Virus record (IMG/VR): IMGVR_UViG_3300031673_000208
Location: 1 to 38,422 of that record
Direction: 5' to 3' (one strand)
DNA: 38,422 nucleotides
Source of the DNA: a virus
The notes under the pieces are model-generated. The model did no database searches. It had not been told where the DNA came from and saw only the letters and a list, made by a program, of their open reading frames with translations. A program made the position numbers and the translations under genes. Numbering within the stretch: position 1 is the first letter of the stretch; every line of letters starts with the position of its first letter. Positions 1 to 38,422 of the stretch are shown in pieces.

Positions 1-1
1 G

Positions 2-406
2 TTTATGGCCACCTTGGACGAGCGGACGTGTGAAGTGTGCGCGATGTTTGACGGAATAGAATACTTTTATGAGCATCCGCCGCTGATTATGGACATGCCT
101 CACCCCCCGATACATCCACTGTGCCGGTGCACCACGGTCCCCATCTCGCGGTTCTGGGAGATACTCGGTGTGCCCCCTCGTCCAGGTACTCCAGGAGGCT
201 ACCGAGCCGGGACGGGTATCCGCGTCAGTATGGATACGAACTTCGGCACATGGCTCCGGCGTATGGAGGAGAAACAGTCCGGGTACGGAAGACGCATCAT
301 CCGCAGTAAGGCCCGGTACGAGGAGTGGCTGGGTGGGGCGGACCTAACCGACATCGAAGGTATCAAGCGCATGGCCGTCAACATGGGCGCTCTCCCGGTA
401 TCGTAA
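2..406 (+). CDS. MuF-like minor head protein, C-terminal part (5' truncated)
   Basis: The reading frame is already open at the window edge, so this is the C-terminal end of a longer protein. The ATG at 5 is probably internal. The pattern TLDERTC..C...DG followed by HPLCRC is the C-terminal signature of phage Mu gpF-like head morphogenesis proteins, in which Cys and His residues surround the ends of the domain. These proteins are injected or assembled at the portal vertex and normally follow the portal gene. The place just upstream of the prohead protease fits that order. The last roughly 60 residues (EEWLGGADL.DIEGIKRMA) are less conserved. The family call is fairly firm; the missing N-terminus cannot be judged. 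Confidence 0.8.
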   Translation, partial: FMATLDERTCEVCAMFDGIEYFYEHPPLIMDMPHPPIHPLCRCTTVPISRFWEILGVPPRPGTPGGYRAGTGIRVSMDTNFGTWLRRMEEKQSGYGRRIIRSKARYEEWLGGADLTDIEGIKRMAVNMGALPVS

Positions 407-463
407 GGTTGGCCGTTAACGTTCCCTGTTGGTATAAGAGATGAAAGAGGAGGAGTGTAGAAG

Positions 464-1612
464 ATGCCCTGGACGACCGCCGACGTTGCCAGTAAGACGA
501 AGGCCGCTAAAACCAAAGCCCAAAAGGAACGATGGGTCAGCGTAGCCAACAGCGCGCTGGCCTCCTGTATAAAGGAACGCGGAGCGTCGGCAAGGGGCCG
601 GTGCGAAGGATACGCGATACGAGTGGCGAACGCAGCTGTTAGAAGGGGGGTGGCTGAGAGCAAAATGGACGACTTTATCGAAGTAACGGAGGCTCTGTCG
701 GGGATTGGCCCGGACACGCGCATAGATAGAGAAAACCGCGTCATTCACAACGTTGCGGCTTTATCCCCGAACTCGGAGAACGAGAGATTTTACGAACCAT
801 CGGCCATGAGTCAAGCGGTCGGACTGTTGGAGGGCAAGAAGGTATTCTGCGATCACCCGGATTTGAGGGACCTCAGTAAGACGAGATCGGTGAGGGATTT
901 GATAGGCCGCTTACGTGCGGTCAACATCGCGGCCAGTAAAGTTCGGGCCGATTTCCATGTGTTAAAGGGTCAGGAGTGGGTAATGGACCTTGCTGAATCT
1001 GACCCGGACGCGGCGGGGCTCTCCATCAACGCGCGGGTCCTCGCCCGTCGAGGCAGCGATCCGCTCAAAATAGTCGGCTTCGATAAGATACGCTCCTGCG
1101 ATTTAGTGACCGAGCCCGCTACCACCAAGTCGATTTTCGAGTCAAAGACACCCACTGAGGATATAGTGGACGTACTGAAAGATTCCGTGGATGACATCAT
1201 AGGGCTCCTGGAAAATCAGAGAGCCGATGTCCTTGAAGCAATCAGAGAGGAGGTGAAAACCGATATGGACGAGAAGGCTGTCATAGCCGGTCTGACGACC
1301 GAGCGCGACGGACTCAAAGTGGAAGTGGACGAGCTTCAAACCAAGATGGACGCGTTGGAGGCAGAGAAGAACAAGGACACGCGGCTCTCGATGGTGGAGC
1401 AGAAGATAAAGGACGCGAAGCTGGCTGATGGGATCGTTTCCGACTTCTTTAAGGAGCAGCTCCTAGAGGCAGAGGACGAAAAGGCAATCGACGCGCTGAT
1501 TGCGGATCGCGTGAAGTTGGCTACGGCTGGAAATACGCCGACCTCTACTGTAGGTGGGGAGCCGGAGCTAACATCAGAACAGCTTGTGGAGGCGATACGG
1601 GGCTCGGAGTAG
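464..1612 (+). CDS. Prohead protease fused to scaffold domain
   Basis: 382 residues. The first 60 residues begin MPWTTADV and include WVSVANSAL..C and AIRVANAAV. This Trp/Asn-rich module is often found at the N-terminus of phage head or protease proteins. Residues about 85-230 look like a capsid maturation serine protease: a beta-rich start (VIHNVAALSPNSENERFY), a His in VFCDHP, and Ser in the DAAGLSINARV segment. The rest (about 240-370) is acidic, helical coiled coil, as expected for an internal scaffold that is cleaved off during capsid maturation. A strong GAGGAGG-type ribosome site lies about 10 bases before the ATG. Its place before the decoration and major capsid genes supports the role. 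The exact peptidase family is uncertain. Confidence 0.8.
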   Translation: MPWTTADVASKTKAAKTKAQKERWVSVANSALASCIKERGASARGRCEGYAIRVANAAVRRGVAESKMDDFIEVTEALSGIGPDTRIDRENRVIHNVAALSPNSENERFYEPSAMSQAVGLLEGKKVFCDHPDLRDLSKTRSVRDLIGRLRAVNIAASKVRADFHVLKGQEWVMDLAESDPDAAGLSINARVLARRGSDPLKIVGFDKIRSCDLVTEPATTKSIFESKTPTEDIVDVLKDSVDDIIGLLENQRADVLEAIREEVKTDMDEKAVIAGLTTERDGLKVEVDELQTKMDALEAEKNKDTRLSMVEQKIKDAKLADGIVSDFFKEQLLEAEDEKAIDALIADRVKLATAGNTPTSTVGGEPELTSEQLVEAIRGSE

Positions 1613-1670
1613 AGGCCGAGTCGAGTAATTTCCCGGAAAGCGGACGAGCAAAACAAAGGGAGATCGAAGA

Positions 1671-2483
1671 ATGGCAGATACGGCTAGACATGCAAGAGGC
1701 TACTCTGAACCAAGAATGATGGGAGTGGCCAGTGCAACGGTCATTGAGATCGGCGACCTGCTGTGGTACGACGTGGCGAATAACAACGTCATCAACATGG
1801 CGGCGCTGGTCTTCACCGACCTTGCAGGCGGGCAGCTCCGGAGTCATTTCCTGTTTGCGGGCGTCGCGCTCAGCGCGAGCGCCACCCTCAAGACCGATGA
1901 CATCCGGGTAGCGACGGCAGGCGTGTTCAGGATGGCCTGCGGGTCGGCTGCGTTTGCGCTGAACGACCTCGTAGGCATCGACGACAACGCTGGCGCGACC
2001 GCATACATGGACCAGCAGGTTATTCAGGTGACTGACCCGCAACTCGCTATAGGGCGCGTGGCGAAGGAATACGCCGCTGTCGCGACCGAGATCGAGATCG
2101 AGATCATGCCCCGCATCGTGCGCGGTGGTTGGGGTCCGGAGCCGATTCGGCTCACGGTAGCCTGCGCGACCGATGGCACGACCACGTACATCATCTTCCC
2201 CACGGCGACCAGCGCCGAAGGCGCGCCGTTCAAGTTCCGCGTGCAGGATTGTCACATCATCAAGACGCACGCCAACGGTGGAGCAGGAGACACGTTGGAG
2301 TTGAAGAACGTGGCGAACGTCATCGGCACTGTGGTTTGCAACGTGAACGACACACTGCGCGCCGACGTTCCAGGTCTGAACGACGCGTACCACGACGTGG
2401 CCGAAGGCGCGCTGTTCAGCATCACGGCGACCAAGGCAACGAGTTCGCAGATGATCGCGTACATCGACATCCAGCCCATTTAA
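1671..2483 (+). CDS. Probable head decoration (capsid cement) protein
   Basis: 270 residues, no membrane segment, rich in Ala, Thr, Val and Asp. The N-terminal half (GDLLWYDVANNNVINMAAL, then FAGVALSAS, then IRVATAGVFRM.C) resembles small phage decoration proteins of the DUF2190/cement type, which are short beta-barrels with GD.V, FVGVAL and I.V...G.F motifs. The second half is a further beta-rich region of unknown function, so the protein is longer than the usual 110-130 residue cement protein. It lies between protease/scaffold and major capsid, the standard slot for a decoration protein. A GGGAGAT ribosome site precedes the ATG. Confidence 0.65.
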   Translation: MADTARHARGYSEPRMMGVASATVIEIGDLLWYDVANNNVINMAALVFTDLAGGQLRSHFLFAGVALSASATLKTDDIRVATAGVFRMACGSAAFALNDLVGIDDNAGATAYMDQQVIQVTDPQLAIGRVAKEYAAVATEIEIEIMPRIVRGGWGPEPIRLTVACATDGTTTYIIFPTATSAEGAPFKFRVQDCHIIKTHANGGAGDTLELKNVANVIGTVVCNVNDTLRADVPGLNDAYHDVAEGALFSITATKATSSQMIAYIDIQPI

Positions 2484-2517
2484 CTAGGCTCTAGACTGTA
2501 GGAGGAGGTGATTACAC

Positions 2518-3648
2518 TTGAAAGGCATCGTTTTAAAGAATCTGGTTGAAACGAAAGGCTCAAGGGCGGTATCGAGGCTCTTGGGCGACCTCCTGAGGGA
2601 GGGCAAGGTTCAGCCGGACGACTTCTCGGTGCAGGAGTTATGGGAAGCGCTGGTTGGCAGAATGAGCAAAACTCTGCCCACCGCTTACCGCAAGTCCGGA
2701 TTTGTGGACGTAGCGGAGGCGGCTGTGGACACCACGGCCTTCGCAGACATCATGGGTCAAATCCTGATGTCGAGAGCCATGAACACCTACGCCGGGCAGG
2801 GTTATATCGGGGATAGGCTCGTCGATACCATTCGTACCACCAAGTTGGCCGAAAGGGCTCCCGGCTTCACGCTGCAGAACGACGTGGCCGAGGTAGACGA
2901 GGGTATGCCTTACCCCGAAAGCGGAATGGGCGACCAGTACGTGTCGTTCCTCTCAGGCAAGAAACGCGGCGTCCTCCTATCCATCACGGAAGAGGCGATT
3001 TTCCGGGACGAGACCGGATGGCTGTTGCGCTCAGCTGGGGAAGTCGGCGACTACGTGAGGGCGGATAAGGAAGGCCGCATAATCAACGTGGTTACCGGTA
3101 CGACCAACGCTTACCGGATCAACGGTACGAACACGGCTCTCTACAGCGCGACCGCCGCAAGCGCCGGTGGGCACGGCAATCAGACCGCCGCAAATGCGCT
3201 CGTCGATTGGACCGACATCGATGTGTGTTTGCAGCTTATCGCTCTGCAGCGGAGAGTGGACCTGACGACCCCGGTTAGCATCGTGCCGACTCAGATGCTA
3301 GTGCCTTACGCTCTGTTTGCGAAGGCTTCCATGATCCTGAACTCGACCGCGATCACCGATGTCAACGCGACGACCACGCCGCGATATCATCGTGAGAATC
3401 CGTTCCTGAACGCGTTCGAGCTGCTTACGAGCGTGAGGTTGGACGCGATCCTGGCTACCACGTGGTATCTGATGAACGGTCCGAAGGCGTTTGTCTACCG
3501 TGAGCACTGGCCGTTCCAGGCTTTCCGCCGGGATCGAAACACAGAGGATGGCTTCAAGGCGGACATCGTTGCTCAGTTCAAGTTCCGTGAATGGGGGACT
3601 GCGGAGGTCATCGATCACAGGTGGACGTACCAATGTCCCGGAGCGTAA
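2518..3648 (+). CDS. Major capsid protein (HK97-fold)
   Basis: 376 residues, starting at TTG because a very strong GGAGGAGGTGAT site lies 5 bases upstream; there is no better ATG nearby. Size, position after scaffold and decoration genes, and content fit an HK97-fold shell protein: an N-terminal helical arm, a central stretch (MPYPESGMGDQYVSF, then KRGVLLSITEEAIFRDETG), and a C-terminal domain ending in AFRRDRNTEDGFKADIVAQF and a Trp-containing strand. The pattern of DxTG followed by a long helix resembles capsid proteins that travel with MuF-type head genes. High expression is suggested by the ribosome site. The subfamily cannot be named from sequence reading alone. Confidence 0.8.
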   Translation: MKGIVLKNLVETKGSRAVSRLLGDLLREGKVQPDDFSVQELWEALVGRMSKTLPTAYRKSGFVDVAEAAVDTTAFADIMGQILMSRAMNTYAGQGYIGDRLVDTIRTTKLAERAPGFTLQNDVAEVDEGMPYPESGMGDQYVSFLSGKKRGVLLSITEEAIFRDETGWLLRSAGEVGDYVRADKEGRIINVVTGTTNAYRINGTNTALYSATAASAGGHGNQTAANALVDWTDIDVCLQLIALQRRVDLTTPVSIVPTQMLVPYALFAKASMILNSTAITDVNATTTPRYHRENPFLNAFELLTSVRLDAILATTWYLMNGPKAFVYREHWPFQAFRRDRNTEDGFKADIVAQFKFREWGTAEVIDHRWTYQCPGA

Positions 3649-3660
3649 AAGGACGTACTG

Positions 3661-3840
3661 ATGCCATTCTACTACTACAGGAAGGGCAAGAACGGCAAGA
3701 CCGATCGGGTCGAACTCACGACTCCGACCGAGATGCTGCTCCTTGACATCCTGTTGGAGGAGAGGCGCATCGGTGAGGCGTTACGCAAACTGTCGGGGGT
3801 CCCGTCCGAGCAGGTCGGGGCTCCCGGCATTTCGGTTTAG
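3661..3840 (+). CDS. Small hypothetical protein in neck region
   Basis: 59 residues, below the usual ORF cutoff. It begins MPFYYYRKGKNGKTDRVEL and ends EQVGAPGISV. The gene starts 12 bases after the capsid stop and its stop codon directly abuts the GTG of the next gene, so it sits in a translationally packed chain. The ribosome site is weak (AAGGACG). The Lys/Arg-rich start followed by a helix (TEMLLLDILLEERRIGEALRKL) is typical of small neck or head-completion proteins, but no family is recognised. Confidence 0.6.
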   Translation: MPFYYYRKGKNGKTDRVELTTPTEMLLLDILLEERRIGEALRKLSGVPSEQVGAPGISV

Positions 3841-4080
3841 GTGAGTGGCATGGCGACATACCCAACGGAAGCCGAGTTGCAGGCGCGCAGAGCGGCGATA
3901 GAGGCGACGTTACTTGATATGGCCGTAAACCCCAAGCCTAGCTATCAAGTGGACGATAGGCGGATTGAATGGAATTCGTACGCGCGGGAGTTGCGGCTGC
4001 AGTTGCGCGACCTCAACCAAGCTATAGCCGCGCTCCCGGCCTTCGTCGAGACCCGATTCGACGACCCGACTGGATTATAG
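3841..4080 (+). CDS. Small helical neck-region protein
   Basis: 79 residues from a GTG start placed immediately after the previous stop (TAGGTG). The alternative ATG at 3850 would lose three residues. The protein is nearly all helix: ELQARRAAIEATLLDMAVNPKP, then YQVDDRRIEWNSYARELRLQLRDLNQAI, then PAFVETRFDDPTG. The motif PSYxVDxRxIxWxxYxxxLxxxxxxLxxxI recurs in small phage proteins encoded between capsid and head-tail joining genes, where they are thought to be connector-associated. No enzymatic motif is present. Function inferred from position and fold only. Confidence 0.65.
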   Translation: MSGMATYPTEAELQARRAAIEATLLDMAVNPKPSYQVDDRRIEWNSYARELRLQLRDLNQAIAALPAFVETRFDDPTGL

Positions 4081-4086
4081 GATTGA

Positions 4087-4479
4087 ATGATGGCTGGCGT
4101 AGTGGACCATTTCAAGACCGACTTGGACTTTATGTTCAATGAGCAGGCCGTGTCCGTAACGTACAGACAGAAGGAGACTGCGGGCAGCAGCTTTACTGCC
4201 AGTACGGGCGTCATCGTTCGAGCATTCGAGGATATTGCATTGAGCGCTATTCGGGTTCGGCTGAACGTTCGAGAGGCGGAGGCTTCCGGGGGCATCGCGC
4301 AGGTGGGCGATTGCCGATTCTCGTTTCAGGCCGATGAATTGCTCGCCGGTTTTGTTGAGGGCCAGACCGAGCCCAAGGCCGAGGATAGGATTGTTGACGG
4401 TGCTGAGACCTTCCACGTTATTGGGCATATCTTGTCTTCTGATGAGAACGTCGCGAAGGTCTATTGCAGGAGAGAGTGA
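4087..4479 (+). CDS. Probable head-tail joining / head closure protein
   Basis: 130 residues, beta-rich, starting MMAGVVDHFKTDLDFMFNEQAVSVTYRQKE. It has the size and strand-rich pattern of phage head-closure proteins (SPP1 gp16 / lambda gpFII type): an early YRQ strand, a middle region ADELLAGFVEGQTEPKAEDRIVDG, and a last strand AKVYCRRE. The phrase EDRIVDGAETFHVIG is typical of the dimerising beta-barrel in this group. It lies between the small neck protein and the HK97 gp10-like gene, exactly where a stopper is expected. There are two adjacent ATG codons at the start; either is possible. Confidence 0.6.
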   Translation: MMAGVVDHFKTDLDFMFNEQAVSVTYRQKETAGSSFTASTGVIVRAFEDIALSAIRVRLNVREAEASGGIAQVGDCRFSFQADELLAGFVEGQTEPKAEDRIVDGAETFHVIGHILSSDENVAKVYCRRE

Positions 4480-4482
4480 CGA

Positions 4483-5025
4483 ATGCGGGCAAGCTCGTTT
4501 CTAGCCAACGTCAACCGACTGGCGACTCAGGAGTCCAGAGAATACGCCGAACTCTGCGTGCTCAACTTCGAACATATGCGGTTCAGCAGGCAGATACGCA
4601 AGCTGATGAAGGTAGTGCCCGAAAAGGAAGTGGACTTGATAAAGGCGTTGGGCGTCAAGGTCATTCAAGGTGTTGTGCCTAGGACACCGGTAAGGACCGG
4701 GCGCGCGCGCGCGGGATGGTGGCGGGCGGCTACGGCCTTCGCGTTCAAGGCTCCAGAGATGGTTATTTCGGCCATGACCGGGGGTGACCGAACCGGGGTC
4801 GCGGAAGGTATGGAGATGGGCGAGTACAGTGAGAATTTTGTAGGCCCGAACAAGTACATCGAGATAATCAACGCAGTCTGGTACATCGTCTTGTTGGAGT
4901 TCGGGCGCAGCAGCCAAGCCCCGGACGGTATGCTCCGGGTGACGATGCGCGAGATACGCGCGGACATCCAATACTTCTTACGCGGTCGTGGCGGGTTTTT
5001 TGCCGACGCTGTGAGGTCAACGTGA
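4483..5025 (+). CDS. HK97 gp10-like neck / tail completion protein
   Basis: 180 residues. The motif VVPRTPVRTGRARAGW around residues 62-77 is the hallmark of the HK97 gp10 / phage tail-component family (typically TPVDTGRLRxSW), and GRSSQAPDGMLRVTM near the C-terminus is the matching EYGTSxxxPxGMVR-like segment of that family. These proteins bind at the head-tail interface or tail end during assembly. The gene starts 3 bases after the previous stop and overlaps the next gene by a GTGA junction, so translation is probably coupled. A run of alternating GCGCGCGC (about 4700-4710) falls inside the Arg-rich motif. Confidence 0.75.
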   Translation: MRASSFLANVNRLATQESREYAELCVLNFEHMRFSRQIRKLMKVVPEKEVDLIKALGVKVIQGVVPRTPVRTGRARAGWWRAATAFAFKAPEMVISAMTGGDRTGVAEGMEMGEYSENFVGPNKYIEIINAVWYIVLLEFGRSSQAPDGMLRVTMREIRADIQYFLRGRGGFFADAVRST

Positions 5026-5462
5026 CGGTAGATATCGAAGACATTCAAACAGGGATCATGAGCGCGATTTCGAGCGCATGGAGCGCCACGGCTGTGAATT
5101 GGCCCGGCGTCGAGTTCTCGTCCCATGGCCTTACTGAATGGATTCAGCCGATAGTGAGCCCGATTAACGGTTCTCCTTGCCGACGCGGCGAGCAGCACCA
5201 GCGCGGCATGTTGCTGGTCCACGTCTTCTTCGTCGCTGTTGCGGCCACGAACGCTTACCGAATACATGAACTCGCGGACCTCTTGGGCGCTATTTTTAAC
5301 CAGACCGATGTCGTGACTCCGGCGGGCAGGGACATCCGCTTTGAGGAGGGCGATTTCGGCTACCTGCGCGCTCCGGGTCCGCATAACCCGATAGATGCTC
5401 CGTTCGAGGGGCTGGTGTCCGGTACGGGGAGATACCCGTTCTTTCTGATAGAGAAAACTTAA
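5022..5462 (+). CDS. Probable tail terminator protein
   Basis: 146 residues from GTG (GTGA overlap with the preceding gene). An N-terminal helix (IEDIQTGIMSAISSAW) leads into beta strands with GRDIRFEEGDFGYL and a final strand RYPFFLIEKT. This layout, an alpha-beta protein of about 140 residues between the gp10-like protein and the tail tube, matches lambda gpU-type tail terminators, which cap the tail tube and set the joining surface to the head. Synteny is the main support; sequence similarity in this family is generally low. Confidence 0.6.
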   Translation: MTVDIEDIQTGIMSAISSAWSATAVNWPGVEFSSHGLTEWIQPIVSPINGSPCRRGEQHQRGMLLVHVFFVAVAATNAYRIHELADLLGAIFNQTDVVTPAGRDIRFEEGDFGYLRAPGPHNPIDAPFEGLVSGTGRYPFFLIEKT

Positions 5463-5476
5463 AGGAGGTGATTTGA

Positions 5477-5974
5477 TTGGCTGGCGAAGGCAAGGTCACC
5501 AAGAACCTGAGGGACGGACAATTAGTTATACAGGATAATGCTGCGGTGAACACCATCACCTTGGCGTTGGAGGAAGGGAACCTCAGCTTCACGGTAACGA
5601 AGAACGTGATCGAGGTGCTCGATCGCGGTGTTCTCAGCCACATGCGACAGGGCGACGAAGTGCCTGTAACCTTGTCGTTCGGTATCAAGTTCATAGAGTT
5701 CTATACCAGCGGCGACGACGAGACCCTTTATGAGGCCGTGATGAACGAAGCCGGGGGCGCTGCATGGATCTCTACGAATGACGATGGCGGGGATGTTTAC
5801 ACGGTGGATATGCTCTTCACCATCGCGACGCCGACAAGTGGCGAAGAGGCTGAGATCATCACGTTCACGAAGGTTCGAGGCAATTTCACGTTCAACGAAG
5901 GAGACGAGTACAACACATTGGCCTTCGATGGTACGGCGTTCCAGACCGCGCCGACGATCGCTAAGGAATCGTAA
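5477..5974 (+). CDS. Major tail tube protein
   Basis: 165 residues, starting at TTG with a textbook AAAGGAGGTGAT site ending four bases before it. It is acidic and almost entirely beta: LVIQDNAAVNTITLALEEGNLSF, GDEVPVTLSFGIKFIEF, and a C-terminal VRGNFTFNEGDEYNTLAFDGTAF. The closing motif, a strand containing GD.NTL.F.GTA, is the usual end of siphovirus tail tube proteins with the beta-barrel shared with gpV and Hcp. It precedes the chaperone pair and tape measure, as expected. The strong ribosome site agrees with a structural protein made in many copies. Confidence 0.75.
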   Translation: MAGEGKVTKNLRDGQLVIQDNAAVNTITLALEEGNLSFTVTKNVIEVLDRGVLSHMRQGDEVPVTLSFGIKFIEFYTSGDDETLYEAVMNEAGGAAWISTNDDGGDVYTVDMLFTIATPTSGEEAEIITFTKVRGNFTFNEGDEYNTLAFDGTAFQTAPTIAKES

Positions 5975-6013
5975 CTCCGGCGATGATCCGCTGGAAGAGG
6001 AGGAGGACTTAGG

Positions 6014-6550
6014 ATGAAGATTACAGGACTAGGAGAAGCGAAGGTCATTGACGTTGGGGAACTTGTTTTACCCCGTAGGGCAGGCCCTCCCATCAAACTG
6101 GTGTTGAGGGCCTTGCCTTTGGGGTTTAACGACAGGTCGGAGGAAATGTTTCCGCGACCGACTCCCCCGATGACGGGATACGCGCGCGAGAAGAGCGGCA
6201 CTAAGGGGAAATCCGTACTGGTGCGTGATCCGATGACGGGCCGCCCTCTCCCGATGTATGATGAAGCCGACCCCGCGTTCCAGGCTAAGCGCCGGGAGCG
6301 GAACCAACTCTCGACGACGGCCATGCTCCATTACGCCATGGGAGCGGACGCGAACATCGCATGGACATCGAAGCGGGATACCTTCGCCAGCGATGTCGAT
6401 TTCTATAAGGCCGTCTACAAGGAGATTGTAGATTTCGGGTTCTCCATCGGCGACTTTACGATGATGGTTGAGTTCATCCTTGACATCTCCAATCTACGCG
6501 CCGATGACCTGAAAGAGGCTAAGGAGGATTTTTTATCCGAGATGTCATGA
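6014..6550 (+). CDS. Tail assembly chaperone (gpG-like)
   Basis: 178 residues. It lies between tail tube and tape measure, the fixed position of the tail assembly chaperone, with an AGGAGGAGGACTTAGG ribosome site. It has a beta start (KVIDVGELVLPRRAGPPIKLVLRALP), a Pro-rich disordered middle (SVLVRDPMTGRPLPMYDEADP) and a helical C-terminal half (STTAMLHYAMG, FYKAVYKEIVDFGFSIGDF). Near its end the codons GAT TTT TTA contain the heptamer T_TTT_TTA, a classic -1 slippery site. Ribosomes shifting there would make a 242-residue fusion with the next ORF, as in the lambda G/GT system. The chaperone binds tape measure and tube subunits during assembly. Confidence 0.7.
   Translation: MKITGLGEAKVIDVGELVLPRRAGPPIKLVLRALPLGFNDRSEEMFPRPTPPMTGYAREKSGTKGKSVLVRDPMTGRPLPMYDEADPAFQAKRRERNQLSTTAMLHYAMGADANIAWTSKRDTFASDVDFYKAVYKEIVDFGFSIGDFTMMVEFILDISNLRADDLKEAKEDFLSEMS
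6529..6535 (+). promoter_or_regulatory. Probable -1 programmed frameshift site (T TTT TTA)
   Basis: The seven bases TTTTTTA at 6529-6535 are in the correct phase (GAT|TTT|TTA) for simultaneous tRNA slippage. After a -1 shift the frame continues ATC CGA GAT GTC ATG and enters the downstream ORF without a stop. An AAGGAGG sequence lies directly upstream (6521-6527), which could pause ribosomes. No obvious downstream hairpin was worked out. Confidence 0.6.
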
Positions 6551-6741
6551 CGGCACCGGAGAAGCCAGGTTTGAAACATACGGGGCGCACGATGTTGTAC
6601 AGTAAGTATGCGGTTTGCGAGAGGTTCGGGATGACGCCGAGCGAGTTCAACCAGTTAGGCCGAGTCGAGCAGGTGAGGCTATTAGCGTATGAGGGGCTAC
6701 GTCGCGATGAGGCGTGGGCCGCCTTCCATAAGGAATCCTGA
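6547..6741 (+). CDS. Tail chaperone extension ORF (gpT-like)
   Basis: 64 residues if started at the ATG of the ATGA overlap, or the C-terminal part of a 242-residue fusion if reached by the -1 frameshift at 6529-6535. The sequence RTMLYSKYAVCERFGMTPSEFNQLGRVEQVRLLAYEGLRRDEAW contains the short helical pattern common in T-domain ORFs and in the second tail chaperone ORF of many siphoviruses. The stop overlaps the tape measure ATG by one base (TGATG). Direct start and frameshift are not exclusive, but the position strongly favours a G/GT arrangement. Confidence 0.6.
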   Translation: MTAPEKPGLKHTGRTMLYSKYAVCERFGMTPSEFNQLGRVEQVRLLAYEGLRRDEAWAAFHKES

Positions 6742-9068
6742 TGTTACTTGAGCGGCTAGTGGCTAGAATCGAGGGCGTGGACACCAAGTTCCAGCGCGCG
6801 ATGCGCGGGGTGGAGACGGGGACCGCGCGCTCGGCGTCCAGGGTTAAGCGTCTGTGGCTAGGAGTAGGTCTAGCCATCGGCTTGGCGGTTGCCGCTGTCG
6901 TTATTTCCATAACCAGCATGGCCGCCCAGTATGAATACGAGATGCGGCAAGTCTGGACGTTGACGGATCAGACGGCGGAGGAGTTCGAGGGTTTGTCCGC
7001 CAGCGTCCTTGCAGCCGGGGCCGCAATGGGGCAGGCCGCTAACACGATGGCCAAGGCTACTTACCAAGCCGTATCCGGTAGCATCGAGTGGGAGCGGGCT
7101 ACCAATTTCGTGACCTTGTCGGCTCAAGTGGCGCTGGCAGGCGCGACCGACGCCTTTACCGCCACTAACCTGCTCGTGCAGATCACGAATGCGTACAAGG
7201 AATCGTCCCTAGACGCCCACGAAGCCGCGCAAATTCTGTTCACGACGGTGAAGTACGGCGTAACCACCATTGAGCAACTGGCTCCTACCTTGGGCCGCGT
7301 GGCATCCATGGCGGCCACCGCATCGATAGATTTCAGGGACCTAGGCGCGTGGATTGCGGCCACAACCTCCGTCATCGGCGAGACCGGAATAGCCATCACG
7401 GGTACGCGCGCCATGATTGCTGGAATGATCGACCCCACGAAAGAACAGGCCGAAGCCGCGCACGCGCTTGGTATCGATTTCGGGCTGGCTGCGTTAGAGG
7501 CGCGCGGCCTATACGGCGTCATGAGGGACGTGCGCGAAGCTACATTCGGGAACGTTGAATCCCTCGTGAAATTGTTCCCGCAAATCCGCGCCCTGACGGC
7601 TGCCGCTGCGGGTTTACGGGGCGGATGGTTCCGATACCTTGAGACGTTGGAAGCCATGACCGATGAGACCAACGAGTTCGCAGAAGCCTCCGAGAAGATG
7701 TACGGTTCCACTAAGTTCATATGGAGCCGTATGGGTGCAAACATCAAGGCAGTAGGTATAGCGATTGGAACTTCGGCCAAGGAACTCACTGAGCCGTTCG
7801 CTAATTTAGTCTCGTGGCTGATAGAAACTAGAATTACATCGAGGTATGCCACCGAGGCGATGAGCAAGGCGCGGGAGCAGGTTAAGGAGTTCCGTCTAAC
7901 CGCCGAGGAAACTGAGTATTGGACGGGCCGCCTCTTCGAGGCCGTGTACAAGAAGCCGGAAGCGGCCATGACGTTTCTGGACACGATCATATCGTCTTGG
8001 ATGTCGGGTGCGGAAGCAGCTAGGCTCATGGGTCCGATCCTCGAGGAGATGTACGTCAAGCACCGTGATCTCATGGAGGAAGCGGCGGAGCGCGACATCC
8101 AGCTTACGGATACGGTCGCGGATGCCAAACGGACAGCCGAGAAAGCAGCCGACACCGCGCGACAGGCGGCCTTCGACGAGCACCTTGACTGGCTAGAAGG
8201 CGCTTTCGATCGTGAGACTGGCCTCTTAAACGACGCGCTCAAGGATCGCAAGAAGCTCTACGAACAATACATCGACGAGATACAGAAACTCCATAAGGAA
8301 CAGGCGCTCAGGGCGGAAACGGCGGAGGAGGAGATATTCGGGCTCCGTCTAGCACGCATGGGTGAAGGGGAACAGCTAGGCGCACTCACGACGTTTGCGG
8401 AAGACTTTTTTGCGCGCGCTGAAAAAGCGATGACCGTTGGGAGCTACGAGGAGGCGCGCCGACTCTTCGAGAAAGCTATCGATTATTACACCAGAGCCGC
8501 GCAGGACGCGCCCGACCTCGACTTTGAAGGCATCGTAACCGACATCGAGAACATCCACCAGAGAATTAGTGAGGCTTTCGACTTGCAGGCGGAAGTGGCA
8601 CTTGAATCAGCCAACGAGCAGGTGAATGCGATCGCCAAAATAGAAGCCGAGCTTGATGCGCTATATAAGAGGGCGCGCGAGGGCGCTGATATTATAGTTG
8701 AGGATAAGTGGGCGATGCAGGCCATTCAGGAAGTGCAAGCTGAACTCGCTAAGTTGACGGATAAGCGGATACGGATAACGGTTGAAAGAGTATGGAATCC
8801 CCCGCTTGGTTATGATCCGAGCACGGTTGATCCGGGTTGGGGCGGATTTTACCCAAGTTCGATTCCGAGGGAATCGGAGCCGAGCGGCGTTCAATTGCGA
8901 CCCGCCTTCGAAGATCAGTCGCCGGGCGCGAGTCTTGGCAAGGCCGAGTTTAATATGTACTTCAATGTGCCGGTTACTAGAGAAACGGTCCGCGATGTGG
9001 TTATACCGGAAATGCAAGCGGCGGCGAAGCGCGGGCTGCTCACGCCGACGTTGGGGGGGCGGGGATGA
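6741..9068 (+). CDS. Tail tape measure protein
   Basis: 775 residues. After a short N-terminal region a hydrophobic segment (GVGLAIGLAVAAVVISITSMA, residues about 36-56) leads into the conserved tape measure core of the TP901 type: YEYEMRQVWTLTDQTAEEFEGL, then ATYQAVSG, ITNAYKESS, then TTSVIGETG.AITGTRAMI. The rest is long helical coiled coil (about 370-660, many Glu/Lys/Ala) ending in a Pro-rich tail. The family fixes tail length at roughly 0.15 nm per residue, so a tail near 115 nm is inferred. The gene follows the chaperone ORFs and overlaps the next gene by ATGA. Confidence 0.85.
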   Translation: MLLERLVARIEGVDTKFQRAMRGVETGTARSASRVKRLWLGVGLAIGLAVAAVVISITSMAAQYEYEMRQVWTLTDQTAEEFEGLSASVLAAGAAMGQAANTMAKATYQAVSGSIEWERATNFVTLSAQVALAGATDAFTATNLLVQITNAYKESSLDAHEAAQILFTTVKYGVTTIEQLAPTLGRVASMAATASIDFRDLGAWIAATTSVIGETGIAITGTRAMIAGMIDPTKEQAEAAHALGIDFGLAALEARGLYGVMRDVREATFGNVESLVKLFPQIRALTAAAAGLRGGWFRYLETLEAMTDETNEFAEASEKMYGSTKFIWSRMGANIKAVGIAIGTSAKELTEPFANLVSWLIETRITSRYATEAMSKAREQVKEFRLTAEETEYWTGRLFEAVYKKPEAAMTFLDTIISSWMSGAEAARLMGPILEEMYVKHRDLMEEAAERDIQLTDTVADAKRTAEKAADTARQAAFDEHLDWLEGAFDRETGLLNDALKDRKKLYEQYIDEIQKLHKEQALRAETAEEEIFGLRLARMGEGEQLGALTTFAEDFFARAEKAMTVGSYEEARRLFEKAIDYYTRAAQDAPDLDFEGIVTDIENIHQRISEAFDLQAEVALESANEQVNAIAKIEAELDALYKRAREGADIIVEDKWAMQAIQEVQAELAKLTDKRIRITVERVWNPPLGYDPSTVDPGWGGFYPSSIPRESEPSGVQLRPAFEDQSPGASLGKAEFNMYFNVPVTRETVRDVVIPEMQAAAKRGLLTPTLGGRG

Positions 9069-9493
9069 GCGTAAAATTTCAGTTGGGCGGCACGGTCTTC
9101 TACCTTCAAAACCCGGACCTCGCTAACGCCCCTGAGAGAAGACGTATGCAGGTTATCCGCCAGGGGGCCAGCGGCTGGTACTTCGTATACGATAAGGGCC
9201 ATAACACCGTGATTTGGACGCTTCGATGGAGCAACTTGCGCGAGAGTGAAAAAGTTGCTTTGGATGATTTCTTTCTGAGCACGGTGCAGGGCGCTCTTAA
9301 CATCTTTTCTTTCACCGACTGGAGGGGGAATCTTAAACAGGTCCAGTTCCTGCAGTCATCCATCGAGTTTACCGAGGTGGCCGATGCGCGTGTGGGGGCC
9401 GCAACAACTTTCTCTAGCGGCGGCGTGGATTACCCCACTACGACCAGGGAAAAGGGCGTGTGGGCGACGGAGATCAAACTGCGGATAATTTAG
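9065..9493 (+). CDS. Probable distal tail protein
   Basis: 142 residues, beta-rich. It begins MSVKFQLGGTVFYLQNPDLANAP and contains WYFVYDKGHNTVIWTLRWSNL, a helix SEKVALDDFF, then NIFSFTDWRGNLKQVQFLQSSIEFTEV. This W-T-L-RW...L...E...L.DFF pattern followed by F.F.DW.G resembles small distal-tail or tail-tip proteins encoded directly after the tape measure, which ring the end of the tail tube. It overlaps the tape measure gene by four bases. A close functional match cannot be proven from sequence alone. Confidence 0.6.
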   Translation: MSVKFQLGGTVFYLQNPDLANAPERRRMQVIRQGASGWYFVYDKGHNTVIWTLRWSNLRESEKVALDDFFLSTVQGALNIFSFTDWRGNLKQVQFLQSSIEFTEVADARVGAATTFSSGGVDYPTTTREKGVWATEIKLRII

Positions 9494-9508
9494 GGGCTGT
9501 ATTAGGCC

Positions 9509-12500
9509 ATGAAGACGTTATCAGCCGCAATGAAATTAGCGCGGGCTCGCCTGGGCACGTACCCGTGGAACGTCGTGCGATTTGATTGGGGCGGGGCCAT
9601 TGGCAACAAGTGGTACAGCGATATACCTAGCGGGGACGCCAGCGGCAGTTCGGCGACGAACCTTGCCGTGCGGGTTGTGGATTGGGGGGCGTATACTCTG
9701 CCGCAGGCCGAGGGCCGTACGGCGGCAGCCGTCGCAGATATTACAATCACTTTGGACGACCGTGACGGCGTGATTCGTGGTTATATGCGGTCAGTCGGTC
9801 ATACTCGAATCCCGGCTACGGTCTATCAGGTATTCTCACCTGCTGGCGCTGCGGACATGATCATTCTCTTGAAGGGCGTATCCGTTGCCCCATTTCACTG
9901 GCGCGAGATGGACGGCACTATCGCCATTGACATCACGGAGCGTGCGGGCCAATTCAATCAAGTGGTCGGCACCGTGGTCACCAGCGAAGATTGGCCTTAT
10001 TTAGGCGCTGACCAATCCGCGATGTTGCCTATAGTCTTCGGGCGTGTTGATCGGCGCAAAGCCTTCTTGCTTGAGGGGACCGTAGAGACCTCTCTCTCTG
10101 CACCCCTTCAACAGGATGGTTGGGACCTTTATGTGAATGACAGTGAGGACTTCCCGCAAAACACCACCATTAAGTTATGGCTTGACGGTGAAGTTATCCG
10201 GGGCCGTTTTAAAGATGGGAACAAATTCTGGACAGAATATCGTGGCGACAATTCGTATCAGGGCTTCGCCACCAGCACCGCACAGCACCTACTTGAGGTG
10301 CGCTGCACGAATCTCCCGCCACCAATAAGTCAGTATATAGGTTTGCCGATCAGCATCCAGCGGGGCTTTGGGGCCTTTGCCGAAATTTACGAGCGGCAGA
10401 TTGTGGGGGTCGATGCGAGTATCTCGGCGCTTTACTTCGATAGGGTCTGCTCTTATTATGATCCAACGGGGCGGATTGTTGATTGGTACGTGGTGGGCGG
10501 CGCGCCTATCCACATTGACGGCGAAGTACGCGAGCACCAGAAAGGCACGCGCGTCATACTAAAGCGTGACGCATATACTTGGGTTGTAAACGACCAGCCA
10601 AGCAAAAGCGTGGTCGCCGTCGAGGCCTCGATTACGAACATAGCGAGGCGTAATTACTGGGGGCCGGACGACTTATTGGTTAGCGCGGCCCCTACTTCTG
10701 GTTATGCGGCAATTCCGCCGACCATGCGGACTATAAATTTATCCAATGGCGGCCTTATTGCGGGCAGGAATCTCACCACCATTACGATGACGGTATTGCC
10801 CACGATGGTCGGGCCAGAGTTCGAGTTTACCGGCGACGACCTGTACGTTACGCTAAACGGCTGCTATGACGCAGGCGGCGCTACCGTTAAAAGTCCCCCC
10901 GATGTCATCCGCGAATTAGGGTATAGATACTTGGGCATGGAGGTTGGCGATTTTGACCAAGCGAGCTTTGAGGACGTAAAGGATCAGCTTACGTGGTGCC
11001 ACTTCGGCTTCATGCTGCAGGATCAATATCAGGGCCTTGACCTGTTCGCCGATCTGGCCATGCAGGCAAGGTGCATGGTCACGTGGGAGGAGGGGAAAGC
11101 AAGGCTCCGTTATTTACGGGAAGGCCCTTACGGGGTGTGTGCAGCAACTGGCGGTGAGCAGCGCGAAGCTTGGAGCTTAGAAATACACCACGAGAGTCCG
11201 GAGGATGTCATCACCGAGATCGTCGCTAAATTTACGCGCAAGGCGAATAAGAGCGCCCACCACGTAGTACGGAGTGTGGGCGCAATGGCCATCTATGGTC
11301 GTAGGGTATTAAACTTGGATTTGTGGGCGCATAACCAAATTCAGACAGTTAGACCCGTAGCCGATTTCTGGTTGGAGCGCCTATCTCATGCCCATGAAAG
11401 AGGGCGCGCTAAGACCTTTCTTCGGCTGCTTGAAGTCGAAAGAGGCGACGTTCTGGAGGTTCGGTGGACGCCTGATTTCGTGACTCTTCACGGCGAGGTT
11501 ATGAGTGTGCATCATCAGTTGGGGAATGCACCTGAGGATCGCATGGACAACGTAACGCTCGAATTCCGGCTGCCGCGTTGGGGCGGCTGCGAGAGCGGAT
11601 GCGAAATGCCGTGCGAAGTGGGTACTGAGATGATGTATGATAAAGCTCTGGCTGGGTGCGAATTGGCTTGTACTTACCATTGCCAGTCAACGTGCGAGGA
11701 AGCCTGTGAGATCACGTGCGTATCGGGCTACGAATTATCGATGGTCAGGAATAAGGAAGACTGGTTGGAGGGGTGCGCCTCCGCGTGCCAAGCCAACTGC
11801 ACGACCACGTGTGTTGCGACTTGTCAAGTCGCCTGTGAAACCGCCTGTGCTTCGGGTTGTGAGGTCTATTGCGAAACTACTTGCGAGTCGCATTGTGAAG
11901 TTTATTGCGAGACTGGCTGCGAAACGGAGTGTGAGTCGAGTTGTGAGACGGCGTGTCAGGCGGCTTGCCAAAGCGAGTGCGAGTCGGGCTGCGAACTTGG
12001 TTGCGAGACTGGCTGCGAAACAGACTGCGAATCGGGCTGTGAAACGGAATGCGAATTGGGCTGCGAAGTCTACTGTCAGACGGGCTGCGAATCAAGTTGC
12101 GAAGCTGGCTGCGAGACTGGCTGCGAATCAGGATGCGAGATAACGTGCCAGACCACTTGCGAGGCCGGATGTGAGACCAGTTGTGAAACGGGGTGTGAGG
12201 TCACGTGCGAGACGGGATGTGAGGTTAGTTGCGAAACCGGATGTGAGGCCGCGTGCGAGAGCGGGTGCGAGGTAAGTTGCGAAGTCTCTTGTACGGCGGG
12301 CGGTTCCGAATGCTGCTACCTGCCGTGTTTCTGCTGGCACGACGATCTCGGCGATCCGTACCTTGAGGCTTGCACATATAATCCGCTCTGCGCGCCTTGG
12401 ACGACGGGGAATTGCACCTATTCTCAGTACGGAGGCTGCGAGCCCGGATGCATCGACTACAATGATCTATTACCTTGGTCGTACTGGTACGAATCGAACA

Positions 12501-12514
12501 ATTGCGCCGTATAA
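9509..12514 (+). CDS. Tail-tip protein with C-terminal CXXX repeat domain
   Basis: 1001 residues. Residues 1-690 are a beta-rich tail hub or tip region (for example FDWGGAIGNKWYSDIP, ITITLDDRDGVIRGYM, VTWEEGKARLRYL), consistent with the slot after the distal tail gene. From residue 694 the sequence becomes Cys-rich: three CXXX tetrads at 694-705, six from 717, then 43 consecutive tetrads from 756 ending with Cys 928. Most tetrads read Cys-Glu-X-X (CETG, CESG, CEVS). A further ten Cys follow, among them ECC, PCFC and GGCEPGC, with aromatic residues at the end (WSYWYES). The linker between the two blocks contains MVRNKEDWLEG. Even i,i+4 spacing over 172 residues suggests a regular fibre. The downstream radical SAM/SPASM enzyme is the likely modifier; disulfide or metal binding are alternatives. 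Confidence 0.75.
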   Translation: MKTLSAAMKLARARLGTYPWNVVRFDWGGAIGNKWYSDIPSGDASGSSATNLAVRVVDWGAYTLPQAEGRTAAAVADITITLDDRDGVIRGYMRSVGHTRIPATVYQVFSPAGAADMIILLKGVSVAPFHWREMDGTIAIDITERAGQFNQVVGTVVTSEDWPYLGADQSAMLPIVFGRVDRRKAFLLEGTVETSLSAPLQQDGWDLYVNDSEDFPQNTTIKLWLDGEVIRGRFKDGNKFWTEYRGDNSYQGFATSTAQHLLEVRCTNLPPPISQYIGLPISIQRGFGAFAEIYERQIVGVDASISALYFDRVCSYYDPTGRIVDWYVVGGAPIHIDGEVREHQKGTRVILKRDAYTWVVNDQPSKSVVAVEASITNIARRNYWGPDDLLVSAAPTSGYAAIPPTMRTINLSNGGLIAGRNLTTITMTVLPTMVGPEFEFTGDDLYVTLNGCYDAGGATVKSPPDVIRELGYRYLGMEVGDFDQASFEDVKDQLTWCHFGFMLQDQYQGLDLFADLAMQARCMVTWEEGKARLRYLREGPYGVCAATGGEQREAWSLEIHHESPEDVITEIVAKFTRKANKSAHHVVRSVGAMAIYGRRVLNLDLWAHNQIQTVRPVADFWLERLSHAHERGRAKTFLRLLEVERGDVLEVRWTPDFVTLHGEVMSVHHQLGNAPEDRMDNVTLEFRLPRWGGCESGCEMPCEVGTEMMYDKALAGCELACTYHCQSTCEEACEITCVSGYELSMVRNKEDWLEGCASACQANCTTTCVATCQVACETACASGCEVYCETTCESHCEVYCETGCETECESSCETACQAACQSECESGCELGCETGCETDCESGCETECELGCEVYCQTGCESSCEAGCETGCESGCEITCQTTCEAGCETSCETGCEVTCETGCEVSCETGCEAACESGCEVSCEVSCTAGGSECCYLPCFCWHDDLGDPYLEACTYNPLCAPWTTGNCTYSQYGGCEPGCIDYNDLLPWSYWYESNNCAV
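11774..12292 (+). repeat. 12-bp coding repeat array (CXXX tetrads)
   Basis: Forty-three uninterrupted 12-base units, each coding a Cys-X-X-X tetrad, plus a terminal Cys codon. The consensus is TGY GAR NNN NNN. Units are degenerate at third positions (TGC and TGT, GAG and GAA alternate), so the amino acid pattern is kept while DNA identity drifts, which argues for selection on the protein. Shorter related blocks occur at 11588-11623 (3 tetrads) and 11657-11728 (6 tetrads). Confidence 0.9.
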
Positions 12515-12523
12515 AGGAGCATG

Positions 12524-13021
12524 ATGGTGGCTGTGAAGATTCCAGCGGACGTGCGAGAGCTTTTCAGGCAGTGCCCGTTCCGCGAAGTCCGGGCAGTGAT
12601 CCCGGAGGGCACTGCCATCTTGAGGTCAGGCGAAGTTTCTAAGTGCTTTGCCATCGACAAGGAACTCGGATTTCCTGCCGGGTCCGTTGGCGTCCACGAA
12701 AGCACGTGCGCGGCCTGCGTTTTATCCGGGGAGCCAGGATCGCTGGAGAATGAGGCGTTCAAGGTGGATATAAGCAGCGCCGCCATCGGGCGGATCGGTT
12801 CCGGTACGTGCCCCACAGGAACGAGCCGGGATGTGATTATAAGCAAGGCTCTCGCAGTGGGCGCGGGCAAGGAGCGCCTGCGGCTTGCACTTATCCGTGG
12901 AGTCAGCACGGTCGAAAGACTAAAGGCCGAAGGCAGAATCGATCCGGTGAATCCATTGACGGAAGAGGAGGCCATGCGCTTGGCCACAGAGTATGATCTA
13001 CTGGAAGAGGTTGCGCCATGA
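12524..13021 (+). CDS. Unknown protein between CXXX tail protein and radical SAM enzyme
   Basis: About 165 residues. AAAGGAG at 12513-12519 makes ATG 12524 (or GTG 12527) better spaced than the ATG at 12521. No family recognised. Visible features are an N-terminal IPADVRELFRQCPFREVRAVIPEGTAIL, single Cys residues at about 18 and 42, a CAAC motif near residue 65 (STCAACVLSG), a further Cys in GSGTCPTGTSRD, and a helical C-terminal half (KERLRLALIRGVSTVERLKAEGRI) ending in an acidic helix. It sits between the CXXX-repeat tail gene and the maturase and overlaps the next gene by ATGA, so it may be an accessory or recognition factor for the modification. That role is inference from context only. 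Confidence 0.65.
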   Translation: MVAVKIPADVRELFRQCPFREVRAVIPEGTAILRSGEVSKCFAIDKELGFPAGSVGVHESTCAACVLSGEPGSLENEAFKVDISSAAIGRIGSGTCPTGTSRDVIISKALAVGAGKERLRLALIRGVSTVERLKAEGRIDPVNPLTEEEAMRLATEYDLLEEVAP

Positions 13022-13287
13022 GCGTCAAGGAGGATTTCGCAAAGCAGTTGCGATTAGCGGCGAAGATAGGCCGGGCATCGGGCAATCTGTCCGCAGTGCC
13101 GGAGGAAGTACGGAAGCAGCGCGAGGAAGCCTGCCGCGAGTGCTCCGCAAACGAAGTAGTGGATGGACGACCGCGCTGCTCCTATTGCGGCTGCGACGTG
13201 GAAGCACGACTGTCAAAGGCCGATGCCCTTTGCGCGAAGAATCTATGGCCCGCACTGACTGAGGAAATGTTAGGATTGCAGGATTAG
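13018..13287 (+). CDS. Small zinc-ribbon-like protein
   Basis: 89 residues. A helical start (MSVKEDFAKQLRLAAKIGRA) is followed by REEACRECSANEVVDGRPRCSYCGCDVEARLSKADALCAKNLWPAL. The spacing CxxC...CxxCGC...K...CxxxxW matches a common small phage zinc-binding protein that often lies next to tail or fibre genes. The ATGA overlap with the preceding gene indicates coupled translation. It may simply be a structural zinc knuckle protein; a role in handling the Cys-rich tail domain is possible from its position but unproven. Confidence 0.65.
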   Translation: MSVKEDFAKQLRLAAKIGRASGNLSAVPEEVRKQREEACRECSANEVVDGRPRCSYCGCDVEARLSKADALCAKNLWPALTEEMLGLQD

Positions 13288-13297
13288 GGGGGATAGG

Positions 13298-14827
13298 ATG
13301 CTTAGAATACTGAACGCGGGCGCGGCACCTACAACCGGGACACTGCCGGGCGCAGCCGAGCCTCAAGTAACTTTCTTTGCCGTGCTTGGGGATCACTTCA
13401 TATACGACGCTAATAGTATGGCCCTGGCGCATGTGGAGCCGGGGTTGTGGCGGACGTTGCGCGATAACGCGAGCGCGGGCGAGGAGTTCGGCGGTATATT
13501 CTGGAGCCGTAACAAGCCGCAATTTCATTCATACCCCCCAAGAACCCAAGCCCTCGTACTGAATGTGACCCATAACTGTAATCTCGCGTGCCGGTACTGC
13601 TTCGTCCGTAATATAGACGATTACCGGCGTGCGCGATTGCCTGAGATGACGTACGAGACTGCCATTGAAAGCATTCAGCATTTTTTCCCGCGCGGTAATA
13701 AGGTCCGTATTGATGTGGGGTTTTTTGGCGGGGAGCCCTTTTTACGGTGGAACCTCATGAAGCGCGTGGTCGAATGGGTCGAGAACGAGGCGAAGCAGCG
13801 CGGCGTCGAAAGGAAATTTTACGTAACCACCAATGCTACGCTCGTCGATGAAGAGAGGGCTAAATGGTTAGCGCTGCATGAATTCAGTCCAACAGTTAGC
13901 CTGGACGGCAACGAGGTCACGCACAACGCCATGCGGCCTAGCCGAAACCCCAAACAAAATAGCTGGCTGATGACGATGAAGGGGCTGGAACAGTTGGCGG
14001 CTGTCGGTCTCGGATTACGGGTAACGCTGCGTAGCACCTTTACAGGTGAGGGCGTCGATCTGACTGAGCGGTTGCGCGATTTGAACACGCTCGTCTGGCG
14101 GGGTATGGGCGGCGCTGTAGCCGTCGAGCCCTCTTCCCTCTCCGAAGCTAGCTGCATTGACGCTAGCGCCACCAAAGGACTCGTTTTCGATCCTAATAAT
14201 ATCCGAGCGCAACTTGGGTTCCAATACGAGCACGCGGCGGAGTGGTACATCGAGCAAATCAACGACGGTCGTAGGCCGCACTTCCATCACTTCGACATCT
14301 TTATCCGCCGACTCCTATGGTGCGAGCGCAATCCTTCGGAATGCGGGGCCGGTAAAGGGTATATATGTATAAATCCGGAAGGCCACGTCCACGCTTGCCA
14401 CCGAGAAACGCGATCCCGGATAGGTGCATTACCTTATGGGATTGATGAGGAATTGCGGACGCCGTGGCTGGACAACCGGCTGTACGCGCGTACCGGGTGT
14501 ATGGCGTGCGACCTGCGCTACCTGTGCGGCGGCGGTTGCCGCCTGAATAGTCTGGCTTTCGGCCTACCTATATCTCAGCCCGTACCCGATGACTGCATTT
14601 TCAAGCGACTCTGGTTCGAAAGCGCCGCACACATCATGGCGCACATAGACTCCACAAAACTCCAACAGTTATACCCACCCAAGAGAGGGAGGAAAATCAA
14701 TGTTCCCGCCCGACGACCGGAGCATCAACGGACAACTAGGCGAGATAGCGGGGTCCCTGACGGGGATCAACACCACGATGGGGGACGTGAAGGACAACAT
14801 CGGCAAGTTGTTCGACAAGGCGGATGA
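13298..14827 (+). CDS. Radical SAM/SPASM peptide maturase-like enzyme
   Basis: 509 residues as an open frame; the recognisable enzyme ends near residue 465. The radical SAM motif is CNLACRYCF (Cys 94, 98, 101), binding the 4Fe-4S cluster that cleaves S-adenosylmethionine, followed by GGEP at 144-147. The C-terminal SPASM-type region has Cys 349 (ECGAGKGYIC), 357, 367 (HACHRE), then 401, 404, 410 and 414 (GCMACDLRYLCGGGC) and 433, giving auxiliary cluster ligands. CGAG followed by PEGHVHACH resembles maturases that form Cys-derived thioether bonds (SCIFF/ranthipeptide and QhpD type). An upstream N-terminal stretch could be a peptide-binding domain. A GGGGGGATAGG site precedes the ATG. The 128-base overlap with the next gene is odd: the last 40 residues look like out-of-frame coding. 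Confidence 0.8.
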   Translation: MLRILNAGAAPTTGTLPGAAEPQVTFFAVLGDHFIYDANSMALAHVEPGLWRTLRDNASAGEEFGGIFWSRNKPQFHSYPPRTQALVLNVTHNCNLACRYCFVRNIDDYRRARLPEMTYETAIESIQHFFPRGNKVRIDVGFFGGEPFLRWNLMKRVVEWVENEAKQRGVERKFYVTTNATLVDEERAKWLALHEFSPTVSLDGNEVTHNAMRPSRNPKQNSWLMTMKGLEQLAAVGLGLRVTLRSTFTGEGVDLTERLRDLNTLVWRGMGGAVAVEPSSLSEASCIDASATKGLVFDPNNIRAQLGFQYEHAAEWYIEQINDGRRPHFHHFDIFIRRLLWCERNPSECGAGKGYICINPEGHVHACHRETRSRIGALPYGIDEELRTPWLDNRLYARTGCMACDLRYLCGGGCRLNSLAFGLPISQPVPDDCIFKRLWFESAAHIMAHIDSTKLQQLYPPKRGRKINVPARRPEHQRTTRRDSGVPDGDQHHDGGREGQHRQVVRQGG

Positions 14828-15029
14828 ACACACGCGGCAGCTTGCCGGTATGGGGGCTACGGTAGAGGCTATGGTGAACACGTGCGTGGGGCAACGTAAG
14901 GGGATGTGCGATCGAATGGGCGTCATCGAGGAGAAACAGGATCGTGGTACTAAGAGATTCATAGGTCTGTTGATTGGGATGGTCTTAACCCTTACCGGCC
15001 TTGTAGTCAGCCTTTTAAGGGGGAAATGA
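14700..15029 (+). CDS. Coiled-coil membrane protein, XhlA/holin-associated-like
   Basis: 109 residues with GGGAGGAAAATCA before the ATG. Residues about 5-80 are helical with heptad-like spacing (INGQLGEIAGSLTGINTTMGDVKDNIGKLF), containing two Cys (NTCVGQRKGMC). One C-terminal membrane segment (FIGLLIGMVLTLTGLVVSLL) ends with the basic tail RGK. This design, N-terminal cytoplasmic coil and C-terminal anchor, matches XhlA-type haemolysin/holin accessory proteins. The gene begins inside the 3' end of the radical SAM frame and overlaps the glycosyltransferase by ATGA. Confidence 0.6.
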   Translation: MFPPDDRSINGQLGEIAGSLTGINTTMGDVKDNIGKLFDKADEHTRQLAGMGATVEAMVNTCVGQRKGMCDRMGVIEEKQDRGTKRFIGLLIGMVLTLTGLVVSLLRGK

Positions 15030-16057
15030 AAGTGTTAATACGGGTACTGCGCGAGGCGGGCGGATTGGGCGACTTGATACGCATATTCGCTGTACTGCAG
15101 GCGTTGAAGGACAAGTACCCCGGCAGCAAGACTCACTTTTTCTGCCTGTCCCACTACCAGGAACTCGTGATGAATGGACACTGCGGCGCAGTGGATGTGT
15201 TCGTTTCTATACCTCACGATCTACGGCGCGACCGGATGTCGCCGATAGACGAGGCCGAGCACCGATACCTCCGGACCGGCTGCACGTACGATATGGACGT
15301 CGATCTTTATTGTCCGGCGTGGGTACACGAACGAGAGACCCATGGGGCCGTGACGCGAGAGCGCACGGAGTTGTGGGCAACGTCGGCGGGGGTTCCCACA
15401 CGGCGACCCGTCATGCATCTTTCGAGTGAAGAACGCGCGTGGGCGCGCTCGTGGTTCGAAGCCATCATGTTCCCTGCGTGGGATAGATGCGGCGACTCTA
15501 AGAAGCTCATTGTAATACAACCTCGGTCTACCGCTTCAATTCGTAATTGGATGGAGGAGCACTGGTGCGAGCTTATACTTAAGTTCACGCAGGAAGGCCA
15601 TGCCGTCGTACTACTCGATAACTGCACCGGCCCGTCCCACGGATGGCCGTCCACGCTCAGGGAGATTAATCGACCCTTCGGCCAGCTCGCTTGTATCGTG
15701 TCCATGGCCGACCTCGTTGTCTCACCGGATTCGGGCGTCTATCATTTGGCCGGGGCGCTCAAAGTGCCCGCTCTTGGCATCTTTCACTCGACGAACGGCG
15801 CGATTATATCTAGTATATGGAAGGGGACCGGCTACGCCGTTACACCTAACGGCAAGAGTACCAGGCACGATGGCTGCTTGGACCCCTGTTATGGCTTCCC
15901 TCAGCGGGGCCGGACCCGCAAGTGCAACTCAGACGGCTGCGTACTCGCTCACCAGATTATACCGGATGACGTGTTCCGCAGAGGAATGGAGATTTTAGAT
16001 GAACATAGCGGAATTGATGGGGGATATCAGCGACTGCCCGCCGAAGCCGTCCGTTGA
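15026..16057 (+). CDS. Glycosyltransferase family 9 (heptosyltransferase-like)
   Basis: 343 residues. GGLGDLIRIFAVLQALKDKYPGSKTHFFC is the N-terminal Rossmann motif of GT9 enzymes (GD...T.P....L), and the C-terminal donor-binding half has LIVIQPRSTASIRNWMEEHW, then LVVSPDSGVYHLAGALKVPALGIFHST, the DSG..H.A.A...P....F motif typical of ADP-heptose:LPS heptosyltransferases. These enzymes transfer sugars from nucleotide donors. In a late phage operon the target may be a tail protein or host surface sugar. A C-terminal CLDPCYGFPQ...CNSDGC segment is Cys-rich, as in several phage and bacterial GT9 relatives. Its gene overlaps the next by 59 bases. Confidence 0.75.
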   Translation: MKVLIRVLREAGGLGDLIRIFAVLQALKDKYPGSKTHFFCLSHYQELVMNGHCGAVDVFVSIPHDLRRDRMSPIDEAEHRYLRTGCTYDMDVDLYCPAWVHERETHGAVTRERTELWATSAGVPTRRPVMHLSSEERAWARSWFEAIMFPAWDRCGDSKKLIVIQPRSTASIRNWMEEHWCELILKFTQEGHAVVLLDNCTGPSHGWPSTLREINRPFGQLACIVSMADLVVSPDSGVYHLAGALKVPALGIFHSTNGAIISSIWKGTGYAVTPNGKSTRHDGCLDPCYGFPQRGRTRKCNSDGCVLAHQIIPDDVFRRGMEILDEHSGIDGGYQRLPAEAVR

Positions 16058-16772
16058 CTACTTCGATAAGGCATACTGGAAGGACGCCAGCAAGTCCGGT
16101 TATCGGGGGTACGGACCGGGCTGGCATATCCATTGGGAGATAGGCCAGATGCTGGCCATCGGGCTCGCACCATGGCTAGAAAGCCCACGTCCGCCCGTTA
16201 ACGACGACGACGCGCGTGTACTCGATCTCACACGTGTACTCGATGTCGGCGGCGCATTTGGTTATCATATGAAGTGGCTCCAAGAGTTCGCCCCCTGTAT
16301 CGGTCACGTCGTAGACGCCTCCGCGTACGCGATCCTCAACCTCGACAGGGCTCTCGACGGTAGAGGTTGGCACCTCGATGCGGGCGTTGACAAGCTTCCG
16401 TTCCCGGATAATTATTTCCATCGGGTCGTAGCGATCGAGTCACTGGAGCACATCTACATCAAGGAAGTGCCGTTCGCAATCCGCGAGATCGCTCGCGTGT
16501 TGGATGTCGGCGGAATCCTGTATAGTTCGATCGCTATGGGCGAACGCTACGATCCGGACTTTATTGATATCACACACCAAACCATGCGCCCGGAGGTATG
16601 GTGGGTTCGGATGCTTGAGCGCGCCGGTTTGGAGAGGCGACCGGACATCGAGGATCAGATGAAGGCCGCCGTCGTCCCGCGACTACACGGCAAGACACCA
16701 ACGGCCCCTGATGGGTTATTGGCCTTGAAGATGAGATGGAATGTTGTATGCTGTTCGAAAGGAGGTGAATGA
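15999..16772 (+). CDS. Class I SAM-dependent methyltransferase
   Basis: 257 residues. Motif I is VLDVGGAFGYHMKWL (about residues 80-94), followed by the acidic VVDAS strand end, and a post-core region VDKLPFPDNYFHRVVAIESLEHI with the usual methyltransferase-11 layout (D.LPF.D..FD.V....LEH). IREIARVLDVGGILYSS matches the R.LkpGG motif. The N-terminus (YFDKAYWKDASKSGYRGYG) is common in methyltransferases paired with glycosyltransferases. It starts within the end of the glycosyltransferase gene. The substrate, possibly a sugar on a tail protein or cell surface, is unknown. The final residues CCSKGGE are encoded by the ribosome site of the next gene. Confidence 0.75.
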   Translation: MNIAELMGDISDCPPKPSVDYFDKAYWKDASKSGYRGYGPGWHIHWEIGQMLAIGLAPWLESPRPPVNDDDARVLDLTRVLDVGGAFGYHMKWLQEFAPCIGHVVDASAYAILNLDRALDGRGWHLDAGVDKLPFPDNYFHRVVAIESLEHIYIKEVPFAIREIARVLDVGGILYSSIAMGERYDPDFIDITHQTMRPEVWWVRMLERAGLERRPDIEDQMKAAVVPRLHGKTPTAPDGLLALKMRWNVVCCSKGGE

Positions 16773-17098
16773 TGGAGTGGTGGCGCGAAGTCCTAATCGG
16801 TGGTGCTGTTGTGGTGGGCACAGCCGTCTTAGGTGGTGTAGTGCGGAAAAAGGCGTATGCCTTGGGCCGCGCGTTCAGCGCCTTGTTGACGAGCAAATTA
16901 AGCACGGGCGTGGGCACGTGGTTCGAGCGTAACTGGGTGACGCCCACACTGACGGAATTCATGCGCGGCTACCAGAGCGACAACGGTGTAGTGGTGCACC
17001 CTGATGATTCGCCTCAGGCTGAAACCCGCAGCGGCCTGACGGGGCAGGATCGACGTAAACGTCTGTGGGAAAAGTTAGGAGTAAGGAGGAAGCCATGA
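16772..17098 (+). CDS. Holin-like membrane protein
   Basis: About 108 residues. AAAGGAGGTGA lies directly upstream; the second of two adjacent ATGs (16772) is better spaced than 16769. The first 30 residues, EWWREVLIGGAVVVGTAVLGGVV, form one membrane segment followed by RKK. The rest (about 30-75) is amphipathic and the C-terminus is charged and probably soluble (GQDRRKRLWEKLGVRRKP). A class III-like holin or a membrane anchor are both possible. No endolysin was recognised next to it. Confidence 0.5.
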   Translation: MEWWREVLIGGAVVVGTAVLGGVVRKKAYALGRAFSALLTSKLSTGVGTWFERNWVTPTLTEFMRGYQSDNGVVVHPDDSPQAETRSGLTGQDRRKRLWEKLGVRRKP

Positions 17099-17685
17099 AG
17101 AGATTACTGGTCGCCTTGATGATGGCCGCCGTTCTCGCGTTGCCATTCGGCACGGTGGCGCAGGCGGTGGATAATAACCCGCTCAACTTGAGCTTCGAGT
17201 TGAACGAGAACGTCACCCTGGACGTAGGGTTCAACGATATTACTCCCGTGCTATTCATCAGTACCGAGACTTCCGAAGACTCGGAGATATCGTTGGGCGT
17301 CCTTGTTGATGTCATTACATTGGACATCCAGGAAGGAGAAGATGAACCCGTCCTTATTGGTATGCTGAAAGAGACCGATCCTGCCGTCGGTGTTGCTTCG
17401 TACCACGACGCCGGAGGTGACACCCGCGCCGGTATTGCGGGTACGGCTAAATTCTCCCGGCCTCTCCAGTGGGGATTCAGAACGTTCGCCGGTCTTATTG
17501 TGGATGAAGGTCCGGCAGACACTTTCGGGGAGATGTTCGAGGCGCGGGCGGGCCTGGCCTATACCGGCAAGGTCGATATGGACAACTATTCCATGAGCGA
17601 CTGGCAGGTGGATGCGGTGTTCTCTGTCGGCATGGTGATCAACTTCCCGGTCCGGCAGACGTATCCTGAGAGCGCGGTTGACTGA
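17095..17685 (+). CDS. Secreted protein with signal peptide
   Basis: 196 residues from ATG 17095, chosen because AAGGAGGA lies 5 bases upstream and the protein then begins with a clear signal peptide: MKRLLVALMMAAVLALP, followed by an AQA cleavage site around residue 24. The in-frame GTG at 17065 would bury the signal. The mature part is acidic and beta-rich with alternating hydrophobic strands (LNLSFELNENVTLDVGFNDITPVLFIS, DWQVDAVFSVGMVINFPV), which could be a small beta-barrel or a beta-sandwich exported to the periplasm or surface. It ends the late operon, just before the strong inverted repeat. A lysis, superinfection exclusion or receptor-masking role is possible; none is shown. Confidence 0.65.
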   Translation: MKRLLVALMMAAVLALPFGTVAQAVDNNPLNLSFELNENVTLDVGFNDITPVLFISTETSEDSEISLGVLVDVITLDIQEGEDEPVLIGMLKETDPAVGVASYHDAGGDTRAGIAGTAKFSRPLQWGFRTFAGLIVDEGPADTFGEMFEARAGLAYTGKVDMDNYSMSDWQVDAVFSVGMVINFPVRQTYPESAVD

Positions 17686-17995
17686 TGAGCGGGGGGTAAT
17701 ACTCAAGGCGACCGTGGCTGTGATAGCTTCCCCTGTACCCCTGGCTGTCGCAGCCCCTCCGAGCGGTTGTCGGGAAGCAGCGCGGGCGCAAGGTGCAACG
17801 CCATGCGCCCGTAGCTGCGTATCGCGGACCGATCGAGAACGCGAGCGCGGCCCCTCACGTTTTTCCTCCGGGCCTGAGGACCCCGTGCGCGCATCAGCCC
17901 CCCTTGCGTGAAATCTCCGAGCCCTACAGTTTGGGCGCTGACCCGGATGAAGATTGCTGAATGGGTCAGCGCCCGTTGGCCGTGGGAGGCCAATC
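17686..17995. other. Non-coding stretch between convergent genes
   Basis: About 310 bases between the end of the rightward late operon and the end of the leftward gene. No ORF with a ribosome site stands out; the open frames here lack one. The stretch holds the perfect inverted repeat at 17933-17974. I see no tRNA. Confidence 0.6.
17933..17974. terminator. Perfect 12-bp inverted repeat, probable bidirectional terminator
   Basis: GGGCGCTGACCC at 17933-17944 is repeated as its exact reverse complement at 17963-17974, with an 18-base loop. It lies between two convergent genes, the place for a bidirectional terminator. No T-run follows on either side, so a factor-dependent terminator or a protein-binding site is an alternative. 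Confidence 0.55.
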
Positions 17996-18649
17996 CTACT
18001 TGACTGCCTTTACTGCCGCCTTCACCTTCGTGATGGAAATCTCGCCTCTGCGGACGAAACCCCGGATGCGGTTGCCGACAGTCATTCTTGCCAGTCCTGC
18101 GTTCGGGAGTTTTTTGTAGCGGTCCACGTCCTTGAGCCCAAGATTTTTCGCGAGGATGACCAGGGCGGAGACATCCATACCACTGAGGACGGCGGCGAGG
18201 TCGTCAATCGGCTCAGCCGTCCGCTTTTTACGCGGAGCCTTCTTCTCCGGGGCCGCCCCCTTATTCACGGCCCCCTTCTTCTCTTTTTTCGGGGCGGTGG
18301 TCGGCTTTTTGCTCGCCGTGTCCAGCTTCTCCAACAATGCGCTTTTCTTCACCATCTCTGAATTTCCTTTCAGCTTCGCCCGGTCAATGGCCTCCCTACA
18401 CGCGAGGGCCACACGTTCGGGCATTTGGATTTCGGCTAACTCATATGCATCGGCCTGTGCTTGATAGAGGATTGCATCCTCGATATCTCCCCGTGCTACA
18501 AACGCACCGGGCATCTGGCCGAACGTCTCATAAAAGAGTACCCGAAGATCGGATAGTATCATCACCCGAACGGGATCAACCGCGTCTATTACAGACGCCA
18601 GAAAATGGCTCCTCTTCGGGACTCCGTTGAGCCATCTCCGTTCTCTCAT
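17996..18649 (-). CDS. Leftward Lys-rich protein, possible DNA-binding protein
   Basis: 217 residues on the minus strand, with AAAGGAGGAGGAC before the ATG. Three parts are visible. Residues 1-105 form a helical domain (SHFLASVIDAVDPVRVMILSDLRVLFYETFGQMPGAF, ERVALACREAIDRAKLKG). Residues about 110-145 are a Lys/Pro/Ala linker (KKPTTAPKKEKKGAVNKG, PEKKAPRKKR) of histone-H1-like composition. Residues 150-217 form a short alpha domain that may bind DNA (VSALVILAKNLGLKDVDRYKK, MTVGNRIRGFVRRG). It is the only leftward gene in the centre of the genome and faces away from the palindrome cluster at 18747-18840. No family recognised; a nucleoid-like or regulatory role is inference. Confidence 0.65.
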   Translation of the reverse strand: MRERRWLNGVPKRSHFLASVIDAVDPVRVMILSDLRVLFYETFGQMPGAFVARGDIEDAILYQAQADAYELAEIQMPERVALACREAIDRAKLKGNSEMVKKSALLEKLDTASKKPTTAPKKEKKGAVNKGAAPEKKAPRKKRTAEPIDDLAAVLSGMDVSALVILAKNLGLKDVDRYKKLPNAGLARMTVGNRIRGFVRRGEISITKVKAAVKAVK

Positions 18650-18943
18650 GTCCTCCTCCTTTCCTCTTGAGCTTTGTCCAATCCTCTAATATTTCCACCA
18701 GTACAGACGCACGAATGCCCTTTCGCTTTCATCCGGCCTTGAGGGACTAACCCCTACGGGGTTAGGCAAAACGATCCGGATCGGGAAAAGGACCGGACCG
18801 GGACCGGTCCCGGATCGGGGTCCCGGACCACGGGACCGTTGCCCGCGTACGCGAGGGAGGGCTGTCGGTGCAACTACCGGAAGGTCACATTCATACCCCG
18901 CGTCGGTACGGGTGATAGGGGAGGACCGATATGAGGACGACAT
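18650..18943. promoter_or_regulatory. Divergent intergenic region with palindrome cluster
   Basis: About 294 bases between the leftward gene and the first rightward early gene. It contains the hairpin CTAACCCC-TAC-GGGGTTAG (18747-18765), the 10-base palindrome GATCCGGATC (18773-18782), the 16-base palindrome at 18798-18813, and further GGGACC/GGTCCC copies up to 18836. Both operons need promoters here. I could not identify a convincing sigma-70 pair, so a phage-specific promoter, operator array or replication origin is plausible. Confidence 0.5.
18798..18813. promoter_or_regulatory. 16-bp perfect palindrome, candidate operator or origin element
   Basis: CCGGGACCGGTCCCGG reads identically on both strands. 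It is embedded in repeated GGACCG and GTCCCGG units (18790-18836). The ten bases CCGGTCCCGG recur at 38246-38255 just upstream of the leftward promoter, suggesting a shared protein-binding site. Confidence 0.5.
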
Positions 18944-19582
18944 ATGAGACTATCGACCGCACGTCACAAATTCGCCGTGAGGGAGGCCCGTGAAGCTTCT
19001 ACCAAGCTGGGACTCTTCCTTGACGAATACTCACAGCTCGTTACCGCCCGCCTTGGCCGCAGACGGAGACCTAAGCCTCGACCCGCCGTTATCCCGCGTA
19101 TCGTCCACGTGCTGTCCAAGGTCGATGACCCGCGACAGTTCGTACGCGTGGCGGGTCGGCTCATGTCGGCGGCTTTCTGTAAACAGGCATTTCACGGTAT
19201 GCCTTACCCGCCCGTAGAGGTTATTGTTTCCGGTAAGAGCATCGAGCGCTACGAGAAGTGGGCGGCCAAGTATACCGAACGCGGCGAGAAGCTGGAATCG
19301 GAGCCCGATAAAATCGTACGCCACGTCGAGGATTCGGCGTACGTGTGGGACGTAATACTTGCCGGGGCGACGGATGAGACCCGACTCATGATGATTAACT
19401 CTGGCCGGATTTCTGAGTGGTTCATTGGGGGGAGAGAGGCGGCCCTCGACCTTGGTTTGACTGATACGGTGGCCACCGCAGTTCAAATGCGAGTGTCGAG
19501 GGCCGCGCGGATTCTCCTTAAGGACGACGCGCTGCGCGAGCGTGTGATCGCTGCAGCAAACAATGGAAAGGAGCAGGACTGA
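18944..19582 (+). CDS. Hypothetical protein at start of early operon
   Basis: 212 residues with a GAGGACGACAT site before the ATG. It is mostly helical with an Arg-rich start (RLGRRRRPKPRPAVIPRIVHVL, about residues 37-58), then a charged helix (IERYEKWAAKYTERGEKLE) and a C-terminal helical part (VATAVQMRVSRAARILLKDDALRERVIAA). No catalytic or metal motif is visible and no family is recognised. As the first rightward gene after the palindrome cluster, followed by TGATG-coupled genes, it is likely an early protein; a nucleic-acid-binding role would fit the Arg cluster but is only a guess. Confidence 0.6.
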   Translation: MRLSTARHKFAVREAREASTKLGLFLDEYSQLVTARLGRRRRPKPRPAVIPRIVHVLSKVDDPRQFVRVAGRLMSAAFCKQAFHGMPYPPVEVIVSGKSIERYEKWAAKYTERGEKLESEPDKIVRHVEDSAYVWDVILAGATDETRLMMINSGRISEWFIGGREAALDLGLTDTVATAVQMRVSRAARILLKDDALRERVIAAANNGKEQD

Positions 19583-19782
19583 TGCAGGAATTAAGCGAGG
19601 CGATTGATGGAGAAGCCGCGCGGCTCTTAGTAGATGGAGACCCACATATTTTTATACTCGCCGCGCAGAAGTGGGCTGCGGCTTCATTGATGAGTTTTAA
19701 GGGCAGTCTTTTAGATAAGGCCCTATCCGTCTCGGTGGCCTTGGCTGATTTTGTTGCGGAATTGGAGGAGGAGAAGGACTGA
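19582..19782 (+). CDS. Small helical hypothetical protein
   Basis: 66 residues (MQELSEAIDGEAARLLVDGD, then FILAAQKWAAASLMSFKG, then ending VADFVAELEEEKD-like acidic helix). Both ends overlap neighbours by one base (TGATG), so it is translated in a chain between the 212-residue protein and the RecB-like nuclease. A GGAAAGGAG site lies upstream. No family recognised. Confidence 0.55.
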   Translation: MQELSEAIDGEAARLLVDGDPHIFILAAQKWAAASLMSFKGSLLDKALSVSVALADFVAELEEEKD

Positions 19783-20561
19783 TGGCAAAGTTTACGCTTC
19801 CAAGGGATCACATGTCGGTGACCCAGGTGGAGATGTTTCTACGATGCGCCAGACAGTACGAGTTCCGGTATCCGAAGGGCATCAAGGTCGCTCCCGCCAT
19901 AGCGATGGCGGAGGGCGGCAACTACCACGACGTGTTGGCCGAGAACAACACCAAGAAGGCCAAATCCGGCACGGACCTCTCGCTGAAACGACTAATGGAC
20001 GTATTCCGGGCTAGACTAGACGGCAGGACCGAAGAGGTCGAGGATTGGGAGGGCGAGACCGTCGATAGCCTAATGACGCGGGCGGAGCCGCTACTCGGCG
20101 CGTACCTTGCCGGTCCGGGGATGAGGATATGGCCGGTCACGGGCGGCGTGGAGCGTGAACTCAAGTTCAAGATCAACGGCATACCTTTCCTCGGCTACGT
20201 CGATGTGGAGACCGGGGAGGCTGGTCCTGGAACCGCTATAAAGAAGGCCGTCATTGACTATAAGGTGACGGGCCGGGCGAAAGGCCAGAGCGATGTTGAT
20301 TCCAGCCTACAGCTATCGGCGTACGCGATGGGCACGAAAAAGAAGCACGTCGGCTTCTGCTCGCTCATCAAGAGTAAGGCCGCGCGGACGGACATGAAGC
20401 TGTCCACACGTACGAAAAGGGACCTAGTATGGTTCGGTAAGGTCGTGGGGGCCGTGGCTACGCTTATCAGCGCCGGGAGTTTTGCGCCTTGCGATCCTAC
20501 AAGCTGGTGCTGTGATCCAAGATATTGTGGCTACTACTCGATGTGCCGGGGGGCAAAGTGA
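19782..20561 (+). CDS. RecB/Cas4-like PD-(D/E)XK nuclease
   Basis: 259 residues. SVTQVEMFLRCARQYEFRYP near the N-terminus is the start motif of the PDDEXK_1 RecB/Cas4-like family (S.s.l..f..CP..y.f.y). The catalytic core is GYVDV (Asp) and VIDYKVTG (D-x-K), with a downstream Q helix (SSLQLSAYA). The C-terminus has five clustered Cys (PCDPTSWCCDPRYCGYYSMC), which together with Cys 22 could hold an Fe-S cluster as in Cas4 and AddB. Such phage exonucleases act in recombination or host DNA degradation. It is followed by a small protein and a resolvase-like nuclease, consistent with a recombination module. No cas genes or CRISPR arrays are nearby. Confidence 0.75.
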   Translation: MAKFTLPRDHMSVTQVEMFLRCARQYEFRYPKGIKVAPAIAMAEGGNYHDVLAENNTKKAKSGTDLSLKRLMDVFRARLDGRTEEVEDWEGETVDSLMTRAEPLLGAYLAGPGMRIWPVTGGVERELKFKINGIPFLGYVDVETGEAGPGTAIKKAVIDYKVTGRAKGQSDVDSSLQLSAYAMGTKKKHVGFCSLIKSKAARTDMKLSTRTKRDLVWFGKVVGAVATLISAGSFAPCDPTSWCCDPRYCGYYSMCRGAK

Positions 20562-20824
20562 CCGAGCGAGAGGATCAGAGTATAGAATTCATGACGATGA
20601 AGCTGCGCGAGATGATCTGGGCGAGGCGGCACTTACGGAGCGAACTGCGGGAGTATAACGTGACGCCGCCGATGTTCAGGACCGGACTTGAAGAGCACTT
20701 AAGGGACAGGGCCATTACGATGATAGGTCAGTTGAAAGCTCACATCCACGACGGGATAACCCTACTGCGCGTCCACCAAAGGGGGGAAGATGCCCACCGA
20801 CCGGCAAAGAAGGGCTGCGGCTAA
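20558..20824 (+). CDS. Small helical hypothetical protein
   Basis: 88 residues starting at GTG 20558, which overlaps the nuclease stop (GTGA); the longer ATG-less upstream frame is inside the nuclease. The sequence has two amphipathic helices (SIEFMTMKLREMIWARRHLRSELREY and FRTGLEEHLRDRAITMIGQLKAHIHDGI) with a short loop, suggesting a coiled-coil hairpin. Its 3' end overlaps the next gene by 35 bases. No family recognised. Confidence 0.5.
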   Translation: MTEREDQSIEFMTMKLREMIWARRHLRSELREYNVTPPMFRTGLEEHLRDRAITMIGQLKAHIHDGITLLRVHQRGEDAHRPAKKGCG

Positions 20825-21341
20825 GAACAGTAAGCGCGGCTACCGGTTCCAATACCGAGTAGCGTGCGCGATGACGAAGGTATGGGGGATGAAGGTGGTA
20901 TCGTCCCCCCGCAGCGGCGGTTCGCATTGGAAGGGCGACATCATTCCAAAGGACCCGGCGACCGACTGGAATTCGTGGCCGTTCGTCGTCGAATGCAAAT
21001 CTCGCGAGTCGTGGGACCTCCGGCAGCTACTATTACAGCCAAAAGGCGGGGTCCTCGCGGAGTGGTGGTGGAAGGTCAGCCGCGAGGCTGATGCGGCGTC
21101 TAAGCTTCCGCTGTTAATTGTAAGCTGCAGATCGAGGCCGGGTGACTTCGCAATCACGCCGCGTGTGATGTGGGAGGGTCCGTACGACGATCTGGACCGT
21201 CTTATTCTGTATGAGAATCAGGCTATGGGATGTAGTTTCTTCGTCCACGAGTTCGGGCGCTTTCTCAGATTTAACACCTTAGAGGAGTGGACACTATTAT
21301 GGGTGCATGGTCGGACGGGCGAGCCCCCCTCCGAGACTTAA
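20790..21341 (+). CDS. Holliday-junction-resolvase-like nuclease
   Basis: 183 residues. GYRFQYRVACAMTKVWGMKVVSSPRSGGSHWKGDI followed by WPFVVECKSRESWDL gives the E...R....G...R..GS...GD.....E.K layout of Hjc-type and phage PD-(D/E)XK endonucleases, with Asp in KGDI and Glu-Cys-Lys as the metal-binding half. The family resolves branched DNA before packaging or in recombination. The N-terminal Arg/Lys-rich stretch could bind DNA. AGGGGGGAAG precedes the ATG. It lies in the recombination part of the early operon and overlaps the sigma-like gene by over 40 bases if that gene starts at 21299. Confidence 0.7.
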   Translation: MPTDRQRRAAAKNSKRGYRFQYRVACAMTKVWGMKVVSSPRSGGSHWKGDIIPKDPATDWNSWPFVVECKSRESWDLRQLLLQPKGGVLAEWWWKVSREADAASKLPLLIVSCRSRPGDFAITPRVMWEGPYDDLDRLILYENQAMGCSFFVHEFGRFLRFNTLEEWTLLWVHGRTGEPPSET

Positions 21342-21934
21342 TGGAAGCCGTGAGGGATGGAGATAAGGAGGCGGCTGAGGAGATGGCACGGCGGTTGACT
21401 ACGACGTTTGTGGGCGACAGGCTTGCAGGGAGGCTGAACCCGCACGACGCCGATGACGTACATCAGGACTGGCAGATAAGGGCGCTGCAGATAGCGCGCG
21501 GCGACGGGTACAGGGGGCCGGACTTGGCGCGCGAGGTTGGCGGGTATATGCGGCGGTCGATGCGAAATACCATTCTCACACGTTCCAAAGTCATGCATAT
21601 GGAGAGAACACGCGTAATGCTCCTCGCCGACCTTACCGGTATTGCCGGAGCCCCGGAAACGGACGGCCAGGAGCGGGCGGCTGAGTGGCTGGAAGACTTC
21701 AAGGCGAAAGTGCTGGTGAAAGTTGCCCGAAGCCGACACCGGAAAGGGCAACGATGCCTATATCTATCGGTGATGAGAGGGTGCTATTACTGGATAAAGA
21801 AGAACGGGCACTCGCTCGGAATGATAAAGGCCGTGGCCGAGCAGGTCGGCCTGTCCGACGAGCGCGTACGGCAGATTTTCAACGAGATACGGGAGCTGGC
21901 GGCGGAACATAGGAGCGAAATAGATGATGCGTGA
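21299..21934 (+). CDS. Sigma-70-family-like protein
   Basis: About 211 residues. NPHDADDVHQDWQIRALQIARGDG resembles sigma region 2 (the D-A-EDl.Qe.flra motif), and the C-terminal AVAEQVGLSDERVRQIFNEIRELAAEHR is a helix-turn-helix like region 4 of sigma factors. A middle Arg-rich helix (MRRSMRNTILTRSK) matches region 2.3-2.4 placement. The start is uncertain: ATG 21299 has GAGGAG upstream, while ATG 21341 overlaps the previous stop (TAATG). It could redirect RNA polymerase to phage promoters. A sigma-like terminase small subunit or DNA-binding protein is an alternative. Confidence 0.65.
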   Translation: MGAWSDGRAPLRDLMEAVRDGDKEAAEEMARRLTTTFVGDRLAGRLNPHDADDVHQDWQIRALQIARGDGYRGPDLAREVGGYMRRSMRNTILTRSKVMHMERTRVMLLADLTGIAGAPETDGQERAAEWLEDFKAKVLVKVARSRHRKGQRCLYLSVMRGCYYWIKKNGHSLGMIKAVAEQVGLSDERVRQIFNEIRELAAEHRSEIDDA

Positions 21935-22148
21935 GATGTGGGATTGGTTGACTGAAAAGGTGGTCGATTGGCTGTCACAGTTTGAGTGGTACTGTAGGAG
22001 GCGTGGTTGGGTCTGTCGTAATTGCGGGTACGCCGGTAACGATGTGCTTGGTAATTCCGCGTTCGTACCGGGTGCTGGTTGGGATAATTTCAGCCACCTG
22101 TGCCATGACTGTTACCGGAAGTGGCTCCGGGGGGAGATCGAAGTATGA
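21924..22148 (+). CDS. Small zinc-finger protein
   Basis: 74 residues. Two pairs of Cys, CRNCGY (about residues 31-34) and CHDC (about 60-63), separated by a Gly/Phe-rich loop, form a treble-clef or HNH-like zinc site. The N-terminus is Trp-rich (MWDWLTEKVVDWLSQFEWYC). It overlaps the sigma-like gene by 11 bases and the next gene by ATGA. No catalytic His pair of an HNH nuclease is visible, so it is probably a structural zinc protein. Confidence 0.6.
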   Translation: MMREMWDWLTEKVVDWLSQFEWYCRRRGWVCRNCGYAGNDVLGNSAFVPGAGWDNFSHLCHDCYRKWLRGEIEV

Positions 22149-22348
22149 TAGAATGGATTAAAATTGGCATAGTCGGTATCGCTGCCGTGGTCGTGGTCGC
22201 CTTAACGCGGCGCGCGCTTCGTGGGCTACGCGAGGAATGCAAGTGCATGGACGCCGAGGAACAGGAATTAGAGGACCTAGATGACCTCATACGTCAGGTG
22301 GAGGAGTCGGTGGGTGAGGACCCCCCGTTGGAGGAAGTTACCCAATGA
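22145..22348 (+). CDS. Small membrane protein with acidic tail
   Basis: 67 residues from the ATG in the ATGA overlap. One membrane segment (WIKIGIVGIAAVVVVALT) is followed by Arg-rich RRALRGLREECKC and an acidic helix (AEEQELEDLDDLIRQVEESVGE). Orientation with the tail in the cytoplasm is suggested by the basic residues after the segment. No family recognised. Confidence 0.55.
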   Translation: MIEWIKIGIVGIAAVVVVALTRRALRGLREECKCMDAEEQELEDLDDLIRQVEESVGEDPPLEEVTQ

Positions 22349-22413
22349 TAGACGCAGGACTGGCGTTTGATGTTCTACTACCGTTACCAGCGGGAGCCTT
22401 AGATGCTCGATGA
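22345..22413 (+). CDS. Possible 22-residue leader peptide before DNA polymerase
   Basis: A short ORF (MIDAGLAFDVLLPLPAGALD, then AR) starts in an ATGA overlap with the preceding gene and ends inside the first codons of the polymerase gene. It may only carry ribosomes from one gene to the next. There is no protein-level evidence. Confidence 0.25.
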   Translation: MIDAGLAFDVLLPLPAGALDAR

Positions 22414-24766
22414 GGTGCACGGTTACTGGATGAGGAGGAAGGGCGAGCCCACGGTCATGCTCGTGGGCGAGGCTCCTGGGCGGCAAGAAATCATCGAAGG
22501 TGAGCCGTTCGTAGGAGACTCCGGCCAGCTACTCCGGACGGCCTTAAAGAAGGCGAAGGTGCCGGGCCGAATCTACCTCACGAATGTATGCCGGGAGCGC
22601 GTCAAGCCCACGGCGGAGCACATCAAAAAGTGGATGCCGAAGCTAGAGGAGGAGATACTGCAAGTCAACCCGGATGTGATAGGGGCGGTCGGCAAGGTCG
22701 CGCTAAAGGCGTTGACCGGTGAGACCTCTATCACGAAGGCGTTAGGTAGAATAATGAAGATCGGCAAGTATACGGTCGTGCCAATGCTGCACCCGGCTGC
22801 GGTGCTGCATTCAGACGGACGCTCACTGGAGGATTTCGCGTTGGGCGTAGTGCGGCTACAAGCAGCAGCGACGGGTGAATGGGGAACCGAACGGATGCCC
22901 GTCGAATACCTCACGGACCTAGGCGAGATCGAGGACATGCTTAAATGCGCGAAGGAAGCGGGGGCCATCGCGCTCGACGTGGAGACGAACGGGCTCGACC
23001 CCGTAGCCCTAGGTATGACGGGCGGCGACGGCGCGCGTATTGAGGTTGTGGGTATTGCGTTTGGCGGGCGAGGGTATGCATTCGACTTTCACCGGAGCCC
23101 GCATAGGCCGAAGCTGCACCGGTGGCTGTGTCGGCTGATGGAGTTCCCACCTAGCGGGTTCGAGCCGCTAGTGGTGTGCGCTCACCGAGCCAGCTTCGAG
23201 GTATCCTGGTTGGAGGCCGTCTTGGGCATCGACGCCACCGCGTTGGACTGGCGTGACTCGAAGCTCGACGCGCATCTATACGACGAAAACCTACCTAATG
23301 ATCTCAGCACGCTGGCGTGGAGGTTCACGCCCTGGGGCGGCTACGACGCCGAGGTGGCAGACCTCGTGGCTCACGGTACGATGCACTGGCAAATACCGAG
23401 CGAAAAGTTGGCCCCGTATTGCGCCGGGGACGCGCTCTGCTCGTGGCACCTCCATTCGACGTTCTGGAACGAGGAATTCACGCCGAAGCAAAGGGCGCTG
23501 GCGTTGGATGTCCTTTACCCGATGGAGGTGGTATTAGGAAGAATACGCCAGCGCGGGTTGCACGTCTCGCGGTCGAGGATTGCTGCGGCCACGCATCAAC
23601 TAAGAGATGAGGCTAATACTTTCGTGCGTAACATGGAGAAGTCGAAATACTGGGGCGCGATACAGAAGGTGACGGCGGCAAAGGAATTCAAGCTTAAGTC
23701 CACGCTCCAAATACGGGCACTAGTGAAGCACCTAGGACTCAAGCCTATAAAATTTACAGATACCGGGCAGGTGAGCACGGAAGCTATGTGCCTTGATGTA
23801 TGGGCCGACCGCCAGCCGCTTATGGCGGAGTTACGGGATGCGCGGAGCGCGGACGCGATGATATCAGGGTTTCTGGTCCCGTTCGACGAGAGGGCGCGGG
23901 CGGACGACACCATCTGCACCGATTACACTTACGGGACCGTAGTGACCGGACGGCTCTCGTCGAGGAGCCCGAACCTGCAGAATATGAAGCGCGAGGGTCC
24001 GGTCCGGAAGTGCTTTACCAGCCGGTTCAAGAACGGGCTCATAGTAGAGATGGACTGGTCGCAGTTAGAGGTCCGATTATGCGGCGTGTTGTCTGGCGAG
24101 AAGCGGCTGTTGGAGGCGGCGCGCGAGGGCGACATGCACCTGACCATGGGGGCCATCATTTACAACAAAGCGCTGGAGGACGTAACGAGCGAAGAGCGGT
24201 ATGAGGGTAAGCGGGTAATTTTCGGTATCTTATACGGTCAGACTGCGGGTGGGCTAGCTAGGAATCTTAATAAGACGACCGACTACGCGCGGTCGCTCAT
24301 CAGGCGCTTGCTCGACGGCGTTCCGACCTACAGGCGATGGAGGAAGACGCAGCGCGACAAGATGACCCAACTTGGATACGCGGAGGCCATTACCGGGAGG
24401 CGGCGGCACCTATCGCGCCTCCAGGACCGCGACGCAAAGCTGGTGGACGAGGCTGTGGGTCAAGGACTCAACTTCTTAGTACAGAGTGCCGCAGCCGATA
24501 TCGTCCACAACACGGCATACTGGTTAGAGGTGGAGATGCGGCGGTGCTTGTGCGAGTCGATATTGGTGGCCGAGATACACGATTCACTCGTAGTGGACGC
24601 GACCAAGAAGGAAGTGACGTTAGTCATAGACCTGATGCAGCAAGCGGCGGCGGGCGTGGTGCGGGCTTTTGACTGGCTCCCGTTCCCATTACCCATCGAT
24701 ATCAAGTATGGTCGGAGCTTAGGACAACTGGAATCAATAGGGGAGGAGGACGATGGCGAAAATTAG
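22403..24766 (+). CDS. Uracil-DNA-glycosylase-like domain fused to family A DNA polymerase
   Basis: 787 residues. Residues about 17-150 match the family 4 uracil-DNA glycosylase fold: GEAPGRQEIIEGEPFVGDSGQLL and HPAAVL (His 130), but the usual N-terminal Fe-S cysteines are missing. Next comes a 3'-5' exonuclease (ALDVETNGLD: Asp 192, Glu 194). The polymerase palm follows, with motif A EMDWSQLEVRL, motif B GKRVIFGILYGQTAGG (Phe at the Taq F667 position) and motif C EIHDSLVV. No 5'-3' exonuclease. A UDG-like domain on a PolA enzyme is also known in phage SPO1 polymerase. The nearby PurZ homologue raises the possibility that it is a 2-aminoadenine-adapted DpoZ-type polymerase, not testable by eye. 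Confidence 0.85.
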   Translation: MLDEVHGYWMRRKGEPTVMLVGEAPGRQEIIEGEPFVGDSGQLLRTALKKAKVPGRIYLTNVCRERVKPTAEHIKKWMPKLEEEILQVNPDVIGAVGKVALKALTGETSITKALGRIMKIGKYTVVPMLHPAAVLHSDGRSLEDFALGVVRLQAAATGEWGTERMPVEYLTDLGEIEDMLKCAKEAGAIALDVETNGLDPVALGMTGGDGARIEVVGIAFGGRGYAFDFHRSPHRPKLHRWLCRLMEFPPSGFEPLVVCAHRASFEVSWLEAVLGIDATALDWRDSKLDAHLYDENLPNDLSTLAWRFTPWGGYDAEVADLVAHGTMHWQIPSEKLAPYCAGDALCSWHLHSTFWNEEFTPKQRALALDVLYPMEVVLGRIRQRGLHVSRSRIAAATHQLRDEANTFVRNMEKSKYWGAIQKVTAAKEFKLKSTLQIRALVKHLGLKPIKFTDTGQVSTEAMCLDVWADRQPLMAELRDARSADAMISGFLVPFDERARADDTICTDYTYGTVVTGRLSSRSPNLQNMKREGPVRKCFTSRFKNGLIVEMDWSQLEVRLCGVLSGEKRLLEAAREGDMHLTMGAIIYNKALEDVTSEERYEGKRVIFGILYGQTAGGLARNLNKTTDYARSLIRRLLDGVPTYRRWRKTQRDKMTQLGYAEAITGRRRHLSRLQDRDAKLVDEAVGQGLNFLVQSAAADIVHNTAYWLEVEMRRCLCESILVAEIHDSLVVDATKKEVTLVIDLMQQAAAGVVRAFDWLPFPLPIDIKYGRSLGQLESIGEEDDGEN

Positions 24767-25007
24767 GAAAGGAGCTTCACTTCAACCAATCGTAGAGCGT
24801 GTGGTCCGTGAGCCGGACCGTATAATGGTATCCGTGGGTATGACCGTTTCGCTCGGCAACTACGAATTCGTAAGAGCCGACGTGTCGATGTCTTCGTCGA
24901 GGGAGGAGGATGAGTCGTCGAAGAAGCTTTACCGCAGGGTTAAGTCGGAGGCCCGCATGTTCCTGGATAATCTCGCAACCGAGATGGTTAAAGACCATAA
25001 GGAGTAG
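24753..25007 (+). CDS. Small hypothetical protein between polymerase and SSB
   Basis: 84 residues, with GGGGAGGAGG before the ATG inside the end of the polymerase gene. Beta start (IMVSVGMTVSLGNYEFVRADVSMS) followed by a charged helix (KKLYRRVKSEARMFLDNLATEMVK). Similar small proteins with NYE..R.DV strands appear next to replication genes in phages. It shares coupled translation with the polymerase. No family can be named. Confidence 0.6.
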   Translation: MAKIRKGASLQPIVERVVREPDRIMVSVGMTVSLGNYEFVRADVSMSSSREEDESSKKLYRRVKSEARMFLDNLATEMVKDHKE

Positions 25008-25010
25008 ACT

Positions 25011-25940
25011 GTGGCGAAGAAGAAGAGAGGACTTGCCGCTAGGCTTGTACCGGACTTGAAGGCTGAGGCCGACAAGATTCAGGCGAGCGGCGGCGGAGGA
25101 CAGTTTTGGAGGCCCGACAGCGACACGACGTATTACCTTAGGCTGCTGCCGTTCGTGCATGAGAAGGAGGCGCACATCTTCCGTGAGGTGTGGGAGCACT
25201 TCGGCGTCGGCGACCGCAAGGGCGCGATTAACTGCCCGGCCCATGATGAGGTGGAACCAACCGACTGCCCCATTTGCGTCCAAATAGCGGAATTGGGCTT
25301 GGACGATTCGAGGATGGAGGCGCGCGGGCGGTATTACTGCAACATCGTCGTCCGTGACGCCGAGGATCGCGGGGTACGCATGTTCCCGGTTCCCCCTGGA
25401 GTCGCTAAGAGCATGCTCGATGCGCTCGACGACCCCGAACTCGGAGACGAGGTCTGGGACCCGGAAGAAGGCCGCGACATCCAGCTCAAGAAGACCGGAA
25501 GCGGTCTGCAAACCGAATACAGCGTCAAGCTCCGGATAAAGGTAGACCCGCTCGACTCGTCCTTCTACGACGATGCGGTCGATCTCCTCGAAAAAGAGGA
25601 GTTGGGTCCGCTCGGCGAGGAGGAATTGGAGGAGATCGCTGCCTCGATGAAGGAGGGCGGTAAGTCGCCAAAACGGAGGGCCAAGAAGGATGAGCCCAAA
25701 GAGGAAGAGTCGGAAGAGCCAGAGGAGGAACCTGAGGAGGAGGAAGGCGAAGAAGGCGGGGAAGAGGGCGACGGAGAAGAGCCTCCCTGCTTTGGGGACC
25801 CGAAGGAGTACGATCCCGACGATTCCATCTGTGGAGAATGCGACTTCGCCGAGGACTGCGCCACTACAGTGAAGAACAAGAAGAAGGCCGGGACCAAGAA
25901 GAAGGCCGGAACCAAGAAAGGTAGCAAGAAGAAGTTCTAA
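25011..25940 (+). CDS. gp32-like single-stranded DNA-binding protein
   Basis: 309 residues from GTG, with AAGGAG in the end of the preceding gene. The basic start (KKKRGLAARL) leads to an OB-fold-like core: YYLRLLPFVHEKEAHIFREVW, then NCPAHDEVEPTDCPIC, the zinc-bearing insert of T4 gp32-like phage SSBs, and RYYCNIVVRD. A very acidic tail follows (about 210-260, Glu-rich), as in SSB partner-binding tails. Unusually, after it comes a second four-Cys region (CFGDPKEYDPDDSICGECDF, then EDC) and a Lys-rich end with KKAGTK repeated. It coats ssDNA at forks and would recruit polymerase, helicase and primase encoded nearby. Confidence 0.75.
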   Translation: MAKKKRGLAARLVPDLKAEADKIQASGGGGQFWRPDSDTTYYLRLLPFVHEKEAHIFREVWEHFGVGDRKGAINCPAHDEVEPTDCPICVQIAELGLDDSRMEARGRYYCNIVVRDAEDRGVRMFPVPPGVAKSMLDALDDPELGDEVWDPEEGRDIQLKKTGSGLQTEYSVKLRIKVDPLDSSFYDDAVDLLEKEELGPLGEEELEEIAASMKEGGKSPKRRAKKDEPKEEESEEPEEEPEEEEGEEGGEEGDGEEPPCFGDPKEYDPDDSICGECDFAEDCATTVKNKKKAGTKKKAGTKKGSKKKF

Positions 25941-25943
25941 GCC

Positions 25944-26162
25944 GTGGATTCGGGCGCAGGGTCCGGGGGCGGAAATTCCTGCGGATATGGCGATGAGCCT
26001 TACCGCTGCACGCGTGCGTCGCGTTGCAGGTCCCTGCGCCTGCTAGAATTGGAGGTCAAGAGTGATTCATGTGAGAAGCGCCGGACGCCAGACTCCGAGG
26101 TTGAAGGTGGAGCCCGGCAAAGCGTATATCGTGATGGACGGCCAATGGGGTTCGTGCGGTAA
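25944..26162 (+). CDS. Possible small Cys-containing ORF upstream of purZ
   Basis: 72 codons from GTG (MDSGAGSGGGNSCGYGDEPY). It contains three early Cys and LRLLELEVK, but has no clear ribosome site and overlaps the first 100 bases of the PurZ-like gene. It may be a real short protein with read-through into the overlap, or chance. The alternative is that 25941-26061 is only a leader. Confidence 0.2.
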   Translation: MDSGAGSGGGNSCGYGDEPYRCTRASRCRSLRLLELEVKSDSCEKRRTPDSEVEGGARQSVYRDGRPMGFVR

Positions 26163-27240
26163 AGGGAAGGTGGCGGCGTGGTTGGCGGACAAGGCGCATG
26201 CGGATAATTTCAGCGTTGCGGTGTGCGACTTTCCCCCGAACGCAGGACATACGTGGTTGACGGACAACGGTACGAGACACGTAGTCAAGCAAATCCCAAT
26301 ATCCGCAGCCGTGGACCCGAATATGGAAATCTTCATCGGACCCGGCGCGATGTTGGAGCCCGACGTGTTCCTTGAAGAGGTAGGCTGGTACGACGTAGCG
26401 GAACGACTCCGCATTCATGAGCACGCGGGGATTCTAAGGCCGGAGCACGCGGAAGTGGAGAAGGTCACGTTACGCCGGATCAGTTCGACCTTGAAGGGGT
26501 GCGGACGCGCGCTCGCGAGCAAGATAATGAGGGAAGACGACTCAGTGGCTAAGAATGAGCCGAGAATATCGCCCTATTGCCTGACGGCCACGGAGTACGT
26601 GAACGCTCTATGCGACCGGATGGAGAACGGGGCGTCGGTGCTGGTAGAATCGAGCCAAGGGTTCGACCTGTCGCTGGATCACGGCTACGACTACCCGTAC
26701 TGCACAAGCCGTAACATTACGCCAGCAGCCATCCTGGATCGATGCGGGATTCCGCTCCGCTATCATGGCGGGACGCTCGGCGTTCTACGCGCGTTTCCGA
26801 TACGGGTCGGCTCGCTCGAAGGAGCAACCTCAGGGCCGTGCTACAGCGACCAATACGAGATGACGTGGAAGGAGATCAGTGAGGGCGCGGGGGAGGACGT
26901 AATCGAGCGGACGACCGTGACGAACCGGGTGCGCCGGGTATTCAGCTTCTCGTTCCAGCAACTCGATAGGTTCCTGGCGCTGTGCGACCCCACCGATCTG
27001 TACGTCAACTTCGTGAATTATTGGGGTAAGCGCGAGGACGGGTCGTCGTCGTCGTCGTTGCCGCTCAGCAAACTCGGTAAGGAGGAGCTGGAAGGTATCG
27101 AGGAACATCTGCGGTTCGAGTACGGGAGACACTGGCCGTCGAGAGTTAAACCGTACATCGTCGGTATCGGTTACGGGGCCAAGGACGAAGAGACCATGTG
27201 GGATGAGGATATAGGAGGGTTGATAGAGTGCGACGGGTAG
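26062..27240 (+). CDS. purZ: PurZ-like 2-aminoadenylosuccinate synthetase
   Basis: 392 residues from GTG with TTGGAGGTCAAGA upstream. It is a clear PurA/PurZ homologue: P-loop-like MDGQWGSCGKGK (residues 25-36), NAGHT (His 63), ESSQGFDLSLDHGYDYPYCTSRN, LRAFPIRVG and the aspartate-binding loop ERTTVTNRVRRV. PurA has a catalytic Asp in GQWGDEGKGK; here it is Ser 31. Replacement of that Asp by Ser marks PurZ enzymes, which join dGMP and Asp to make the precursor of 2-aminoadenine (Z). The product would be cleaved by host PurB to dZMP and phosphorylated. It sits between SSB and a nucleotide kinase. A host-type PurA role is unlikely given the Ser. Substrate specificity is inferred. Confidence 0.8.
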   Translation: MIHVRSAGRQTPRLKVEPGKAYIVMDGQWGSCGKGKVAAWLADKAHADNFSVAVCDFPPNAGHTWLTDNGTRHVVKQIPISAAVDPNMEIFIGPGAMLEPDVFLEEVGWYDVAERLRIHEHAGILRPEHAEVEKVTLRRISSTLKGCGRALASKIMREDDSVAKNEPRISPYCLTATEYVNALCDRMENGASVLVESSQGFDLSLDHGYDYPYCTSRNITPAAILDRCGIPLRYHGGTLGVLRAFPIRVGSLEGATSGPCYSDQYEMTWKEISEGAGEDVIERTTVTNRVRRVFSFSFQQLDRFLALCDPTDLYVNFVNYWGKREDGSSSSSLPLSKLGKEELEGIEEHLRFEYGRHWPSRVKPYIVGIGYGAKDEETMWDEDIGGLIECDG

Positions 27241-27995
27241 AGTTCATCGCCGGGCCGTGCGCGAGCGGCAAATCGACCATCGCGCTGTTTCGTCTTCGCC
27301 GGGCGTACCTCGCGCAAGGCGGGACTCCGGCTGTAATGCTTCGGACGATCCTACAGGCATCATTAGGCCGACTCAAAAATCGCCTCTCATGCGGCCATGA
27401 CCCATTGGAGATATTGCCAACTCCGACATGGCCGGTTGCCATTTTACCGGCGGGGTATGTGTACCGGGTGATGCTCCAATCTCCTGGGGGCGAACTTAAC
27501 GGGTTGGATAATAAGAGCGTGGCCCCATCATTCGAATTTGTATTGCGAGGCCTCTTAGATTGGATGGTCCCGCAGTACGAGACCGTCATCGTAGACGGTA
27601 TGCCGCGCACGAGGGACCAAGTGTGGTGGATCAAGCACCGATGGGGTAACGCGGACAGTCCGTGGCGGGAGCAAGGCACCGATGAGATTGAGGTACACGC
27701 GTACTTCGTCGATTGCCCTGTCGGTGTCAGGATGGTGCGTCTTGCGGCGCTAGGTGAGGATATGGACTCGACCCGATGTCAACGCGCAAGGGGGGCGGAT
27801 TCCGACTTCTCAGAGTTAAAGTCTGTGTGGGTGGACCGGGAAAAGATGCCCGCGTCCGTCACCCGCAACAAGCACCAGGACCAGGACCTGATGGGCGTGC
27901 AGGAACCGATAGAGGCGGCATTGGACCCGGCCTTCGAAAGGTGGGCTCTGACAAGGACAAAGGAGCAGATATGGGAATCCGTGACGAAATCGTAA
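27228..27995 (+). CDS. P-loop nucleotide kinase (adenylate-kinase-like)
   Basis: 255 residues from GTG with AGGAGGG upstream. The N-terminal GPCASGKST is a Walker A loop, and VIVDGMPRTRDQVWW carries the DG.PRT motif of adenylate kinases (usually DGFPRT), with an Arg-containing segment further on (RMVRLAALGED) and CQRARGAD as a lid-like region. The usual LID Cys/zinc module is absent. It overlaps the PurZ-like gene by 13 bases and the reductase start by 25. In context it may phosphorylate dZMP (or dAMP-like nucleotides) to the diphosphate; this is inference. The insertion between the P-loop and DG.PRT (residues about 30-120) is longer than in typical adenylate kinases. Confidence 0.7.
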   Translation: MRRVEFIAGPCASGKSTIALFRLRRAYLAQGGTPAVMLRTILQASLGRLKNRLSCGHDPLEILPTPTWPVAILPAGYVYRVMLQSPGGELNGLDNKSVAPSFEFVLRGLLDWMVPQYETVIVDGMPRTRDQVWWIKHRWGNADSPWREQGTDEIEVHAYFVDCPVGVRMVRLAALGEDMDSTRCQRARGADSDFSELKSVWVDREKMPASVTRNKHQDQDLMGVQEPIEAALDPAFERWALTRTKEQIWESVTKS

Positions 27996-30193
27996 ACAGA
28001 CTGTACTGCCGTGAGGGCGAGAATCGCGGGAACGTATGCCACCGAGTAGCGAAGTCGATATGGGGGGATGACCCCGAAAAGATGACGGAGTTACGTACCT
28101 TGATGGAGGACGGCGACGCGTGCTTGAATTCCCCGGCGCTCATGAACGCGACGCCGGGGAAGAAGTTCCAATCGTCGGCGTGCTTCGTGCTCCCGGTCGA
28201 GGATTCATTGGACAGCATAAGCGAACTGCTCAGGGTGGCGACGAAGGTATATAGGCATGCCGGGGGAGTAGGCGTGGATTTCTCTCCGTTACGGGCCGAG
28301 GACTCCCCGGTGTCCGGGGGCGGTAAGGCGTCCGGCCCGGTTAGCTTCATGAAGCCGCTCGCCGCGATGGGGGCTGTGATACAGGCTGGAGGCCGGGCTC
28401 GCAAGGCGGCCACGCTGGTTACGCTCGACGCTGAACATCCGGACATACTCAAATTCATCTACTCGAAGAGAACCGATCCGGGCGGGCTGTTGTCGAACAT
28501 CAATATATCGGTACGCGTGCCTCGTGGTTGCGGCGGCGATACGTGGGATGAGATTTGTAAGAGCGCGTGGGCGTGCGGCGATCCCGGCGTCATATTCCAG
28601 GACACGCTCGATGACTTGAATCCGTGCCCATCATTGGGCTCGTGTGGGAACAATCCATGCGCCGAATTCTCATTTCCTCCAGGGAGTGACGGGGCCGCGT
28701 GTTCGCTCGGCTCCATCAATCTGGCGAACTTCGTAGGCGAGGGTGGGGGGTTTGATATTCACCGTTTCATGGCGGTATCGTCCTTCATGGCCGTGGCGCT
28801 GGACCGGATGATAGACGTGAGCAGTTACCCCACCGCTAAGCTGGAATACTTCGCGCAGACGTACCGGCCCATTGGTTTGGGTGTGGCGGGGCTCGCGCTC
28901 GCGCTTATTAAGATGGGGATGGTGTACGGCTCGCCGGGGGCGTGCCGCTTCACCAAACACGTTATCGCCATTATGGATTTCGCGGCTGTCGAGCAATCGA
29001 TACGGCGCGGCGAGAAATTTCAATCTAAGATGGATGAGGACGACATCGACCAATGGACGGGCGTGATAATGCCGCGCAAGCGTGCAGGCTGGTATGCCGC
29101 CGCTACTCGGTTCGGCGTCGAGATCGATATTGGGTACATCAGTAAAGGTGTCGAGAACGGTCGCTTGAAGAACATGGCGCACACGTGCATTGCGCCTACG
29201 GGCTCCATCTCCTGGTTCATGGGTTGCGGCACGTCCACGGGCATCGAGCCCATCTACAAACTCGCGTATATGCGGAAGTACGCGGCGGGAACCAAGGAAG
29301 AGGTTGTAGTATCAGAGGCCCTAGACCAAATCACGAACTTGGAGGAGCGCAAGCGCTTAACCGAAATTATTCTACAGAACGATGGGGTGATACCTGACAG
29401 AGAGACGCCGAGTGAGTATTGGTTACCGTTCATCACGGCCCATGAGGTCACGCCTGCGGAGCACGTGGAGATGGCCGCAGCGGCTCAGGCATCCGTTACC
29501 ATGTCCGTCTCGAAGACGGTGAACTTACCCGCCGATGCGACCGTGGAAGATGTGGACCGTACGTTTAAGCTCGCGTACGCGAAGGGGATGAAGTCGATTA
29601 CCGTCTACCGTGACGGATGCCTAGCCGATCAGCCATTGTCATCGGTATTCAAAAAGCCCGTGGCCGAGATGATGGACAAGGATGGGAATGTGACGTTAAG
29701 CATCCACACCGACAAGATCGTAGTGACTACCGCGCCGAGGGCTGAGTACCGGAAGAAGGTCCTCCACGGCGCAACGTACAAAGTGAACACGCCGCAGGGC
29801 AAGATGTTCGCTACTATAAACGAGGACGAGGGCCGAGTGATGGAGATTCTGCTCAAGTGCGAGAAGCCCGGCACTGACAGTAACGCGTGGGTGATAGCCT
29901 TGGGCCGGACGCTGAGCATCGCGCTACAGGAGGGGGCCGACCCGAAGAGGCTGGCGACCTCCCTCGTCGAGATAGCGTCGTCGAGCGTGGTGTGGGATTC
30001 GCTTGACGGGGGGATGAAGCCGATGCCGATATATTCGGCCCCGGACGCCATCGGCAAGCTTATCCTCTTTAAGCATCTGCCGCTCCCGGACGTGCATCCA
30101 CAAATGAAGTGCCCGGAGTGCGGGGAAGAGGCCGTGATCGTCGTGGCCGGGTGCAAACAGTGTACTTTCTGCGGATGGACAAAATGCGGGTAG
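27971..30193 (+). CDS. nrdJ: Class II (B12-dependent) ribonucleotide reductase
   Basis: 740 residues from ATG 27971; the frame is open further upstream but AGGAGCAGAT precedes this ATG, which overlaps the kinase gene. Motifs: PALMNATPGKKFQSSACFVLPVEDSLDSI (a first redox Cys), GGVGVDFSPLR, NPCAEFSFPP (the N-C-E active-site triad), then IAPTGSISWFMGCGTSTGIEP. The C-terminus has CPECGEEAVIVVAGC and CTFCGWTKCG, which are zinc-ribbon and thioredoxin-accepting Cys. This matches NrdJ, which needs adenosylcobalamin and no oxygen. No NrdB partner is present. It supplies deoxynucleotides, including dGTP/dGDP for the Z pathway upstream. Confidence 0.85.
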   Translation: MGIRDEIVNRLYCREGENRGNVCHRVAKSIWGDDPEKMTELRTLMEDGDACLNSPALMNATPGKKFQSSACFVLPVEDSLDSISELLRVATKVYRHAGGVGVDFSPLRAEDSPVSGGGKASGPVSFMKPLAAMGAVIQAGGRARKAATLVTLDAEHPDILKFIYSKRTDPGGLLSNINISVRVPRGCGGDTWDEICKSAWACGDPGVIFQDTLDDLNPCPSLGSCGNNPCAEFSFPPGSDGAACSLGSINLANFVGEGGGFDIHRFMAVSSFMAVALDRMIDVSSYPTAKLEYFAQTYRPIGLGVAGLALALIKMGMVYGSPGACRFTKHVIAIMDFAAVEQSIRRGEKFQSKMDEDDIDQWTGVIMPRKRAGWYAAATRFGVEIDIGYISKGVENGRLKNMAHTCIAPTGSISWFMGCGTSTGIEPIYKLAYMRKYAAGTKEEVVVSEALDQITNLEERKRLTEIILQNDGVIPDRETPSEYWLPFITAHEVTPAEHVEMAAAAQASVTMSVSKTVNLPADATVEDVDRTFKLAYAKGMKSITVYRDGCLADQPLSSVFKKPVAEMMDKDGNVTLSIHTDKIVVTTAPRAEYRKKVLHGATYKVNTPQGKMFATINEDEGRVMEILLKCEKPGTDSNAWVIALGRTLSIALQEGADPKRLATSLVEIASSSVVWDSLDGGMKPMPIYSAPDAIGKLILFKHLPLPDVHPQMKCPECGEEAVIVVAGCKQCTFCGWTKCG

Positions 30194-30204
30194 GAGCCAG
30201 AATC

Positions 30205-30389
30205 ATGACCAAGAACTACAGCCCACCAGTCCAGGCGGTGCATATGGACGCTGTGCGGCTTTGTATATATTAGGCAAGGCCGCTGCCAAGCACAGGCACA
30301 CCGGCTGTTCGTGGGAACGCGATGAGTCTGCCGCGCTCGACAAGGCTATCGCCGAGATCAAGGCGGCGTCGGCCACCAGATGGCCTTGA
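30205..30389 (+). pseudogene. Possible frameshifted small gene
   Basis: A good TAGGAG site precedes ATG 30205, but that frame stops after 22 codons (MTKNYSPPVQAVHMDAVRLC, then IY). A second frame then continues with protein-like content (ILGKAAAKHRHTGCSWERDE, then LDKAIAEIKAAS) and stops at 30389. One base lost or gained near 30255-30270 would join them. It may be a broken gene or a sequencing error. Confidence 0.3.
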
Positions 30390-30408
30390 ACTGGAAAAGG
30401 AGGATGCC

Positions 30409-30603
30409 ATGATAGGACTTGTGATGAAATACTTTGTGCTCAAACCAGAGAAGGACACGCCTTATGGTAGAGCAAGCCGAAATGCGATGTTGACTTACGC
30501 CGCAGATATCGAGAGCGAAAACCCGGCTCTTGCTCGTGATCTTCGGGCATGGGAGGGGAAAGTGGATGCTGGTGTAGACAAGGAGCCTTCCCGAGATGGC
30601 TAA
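30409..30603 (+). CDS. Small conserved phage hypothetical protein
   Basis: 64 residues from ATG 30409, chosen because AAAAGGAGGATGCC precedes it; the longer frame upstream lacks support. The pattern MKYFVLKP...D.YG.ASR.AM..YA..IE.ENP.LA.DL..W is recurrent in small phage proteins of early gene clusters, always without known function. Overlaps the next gene by eight bases. Confidence 0.6.
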   Translation: MIGLVMKYFVLKPEKDTPYGRASRNAMLTYAADIESENPALARDLRAWEGKVDAGVDKEPSRDG

Positions 30604-30871
30604 GATACAAGACCATTTTACCGTCGTCATAACGCCGAACCGAACATGGGAACCAGCAAAGGATATTTGTCAGCGCATTGTCACAGCAGTCAGAAGGCAT
30701 ATTGATGATGTAGCCGACGCGAGCGTTGATTGGGATGTTGTTTGTTCCTTTTGTGGATCGGATTGGGAGGAAGAGGAAAGAGGTGACTGTAATTGCCCCA
30801 TAGGTATGCCAGTGTGTTGCGAGAAGGCAATTGAAGAGTGGGAAGCAAAAAAGGAGGCCCCCGATGCGTAA
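30596..30871 (+). CDS. Small Cys-rich phage protein
   Basis: 91 residues. The N-terminal part (FTVVITPNRTWEPAKDICQRIV) is an alpha-beta start. The C-terminal half has CSFCGSDW, CNCPIGMPVCC and EKAIEEW, a metal-binding pattern likely to hold zinc. It overlaps both neighbours. Unknown function; similar small zinc proteins cluster in this early region. Confidence 0.55.
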   Translation: MAKIQDHFTVVITPNRTWEPAKDICQRIVTAVRRHIDDVADASVDWDVVCSFCGSDWEEEERGDCNCPIGMPVCCEKAIEEWEAKKEAPDA

Positions 30872-31232
30872 ACCCATGAGCGAGGAGAGAATAGCAGAAC
30901 TCCTCAAGCATTATCAAGAAGAGCGCTACATGGATACTTACTGCGGAGTAAGCGAACTCGTCGCCGAAGTGAGGCGGCGTGGGGAGAGGATTAAGGAGCT
31001 AGAAATCCCTATGGCGGGTGAGCTTTGGCGGATGGCGATGCGATCCGGGACCCCGGAGCAAGTGGAGAAGCTAACCGCGTTCCTTATCGAACGGGGGGCC
31101 GAGGATTTGATGGAGGGGTCCGGGGCCGGGTCGGGCCGTCGAGGCCCAGGAGAAAAACAGGAGAGGCCTCCCGCAAATCGCGGGGGGTGCTGCGACGCCT
31201 GCGGAGGGACCGATGGTGAGCGACGAGCGTGA
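30864..31232 (+). CDS. Helical protein with C-terminal Cys motif
   Basis: 122 residues from ATG 30864, with AAAAAAGGAGG upstream. Long charged helices (SEERIAELLKHYQEERYMD, ELVAEVRRRGERIKELEI) then a Gly/Arg-rich linker and a CCDACGG zinc-ribbon-like end. The helical part resembles a coiled-coil or DNA-binding accessory. It overlaps the following gene by 20 bases. No family recognised. Confidence 0.5.
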   Translation: MRKPMSEERIAELLKHYQEERYMDTYCGVSELVAEVRRRGERIKELEIPMAGELWRMAMRSGTPEQVEKLTAFLIERGAEDLMEGSGAGSGRRGPGEKQERPPANRGGCCDACGGTDGERRA

Positions 31233-31395
31233 CGAGTATAAGTGCCGGGATTGTAGGGGTACGGGCCAGGTTCGGCCTCTCCTGCACTATATTACCCCCA
31301 CGGAGACTTGTGGAGGGTGCGAAGGATCGGGGAGGACCATAGTTTCGAGTAAGTGGGTCGTGGGAGACCAGGATGAACCGAGCAGACCTGAGTGA
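31213..31395 (+). CDS. Small DnaJ-type zinc-finger protein
   Basis: 60 residues. Two CXXCXGXG-like units are visible, CRDCRGTGQ and CGGCEGSGR, as in the central zinc domain of DnaJ, with a spacer between. Such short versions occur in phages as free zinc proteins with no J-domain. It begins inside the previous gene and overlaps the helicase gene by 23 bases. Confidence 0.55.
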   Translation: MVSDERDEYKCRDCRGTGQVRPLLHYITPTETCGGCEGSGRTIVSSKWVVGDQDEPSRPE

Positions 31396-32638
31396 TGGTT
31401 TCCAGAGGCTTATAATCTGGTCGTGGCTGCACACGGACGCGCTCGACCGGATACGTGACGCCTTTCGGGCCGAGCAGTTTACAGACGAGGCGAGACAGGT
31501 GGTAGCCGAAGAAGTGCTGAGGTTCTACGACAAGCGCGGCAAGGCTCCGGACCTGCCGACGCTCACGACTATAGCGTTGGTTAAGGCCCGGCAAGTGGGG
31601 ATAGCGGCGCGGACCATCAAAGCGGAGATACGTGAATGCGACGAGGCCGGACCCCCGGCGTCGCTCGATGATCTGATGGAGAGGGCGGTGGAGTTCGCCC
31701 GCTATAGGGCCGTGCAGCGTGCGGTGGCCGACGCCTTCGATATGGCGCAACGGGCCGAGTATGACGAGATGATGGACACGCTCACGCAAGCGGTACAAGT
31801 GGGTGAAGGGCTCCAATCGTCAGGCGACGACTATTTCGGCTCGTTCGAGGACCGACTAGTCGAGCGCGCGATGAGCAACGGGGCGCTGCCTACGGGCTTA
31901 CGATCCCTCGACGAGGAGATCGGCGGCGTGGATAAGGGCGAAGAGGCCGTGATGGTGGGCGCGCCCGGAGCCGGAAAGACGGCGCTGCTTGTCAACTTCG
32001 GCGTGTCGGCGATGGCCAGGGGCGAGTTGGTGATGCACGTGACGCTGGAGGTCTCGGCGCGTAAAGTCGAACTCCGCTACGATGCCCGGATATCGGGTAT
32101 CCCGATGAACAAGCTCAAGCACAGAAAGGGTAAGACGGGCTACGCGCTGCAGAGATTCCGCCGCGCGAGCGGCGGCGACCTCACGGTATGTGAGCATCCT
32201 ACCGAATCCTTGACGCCGAGGCAACTCGAAGCCCAAGTGATACGCGTGCAGAGAACGAAGGGCCGGGAGGTCGGCCTCCTTATTGTGGACTACGGAGCGC
32301 TCATGCGTTCAGGGCGCAGGTATGAAGATCGGCGTCACGAGCTGGCGTTAATTCACCGGGAGCTACGCGGTATGGCTATGCGGTTCGGGTGTCCGGTGTG
32401 GACCGCGCATCAGCTTAACCGTAAGGGCTTCTTCGCGGAGATGCCGGACCTCCGGAACCTGTCGGAGTGCTTCGAGATAGCGCAAATATGCGACATCATG
32501 CCCGTCATCTGTCAGACGAAAGACGAGCAGGAGAGCGGACGCTTGAGGTTGAACATACAAAAGAATAGGAACGGGCGCGTGGGCGAGGTCTTGTCCGTGC
32601 GCATGGACTACGCGCGAGCGCTCGCGCTACCAGGATAG
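31373..32638 (+). CDS. DnaB-like replicative helicase
   Basis: 421 residues. RecA-fold core: Walker A GAPGAGKT (196-203), Walker B LLIVDYG (Asp 306), a downstream HQLNRKG segment and QKNRNGRVGEVL, all typical of DnaB/RecA-like replicative helicases. PTGLRSLDEEIGG leads into the P-loop domain as in DnaB. The N-terminal 150 residues are helical (loader- or primase-binding region). It unwinds the fork with the primase and SSB encoded nearby. Starts at ATG 31373, overlapping the zinc-finger gene. Confidence 0.8.
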   Translation: MNRADLSDGFQRLIIWSWLHTDALDRIRDAFRAEQFTDEARQVVAEEVLRFYDKRGKAPDLPTLTTIALVKARQVGIAARTIKAEIRECDEAGPPASLDDLMERAVEFARYRAVQRAVADAFDMAQRAEYDEMMDTLTQAVQVGEGLQSSGDDYFGSFEDRLVERAMSNGALPTGLRSLDEEIGGVDKGEEAVMVGAPGAGKTALLVNFGVSAMARGELVMHVTLEVSARKVELRYDARISGIPMNKLKHRKGKTGYALQRFRRASGGDLTVCEHPTESLTPRQLEAQVIRVQRTKGREVGLLIVDYGALMRSGRRYEDRRHELALIHRELRGMAMRFGCPVWTAHQLNRKGFFAEMPDLRNLSECFEIAQICDIMPVICQTKDEQESGRLRLNIQKNRNGRVGEVLSVRMDYARALALPG

Positions 32639-32646
32639 GAGGAGGC

Positions 32647-32820
32647 GTGAACGAAGACGCGGGACTGCGCGGTGCAGATACAAGGAAGAGAATGAGACCG
32701 TGCCTGCGGTGCAGGAAGATGATGAGGACGACGAGGGGTCGGAGAATATGCGCCGACTGCCAGAAGCAGAACGAAAGAAGCGGTTACCGCCCAGTACACA
32801 AACTGTTAGGAAGACGCTGA
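32647..32820 (+). CDS. Small zinc-ribbon protein (short ORF)
   Basis: 57 residues from GTG, below the usual ORF cutoff. It has a strong GGATAGGAGGAGGC ribosome site. MNEDAGLRGADTRKRMRPCL leads to CLRC, a basic spacer and CADC, a four-Cys zinc ribbon found in many small phage proteins, then an Arg/Lys-rich end. The competing longer frame at 32700 lacks a ribosome site and is a shadow. Confidence 0.65.
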   Translation: MNEDAGLRGADTRKRMRPCLRCRKMMRTTRGRRICADCQKQNERSGYRPVHKLLGRR

Positions 32821-32862
32821 TGCCGCACATGCGACGGCCCAATGTCTATATGAAGGTGCGTA

Positions 32863-33549
32863 ATGCGGAAGTTTTTCGTAGCCGATTGCCGTAAGGTTTT
32901 ACCTAAAGTATCGGGCGTTGACATGGTGCTCACCGACCCGCCCTTTGCTATTTCCAGAGGTGACTTCGAGACCTCCTGGTGTGGTTATAAGTCCCATAAG
33001 GGTGATTGGGATTGGACCGAAGCCGTTGGCGGGGAGTGGGTTCATATGTGCTGCGACGCGTTACGTCCTGGCGGCGTCTTCTGTTGTTTCGGGGTGTTCG
33101 GCTCGTTGATGCCAATCTGGCAGGTCCTAGAGGTGAGGGAGGACATGCAATTTCAGAGCCATATCGTGTGGCACAAAACGAATCCGACCCCTAGCGTACA
33201 TCGGAGGATGCTCACGCATGCTAATGAAATCATCCTGCTGTTCAGTAAAGGACCCAAGTGGTATTTTGATTATGCGCTGAGCAAAGAGTACGGCGGTGGT
33301 AAGCAATTACATAACGTGTGGGAAGGCCCTGCTGCGCGCCGGAAGTTGACCCGACCCCGAAAACCCCCGTGGTTACTTGAAAGGCTTGTGCGTCTCTTTT
33401 GCCCGGAAGATGGAATTATACTCGATCCTTTCGCCGGGACAGGCGGAGTATTGGAGGCGGCCAACGCCTGGAATCGAAATTGGATAGCGATCGAGATTGA
33501 TCCAGAAATGCGATCGGTACTGTTAGACGTAAGAGAGGATCGGATATGA
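32863..33549 (+). CDS. DNA methyltransferase (DPPF type)
   Basis: 228 residues. DMVLTDPPFAI (motif IV, residues about 20-30) precedes FAGTGGVLEAA (motif I, about 190-200), the order of the beta class of amino-methyltransferases. HIVWHKTNPTP and LLFSKGP are typical of these enzymes. It methylates an exocyclic amine (adenine N6 or cytosine N4), cannot tell which. No restriction nuclease is adjacent, so it is probably an orphan protecting phage DNA. Overlaps the next methyltransferase gene by four bases. Confidence 0.75.
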   Translation: MRKFFVADCRKVLPKVSGVDMVLTDPPFAISRGDFETSWCGYKSHKGDWDWTEAVGGEWVHMCCDALRPGGVFCCFGVFGSLMPIWQVLEVREDMQFQSHIVWHKTNPTPSVHRRMLTHANEIILLFSKGPKWYFDYALSKEYGGGKQLHNVWEGPAARRKLTRPRKPPWLLERLVRLFCPEDGIILDPFAGTGGVLEAANAWNRNWIAIEIDPEMRSVLLDVREDRI

Positions 33550-34553
33550 GGCGCGTGGGACCTTTTCAACTTAACCGGACATATTGCTGCGATGCAATGC
33601 GAGGGATGCGTCGCCTACCCGATCGCTCCGTACAGACGTGTGTGACGAGCCCGCCGTATTGGGGGCTCCGAAATTGCGACATCGAGGGAACGTATGGGGT
33701 AAACGAAACGATGGAGGAATACCTTGATAAGATGGTAGTGCTGTTTCGGGAAGTAAGGCGCGTGCTAAAGCCCGACGGAACCTTCTGGCTGAATATGAAC
33801 GATGCGTATGCAGGCGGCGGGAGCAAGGCGCGACCGGGAAAGAAGGGGGGTGGCACGGCGTTGTTTCGGGCCGACGCGGGCAACATAGCCGGGGCGAACA
33901 AAGCCGCTACTGGATTAAAGCCAAAGGACCTCTGCGGTTTACCGTGGCGGCTGGCCCTCGCGCTTCAAGCCGATGGTTGGTGGCTCAGGTGCGACATTAT
34001 CTGGTATAGGTCCAATATGATACCCGAAAGCGCGAAAGATAGGCCGAGTCGTACTCACCAGTACATCTTTCTATTAACACCGTCCGCGAGCTGCTATTAC
34101 GATCGGGAAGCCGTCAGAGTCGAAGAACGAGGATATCTACGTTCGGTGTGGCGCGTGGCTTCGCACGCCTTCAGGATGAAACGTTGCCGTACTTGTGGTG
34201 TGGTAATGACCCAGGGTGCGTGGGATAAGCTTGAACCTGCGGGGGAACGGCGTCTTGGTCCTAAAACTCGACGTTTCCACGAGGATGTGAAGGATCGAAT
34301 ATGTTCGGCTTGCGCGACCTCTGAATGGGTCTCCCATTACGCCGGATTTCCGGAAGAATTAATCGAACCGTGCGTGAGATCGAGCACCGGCAAAAGTCAT
34401 GATGTCGTCCTCGACCCGTTTATGGGCAGCGGTACGACCGGCGCGGTGGCGCTAAAATTCCGCAGGCACTTTCTAGGGTTTGAATTGAATCCAGATTACG
34501 TGGCGATGGCTAATTGGAGGACGCGGCGCACAGAGGAGGAGGTCCCAGAATGA
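33546..34553 (+). CDS. DNA methyltransferase (SPPYW type) with zinc insert
   Basis: 335 residues. TSPPYWGLR (motif IV) is near the N-terminus and DPFMGSGTTGAVAL (motif I) near the C-terminus, again beta-class order. SPPYW is commonly N4-cytosine or N6-adenine. A Cys-rich insert in the middle (CRTCGVVMTQG, then ICSACATS) forms a zinc ribbon. It likely modifies a short target in phage DNA. It forms a pair with the previous methyltransferase. If adenine is replaced by 2-aminoadenine the substrate specificity would be of interest. Confidence 0.75.
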   Translation: MRRVGPFQLNRTYCCDAMRGMRRLPDRSVQTCVTSPPYWGLRNCDIEGTYGVNETMEEYLDKMVVLFREVRRVLKPDGTFWLNMNDAYAGGGSKARPGKKGGGTALFRADAGNIAGANKAATGLKPKDLCGLPWRLALALQADGWWLRCDIIWYRSNMIPESAKDRPSRTHQYIFLLTPSASCYYDREAVRVEERGYLRSVWRVASHAFRMKRCRTCGVVMTQGAWDKLEPAGERRLGPKTRRFHEDVKDRICSACATSEWVSHYAGFPEELIEPCVRSSTGKSHDVVLDPFMGSGTTGAVALKFRRHFLGFELNPDYVAMANWRTRRTEEEVPE

Positions 34554-34792
34554 AGAAGTGGTTGTTGGTGGTCTTACTTGTGTGGAACCTAGTGCTCACG
34601 TTCGCTGCGGTACGTTCGTGTGGTACGGACCGAGCGTTGGTACAGGTGCAGGTTGAGCAAGGTATTCATCATCTCGCACTGTGCGATGGCGTTCAACGTT
34701 TAGGTCGGGTGCACGATGGGTACGTCGAACATTGGAAGGGTGAAATCAATCGCCTGGATAAGGAAATCAACCGAGTACGGTGGGGGAGGTAA
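34550..34792 (+). CDS. Small N-terminally anchored membrane protein
   Basis: 80 residues from ATG 34550 (ATGA overlap, with AGGAGGAGG upstream). One N-terminal segment (WLLVVLLVWNLVLTFAAV) preceded by Lys-Lys makes it a type II membrane or secreted protein; Cys at 24 follows the segment. The C-terminus is a charged helix (DGYVEHWKGEINRLDKEINRV). An i-spanin-like shape, but no o-spanin partner or lipobox found. Confidence 0.5.
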   Translation: MKKWLLVVLLVWNLVLTFAAVRSCGTDRALVQVQVEQGIHHLALCDGVQRLGRVHDGYVEHWKGEINRLDKEINRVRWGR

Positions 34793-34794
34793 GA

Positions 34795-35235
34795 TTGAAG
34801 AGGTATACGGAGATCGTTTGCTTATGCGGCTCGACGAAGTTTAAGGAGGAGTGGCTCGCCGAACAGGCGCGGCTGGAGGCGGCGGGCGCGTTGGTCCTCA
34901 CGGTCGAGGCTTTCATGCACGCGGATGGGATAGCGCTTACGATGGACCAGAAGGCGCACCTTGACTGCCTGCACTGGAGTAAAATCCAATGGTCCGACCG
35001 CGTGGTAGTCATCGATCCGGGCGGGTACATCGGCAGCAGTACGAAGTTCGAAATCATGATGGCGCGCAGGTTCGGTAAGCCGATAACCTTTATCAGCACG
35101 CGCAGGGACGACGGACGATTCCCAATCTACCCAGTGAAGGAGGATGACCTTGATGCGGTGGAAATATTGGAATGCGACGGACACGATTCGGGTGAACGCG
35201 AGAGTGGACGAGGCCACGGGCCGCCTAGCATCTAA
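34795..35235 (+). CDS. Nucleoside 2-deoxyribosyltransferase-like protein
   Basis: 146 residues from TTG with GGGGGAGGTAAGA upstream; the in-frame GTG at 34780 would have no site. IVCLCGSTKFKEEW is the start motif of nucleoside 2-deoxyribosyltransferase-like proteins (YLAG/CGSTKF), then LDCLHWSKIQWSDRVVVIDPGGYIGSSTKFEIMMA, with the S.D and T..E motifs of the family. These bind and move or cleave deoxynucleosides. In this phage it could tune the purine deoxynucleotide pool near the Z pathway, unproven. The last 25 residues overlap the next gene by 83 bases. Confidence 0.65.
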   Translation: MKRYTEIVCLCGSTKFKEEWLAEQARLEAAGALVLTVEAFMHADGIALTMDQKAHLDCLHWSKIQWSDRVVVIDPGGYIGSSTKFEIMMARRFGKPITFISTRRDDGRFPIYPVKEDDLDAVEILECDGHDSGERESGRGHGPPSI

Positions 35236-35449
35236 CGTGGTACACGTCCAAGGTGAGTCCCCGACATGCGGATGGATTAACCACATCACTACTACGATAC
35301 CCGAACTCAAGAAGATCGGCGCGGGATTGGCCAACGTAGCCGCCATACTCGAATCGTGGCCAAAGGAGGGACCTCGTATTGATGACGGCGAAGGCAATCC
35401 TGCTGCATACGCTCCTGCAAGTGCGAGTGCGGATTCGGCACGCGCTTAG
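35153..35449 (+). CDS. Small hypothetical protein
   Basis: 98 residues from ATG 35153, chosen because AAGGAGG is well spaced from it; ATG 35144 is too close. Begins MRWKYWNATDTIRVNARVDE and has TCGWINHITTTIPELKKIGAGL, then a disordered Ala/Ser-rich end. No family recognised. Overlaps both neighbours. Confidence 0.5.
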   Translation: MRWKYWNATDTIRVNARVDEATGRLASNVVHVQGESPTCGWINHITTTIPELKKIGAGLANVAAILESWPKEGPRIDDGEGNPAAYAPASASADSARA

Positions 35450-35600
35450 GGATGACGCGCTGTACGCGAAGTATCTGGACGACGCGGATCGTGCTGATTT
35501 GCTACAGGCGCGTAACGTAGTCGAGACTATAAGCAAGAAGATTGAGGGCATCCGTGGAGTTCGATCAGATAAAGCGAATCCTGAGCGCGAAGTTCGATAA
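35382..35600 (+). CDS. Small helical hypothetical protein upstream of primase
   Basis: 72 residues from ATG 35382 (TTG 35379 is also possible); AAAGGAGG is upstream. Nearly all helix (KAILLHTLLQVRVRIRHALR, then YLDDADRADLLQARNVVETI). The final residues are read over the start of the primase gene. Could be a helicase-loader or regulatory peptide; no evidence beyond the setting. Confidence 0.5.
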   Translation: MTAKAILLHTLLQVRVRIRHALRDDALYAKYLDDADRADLLQARNVVETISKKIEGIRGVRSDKANPEREVR

Positions 35601-36549
35601 CGTGAAGCTGGCCAGCACCCAACGGGCTGAGATAACGGCCCGCTGCCCGCTCTGCGATGATCGAGGCTCCCACCTAGGCATAAATCTCAAGAAGTGGTGC
35701 TACCACTGCTGGCGGTGCGACGCGCACGGCCACCTAGGCAAGCTATTTGCGCAATTCGAGGTTAGAGGCGTCGTCCGGGTAGGCGGGGCCGGAAAGCTCA
35801 CCGCACGGCGCGCTCCGTTCTCGATCGCGAAGCCCCGCCAGATCGAGTCGGCCATTTCAGGTTATAAGCCGTTAACCGGGTCCGGGGGCAAGCAGGCGCG
35901 TCTCGCCCGCGCGTACCTCCACGACCGAGGCGTGACCGACGCCATCGTACGACAGCGGCACGTAGGTTACGCCGTGGAGGGTCGGCTCAAATGGCGCGTC
36001 ATTCTCCCCCACTTTAACAATCACGGACTGGTCATCTACTACGCAGCTAGGCGGTATATGGGTGAATGGGCGGGGCCGCCATATGATCACCCTCCAGAGG
36101 GGGCGGACTGGCCGGGAAAGACGCGCGTGCTGTTCGGCCAAGAACACGTGCAGCGAGAGTCCTCCGTCGTGCGCGTCTGCGAAGGGCCGTTCGACGCGCT
36201 GGCCATGCCGTCGTCGGTCGCGCTGTTGGGGAAGTCGGTCAGCGAATGGCAAATCGAAGCGATAGCGGCTCTACGGCCAGGATTTGTCGAGGTCTTCCTC
36301 GACGCCGACGCTCGACGAGACGCCGCTAAGCTAGGCATGAAATTACGGAATCAGGGGATGGTGGTGACGGTCCGGGTCCTGGAACGCGGCGACCCGGCCT
36401 CGATTATGAGACCGGGTCGCGAGCCTCCGCGTATGGTTTGTTTGACTCTAAGCTCGTACCTCCGGGCGTTGGCTTCCGAGATAGACCTGTTCGACGAATC
36501 CGCGTATGGTCGAGCGAGCGCGGCTCACGGAAGCCTCGCTGATCCGTAA
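35554..36549 (+). CDS. DnaG-like primase with zinc ribbon and Toprim
   Basis: 331 residues from GTG 35554, with GAGGG upstream. Zinc ribbon: ITARCPLCDDRGSHLGI and KKWCYHCWRC (residues about 30-60), as in the CHC2-type binding domain. Toprim: VCEGPFDALAMPSS and VEVFLDADARRDAA, with the E and D-x-D metal residues. The middle part includes RAYLHDRGVTDAIVRQRHVGYAV, usual in phage primases. It makes primers on the lagging strand with the helicase encoded upstream. Its last 100 bases overlap a leftward gene tail to tail. Confidence 0.8.
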   Translation: MEFDQIKRILSAKFDNVKLASTQRAEITARCPLCDDRGSHLGINLKKWCYHCWRCDAHGHLGKLFAQFEVRGVVRVGGAGKLTARRAPFSIAKPRQIESAISGYKPLTGSGGKQARLARAYLHDRGVTDAIVRQRHVGYAVEGRLKWRVILPHFNNHGLVIYYAARRYMGEWAGPPYDHPPEGADWPGKTRVLFGQEHVQRESSVVRVCEGPFDALAMPSSVALLGKSVSEWQIEAIAALRPGFVEVFLDADARRDAAKLGMKLRNQGMVVTVRVLERGDPASIMRPGREPPRMVCLTLSSYLRALASEIDLFDESAYGRASAAHGSLADP

Positions 36550-36933
36550 TGCCGCCGCGATGTCCGTTCCCATCGCCGGAGTCGGTGCCATAAGCCTGTC
36601 GAACACCTGCATCGTCCTTGGGTGTAATCGTACCCGCGCGCACGCCATGAGGTCGTCCACCATCATCTGTTCGAAGGCGGGGTCTTCAGCCTGCATAAAC
36701 TGTACGGGCCTAACTTCCGTCGCCTGTCTGCGGGTCCGTAGCTTGCGCATGATGCTTTTGACGTGATTCCACATCGCGCGTTTGGTCGTCGCTAGCGGCG
36801 GGTCGCCCTCTATCCCCCACGCCTTCAAGATCGCCTCCTGGTAGAGATCGTCGGCGCTCATTTCAGGGGAAGCGTAGCGCCGCGCGATCGCCTTGGCCGT
36901 CTTGTAGAGTTCTTCGCCTATCGTCCTAGGCAT
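36448..36933 (-). CDS. Leftward sigma-70-family-like protein
   Basis: 161 residues on the minus strand. AKAIARRYASPEMSADDLYQEAILKAWG resembles sigma region 2 (D.l.Qe.flk.w), and GTDIAAALRISEASVSRARSTIRGF a region 4-type helix-turn-helix (the ia..l.is..tV...l...). AGGAGGAAACG precedes the ATG. It overlaps the end of the primase gene by 102 bases. It is a second sigma-like protein beside the one at 21299 and closes the leftward operon. A phage-specific sigma or a related transcription factor is inferred. Confidence 0.6.
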   Translation of the reverse strand: MPRTIGEELYKTAKAIARRYASPEMSADDLYQEAILKAWGIEGDPPLATTKRAMWNHVKSIMRKLRTRRQATEVRPVQFMQAEDPAFEQMMVDDLMACARVRLHPRTMQVFDRLMAPTPAMGTDIAAALRISEASVSRARSTIRGFVEQVYLGSQRPEVRA

Positions 36934-36942
36934 CGTTTCCTC

Positions 36943-37335
36943 CTATATTACGACAAACACCACGATTTCGACCTGAGCCCAATTGCACGGGTGAATCTCG
37001 ACGTGCGCGCCCTCGCGGCTCCAATCCGCGAGGTGTTGGATGATTTCGGGGCCGATAAATGTCATCTTCGCCGTGTGGCGCGCTTGGGATTGGGATACTA
37101 CGGCCCGGAAGCACCATGCCGGTTTATCCTCCGGCCATTCGATTGCCATCACGGGCATCGGCGGCTTGCCGTCCCACTTGTGCAACTTCTCAACCCAACC
37201 CTGGCGGATATCGCCCATTTCCTTTCTATTCACGTATGCGGCTATGAGGTTGCCGAGCTTGAGCTGCATGCCCTTCGCCCAATTACCCATACCTACACCG
37301 TCGTGGGTCTTGTGCGTCTTTACTGCAACAGCCAT
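36943..37335 (-). CDS. Hypothetical protein in leftward operon
   Basis: 130 residues from ATG 37335, chosen because GGAAAGGATAATACC precedes it; the upstream extension overlaps the small TM gene. Starts MAVAVKTHKTHDGVGMGNW and has alternating strands and helices (KPAWCFRAVVSQSQARHTAKM, IIQHLADWSREGAHVEIHPCN), ending with AQVEIVVFVVI. No catalytic motif recognised. Confidence 0.55.
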   Translation of the reverse strand: MAVAVKTHKTHDGVGMGNWAKGMQLKLGNLIAAYVNRKEMGDIRQGWVEKLHKWDGKPPMPVMAIEWPEDKPAWCFRAVVSQSQARHTAKMTFIGPEIIQHLADWSREGAHVEIHPCNWAQVEIVVFVVI

Positions 37336-37451
37336 GGTATTATCCTTTCCGGTGCTGCACTCAACAGAAACGTAATCCAGATGGCAACTATCACCACCCA
37401 AAACAGGCAATCGAGGTCGTCCTTCTTGACTTTGATGACGACTTTAACCAC
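37320..37451 (-). CDS. Small single-TM protein (short ORF)
   Basis: 43 residues from GTG on the minus strand. GGAAGGAGATTACC is upstream. Begins MVKVVIKVKKDDLD and has one segment CLFWVVIVAIWITFLL, then basic/hydrophobic SAAPERIIPWLLQ. It overlaps the gene on each side by 8 and 16 bases, which argues for a real, coupled gene. Confidence 0.45.
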   Translation of the reverse strand: MVKVVIKVKKDDLDCLFWVVIVAIWITFLLSAAPERIIPWLLQ

Positions 37452-37572
37452 CGGTAATCTCCTTCCTATCGGCGAAGAAGTGGCACGCGACCATCAGCCA
37501 GACACCGAAAGTAGAGCCGAACAGGAACCAGACTACTGGCGGCAAATCCGGTAACGGGGCCATCCAGTTCAT
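37444..37572 (-). CDS. Small single-TM protein (short ORF)
   Basis: 42 residues from ATG 37572. GGAGGTGAACAA is upstream, and the ATG overlaps the previous stop by ATGA. MNWMAPLPDLPPVVWFLFG leads into one segment (VVWFLFGSTFGVWLMVACHF), then a short charged tail. With the next gene it forms a tandem of tiny membrane proteins. Confidence 0.5.
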   Translation of the reverse strand: MNWMAPLPDLPPVVWFLFGSTFGVWLMVACHFFADRKEITGG

Positions 37573-37913
37573 TTGTTCACCTCCAGGAGTTTCTCCATGT
37601 CGGACCGGAATGCCCCCGCATCTATGCCGATGTGGTCCACGTTGGCGTAGTGGCCGTCCAAGGCCCGATTGAGGATGAGCTTGATGCCAGCGCGCAGCCG
37701 CTTGCATTCGGGGCATTCGACCTTGATTTCGTCGGTGGGGGCACAAACGTGTACCGTGGTCGTCACGATCAGCTTCTCCCCCGCGTTGAATGTAGTACCA
37801 CAGCTAGGACACTGGCAGCGCTTAATGTCGCCGATTCGAATCCGGCGATGACAGTGATTACACGTGACCTCCTCATACGGTGAGGGAGGCGCACCCATTT
37901 CTGTTTTGGCCAT
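37569..37913 (-). CDS. Zinc-ribbon protein of leftward operon
   Basis: 114 residues from ATG 37913 (GGAAAAGACAG upstream). Three Cys groups are seen: CNHC, CQCPSC and CPEC, plus another Cys in HVCAPT, making one or two zinc ribbons, followed by a charged helix (LRAGIKLILNRALDGHYANV, then SDMEKLLEVNK). It may bind nucleic acid. A longer frame upstream lacks a ribosome site. Confidence 0.6.
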   Translation of the reverse strand: MAKTEMGAPPSPYEEVTCNHCHRRIRIGDIKRCQCPSCGTTFNAGEKLIVTTTVHVCAPTDEIKVECPECKRLRAGIKLILNRALDGHYANVDHIGIDAGAFRSDMEKLLEVNK

Positions 37914-37930
37914 CTGTCTTTTCCTTTCAT

Positions 37931-37957
37931 GGGTCCCTTCCCATAGTGTTTCCTCCG
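37931..37957 (-). repeat. Direct repeat copy 1
   Basis: 27 bases matching 38051-38077 in 23 positions. On the minus strand each copy has a GGAG-type ribosome site, a CACTATGG start context and GGGACCC; this copy opens a five-codon frame (MGRDP) just before the zinc-ribbon gene. Confidence 0.5.
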
Positions 37958-37977
37958 GGGGAGGACCCGTCCTTATC

Positions 37978-38184
37978 CTACATCCTGATCCTTGTGAGGC
38001 CAGCGTGTCCACGACGCTGTAGCCTTCGGCCCGGAAGCCTTTGGCTCCGTGGGTCCCTCTCCATAGTGCTTTCTCCGTGCGACCTCCTTTCCGAGAGATA
38101 CCGGGTTCTAGTGGTGGCCGCGCGCTCGCCGGGCTTGTCTCCGCGCGCGCGTCCGTTTTTTGCGTTTACCTCGTTCGCTCTCAC
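37978..38184 (-). CDS. Possible Arg-rich 68-residue protein just downstream of promoter
   Basis: GTG start with TAGGAGGAC 5-10 bases upstream. The sequence (MRANEVNAKNGRARGDKPGE...) is strongly basic and low in hydrophobic residues; an internal ATG at 38064 (SD GGAG) is also possible. The predicted transcript start falls near the ribosome site, so the leader would be very short. Alternatively this is an untranslated regulatory leader. Confidence 0.35.
   Translation of the reverse strand: MRANEVNAKNGRARGDKPGERAATTRTRYLSERRSHGESTMERDPRSQRLPGRRLQRRGHAGLTRIRM
38051..38077 (-). repeat. Direct repeat copy 2
   Basis: Partner of 37931-37957 (23 of 27 identical). The distance between copies is 120 bases. 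Its ATG starts MERDP, similar to MGRDP in copy 1, hinting at duplication of a leader or translation start region. Confidence 0.5.
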
Positions 38185-38202
38185 TGCTGTCCTCCTACGA
38201 CC

Positions 38203-38231
38203 AGTATAACACACGGAGGACTCCCTGTCAA
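38203..38231 (-). promoter_or_regulatory. Near-consensus sigma-70 promoter, leftward
   Basis: On the minus strand TTGACA (38231-38226), 17 bases, then TATACT (38208-38203). This is perfect at -35 and near-perfect at -10, with ideal spacing. It should drive the leftward genes 38184-36448 using host RNA polymerase early in infection. The shared CCGGTCCCGG element lies 15 bases upstream of the -35 box. Confidence 0.8.
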
Positions 38232-38422
38232 GTATATGCCGAAACCCGGTCCCGGCCCGGTCGCGCAATCTGAGCGTTTGCTCTGATGCCACGAGAAACG
38301 ATGGGATTCCGCACGTGCCGAGTGGTCCGCGCCGGGCGCGCCCGAACCGACTCTGAGTCGATTCCGAGCCGATTCGAATACCAAAAATGAAGGTGAAGGG
38401 TGACGGAAGCTCCGGAACGGCC
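38232..38422. other. Right-end intergenic region
   Basis: No complete gene. It holds CCGGTCCCGG at 38246-38255 (also in the 18.8 kb cluster), a CGACTC-T-GAGTCG palindrome (38347-38359), and repeated GATTC/CGATTC words. An ATG at 38387 opens a rightward frame that runs off the window but lacks a ribosome site. Packaging genes could begin just beyond. Confidence 0.4.

Follow-up and report, generated by a model that had tools for sequence, protein, structure and literature searches.

The window, a stretch of 38,422 nucleotides (positions 1 to 38,422 of IMG/VR virus record IMGVR_UViG_3300031673_000208), carries a tail gene whose product ends in a domain packed with cysteine, followed 783 bases later by the start of a gene for a predicted radical SAM/SPASM maturase. 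A tape-measure gene (6741-9068; phrog_991, 1.2e-34) precedes the tail gene, and a small conserved gene (9065-9493) lies between the two. The features of the region are as follows.

9509-12514, plus strand: tail protein, 1001 aa, with a hub/tip-like N-terminal region and a C-terminal Cys domain (open reading frame)
11588-12514, plus strand: Cys domain, residues 694-1001, 63 Cys, predicted substrate (Cys count and E/Q spacing)
11774-12292, plus strand: CXXX array without interruption, 44 in-register Cys (pattern match)
12521-13021, plus strand: small protein, 166 aa, 5 Cys (without a Pfam or NCBIfam match at E up to 1)
13018-13287, plus strand: small protein, 89 aa, six Cys in CxxC and CxxCxC spacing (weak match, 3.8e-6, to phrog_13558 of unknown function)
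13298-14827, plus strand: predicted radical SAM/SPASM maturase, 509 aa (PF04055, 53 bits, cut-off 29.5)
13577-13600, plus strand: CxxxCxxC radical SAM cluster motif, C94, C98 and C101 (invariant in 21/21 aligned sequences)
14342-14596, plus strand: SPASM Cys 349, 367, 401, 404, 410, 414 and 433 (invariant in 21/21 aligned sequences)
15026-16057, plus strand: GT9-family glycosyltransferase (PF01075, 62.1 bits, cut-off 22)
15999-16772, plus strand: methyltransferase, overlapping the GT9 gene (PF08241, 7.7e-12)

Cysteine is concentrated at the C-terminal end of the tail protein: 63 of its 69 Cys lie from residue 694 onward, with a spacing of mostly four residues. A pattern of eight in-register CXXX Cys gives 37 overlapping matches across 11774-12292 and none in 100 shuffles, and the in-register score of the Cys domain is 53, compared with a mean of 6.2 and a maximum of 22 for shuffles, which rules out the repeat as a product of chance or low complexity. 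Comparison of the window with the related locus L243 indicates that such arrays gain and lose units. The N-terminal region has relatives in L243, L242, L162, L248, L288, L255, L164 and L289 by locus comparison; it gives a weak match to PF13550 (Phage-tail_3; E 0.01, 16.2 bits, under the cut-off of 23), and none of 50,697 phage records matches it at E up to 0.01.

Two small Cys proteins are encoded between the tail and enzyme genes, as the first-pass annotation had remarked, but the module does not always include them: among the loci compared, relatives of both occur only in L244, a near-copy of the window, and in L243/L245, its nearest relative. The 89-aa protein appears zinc-ribbon-like by eye. 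The SCIFF substrate form of six Cys in forty-five residues is matched neither by these small ORFs (5 Cys in 166 aa, 6 in 89 aa) nor by the 1001-aa tail protein with its 69 Cys.

The putative maturase carries the cluster motif and exceeds the family score of PF04055, and its seven conserved Cys would serve the two auxiliary clusters of a SPASM protein. These ten invariant Cys, the open reading frames, the family score and the shuffles together bear out the first-pass claim that a SPASM radical SAM gene lies downstream of a Cys-repeat tail gene. Scored against curated families, the enzyme reaches 163.5 bits with the SCIFF maturase model TIGR03974 (cut-off 425), 161.3 with the PapB family NF047865 (cut-off 340), 160.4 with QhpD TIGR03906 (cut-off 453), 79.8 with the anaerobic sulfatase maturase TIGR03942 (cut-off 349.45) and 46.6 with the CXXX-repeat radical SAM TIGR04115 (cut-off 350). 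It falls under the curated cut-off for all of the best 25 NCBIfam models listed, so that its chemistry can be read by relation only. The scores support grouping it with the thioether-forming maturases (the SCIFF and QhpD types, as first proposed, and PapB) and well above the sulfatase maturases, a reading that was rejected. Among solved structures, CteB comes first both in the profile search (5wgg, E 5.4e-65) and in the fold comparison of the predicted model (pLDDT 86), with a Z of 36.2 and 2.6 Å over 404 residues; absences from the fold-search list were given no evidential weight. The model aligns to CteB from residue 21 and has, before the core, strands at 24-29, 32-37 and 42-46 together with two helices, a region that the sequence alignment makes shorter than the RRE region of CteB. 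Neither a leader peptide nor a full-size RRE was identified for the module.

The association of enzyme and Cys repeat was found in both directions. Among 238 virus loci selected by DNA pattern alone (a sample of the collection, from the matches listed), a related radical SAM gene is present in 14 of the 23 whose Cys repeat lies in a coding gene and in 0 of the 215 others, which are out-of-frame or simple-repeat loci (Fisher 5.6e-17, near-copies counted, among the matches listed). The rule dividing the two sets (longest ORF over the array, at least 100 aa, neighbouring 12-mers differing by at least 30%) made no use of the enzyme and was fixed after viewing the loci and a listing that showed enzyme hits. 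The 23 include L168, a copy of the window, and L229, a copy of L193; L175 has the same ORF as L160 in partial overlap, and 23% of the 31-mers of L145 also occur in L208. Any PF04055 match at all was seen in 1 of 40 control records, hand-chosen from the 215, mostly larger contigs (31-187 kb) and none among the 23. When loci were picked by the enzyme, a same-strand Cys-repeat ORF was present in 33 of 45 virus loci (among 11,440 shuffled ORFs, this rule admits 27), and 2 of the 12 misses have a repeat-pattern match elsewhere in the record; L290 is one of the positive genome loci. Given this strong co-occurrence and the thioether grouping, the outcome named beforehand as telling against the proposal, an unrelated enzyme family with zero co-occurrence, is not what was found.

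At least three radical SAM groups show the pairing, and the virion proteins involved are of several unrelated kinds, the Cys domain being carried by tail-hub, P2-gpI-type baseplate, fn3 and Hoc-like proteins; in L246, a protein with as many as 131 Cys is encoded next to an enzyme of this sort. In group B, the best model is NF047865 for 11 of 11 enzymes scanned (L208, L195 and nine more), at 179.5-257.2 bits, under the cut-off of 340. It could be supposed that the Cys domain is unmodified and bound by disulfides or metal, as Cys-dense four-residue repeats could be, with the radical SAM enzyme occupied elsewhere, in interference with host RiPPs or in DNA or nucleotide metabolism. The AlphaFold2 prediction for the Cys domain alone (pLDDT 35 with 3 sequences) gives no confident fold and is silent either way. 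The recurrence across enzyme groups and virion proteins and the 14/23 against 0/215 split among the matches listed make this improbable, and a disulfide or metal site would have no need for the residue pattern described below.

Nine of the 23 coding repeats, among the matches listed, have no radical SAM gene in the locus: for four of them one lies elsewhere in the record, in one all matches are below the cut-off, three were checked at the locus only, and one belongs to a record of 17 kb whose end falls in the tail gene and which lacks a radical SAM gene. Four of the nine close relatives of the baseplate-type protein have no radical SAM gene in the locus, and three of these four have none in the record. 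The Cys-repeat rule gave zero passing ORFs in seven human-faecal phage records (L368-L374) and in Achromobacter phage 2-1 (L375), whose enzymes are remote (22.6-26.9% identity); these eight records weigh against a universal enzyme-repeat link. L374 has a SCIFF-like ORF of 72 aa. In SPN3US and phiEaH2, two small Cys-repeat proteins are read in frames other than those annotated; the jumbo-phage ORFs lie at a distance of ∼1.2 kb, and gp163-gp167 go unmentioned in the main texts of two SPN3US papers. The published search of SPN3US spectra, made against 273 phage sequences with carbamidomethyl-Cys as a fixed modification (PMC10052503), would overlook cross-linked peptides.

The GT9 protein of the window exceeds the PF01075 family score. 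Such a gene lies close behind the radical SAM gene in 12 of the 45 enzyme-picked virus loci (two pairs being copies), and it is present in 11 of 14 records of the clade, in 0 of 14 group B records (covering 14 of the 22 group B loci) and in 2 of the 40 control records. GT9 is thus a third, clade-specific component of the module. The first-pass annotation does not include it. A four-Cys cluster is conserved in the phage GT9 proteins, a likeness to TibC, a heptosyltransferase that glycosylates protein and carries an iron finger of four Cys; the TibC residues are Cys 339, 342, 358 and 370 (PMC4358343), whereas the window protein has the spacing C-x3-C-x11-C-x4-C. By sequence, its matches to solved structures are weak, the best being LPS heptosyltransferase 1 (E 0.01). 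The methyltransferase is common only to the window and its closest relative, L243/L245, among the loci compared.

The arrangement of acidic and amide residues around Cys bears on what the enzyme may do. Glu occupies +1 of 40 of the 63 domain Cys, and Glu or Gln 47 of them; CE makes up 33 of the 43 steps of the main array. The statement that Cys is nearly always next to Glu therefore captured a frequent neighbour but overstated it. Glu or Gln is about as common at +5 (46 Cys of the 63) and stands at +4 of a single Cys.

The ends of Cys runs distinguish between these offsets. In proteins from a hand-made list of 40 loci (18 in group A and 22 in group B), the last Cys of a run has Glu or Gln at +5 in 89/146 cases, compared with 118/1391 for all remaining offsets between +2 and +12 (p 1e-47), which individually stand at 3 to 16%; the first Cys of a run has Glu or Gln at +1 in only 33/149 (22%), against 709/786 (90%) for interior Cys. 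Glu and Gln thus depend on the Cys five residues before them, and the adjacent Cys-Glu pairing originally suggested was rejected in favour of +5. A pairing over five residues laid on a period of four itself produces Cys-Glu adjacency. Several loci of the list had been found with a CE-containing pattern, which favours Glu beside interior Cys and not at +5 of run ends. The irregular proteins L255 and L256 were added by hand, an off-frame ORF on the minus strand (L254) was dropped, and six group C proteins were excluded because they have no E/Q preference. A second set agrees: Glu or Gln is at +5 of 29/31 run-last Cys, at +1 of 4/33 run-first Cys and at +1 of 227/243 interior Cys. In this set L400, L381 and L382 are new relative to the first, L185 has no usable run end, and L237 is not fully independent because it shares its record with L258, which is partly in the first set. 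The repeat of the L249 record, unused in finding the rule, has Glu or Gln at +5 in 11 of 12 usable run ends.

Since arrays gain and lose units, as between L243 and the window, a +5 residue might be a mere remnant of a decayed CE repeat in which Cys was lost and Glu kept. Decay predicts that run-first Cys carry Glu or Gln at +1 at the interior rate of 90%, not at 22%, and the -3 position of run-first Cys is occupied in 24% (group A) and 13% (group B), against 58% and 67% for +5 of run-last Cys. With the L249 repeat pointing the same way, this asymmetry led to the rejection of decay as an explanation, which is very unlikely.

The rule is not rigid, as 17 of the 63 window Cys have no Glu or Gln at +5, and where the next Cys stands at +3 or +5 the residue shifts to +4 or +6. 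The positions +2 and +3 are rich in Thr, Ser, Gly and Ala, and the Cys repeats at TIGR04115-like and jumbo-phage enzyme loci follow no E/Q rule, having Gly, Ser, Thr, Asp or Asn instead, so enzymes of the wider group can occur with other residues. These observations would suit an enzyme that modifies the Cys domain by some other bond, such as sactionine links to the alpha-carbon, links to Thr, Ser or Gly at +2 or +3, or by epimerisation. That alternative is unlikely, if deserving of attention: the closest families form C-beta or C-gamma thioethers, and Glu or Gln at +5 outlasts the loss of the next Cys in both the window clade and the PapB-like group, while the other offsets stay low. Internal Cys-Gln thioesters are known from other surface proteins, and Glu or Gln at +5 would suit an acyl partner, so spontaneous thioesters or similar acyl bonds from i to i+5 might form while the enzyme acts elsewhere. 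This is very unlikely: Glu outnumbers Gln at interior +1 in the window clade (0.63 against 0.27), Glu is not known to form thioesters spontaneously, and the radical SAM gene would be left unexplained. The pattern instead predicts overlapping thioethers between Cys(i) and Glu/Gln(i+5).

Characterised systems offer partial precedents for such bonds. In PapB products the Cys sulfur is bonded to C-beta of Asp or C-gamma of Glu; the enzyme tolerates C-Xn-D motifs with n of 0-6, and its links can be in line or nested (PMC9413430). The window resembles this PapB/freyrasin system in the predicted pairing of Cys with an acidic residue, in repeat arrays and in tolerance of spacing, and differs in its motif and target: the native motif is CX3D/E, a spacing that the window and its relatives do not show, whereas the window has overlapping, interlocking C-x4-[E/Q] units on a virion protein. 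SCIFF is reported to hold a Cys32-Thr37 link, five residues apart as predicted for the window, and the same review also notes a conflicting Cys32-Thr34 assignment (PMC8326336). Its maturase CteB is the nearest solved relative by profile and fold and shares the radical SAM and SPASM Cys set, but the SCIFF substrate is a short six-Cys peptide with a Thr acceptor, whereas the candidate here is a long tail protein with Glu or Gln. QhpD makes a Cys-Glu C-gamma link and NxxcA a Cys-Asn link; QhpD is described as cross-linking Cys to Asp or Glu in a protein subunit and not as a RiPP enzyme (PMC8326336), and its target is a subunit of a redox enzyme rather than a long repeat on a virus particle. The TIGR04115/TIGR04114 CXXX-repeat system has the same four-residue Cys period beside a radical SAM gene. 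L160 (485.8 bits) and L058 (385.6) exceed the TIGR04115 cut-off of 350, L076 (341.4) falls just under it, and the Cys protein of L160 passes TIGR04114 (22.3 against 20); the window tail protein differs in giving no TIGR04114 match up to E 1, and loci of this type lack the E/Q rule.

The module is probably, at roughly two chances in three, a ranthipeptide-type virion-maturation system in which the SPASM enzyme makes a C-x4-[E/Q] thioether ladder. The tail protein would present overlapping C-x4-[E/Q] units in an array at its C-terminal end. With SAM, the enzyme would remove a hydrogen from the side chain that serves as acceptor (by analogy at the Glu or Gln C-gamma next to the carbonyl), and the acceptor carbon would then bond to the sulfur of a Cys lying five residues earlier. 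With each Cys as donor and each Glu or Gln as acceptor along the array, the window protein could acquire up to ∼46 overlapping thioether rings, which would turn the array into a rod locked by covalent bonds at the tip of the tail, and the GT9 enzyme would probably add sugar to the same surface. Such a rod may provide stability or rigidity outside the cell. A literature search found nothing describing a phage tail Cys-repeat and maturase system.

The known substrates of thioether-forming radical SAM enzymes of this type are small peptides and a single enzyme subunit, whereas their relatives here are tied to virus structural proteins, with a residue rule that can be tested at the level of single residues. 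To our knowledge, a thioether ladder of this kind would far exceed the size of known ranthipeptides. The module can escape annotation, as the Cys-repeat frames of SPN3US and phiEaH2 illustrate. Put forward tentatively, at a little under even odds, is the wider proposal that phages of several lineages build their particles, as a general method, by radical chemistry of the RiPP type: a transferable C-x4-[E/Q] domain, attached to tail hubs, baseplate proteins, fn3 proteins and head decorations, would be turned by its own maturase into a thioether ladder with tens of interlocked rings, which one clade also glycosylates with a dedicated GT9 enzyme. On that proposal, a virion appendage would be covalently cross-linked by an enzyme. 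If the main reading is correct, enzymatic carbon-sulfur cross-linking would join the known means of covalent virion strengthening, there would be a possible reason why Cys-packed domains can exist on particles, and such phages would supply enzymes for stapling long repeat proteins.

The window takes in the whole virus record (38,422 bases), in which tailed-phage head, neck and tail genes are present together with replication genes. The features that concern us here are:

6741-9068, tape-measure gene
9065-9493, small gene after the tape measure
9509-12514, tail protein of 1001 aa
from 11774, array of 44 Cys, one every four residues without a break
13298-14827, radical SAM gene
14700-15029, small ORF that shares 128 bases with the 3' end of the maturase ORF and encodes a hydrophobic stretch at its C-terminus
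15026-16057, GT9 glycosyltransferase

The N-terminal two thirds of the tail protein have relatives in eight other loci, and the N-terminal region matches PF13550 below the cut-off. The Cys domain begins at residue 694 and contains 63 Cys, with an in-register score of 53 (shuffles: mean 6.2, maximum 22). Run on this domain alone, AlphaFold2 produced no fold (pLDDT 35, three sequences), which is neutral as evidence. Behind the tail gene lie two small ORFs, the radical SAM gene, the small hydrophobic-ended ORF, the GT9 gene and a methyltransferase. The family matches of the hydrophobic-ended ORF are weak and at chance level; by eye, it looks like a holin or spanin.

The radical SAM/SPASM enzyme scores best in NCBIfam against the SCIFF maturase (163.5 bits), PapB (161.3), QhpD (160.4) and the nif11 maturase (159.5), all under the respective cut-offs; the sulfatase maturase model gives 79.8 bits and the CXXX-repeat maturase TIGR04115 46.6 bits. 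A six-sequence profile has CteB (5wgg, E 5.4e-65) as its best match among solved structures, and the predicted enzyme model (pLDDT 86) matches CteB with a Z of 36.2 and an rmsd of 2.6 Å over 404 residues. All 21 aligned sequences keep the three radical SAM Cys and the seven SPASM Cys. Enzymes found beside Cys domains form at least three groups: the window clade (group A), PapB-like enzymes (group B; PapB is the best fit in 11/11 scanned, at 179.5 to 257.2 bits with a cut-off of 340) and TIGR04115-like enzymes (486 bits in L160, 386 in L058 and 341 in L076, cut-off 350). Two of the genes are interrupted by inteins:

L197:3753-6182 (same gene in L253 and L386), maturase with an intein inside the CxxxCxxC motif (Hint 5.7e-6, LAGLIDADG_3 7.4e-7)
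L258:5992-8532, maturase with a different intein at about residues 379-530 (Intein_splicing 8.2e-26)

The insertion of two separate inteins suggests that this gene family is a well-conserved, important target.

The first-pass annotation had paired the enzyme with the Cys-repeat tail gene, and the two co-occur whichever is taken as the starting point. A scan of virus contigs for Cys periodicity at the DNA level, blind to the enzyme, gave at least 238 loci among the matches listed, which an enzyme-independent rule split into 23 whose Cys-repeat ORF is coding and 215 whose repeats are simple or out of frame. An enzyme relative is found in 14/23 coding loci versus 0/215 of the others (Fisher 5.6e-17, among the matches listed), and in 12/20 after dropping duplicates (L168, a window copy; L229, equal to L193; L175, equal to L160). 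Six of the nine misses were followed up at record level. Four (L041, L059, L164, L237) carry, in another part of the record, a radical SAM gene that passes the family cut-off, that of L164 belonging to the window clade at 40% identity; L185 has sub-cut-off matches only; and the record of L127 (the same as L242), which stops inside the tail gene, contains no radical SAM gene. Among 40 control records drawn from the 215, one has a radical SAM match.

In the reverse direction, a profile of the window clade (A1) retrieved 45 virus loci, 33 of them with a same-strand Cys-repeat ORF (15/17 of the closest, 18/22 of the next and 0/6 of the weakest), against a background of 27 passing ORFs in 11,440 shuffled ones. 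Of the 12 misses, the six outside the weakest class were checked for the repeat pattern at record level: L249 carries a long array (47 matches) some 7 kb upstream, L279 a single match, and L247, L265, L269 and L280 none anywhere in their records. The contig of L247 ends 1.2 kb upstream of the enzyme, and L274, with identical match figures, is positive. Among the best 80 of 231 loci in bacterial genomes, 14 are Cys-repeat-positive; the six loci of lowest E-value contribute four of these (L288, L289, L290 and L293, the last with the same two Cys genes as L253). The ORFs of four of these 14 (L354, L358, L361, L365) are short, at 88-104 aa, and are more like RiPP precursors. In a Sedimenticola MAG, a peptide-sized, 93-aa Cys-rich ORF (L290:5737-6018) with few Glu/Gln five residues after Cys lies directly upstream of a related enzyme, and the pair may be a RiPP relative of the module in cells.

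The adjacency of Cys and Glu that the first-pass annotation stressed holds inside the Cys runs and is mostly missing at the first Cys of a run. Run ends were analysed in 46 Cys-repeat proteins from groups A and B (38 once similar ones were removed), the last Cys of a run being one with no Cys within the next seven residues. Glu or Gln (E/Q) stands at +1 of 709/786 interior Cys versus 33/149 run-first Cys, and is kept at +5 of 89/146 run-last Cys (69/117 in group A, 20/29 in group B); the other offsets from +2 to +12 pooled give 118/1391. Protein by protein, +5 leads all other offsets in 18/38 and shares the lead in 17; in many of the proteins run ends are few. A second set, in which L237 is not independent, gives 29/31 at +5, and E/Q at +1 of 4/33 run-first and 227/243 interior Cys; the array in the record of L249 alone gives 11/12 at +5. 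In the window itself, CEVGTE and CVSGYE keep the fifth residue though the next Cys is missing. This asymmetry between run ends indicates that it is the Cys five positions earlier that requires the E/Q, and that adjacency to the next Cys is a by-product of the 4-residue period. The rule is flexible, E/Q moving to +4 or +6 where the following Cys comes at +3 or +5, and six Cys-repeat proteins (group C) do not follow it. Phage repeats in which every second residue is Cys (CTCTC, CSCACS) were also seen at L276:3817-4440 and in the record of L279, with a related radical SAM gene in the locus or record (that of L276 scores best on PapB); they are possibly a further linkage geometry.

The best reading of these patterns, in the light of known maturases, is that the Cys domain would be converted into a ladder whose overlapping rungs are thioethers from Cys(i) to Glu/Gln(i+5). 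According to excerpts of PMC9413430, PapB links Cys to the C-beta of Asp or the C-gamma of Glu; the two partners may be 0 to 6 residues apart, and both in-line and nested links are formed. Excerpts of PMC8326336 describe Cys-Glu C-gamma bonds for QhpD, a Cys-Asn bond for NxxcA and, in SCIFF peptides, a Cys32-Thr37 link spanning five residues, for which another study gives Thr34. A predicted acceptor carbon next to a carboxylate or amide would fit this chemistry.

The Cys domain is portable, its carriers being tail-hub-like, P2-gpI-type baseplate, fn3 (L195, L281), Hoc-like and RHS proteins. In the baseplate type, L193, L197 and L224 each have one protein that passes the PF09684 cut-off; L144 and the other L193 protein fall short of it, and the other L197 protein has no match. 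A search with the baseplate-type N-terminal region found nine loci, close relatives only, all with the Cys domain; in five of them the locus also includes the enzyme. For L381, enzyme genes of the window clade lie in another part of the record; the records of L379, L382 and L383 have no enzyme, and these contigs stop 2.4, 0.8 and 0.2 kb past the last complete Cys gene. Two further carriers are:

L270:7184-8707, short Cys repeat on a Hoc-like head decoration protein (phrog_10993, 9.5e-85)
L317:10666-17107, clostridial chromosomal RHS-repeat protein of at least 2147 aa, cut by the locus end

Because it occurs on the Hoc-like protein, which has a PapB-like maturase gene directly upstream, the domain is not confined to tails. 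The RHS protein has its Cys repeat in the N-terminal region and a maturase-type gene nearby, and the domain may thus also serve non-phage proteins.

A GT9 gene follows close behind the enzyme in 12/45 virus loci, all of the window clade (copies: L250/L251 and L247/L274), and also in L288. At record level, PF01075 is present in 11/14 clade A, 0/14 group B and 2/40 control records. Glycosylation of the tail by GT9 is our guess; the ordinary alternative is modification of host LPS. Towards their C-terminal end, the phage GT9 proteins have in common a cluster of four Cys that recalls the iron finger of TibC, although the spacing differs; TibC glycosylates autotransporter proteins, according to an excerpt of PMC4358343.

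In INPHARED, searched for cultured relatives, 79/50,697 records have a distant enzyme match, and ten of these were compared: SPN3US, phiEaH2, seven faecal contigs and Achromobacter phage 2-1. In the jumbo phages SPN3US and phiEaH2, two radical SAM genes stand side by side, and ∼1.2 kb upstream of the first one lie two small Cys-repeat ORFs that do not share their ends with the annotated genes. Such pairs (127-155 aa, 20-21 Cys, Gly/Ser-rich repeat) are:

L377:5127-5934, SPN3US
L376:5102-5895, phiEaH2
L059:1769-2574, in a record likewise with two neighbouring radical SAM genes

The SPN3US and phiEaH2 repeats have no E/Q at Cys+5, and the SPASM-type enzyme of SPN3US fits TIGR04115 best (125.6 bits, below the cut-off of 350). 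A tandem radical SAM pair also lies behind a Cys-repeat protein at L208:7090-9244, its first gene (276 aa) lacking a clear close family, as in the jumbo phages. The faecal contigs and Achromobacter phage 2-1 have no Cys-repeat ORF passing the rule; one of these eight, L374, instead encodes a SCIFF-like peptide.

NCBIfam has models for CXXX-repeat radical SAM systems. Among the matches listed in the open-licence literature on phage tails or virions with radical SAM, thioethers or RiPPs, no description of the present virion module was found, and the excerpted text of a pelagimyophage study naming radical SAM proteins (PMC7029224) makes no link to tails. The thioether chemistry and the enzyme family are already established; what would be new, to our knowledge, is the proposed class of target, the virion proteins.

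What the first reader, a model, noticed from the sequence alone, without database searches (positions are those of the whole stretch)
26062..27240. PurZ-like enzyme: probable 2-aminoadenine (Z) genome
The PurA homologue has Ser in GQWGSCGKGK where PurA has the catalytic Asp, and keeps NAGHT, TTVTNRVRR and YDYPYCTSRN. PurZ in Z-genome phages shows this Asp-to-Ser change. The phage may replace adenine with diaminopurine, giving resistance to restriction enzymes.
Basis: partly seen in the sequence, partly recalled or inferred. Interest (0 to 1): 0.85.

Follow-up and report, generated by a model that had tools for sequence, protein, structure and literature searches.

The report
Divergent PurZ with partner nucleotide kinase
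This uncultured phage carries a distant version of PurZ, the enzyme that lets some phages replace adenine with 2-aminoadenine, but instead of the usual partner genes it is paired with an adenylate-kinase-like enzyme, a pairing that recurs in about 25 uncultured phages; whether their DNA really contains the altered base is not shown.

Summary
In detail: window 26062-27240 encodes a 392-aa PurA homologue with Ser31 at the position of PurA's catalytic Asp. It is not a PurA. It lies inside the viral PurZ clade (100/99 support) with phiVC8, S-2L and SH-Ab 15497, and keeps nearly all published S-2L dGMP/ATP-pocket residues. It is divergent: 36-38% identical to cultured phages' PurZ, 43% to metagenomic ones, and below NCBIfam's PurZ cut-off. 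Ser alone is not diagnostic, because chromosomal PurA paralogues of bacteria and archaea carry it too.

The Z-genome claim is only partly supported. In the recovered 38.4 kb there is no DatZ, MazZ, DutZ or DpoZ; the record is probably a fragment. purZ instead overlaps an adenylate-kinase-like gene, which overlaps a class II ribonucleotide reductase gene. Of 78 PurZ loci with enough downstream sequence, 43 have DatZ/MazZ, 25 have a kinase next to purZ, and none has both. Polymerases of the kinase class form their own PolA group outside both DpoZ lineages.

Best reading: a third kind of Z-gene cluster, in which PurZ makes dSMP, the host lyase dZMP, and the phage kinase dZDP. Kinase substrate and virion Z content are inferred, not shown.

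The parts
26062..27240 (+). PurZ-type enzyme (392 aa); Ser31 replaces PurA's catalytic Asp; dGMP and ATP pocket residues kept
   Evidence: trees
27228..27995 (+). Adenylate-kinase-like NMP kinase (255 aa), overlaps the purZ end by 13 nt; P-loop GPCASGKS, NMP-site motif DGMPRTRDQ, conserved G76/R80; likely dZMP kinase (inferred)
   Evidence: family alignment; family profile hits adenylate kinases in PDB E 5e-18; AlphaFold model pLDDT 74.7, Z 15.1 to human AK1 2c95 over 166 residues. No Pfam, PHROG or BLAST hit on its own
27971..30193 (+). Class II (B12-dependent) ribonucleotide reductase, start overlaps the kinase end; supplies deoxynucleotides
   Evidence: NCBIfam NrdJ TIGR02504, 423.6 bits against cut-off 400; start codon and ribosome-binding sequence
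22403..24766 (+). Family A DNA polymerase with N-terminal family-4 UDG-like domain and 3'-5' exonuclease; helix O keeps Tyr (RYEGKRVIFGILYG); outside DpoZ-1 and DpoZ-2
   Evidence: trees
25011..25940 (+). Single-strand DNA binding protein between the polymerase and purZ
   Evidence: PHROG_1192 E 9.5e-29

Best explanation
26062-27240 is a divergent member of the phage PurZ clade. Most likely it joins aspartate to dGMP using ATP (or dATP), giving dSMP (N6-succino-2-amino-dAMP), the committed step to 2-aminoadenine (Z) nucleotides. Host adenylosuccinate lyase would give dZMP. The overlapping adenylate-kinase-like protein would phosphorylate dZMP to dZDP, and host NDP kinase would give dZTP, which the phage's UDG-PolA polymerase would put opposite T, replacing part or all of the adenine. 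Shown here: clade, pocket residues, gene overlap, kinase fold and NMP-site motif, recurrence of the PurZ-kinase pair in many phages, and its separation from the DatZ/MazZ class. Inferred: substrates of both enzymes, dZTP use by the polymerase, and presence of Z in virion DNA.
For: PurZ: inside the viral PurZ clade with phiVC8, S-2L and SH-Ab 15497 (99 SH-aLRT; 100/99), away from canonical PurA and from PurZ0. Of 27 positions of the S-2L dGMP/ATP pockets and aspartate loop checked (listed in the paper), 21 are identical to S-2L (S31, N60, A61, S142, T143, R157, Q199, Y213, C214, T215, R248, V249, TTVT 284-287, R291, N316, F317, among others), and N319 is as in phiVC8. Kinase: next gene, overlapping; adenylate-kinase family by profile and fold; invariant residues correspond to the adenylate kinase P-loop and AMP site. 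Conservation: kinase next to purZ in 25 of 78 distinct viral PurZ loci, DatZ/MazZ in 43, both in 0; the three labels need 5 changes on the PurZ tree against 30 when shuffled. Relatives have the kinase fused or adjacent to an all-alpha NTP pyrophosphatase (PF08761) or a dUTPase (PF00692); one has a dATP/dGTP diphosphohydrolase (PF18909) instead of the kinase. Window and kinase-class polymerases group together, apart from both DpoZ lineages (100/99).
Against: NF038379 score 218.7 is below its curated cut-off of 300. No DatZ, MazZ, DUF550/5664, DutZ, DmtZ or PF08761-type pyrophosphatase found in this record. The polymerase lacks the helix-O Tyr-to-Phe change shared by both DpoZ groups. Depletion of A/T-containing 6-bp palindromes (0.64) suggests that restriction still acts on such sites. 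The kinase has only about 14-22% identity to its relatives and no solo database hit. The published Z-phages analysed mostly have DatZ or DutZ (PMC12884076).
Confidence: 0.6

Rival explanations
1. Standard Z-phage of the phiVC8 type: PurZ works with DatZ, MazZ and DpoZ, which lie in the unrecovered part of the genome.
For: The record is an IMG/VR 'linear' record, often a fragment; no terminase or portal was identified among the ORFs examined, so genes are probably missing.
Against: In phiVC8-type phages datZ and mazZ sit within a few kb of purZ, where this record is intact and holds kinase and ribonucleotide reductase instead. Its only family A polymerase is not DpoZ. 0 of 78 loci have both kinase and DatZ.
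Confidence: 0.1
2. PurZ-type enzyme that raises the dZTP pool but gives only partial or incidental replacement of adenine, because the polymerase does not discriminate and dATP is not removed.
For: No dATP-removing enzyme found; helix O keeps Tyr; A/T-containing palindromes are depleted.
Against: S-2L has a non-selective PrimPol (PMC8065100, abstract), so lack of a selective polymerase is no bar if dATP is removed; relatives carry NTP pyrophosphatase domains beside the kinase; the polymerases of PurZ-kinase contigs cluster together rather than with ordinary phage PolA.
Confidence: 0.2
3. The enzyme uses another purine nucleotide (IMP, dIMP or XMP), and gene and kinase serve purine supply (an auxiliary PurA plus adenylate kinase making ADP/dADP), not base replacement.
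For: The partner is an adenylate-kinase relative, and chromosomal Ser-type PurA paralogues of unknown function also sit beside or are fused to kinases.
Against: It groups with proven dGMP-using PurZ, not with the cellular paralogues, and keeps the Ser and the Val (S-2L V241) linked to dGMP binding.
Confidence: 0.1

Closest known systems
PurZ of Vibrio phage phiVC8 (6FM1), Synechococcus phage S-2L (7ODX) and Acinetobacter phage SH-Ab 15497
   Same: Same clade; same Ser for Asp; same dGMP pocket; ATP-site Asn as in phiVC8
   Different: About 29-37% identity; partner gene is a kinase rather than MazZ/DatZ; longer C-terminal tail; N-terminal extension
Bacillus phage vB_BpsS-140 PurZ (MH884512)
   Same: Shares the extra residue in GxxYPYCTSR and the SSTLKGCG motif; that genome also encodes an annotated adenylate kinase and a dUTPase
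   Different: Its adk gene is about 9 kb from purZ rather than adjacent
Uncultured phage contigs L021-L029, L038, L039 (IMG/VR)
   Same: Closest PurZ (43-44%); kinase directly downstream in all but L027/L028; related UDG-PolA type polymerase
   Different: Kinase is fused or adjacent to a dUTPase_2-like NTP pyrophosphatase, not found in the window
PurZ0 class (Arthrobacter phage Wayne, Gordonia phage Ghobes; DutZ, DmtZ, DpoZ-1; PMC12884076)
   Same: PurA-derived enzyme with Ser, PolA polymerase
   Different: Different branch of the tree; no DutZ or DmtZ found here
Adenylate kinases (human AK1 2c95, B. subtilis 1p3j)
   Same: Fold (Z 14.7-15.1), P-loop, DGxPRxxxQ motif
   Different: About 15% identity; insertion after the P-loop helix; substrate unknown

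Membership tests
PurZ (succino-aminodeoxyadenylate synthase) | Ser in place of the catalytic Asp of PurA | tested here: met
   Ser31. Not exclusive to PurZ
PurZ (succino-aminodeoxyadenylate synthase) | Groups with verified PurZ, not with PurA | tested here: met
   100/99 clade with phiVC8, S-2L and SH-Ab 15497 PurZ; 99 in the 137-row tree
PurZ (succino-aminodeoxyadenylate synthase) | dGMP/ATP pocket residues known from the S-2L structure | tested here: met
   exceptions are Y21 to W29, G130 to S141, Y272 to R283, L278 to R289, Q308 to N319 (Asn in phiVC8), P336 to A373, all at positions that also vary among the other PurZ compared
PurZ (succino-aminodeoxyadenylate synthase) | Curated NCBIfam score NF038379 of at least 300 bits (a naming threshold) | tested here: not met
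   218.7 bits, still the best of all NCBIfam models (PurA models 168.9 or less)
PurZ (succino-aminodeoxyadenylate synthase) | Makes dSMP from dGMP and Asp | not testable with these tools
   needs an enzyme assay
phiVC8-type Z-cluster | datZ and mazZ beside purZ | tested here: not met
   No hit in the window at E up to 10 with profiles that find them in known Z-phages; absence from the unrecovered part of the genome not testable
PurZ0-type Z-cluster | DutZ (and usually DmtZ); PurZ0 branch | tested here: not met
DpoZ-1 / DpoZ-2 polymerase | Falls in a DpoZ clade; helix-O Tyr to Phe | tested here: not met
   NF038380 31 bits against cut-off 500; outside both clades; Tyr kept
Adenylate kinase family (27228-27995) | P-loop, DGxPRxxxQ AMP-site motif, adenylate kinase fold | tested here: met
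   Pfam ADK does not match this sequence alone but matches 18 of 22 aligned members
Z-genome phage | 2-aminoadenine in virion DNA | not testable with these tools
   needs LC-MS of virion nucleosides

The most novel reading that the evidence does not exclude
There is a third, separately assembled kind of 2-aminoadenine phage, in which PurZ works with a dedicated dZMP kinase (in relatives fused to an NTP pyrophosphatase) and a third lineage of family A polymerase, in place of both DatZ/MazZ/DpoZ-2 and DutZ/DmtZ/DpoZ-1.
Probability: 0.5. Interest if true: 0.75.

Novelty: new variant of a known kind. Interest (0 to 1): 0.62.

Why it matters
The published accounts read here assign the steps from dSMP to dZTP to host enzymes (PMC12884076, PMC8342488), and recognise two sets of partner genes with two polymerase lineages. 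A recurrent phage-encoded kinase beside purZ would fill the missing phosphorylation step, would be a natural candidate for dZTP production in engineered cells, and would indicate that Z-DNA was assembled a third time with a third polymerase lineage. It would also widen the known range of Z-phages.

Tried and rejected
Searching IMG/VR with the window's PurZ alone gave one relative; the alignment of 16 PurZ gave over 560. Searches with the window kinase and with the 34780-35235 protein alone found no viral relatives.

Profiles of DatZ, MazZ, DUF550/5664, DutZ, DmtZ and the PF08761-like domain found nothing in the window.

34780-35235 was considered as a DmtZ-like nucleoside deoxyribosyltransferase (motif CGSTKF...GGYIGSSTKFE; 35% identical to an Anabaena phage protein annotated deoxyribosyltransferase). 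It has no Pfam or PHROG match, no match to a profile made from the DmtZ proteins, and its single-sequence model is uninformative (pLDDT 39). Left open.

Palindrome avoidance as a sequence test of Z-DNA: an apparent excess avoidance of GC-only sites in PurZ phages vanished with a larger control set. Rejected as a test; the window's own strong avoidance is reported only as weak evidence.

The iterated kinase profile drifted into the fused pyrophosphatase domain, so kinase calls rest also on position next to purZ and, for most loci, P-loop/DGFPR motifs read directly.

A separate origin of PurZ and PurZ0 was tested and not resolved (AU p 0.10).

Full report
What the window is. It is a whole 38,422-base IMG/VR virus record, classed linear and probably a fragment. 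Head, tape-measure, tail and replication genes lie on the + strand: tape measure 6741-9068, UDG-PolA polymerase 22403-24766, SSB, PurZ, ribonucleotide reductase, DnaB-like helicase, two DNA methyltransferases and primase. No terminase or portal was recognised among the ORFs examined.

The observation. Its best family is PurZ in NCBIfam (218.7 bits; PurA models 168.9 or less) and PHROGs. It is 36-38% identical to the PurZ of Burkholderia phage Bm1, BUCT555, phiVC8 and vB_BpsS-140. The score is below NCBIfam's cut-off for naming PurZ (300), so by that rule it would not be named automatically.

Is it PurZ or PurA? In a 137-row tree with canonical PurA, the short archaeal PurA, cellular Ser-type paralogues, PurZ0 and PurZ, it falls inside the viral PurZ clade (99 SH-aLRT). 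In a careful 50-row tree that clade has 100/99 and the window groups with kinase-class contigs (96/85). It sits on a long branch. Mapping the S-2L pocket residues listed in PMC8342488 shows Ser, Asn-Ala, Ser-Thr, Arg, Gln, Tyr-Cys-Thr, Arg-Val, TTVT, Arg, Asn-Phe and the phiVC8-type Asn all kept.

The partner gene. The next gene, 27228-27995, overlaps purZ by 13 nt, has its own ribosome-binding sequence, and overlaps the class II ribonucleotide reductase gene starting at 27971. Alone it has no Pfam or PHROG match. Aligned with the genes directly downstream of purZ in related contigs it gives a family with invariant P-loop, G76/R80 and P126-R127-Q131, matching the adenylate kinase P-loop, Arg36, Arg88 and Gln92 (E. 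coli numbering from general knowledge). The family profile, which included the vB_BpsS-140 adk, finds adenylate kinases in the PDB at E 5e-18. The predicted structure (21 sequences, pLDDT 74.7) matches human AK1 with Z 15.1, 2.5 A over 166 residues (Foldseek E 1.2e-05 to adenylate kinase 5).

Is the pairing meaningful? Among 78 distinct viral PurZ loci with at least 900 bases downstream, 25 have this kinase next to purZ, 43 have DatZ and/or MazZ, 10 have neither, and none has kinase and DatZ together. On the PurZ tree the three labels need 5 changes against 30 for shuffled labels. The loci are the best 80 by similarity to the window plus known phages, so these are not frequencies in nature. 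In relatives the kinase is fused or adjacent to an all-alpha NTP pyrophosphatase (PF08761; L021-L026, L029, L038, L039) or to a dUTPase (PF00692; fused in L046, adjacent in L034); in L027 the place is taken by a PF18909 dATP/dGTP diphosphohydrolase plus a dUTPase. These could do the pool-control job of MazZ, DatZ or DutZ; that is inference.

The polymerase. The window's polymerase is a family-4 UDG-like domain, 3'-5' exonuclease and PolA. It scores 31 bits against a DpoZ cut-off of 500. Both known DpoZ groups have Phe for the helix-O steric-gate Tyr (PMC8599892); the window and the kinase-class relatives whose motif was read keep Tyr. With eight phage polymerases from outside the PurZ set, the kinase-class polymerases form one clade (100/99), apart from DpoZ-1 and DpoZ-2 and nearest SPO1-like PolA. 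With many more PurZ-less contigs the grouping remains (13 PurZ rows, 90 SH-aLRT, not starred) and the PurZ label needs 3 changes against 20 when shuffled. This is a candidate third Z-polymerase lineage, not a proven one.

What is missing. Profiles for DatZ, MazZ, DUF550/5664, DutZ, DmtZ and the PF08761-like domain find nothing in the window. If the genome is Z-DNA, how dATP is excluded is open. A protein at 34780-35235 resembles nucleoside deoxyribosyltransferases by motif, but this could not be confirmed.

Mechanism (shown or inferred). Shown: PurZ clade and pocket; overlapping genes; kinase fold and NMP-site motif; recurrence and exclusivity of the pairing. From published work: PurZ makes dSMP from dGMP and Asp, host enzymes complete dZTP (PMC12884076, PMC8342488). 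Inferred: the phage kinase acts on dZMP, taking over a step done by the host in other Z-phages; the ribonucleotide reductase feeds deoxynucleotides; the polymerase incorporates dZTP.

Evidence against a Z genome. A/T-containing 6-bp palindromes are depleted more in this window (0.64) than in most other contigs (about 93% of 91 have a higher value), with CTCGAG and GTCGAC nearly absent; such avoidance is less expected if Z protected these sites. The same statistic does not separate PurZ from non-PurZ phages in general, so its weight is low.

Verdict. Observation confirmed; enzyme assignment well supported; Z genome plausible but unproven. The most notable result is the kinase-paired class of PurZ loci, not found in the papers searched (most subscription journals and all preprints are outside that library).

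Noticed in passing
9509-12514 (repeat about 11580-12290), with 13298-14827: A tail-like protein (1001 aa) ends in a long cysteine array: 63 Cys after residue 690, 52 spacings of exactly four residues (C-x-x-x repeats). About 800 bases downstream is a radical SAM protein (PF04055, CNLACRYC, Cys-rich C-terminus). Possibly a virion protein cross-linked by a radical SAM maturase.
   Followed up: partly
L149:5911-10727, L157:7482-10336 and similar chromosomal loci (L116-L179): Bacterial and archaeal chromosomes carry Ser-type PurA paralogues besides canonical PurA: about 340 aa next to an RNase_H_2/kinase fusion and a deoxynucleoside kinase, or about 540 aa with a kinase domain fused in front. Unknown operon.
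   Followed up: partly
PurZ/PurZ0 tree: With cellular Ser-type paralogues included, PurZ0 and PurZ do not come out as sisters; AU p 0.10, so the single origin stated in PMC12884076 is neither rejected nor confirmed.
   Followed up: partly
34780-35235: Nucleoside deoxyribosyltransferase-like motif protein (CGSTKF...GGYIGSSTKFE); possible DmtZ-like function, unconfirmed.
   Followed up: partly
32863-33549 and 33546-34553: Two adjacent N6/N4 DNA methyltransferases (PF01555); whether they act on A, Z or C is unknown.
   Followed up: no
15026-16772: Glycosyltransferase family 9 and a SAM methyltransferase side by side in the late region.
   Followed up: no
L039:11137-12690: A 518-aa protein downstream of purZ joins kinase, PF08761-like pyrophosphatase and a C-terminal YLAGPI... 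domain resembling nucleoside deoxyribosyltransferases (sequence).
   Followed up: no
L103 (DJLZ01000001.1, 994 kb contig): A PurZ-type gene on a long contig of a 1.8 Mb genome with no canonical PurA found.
   Followed up: no
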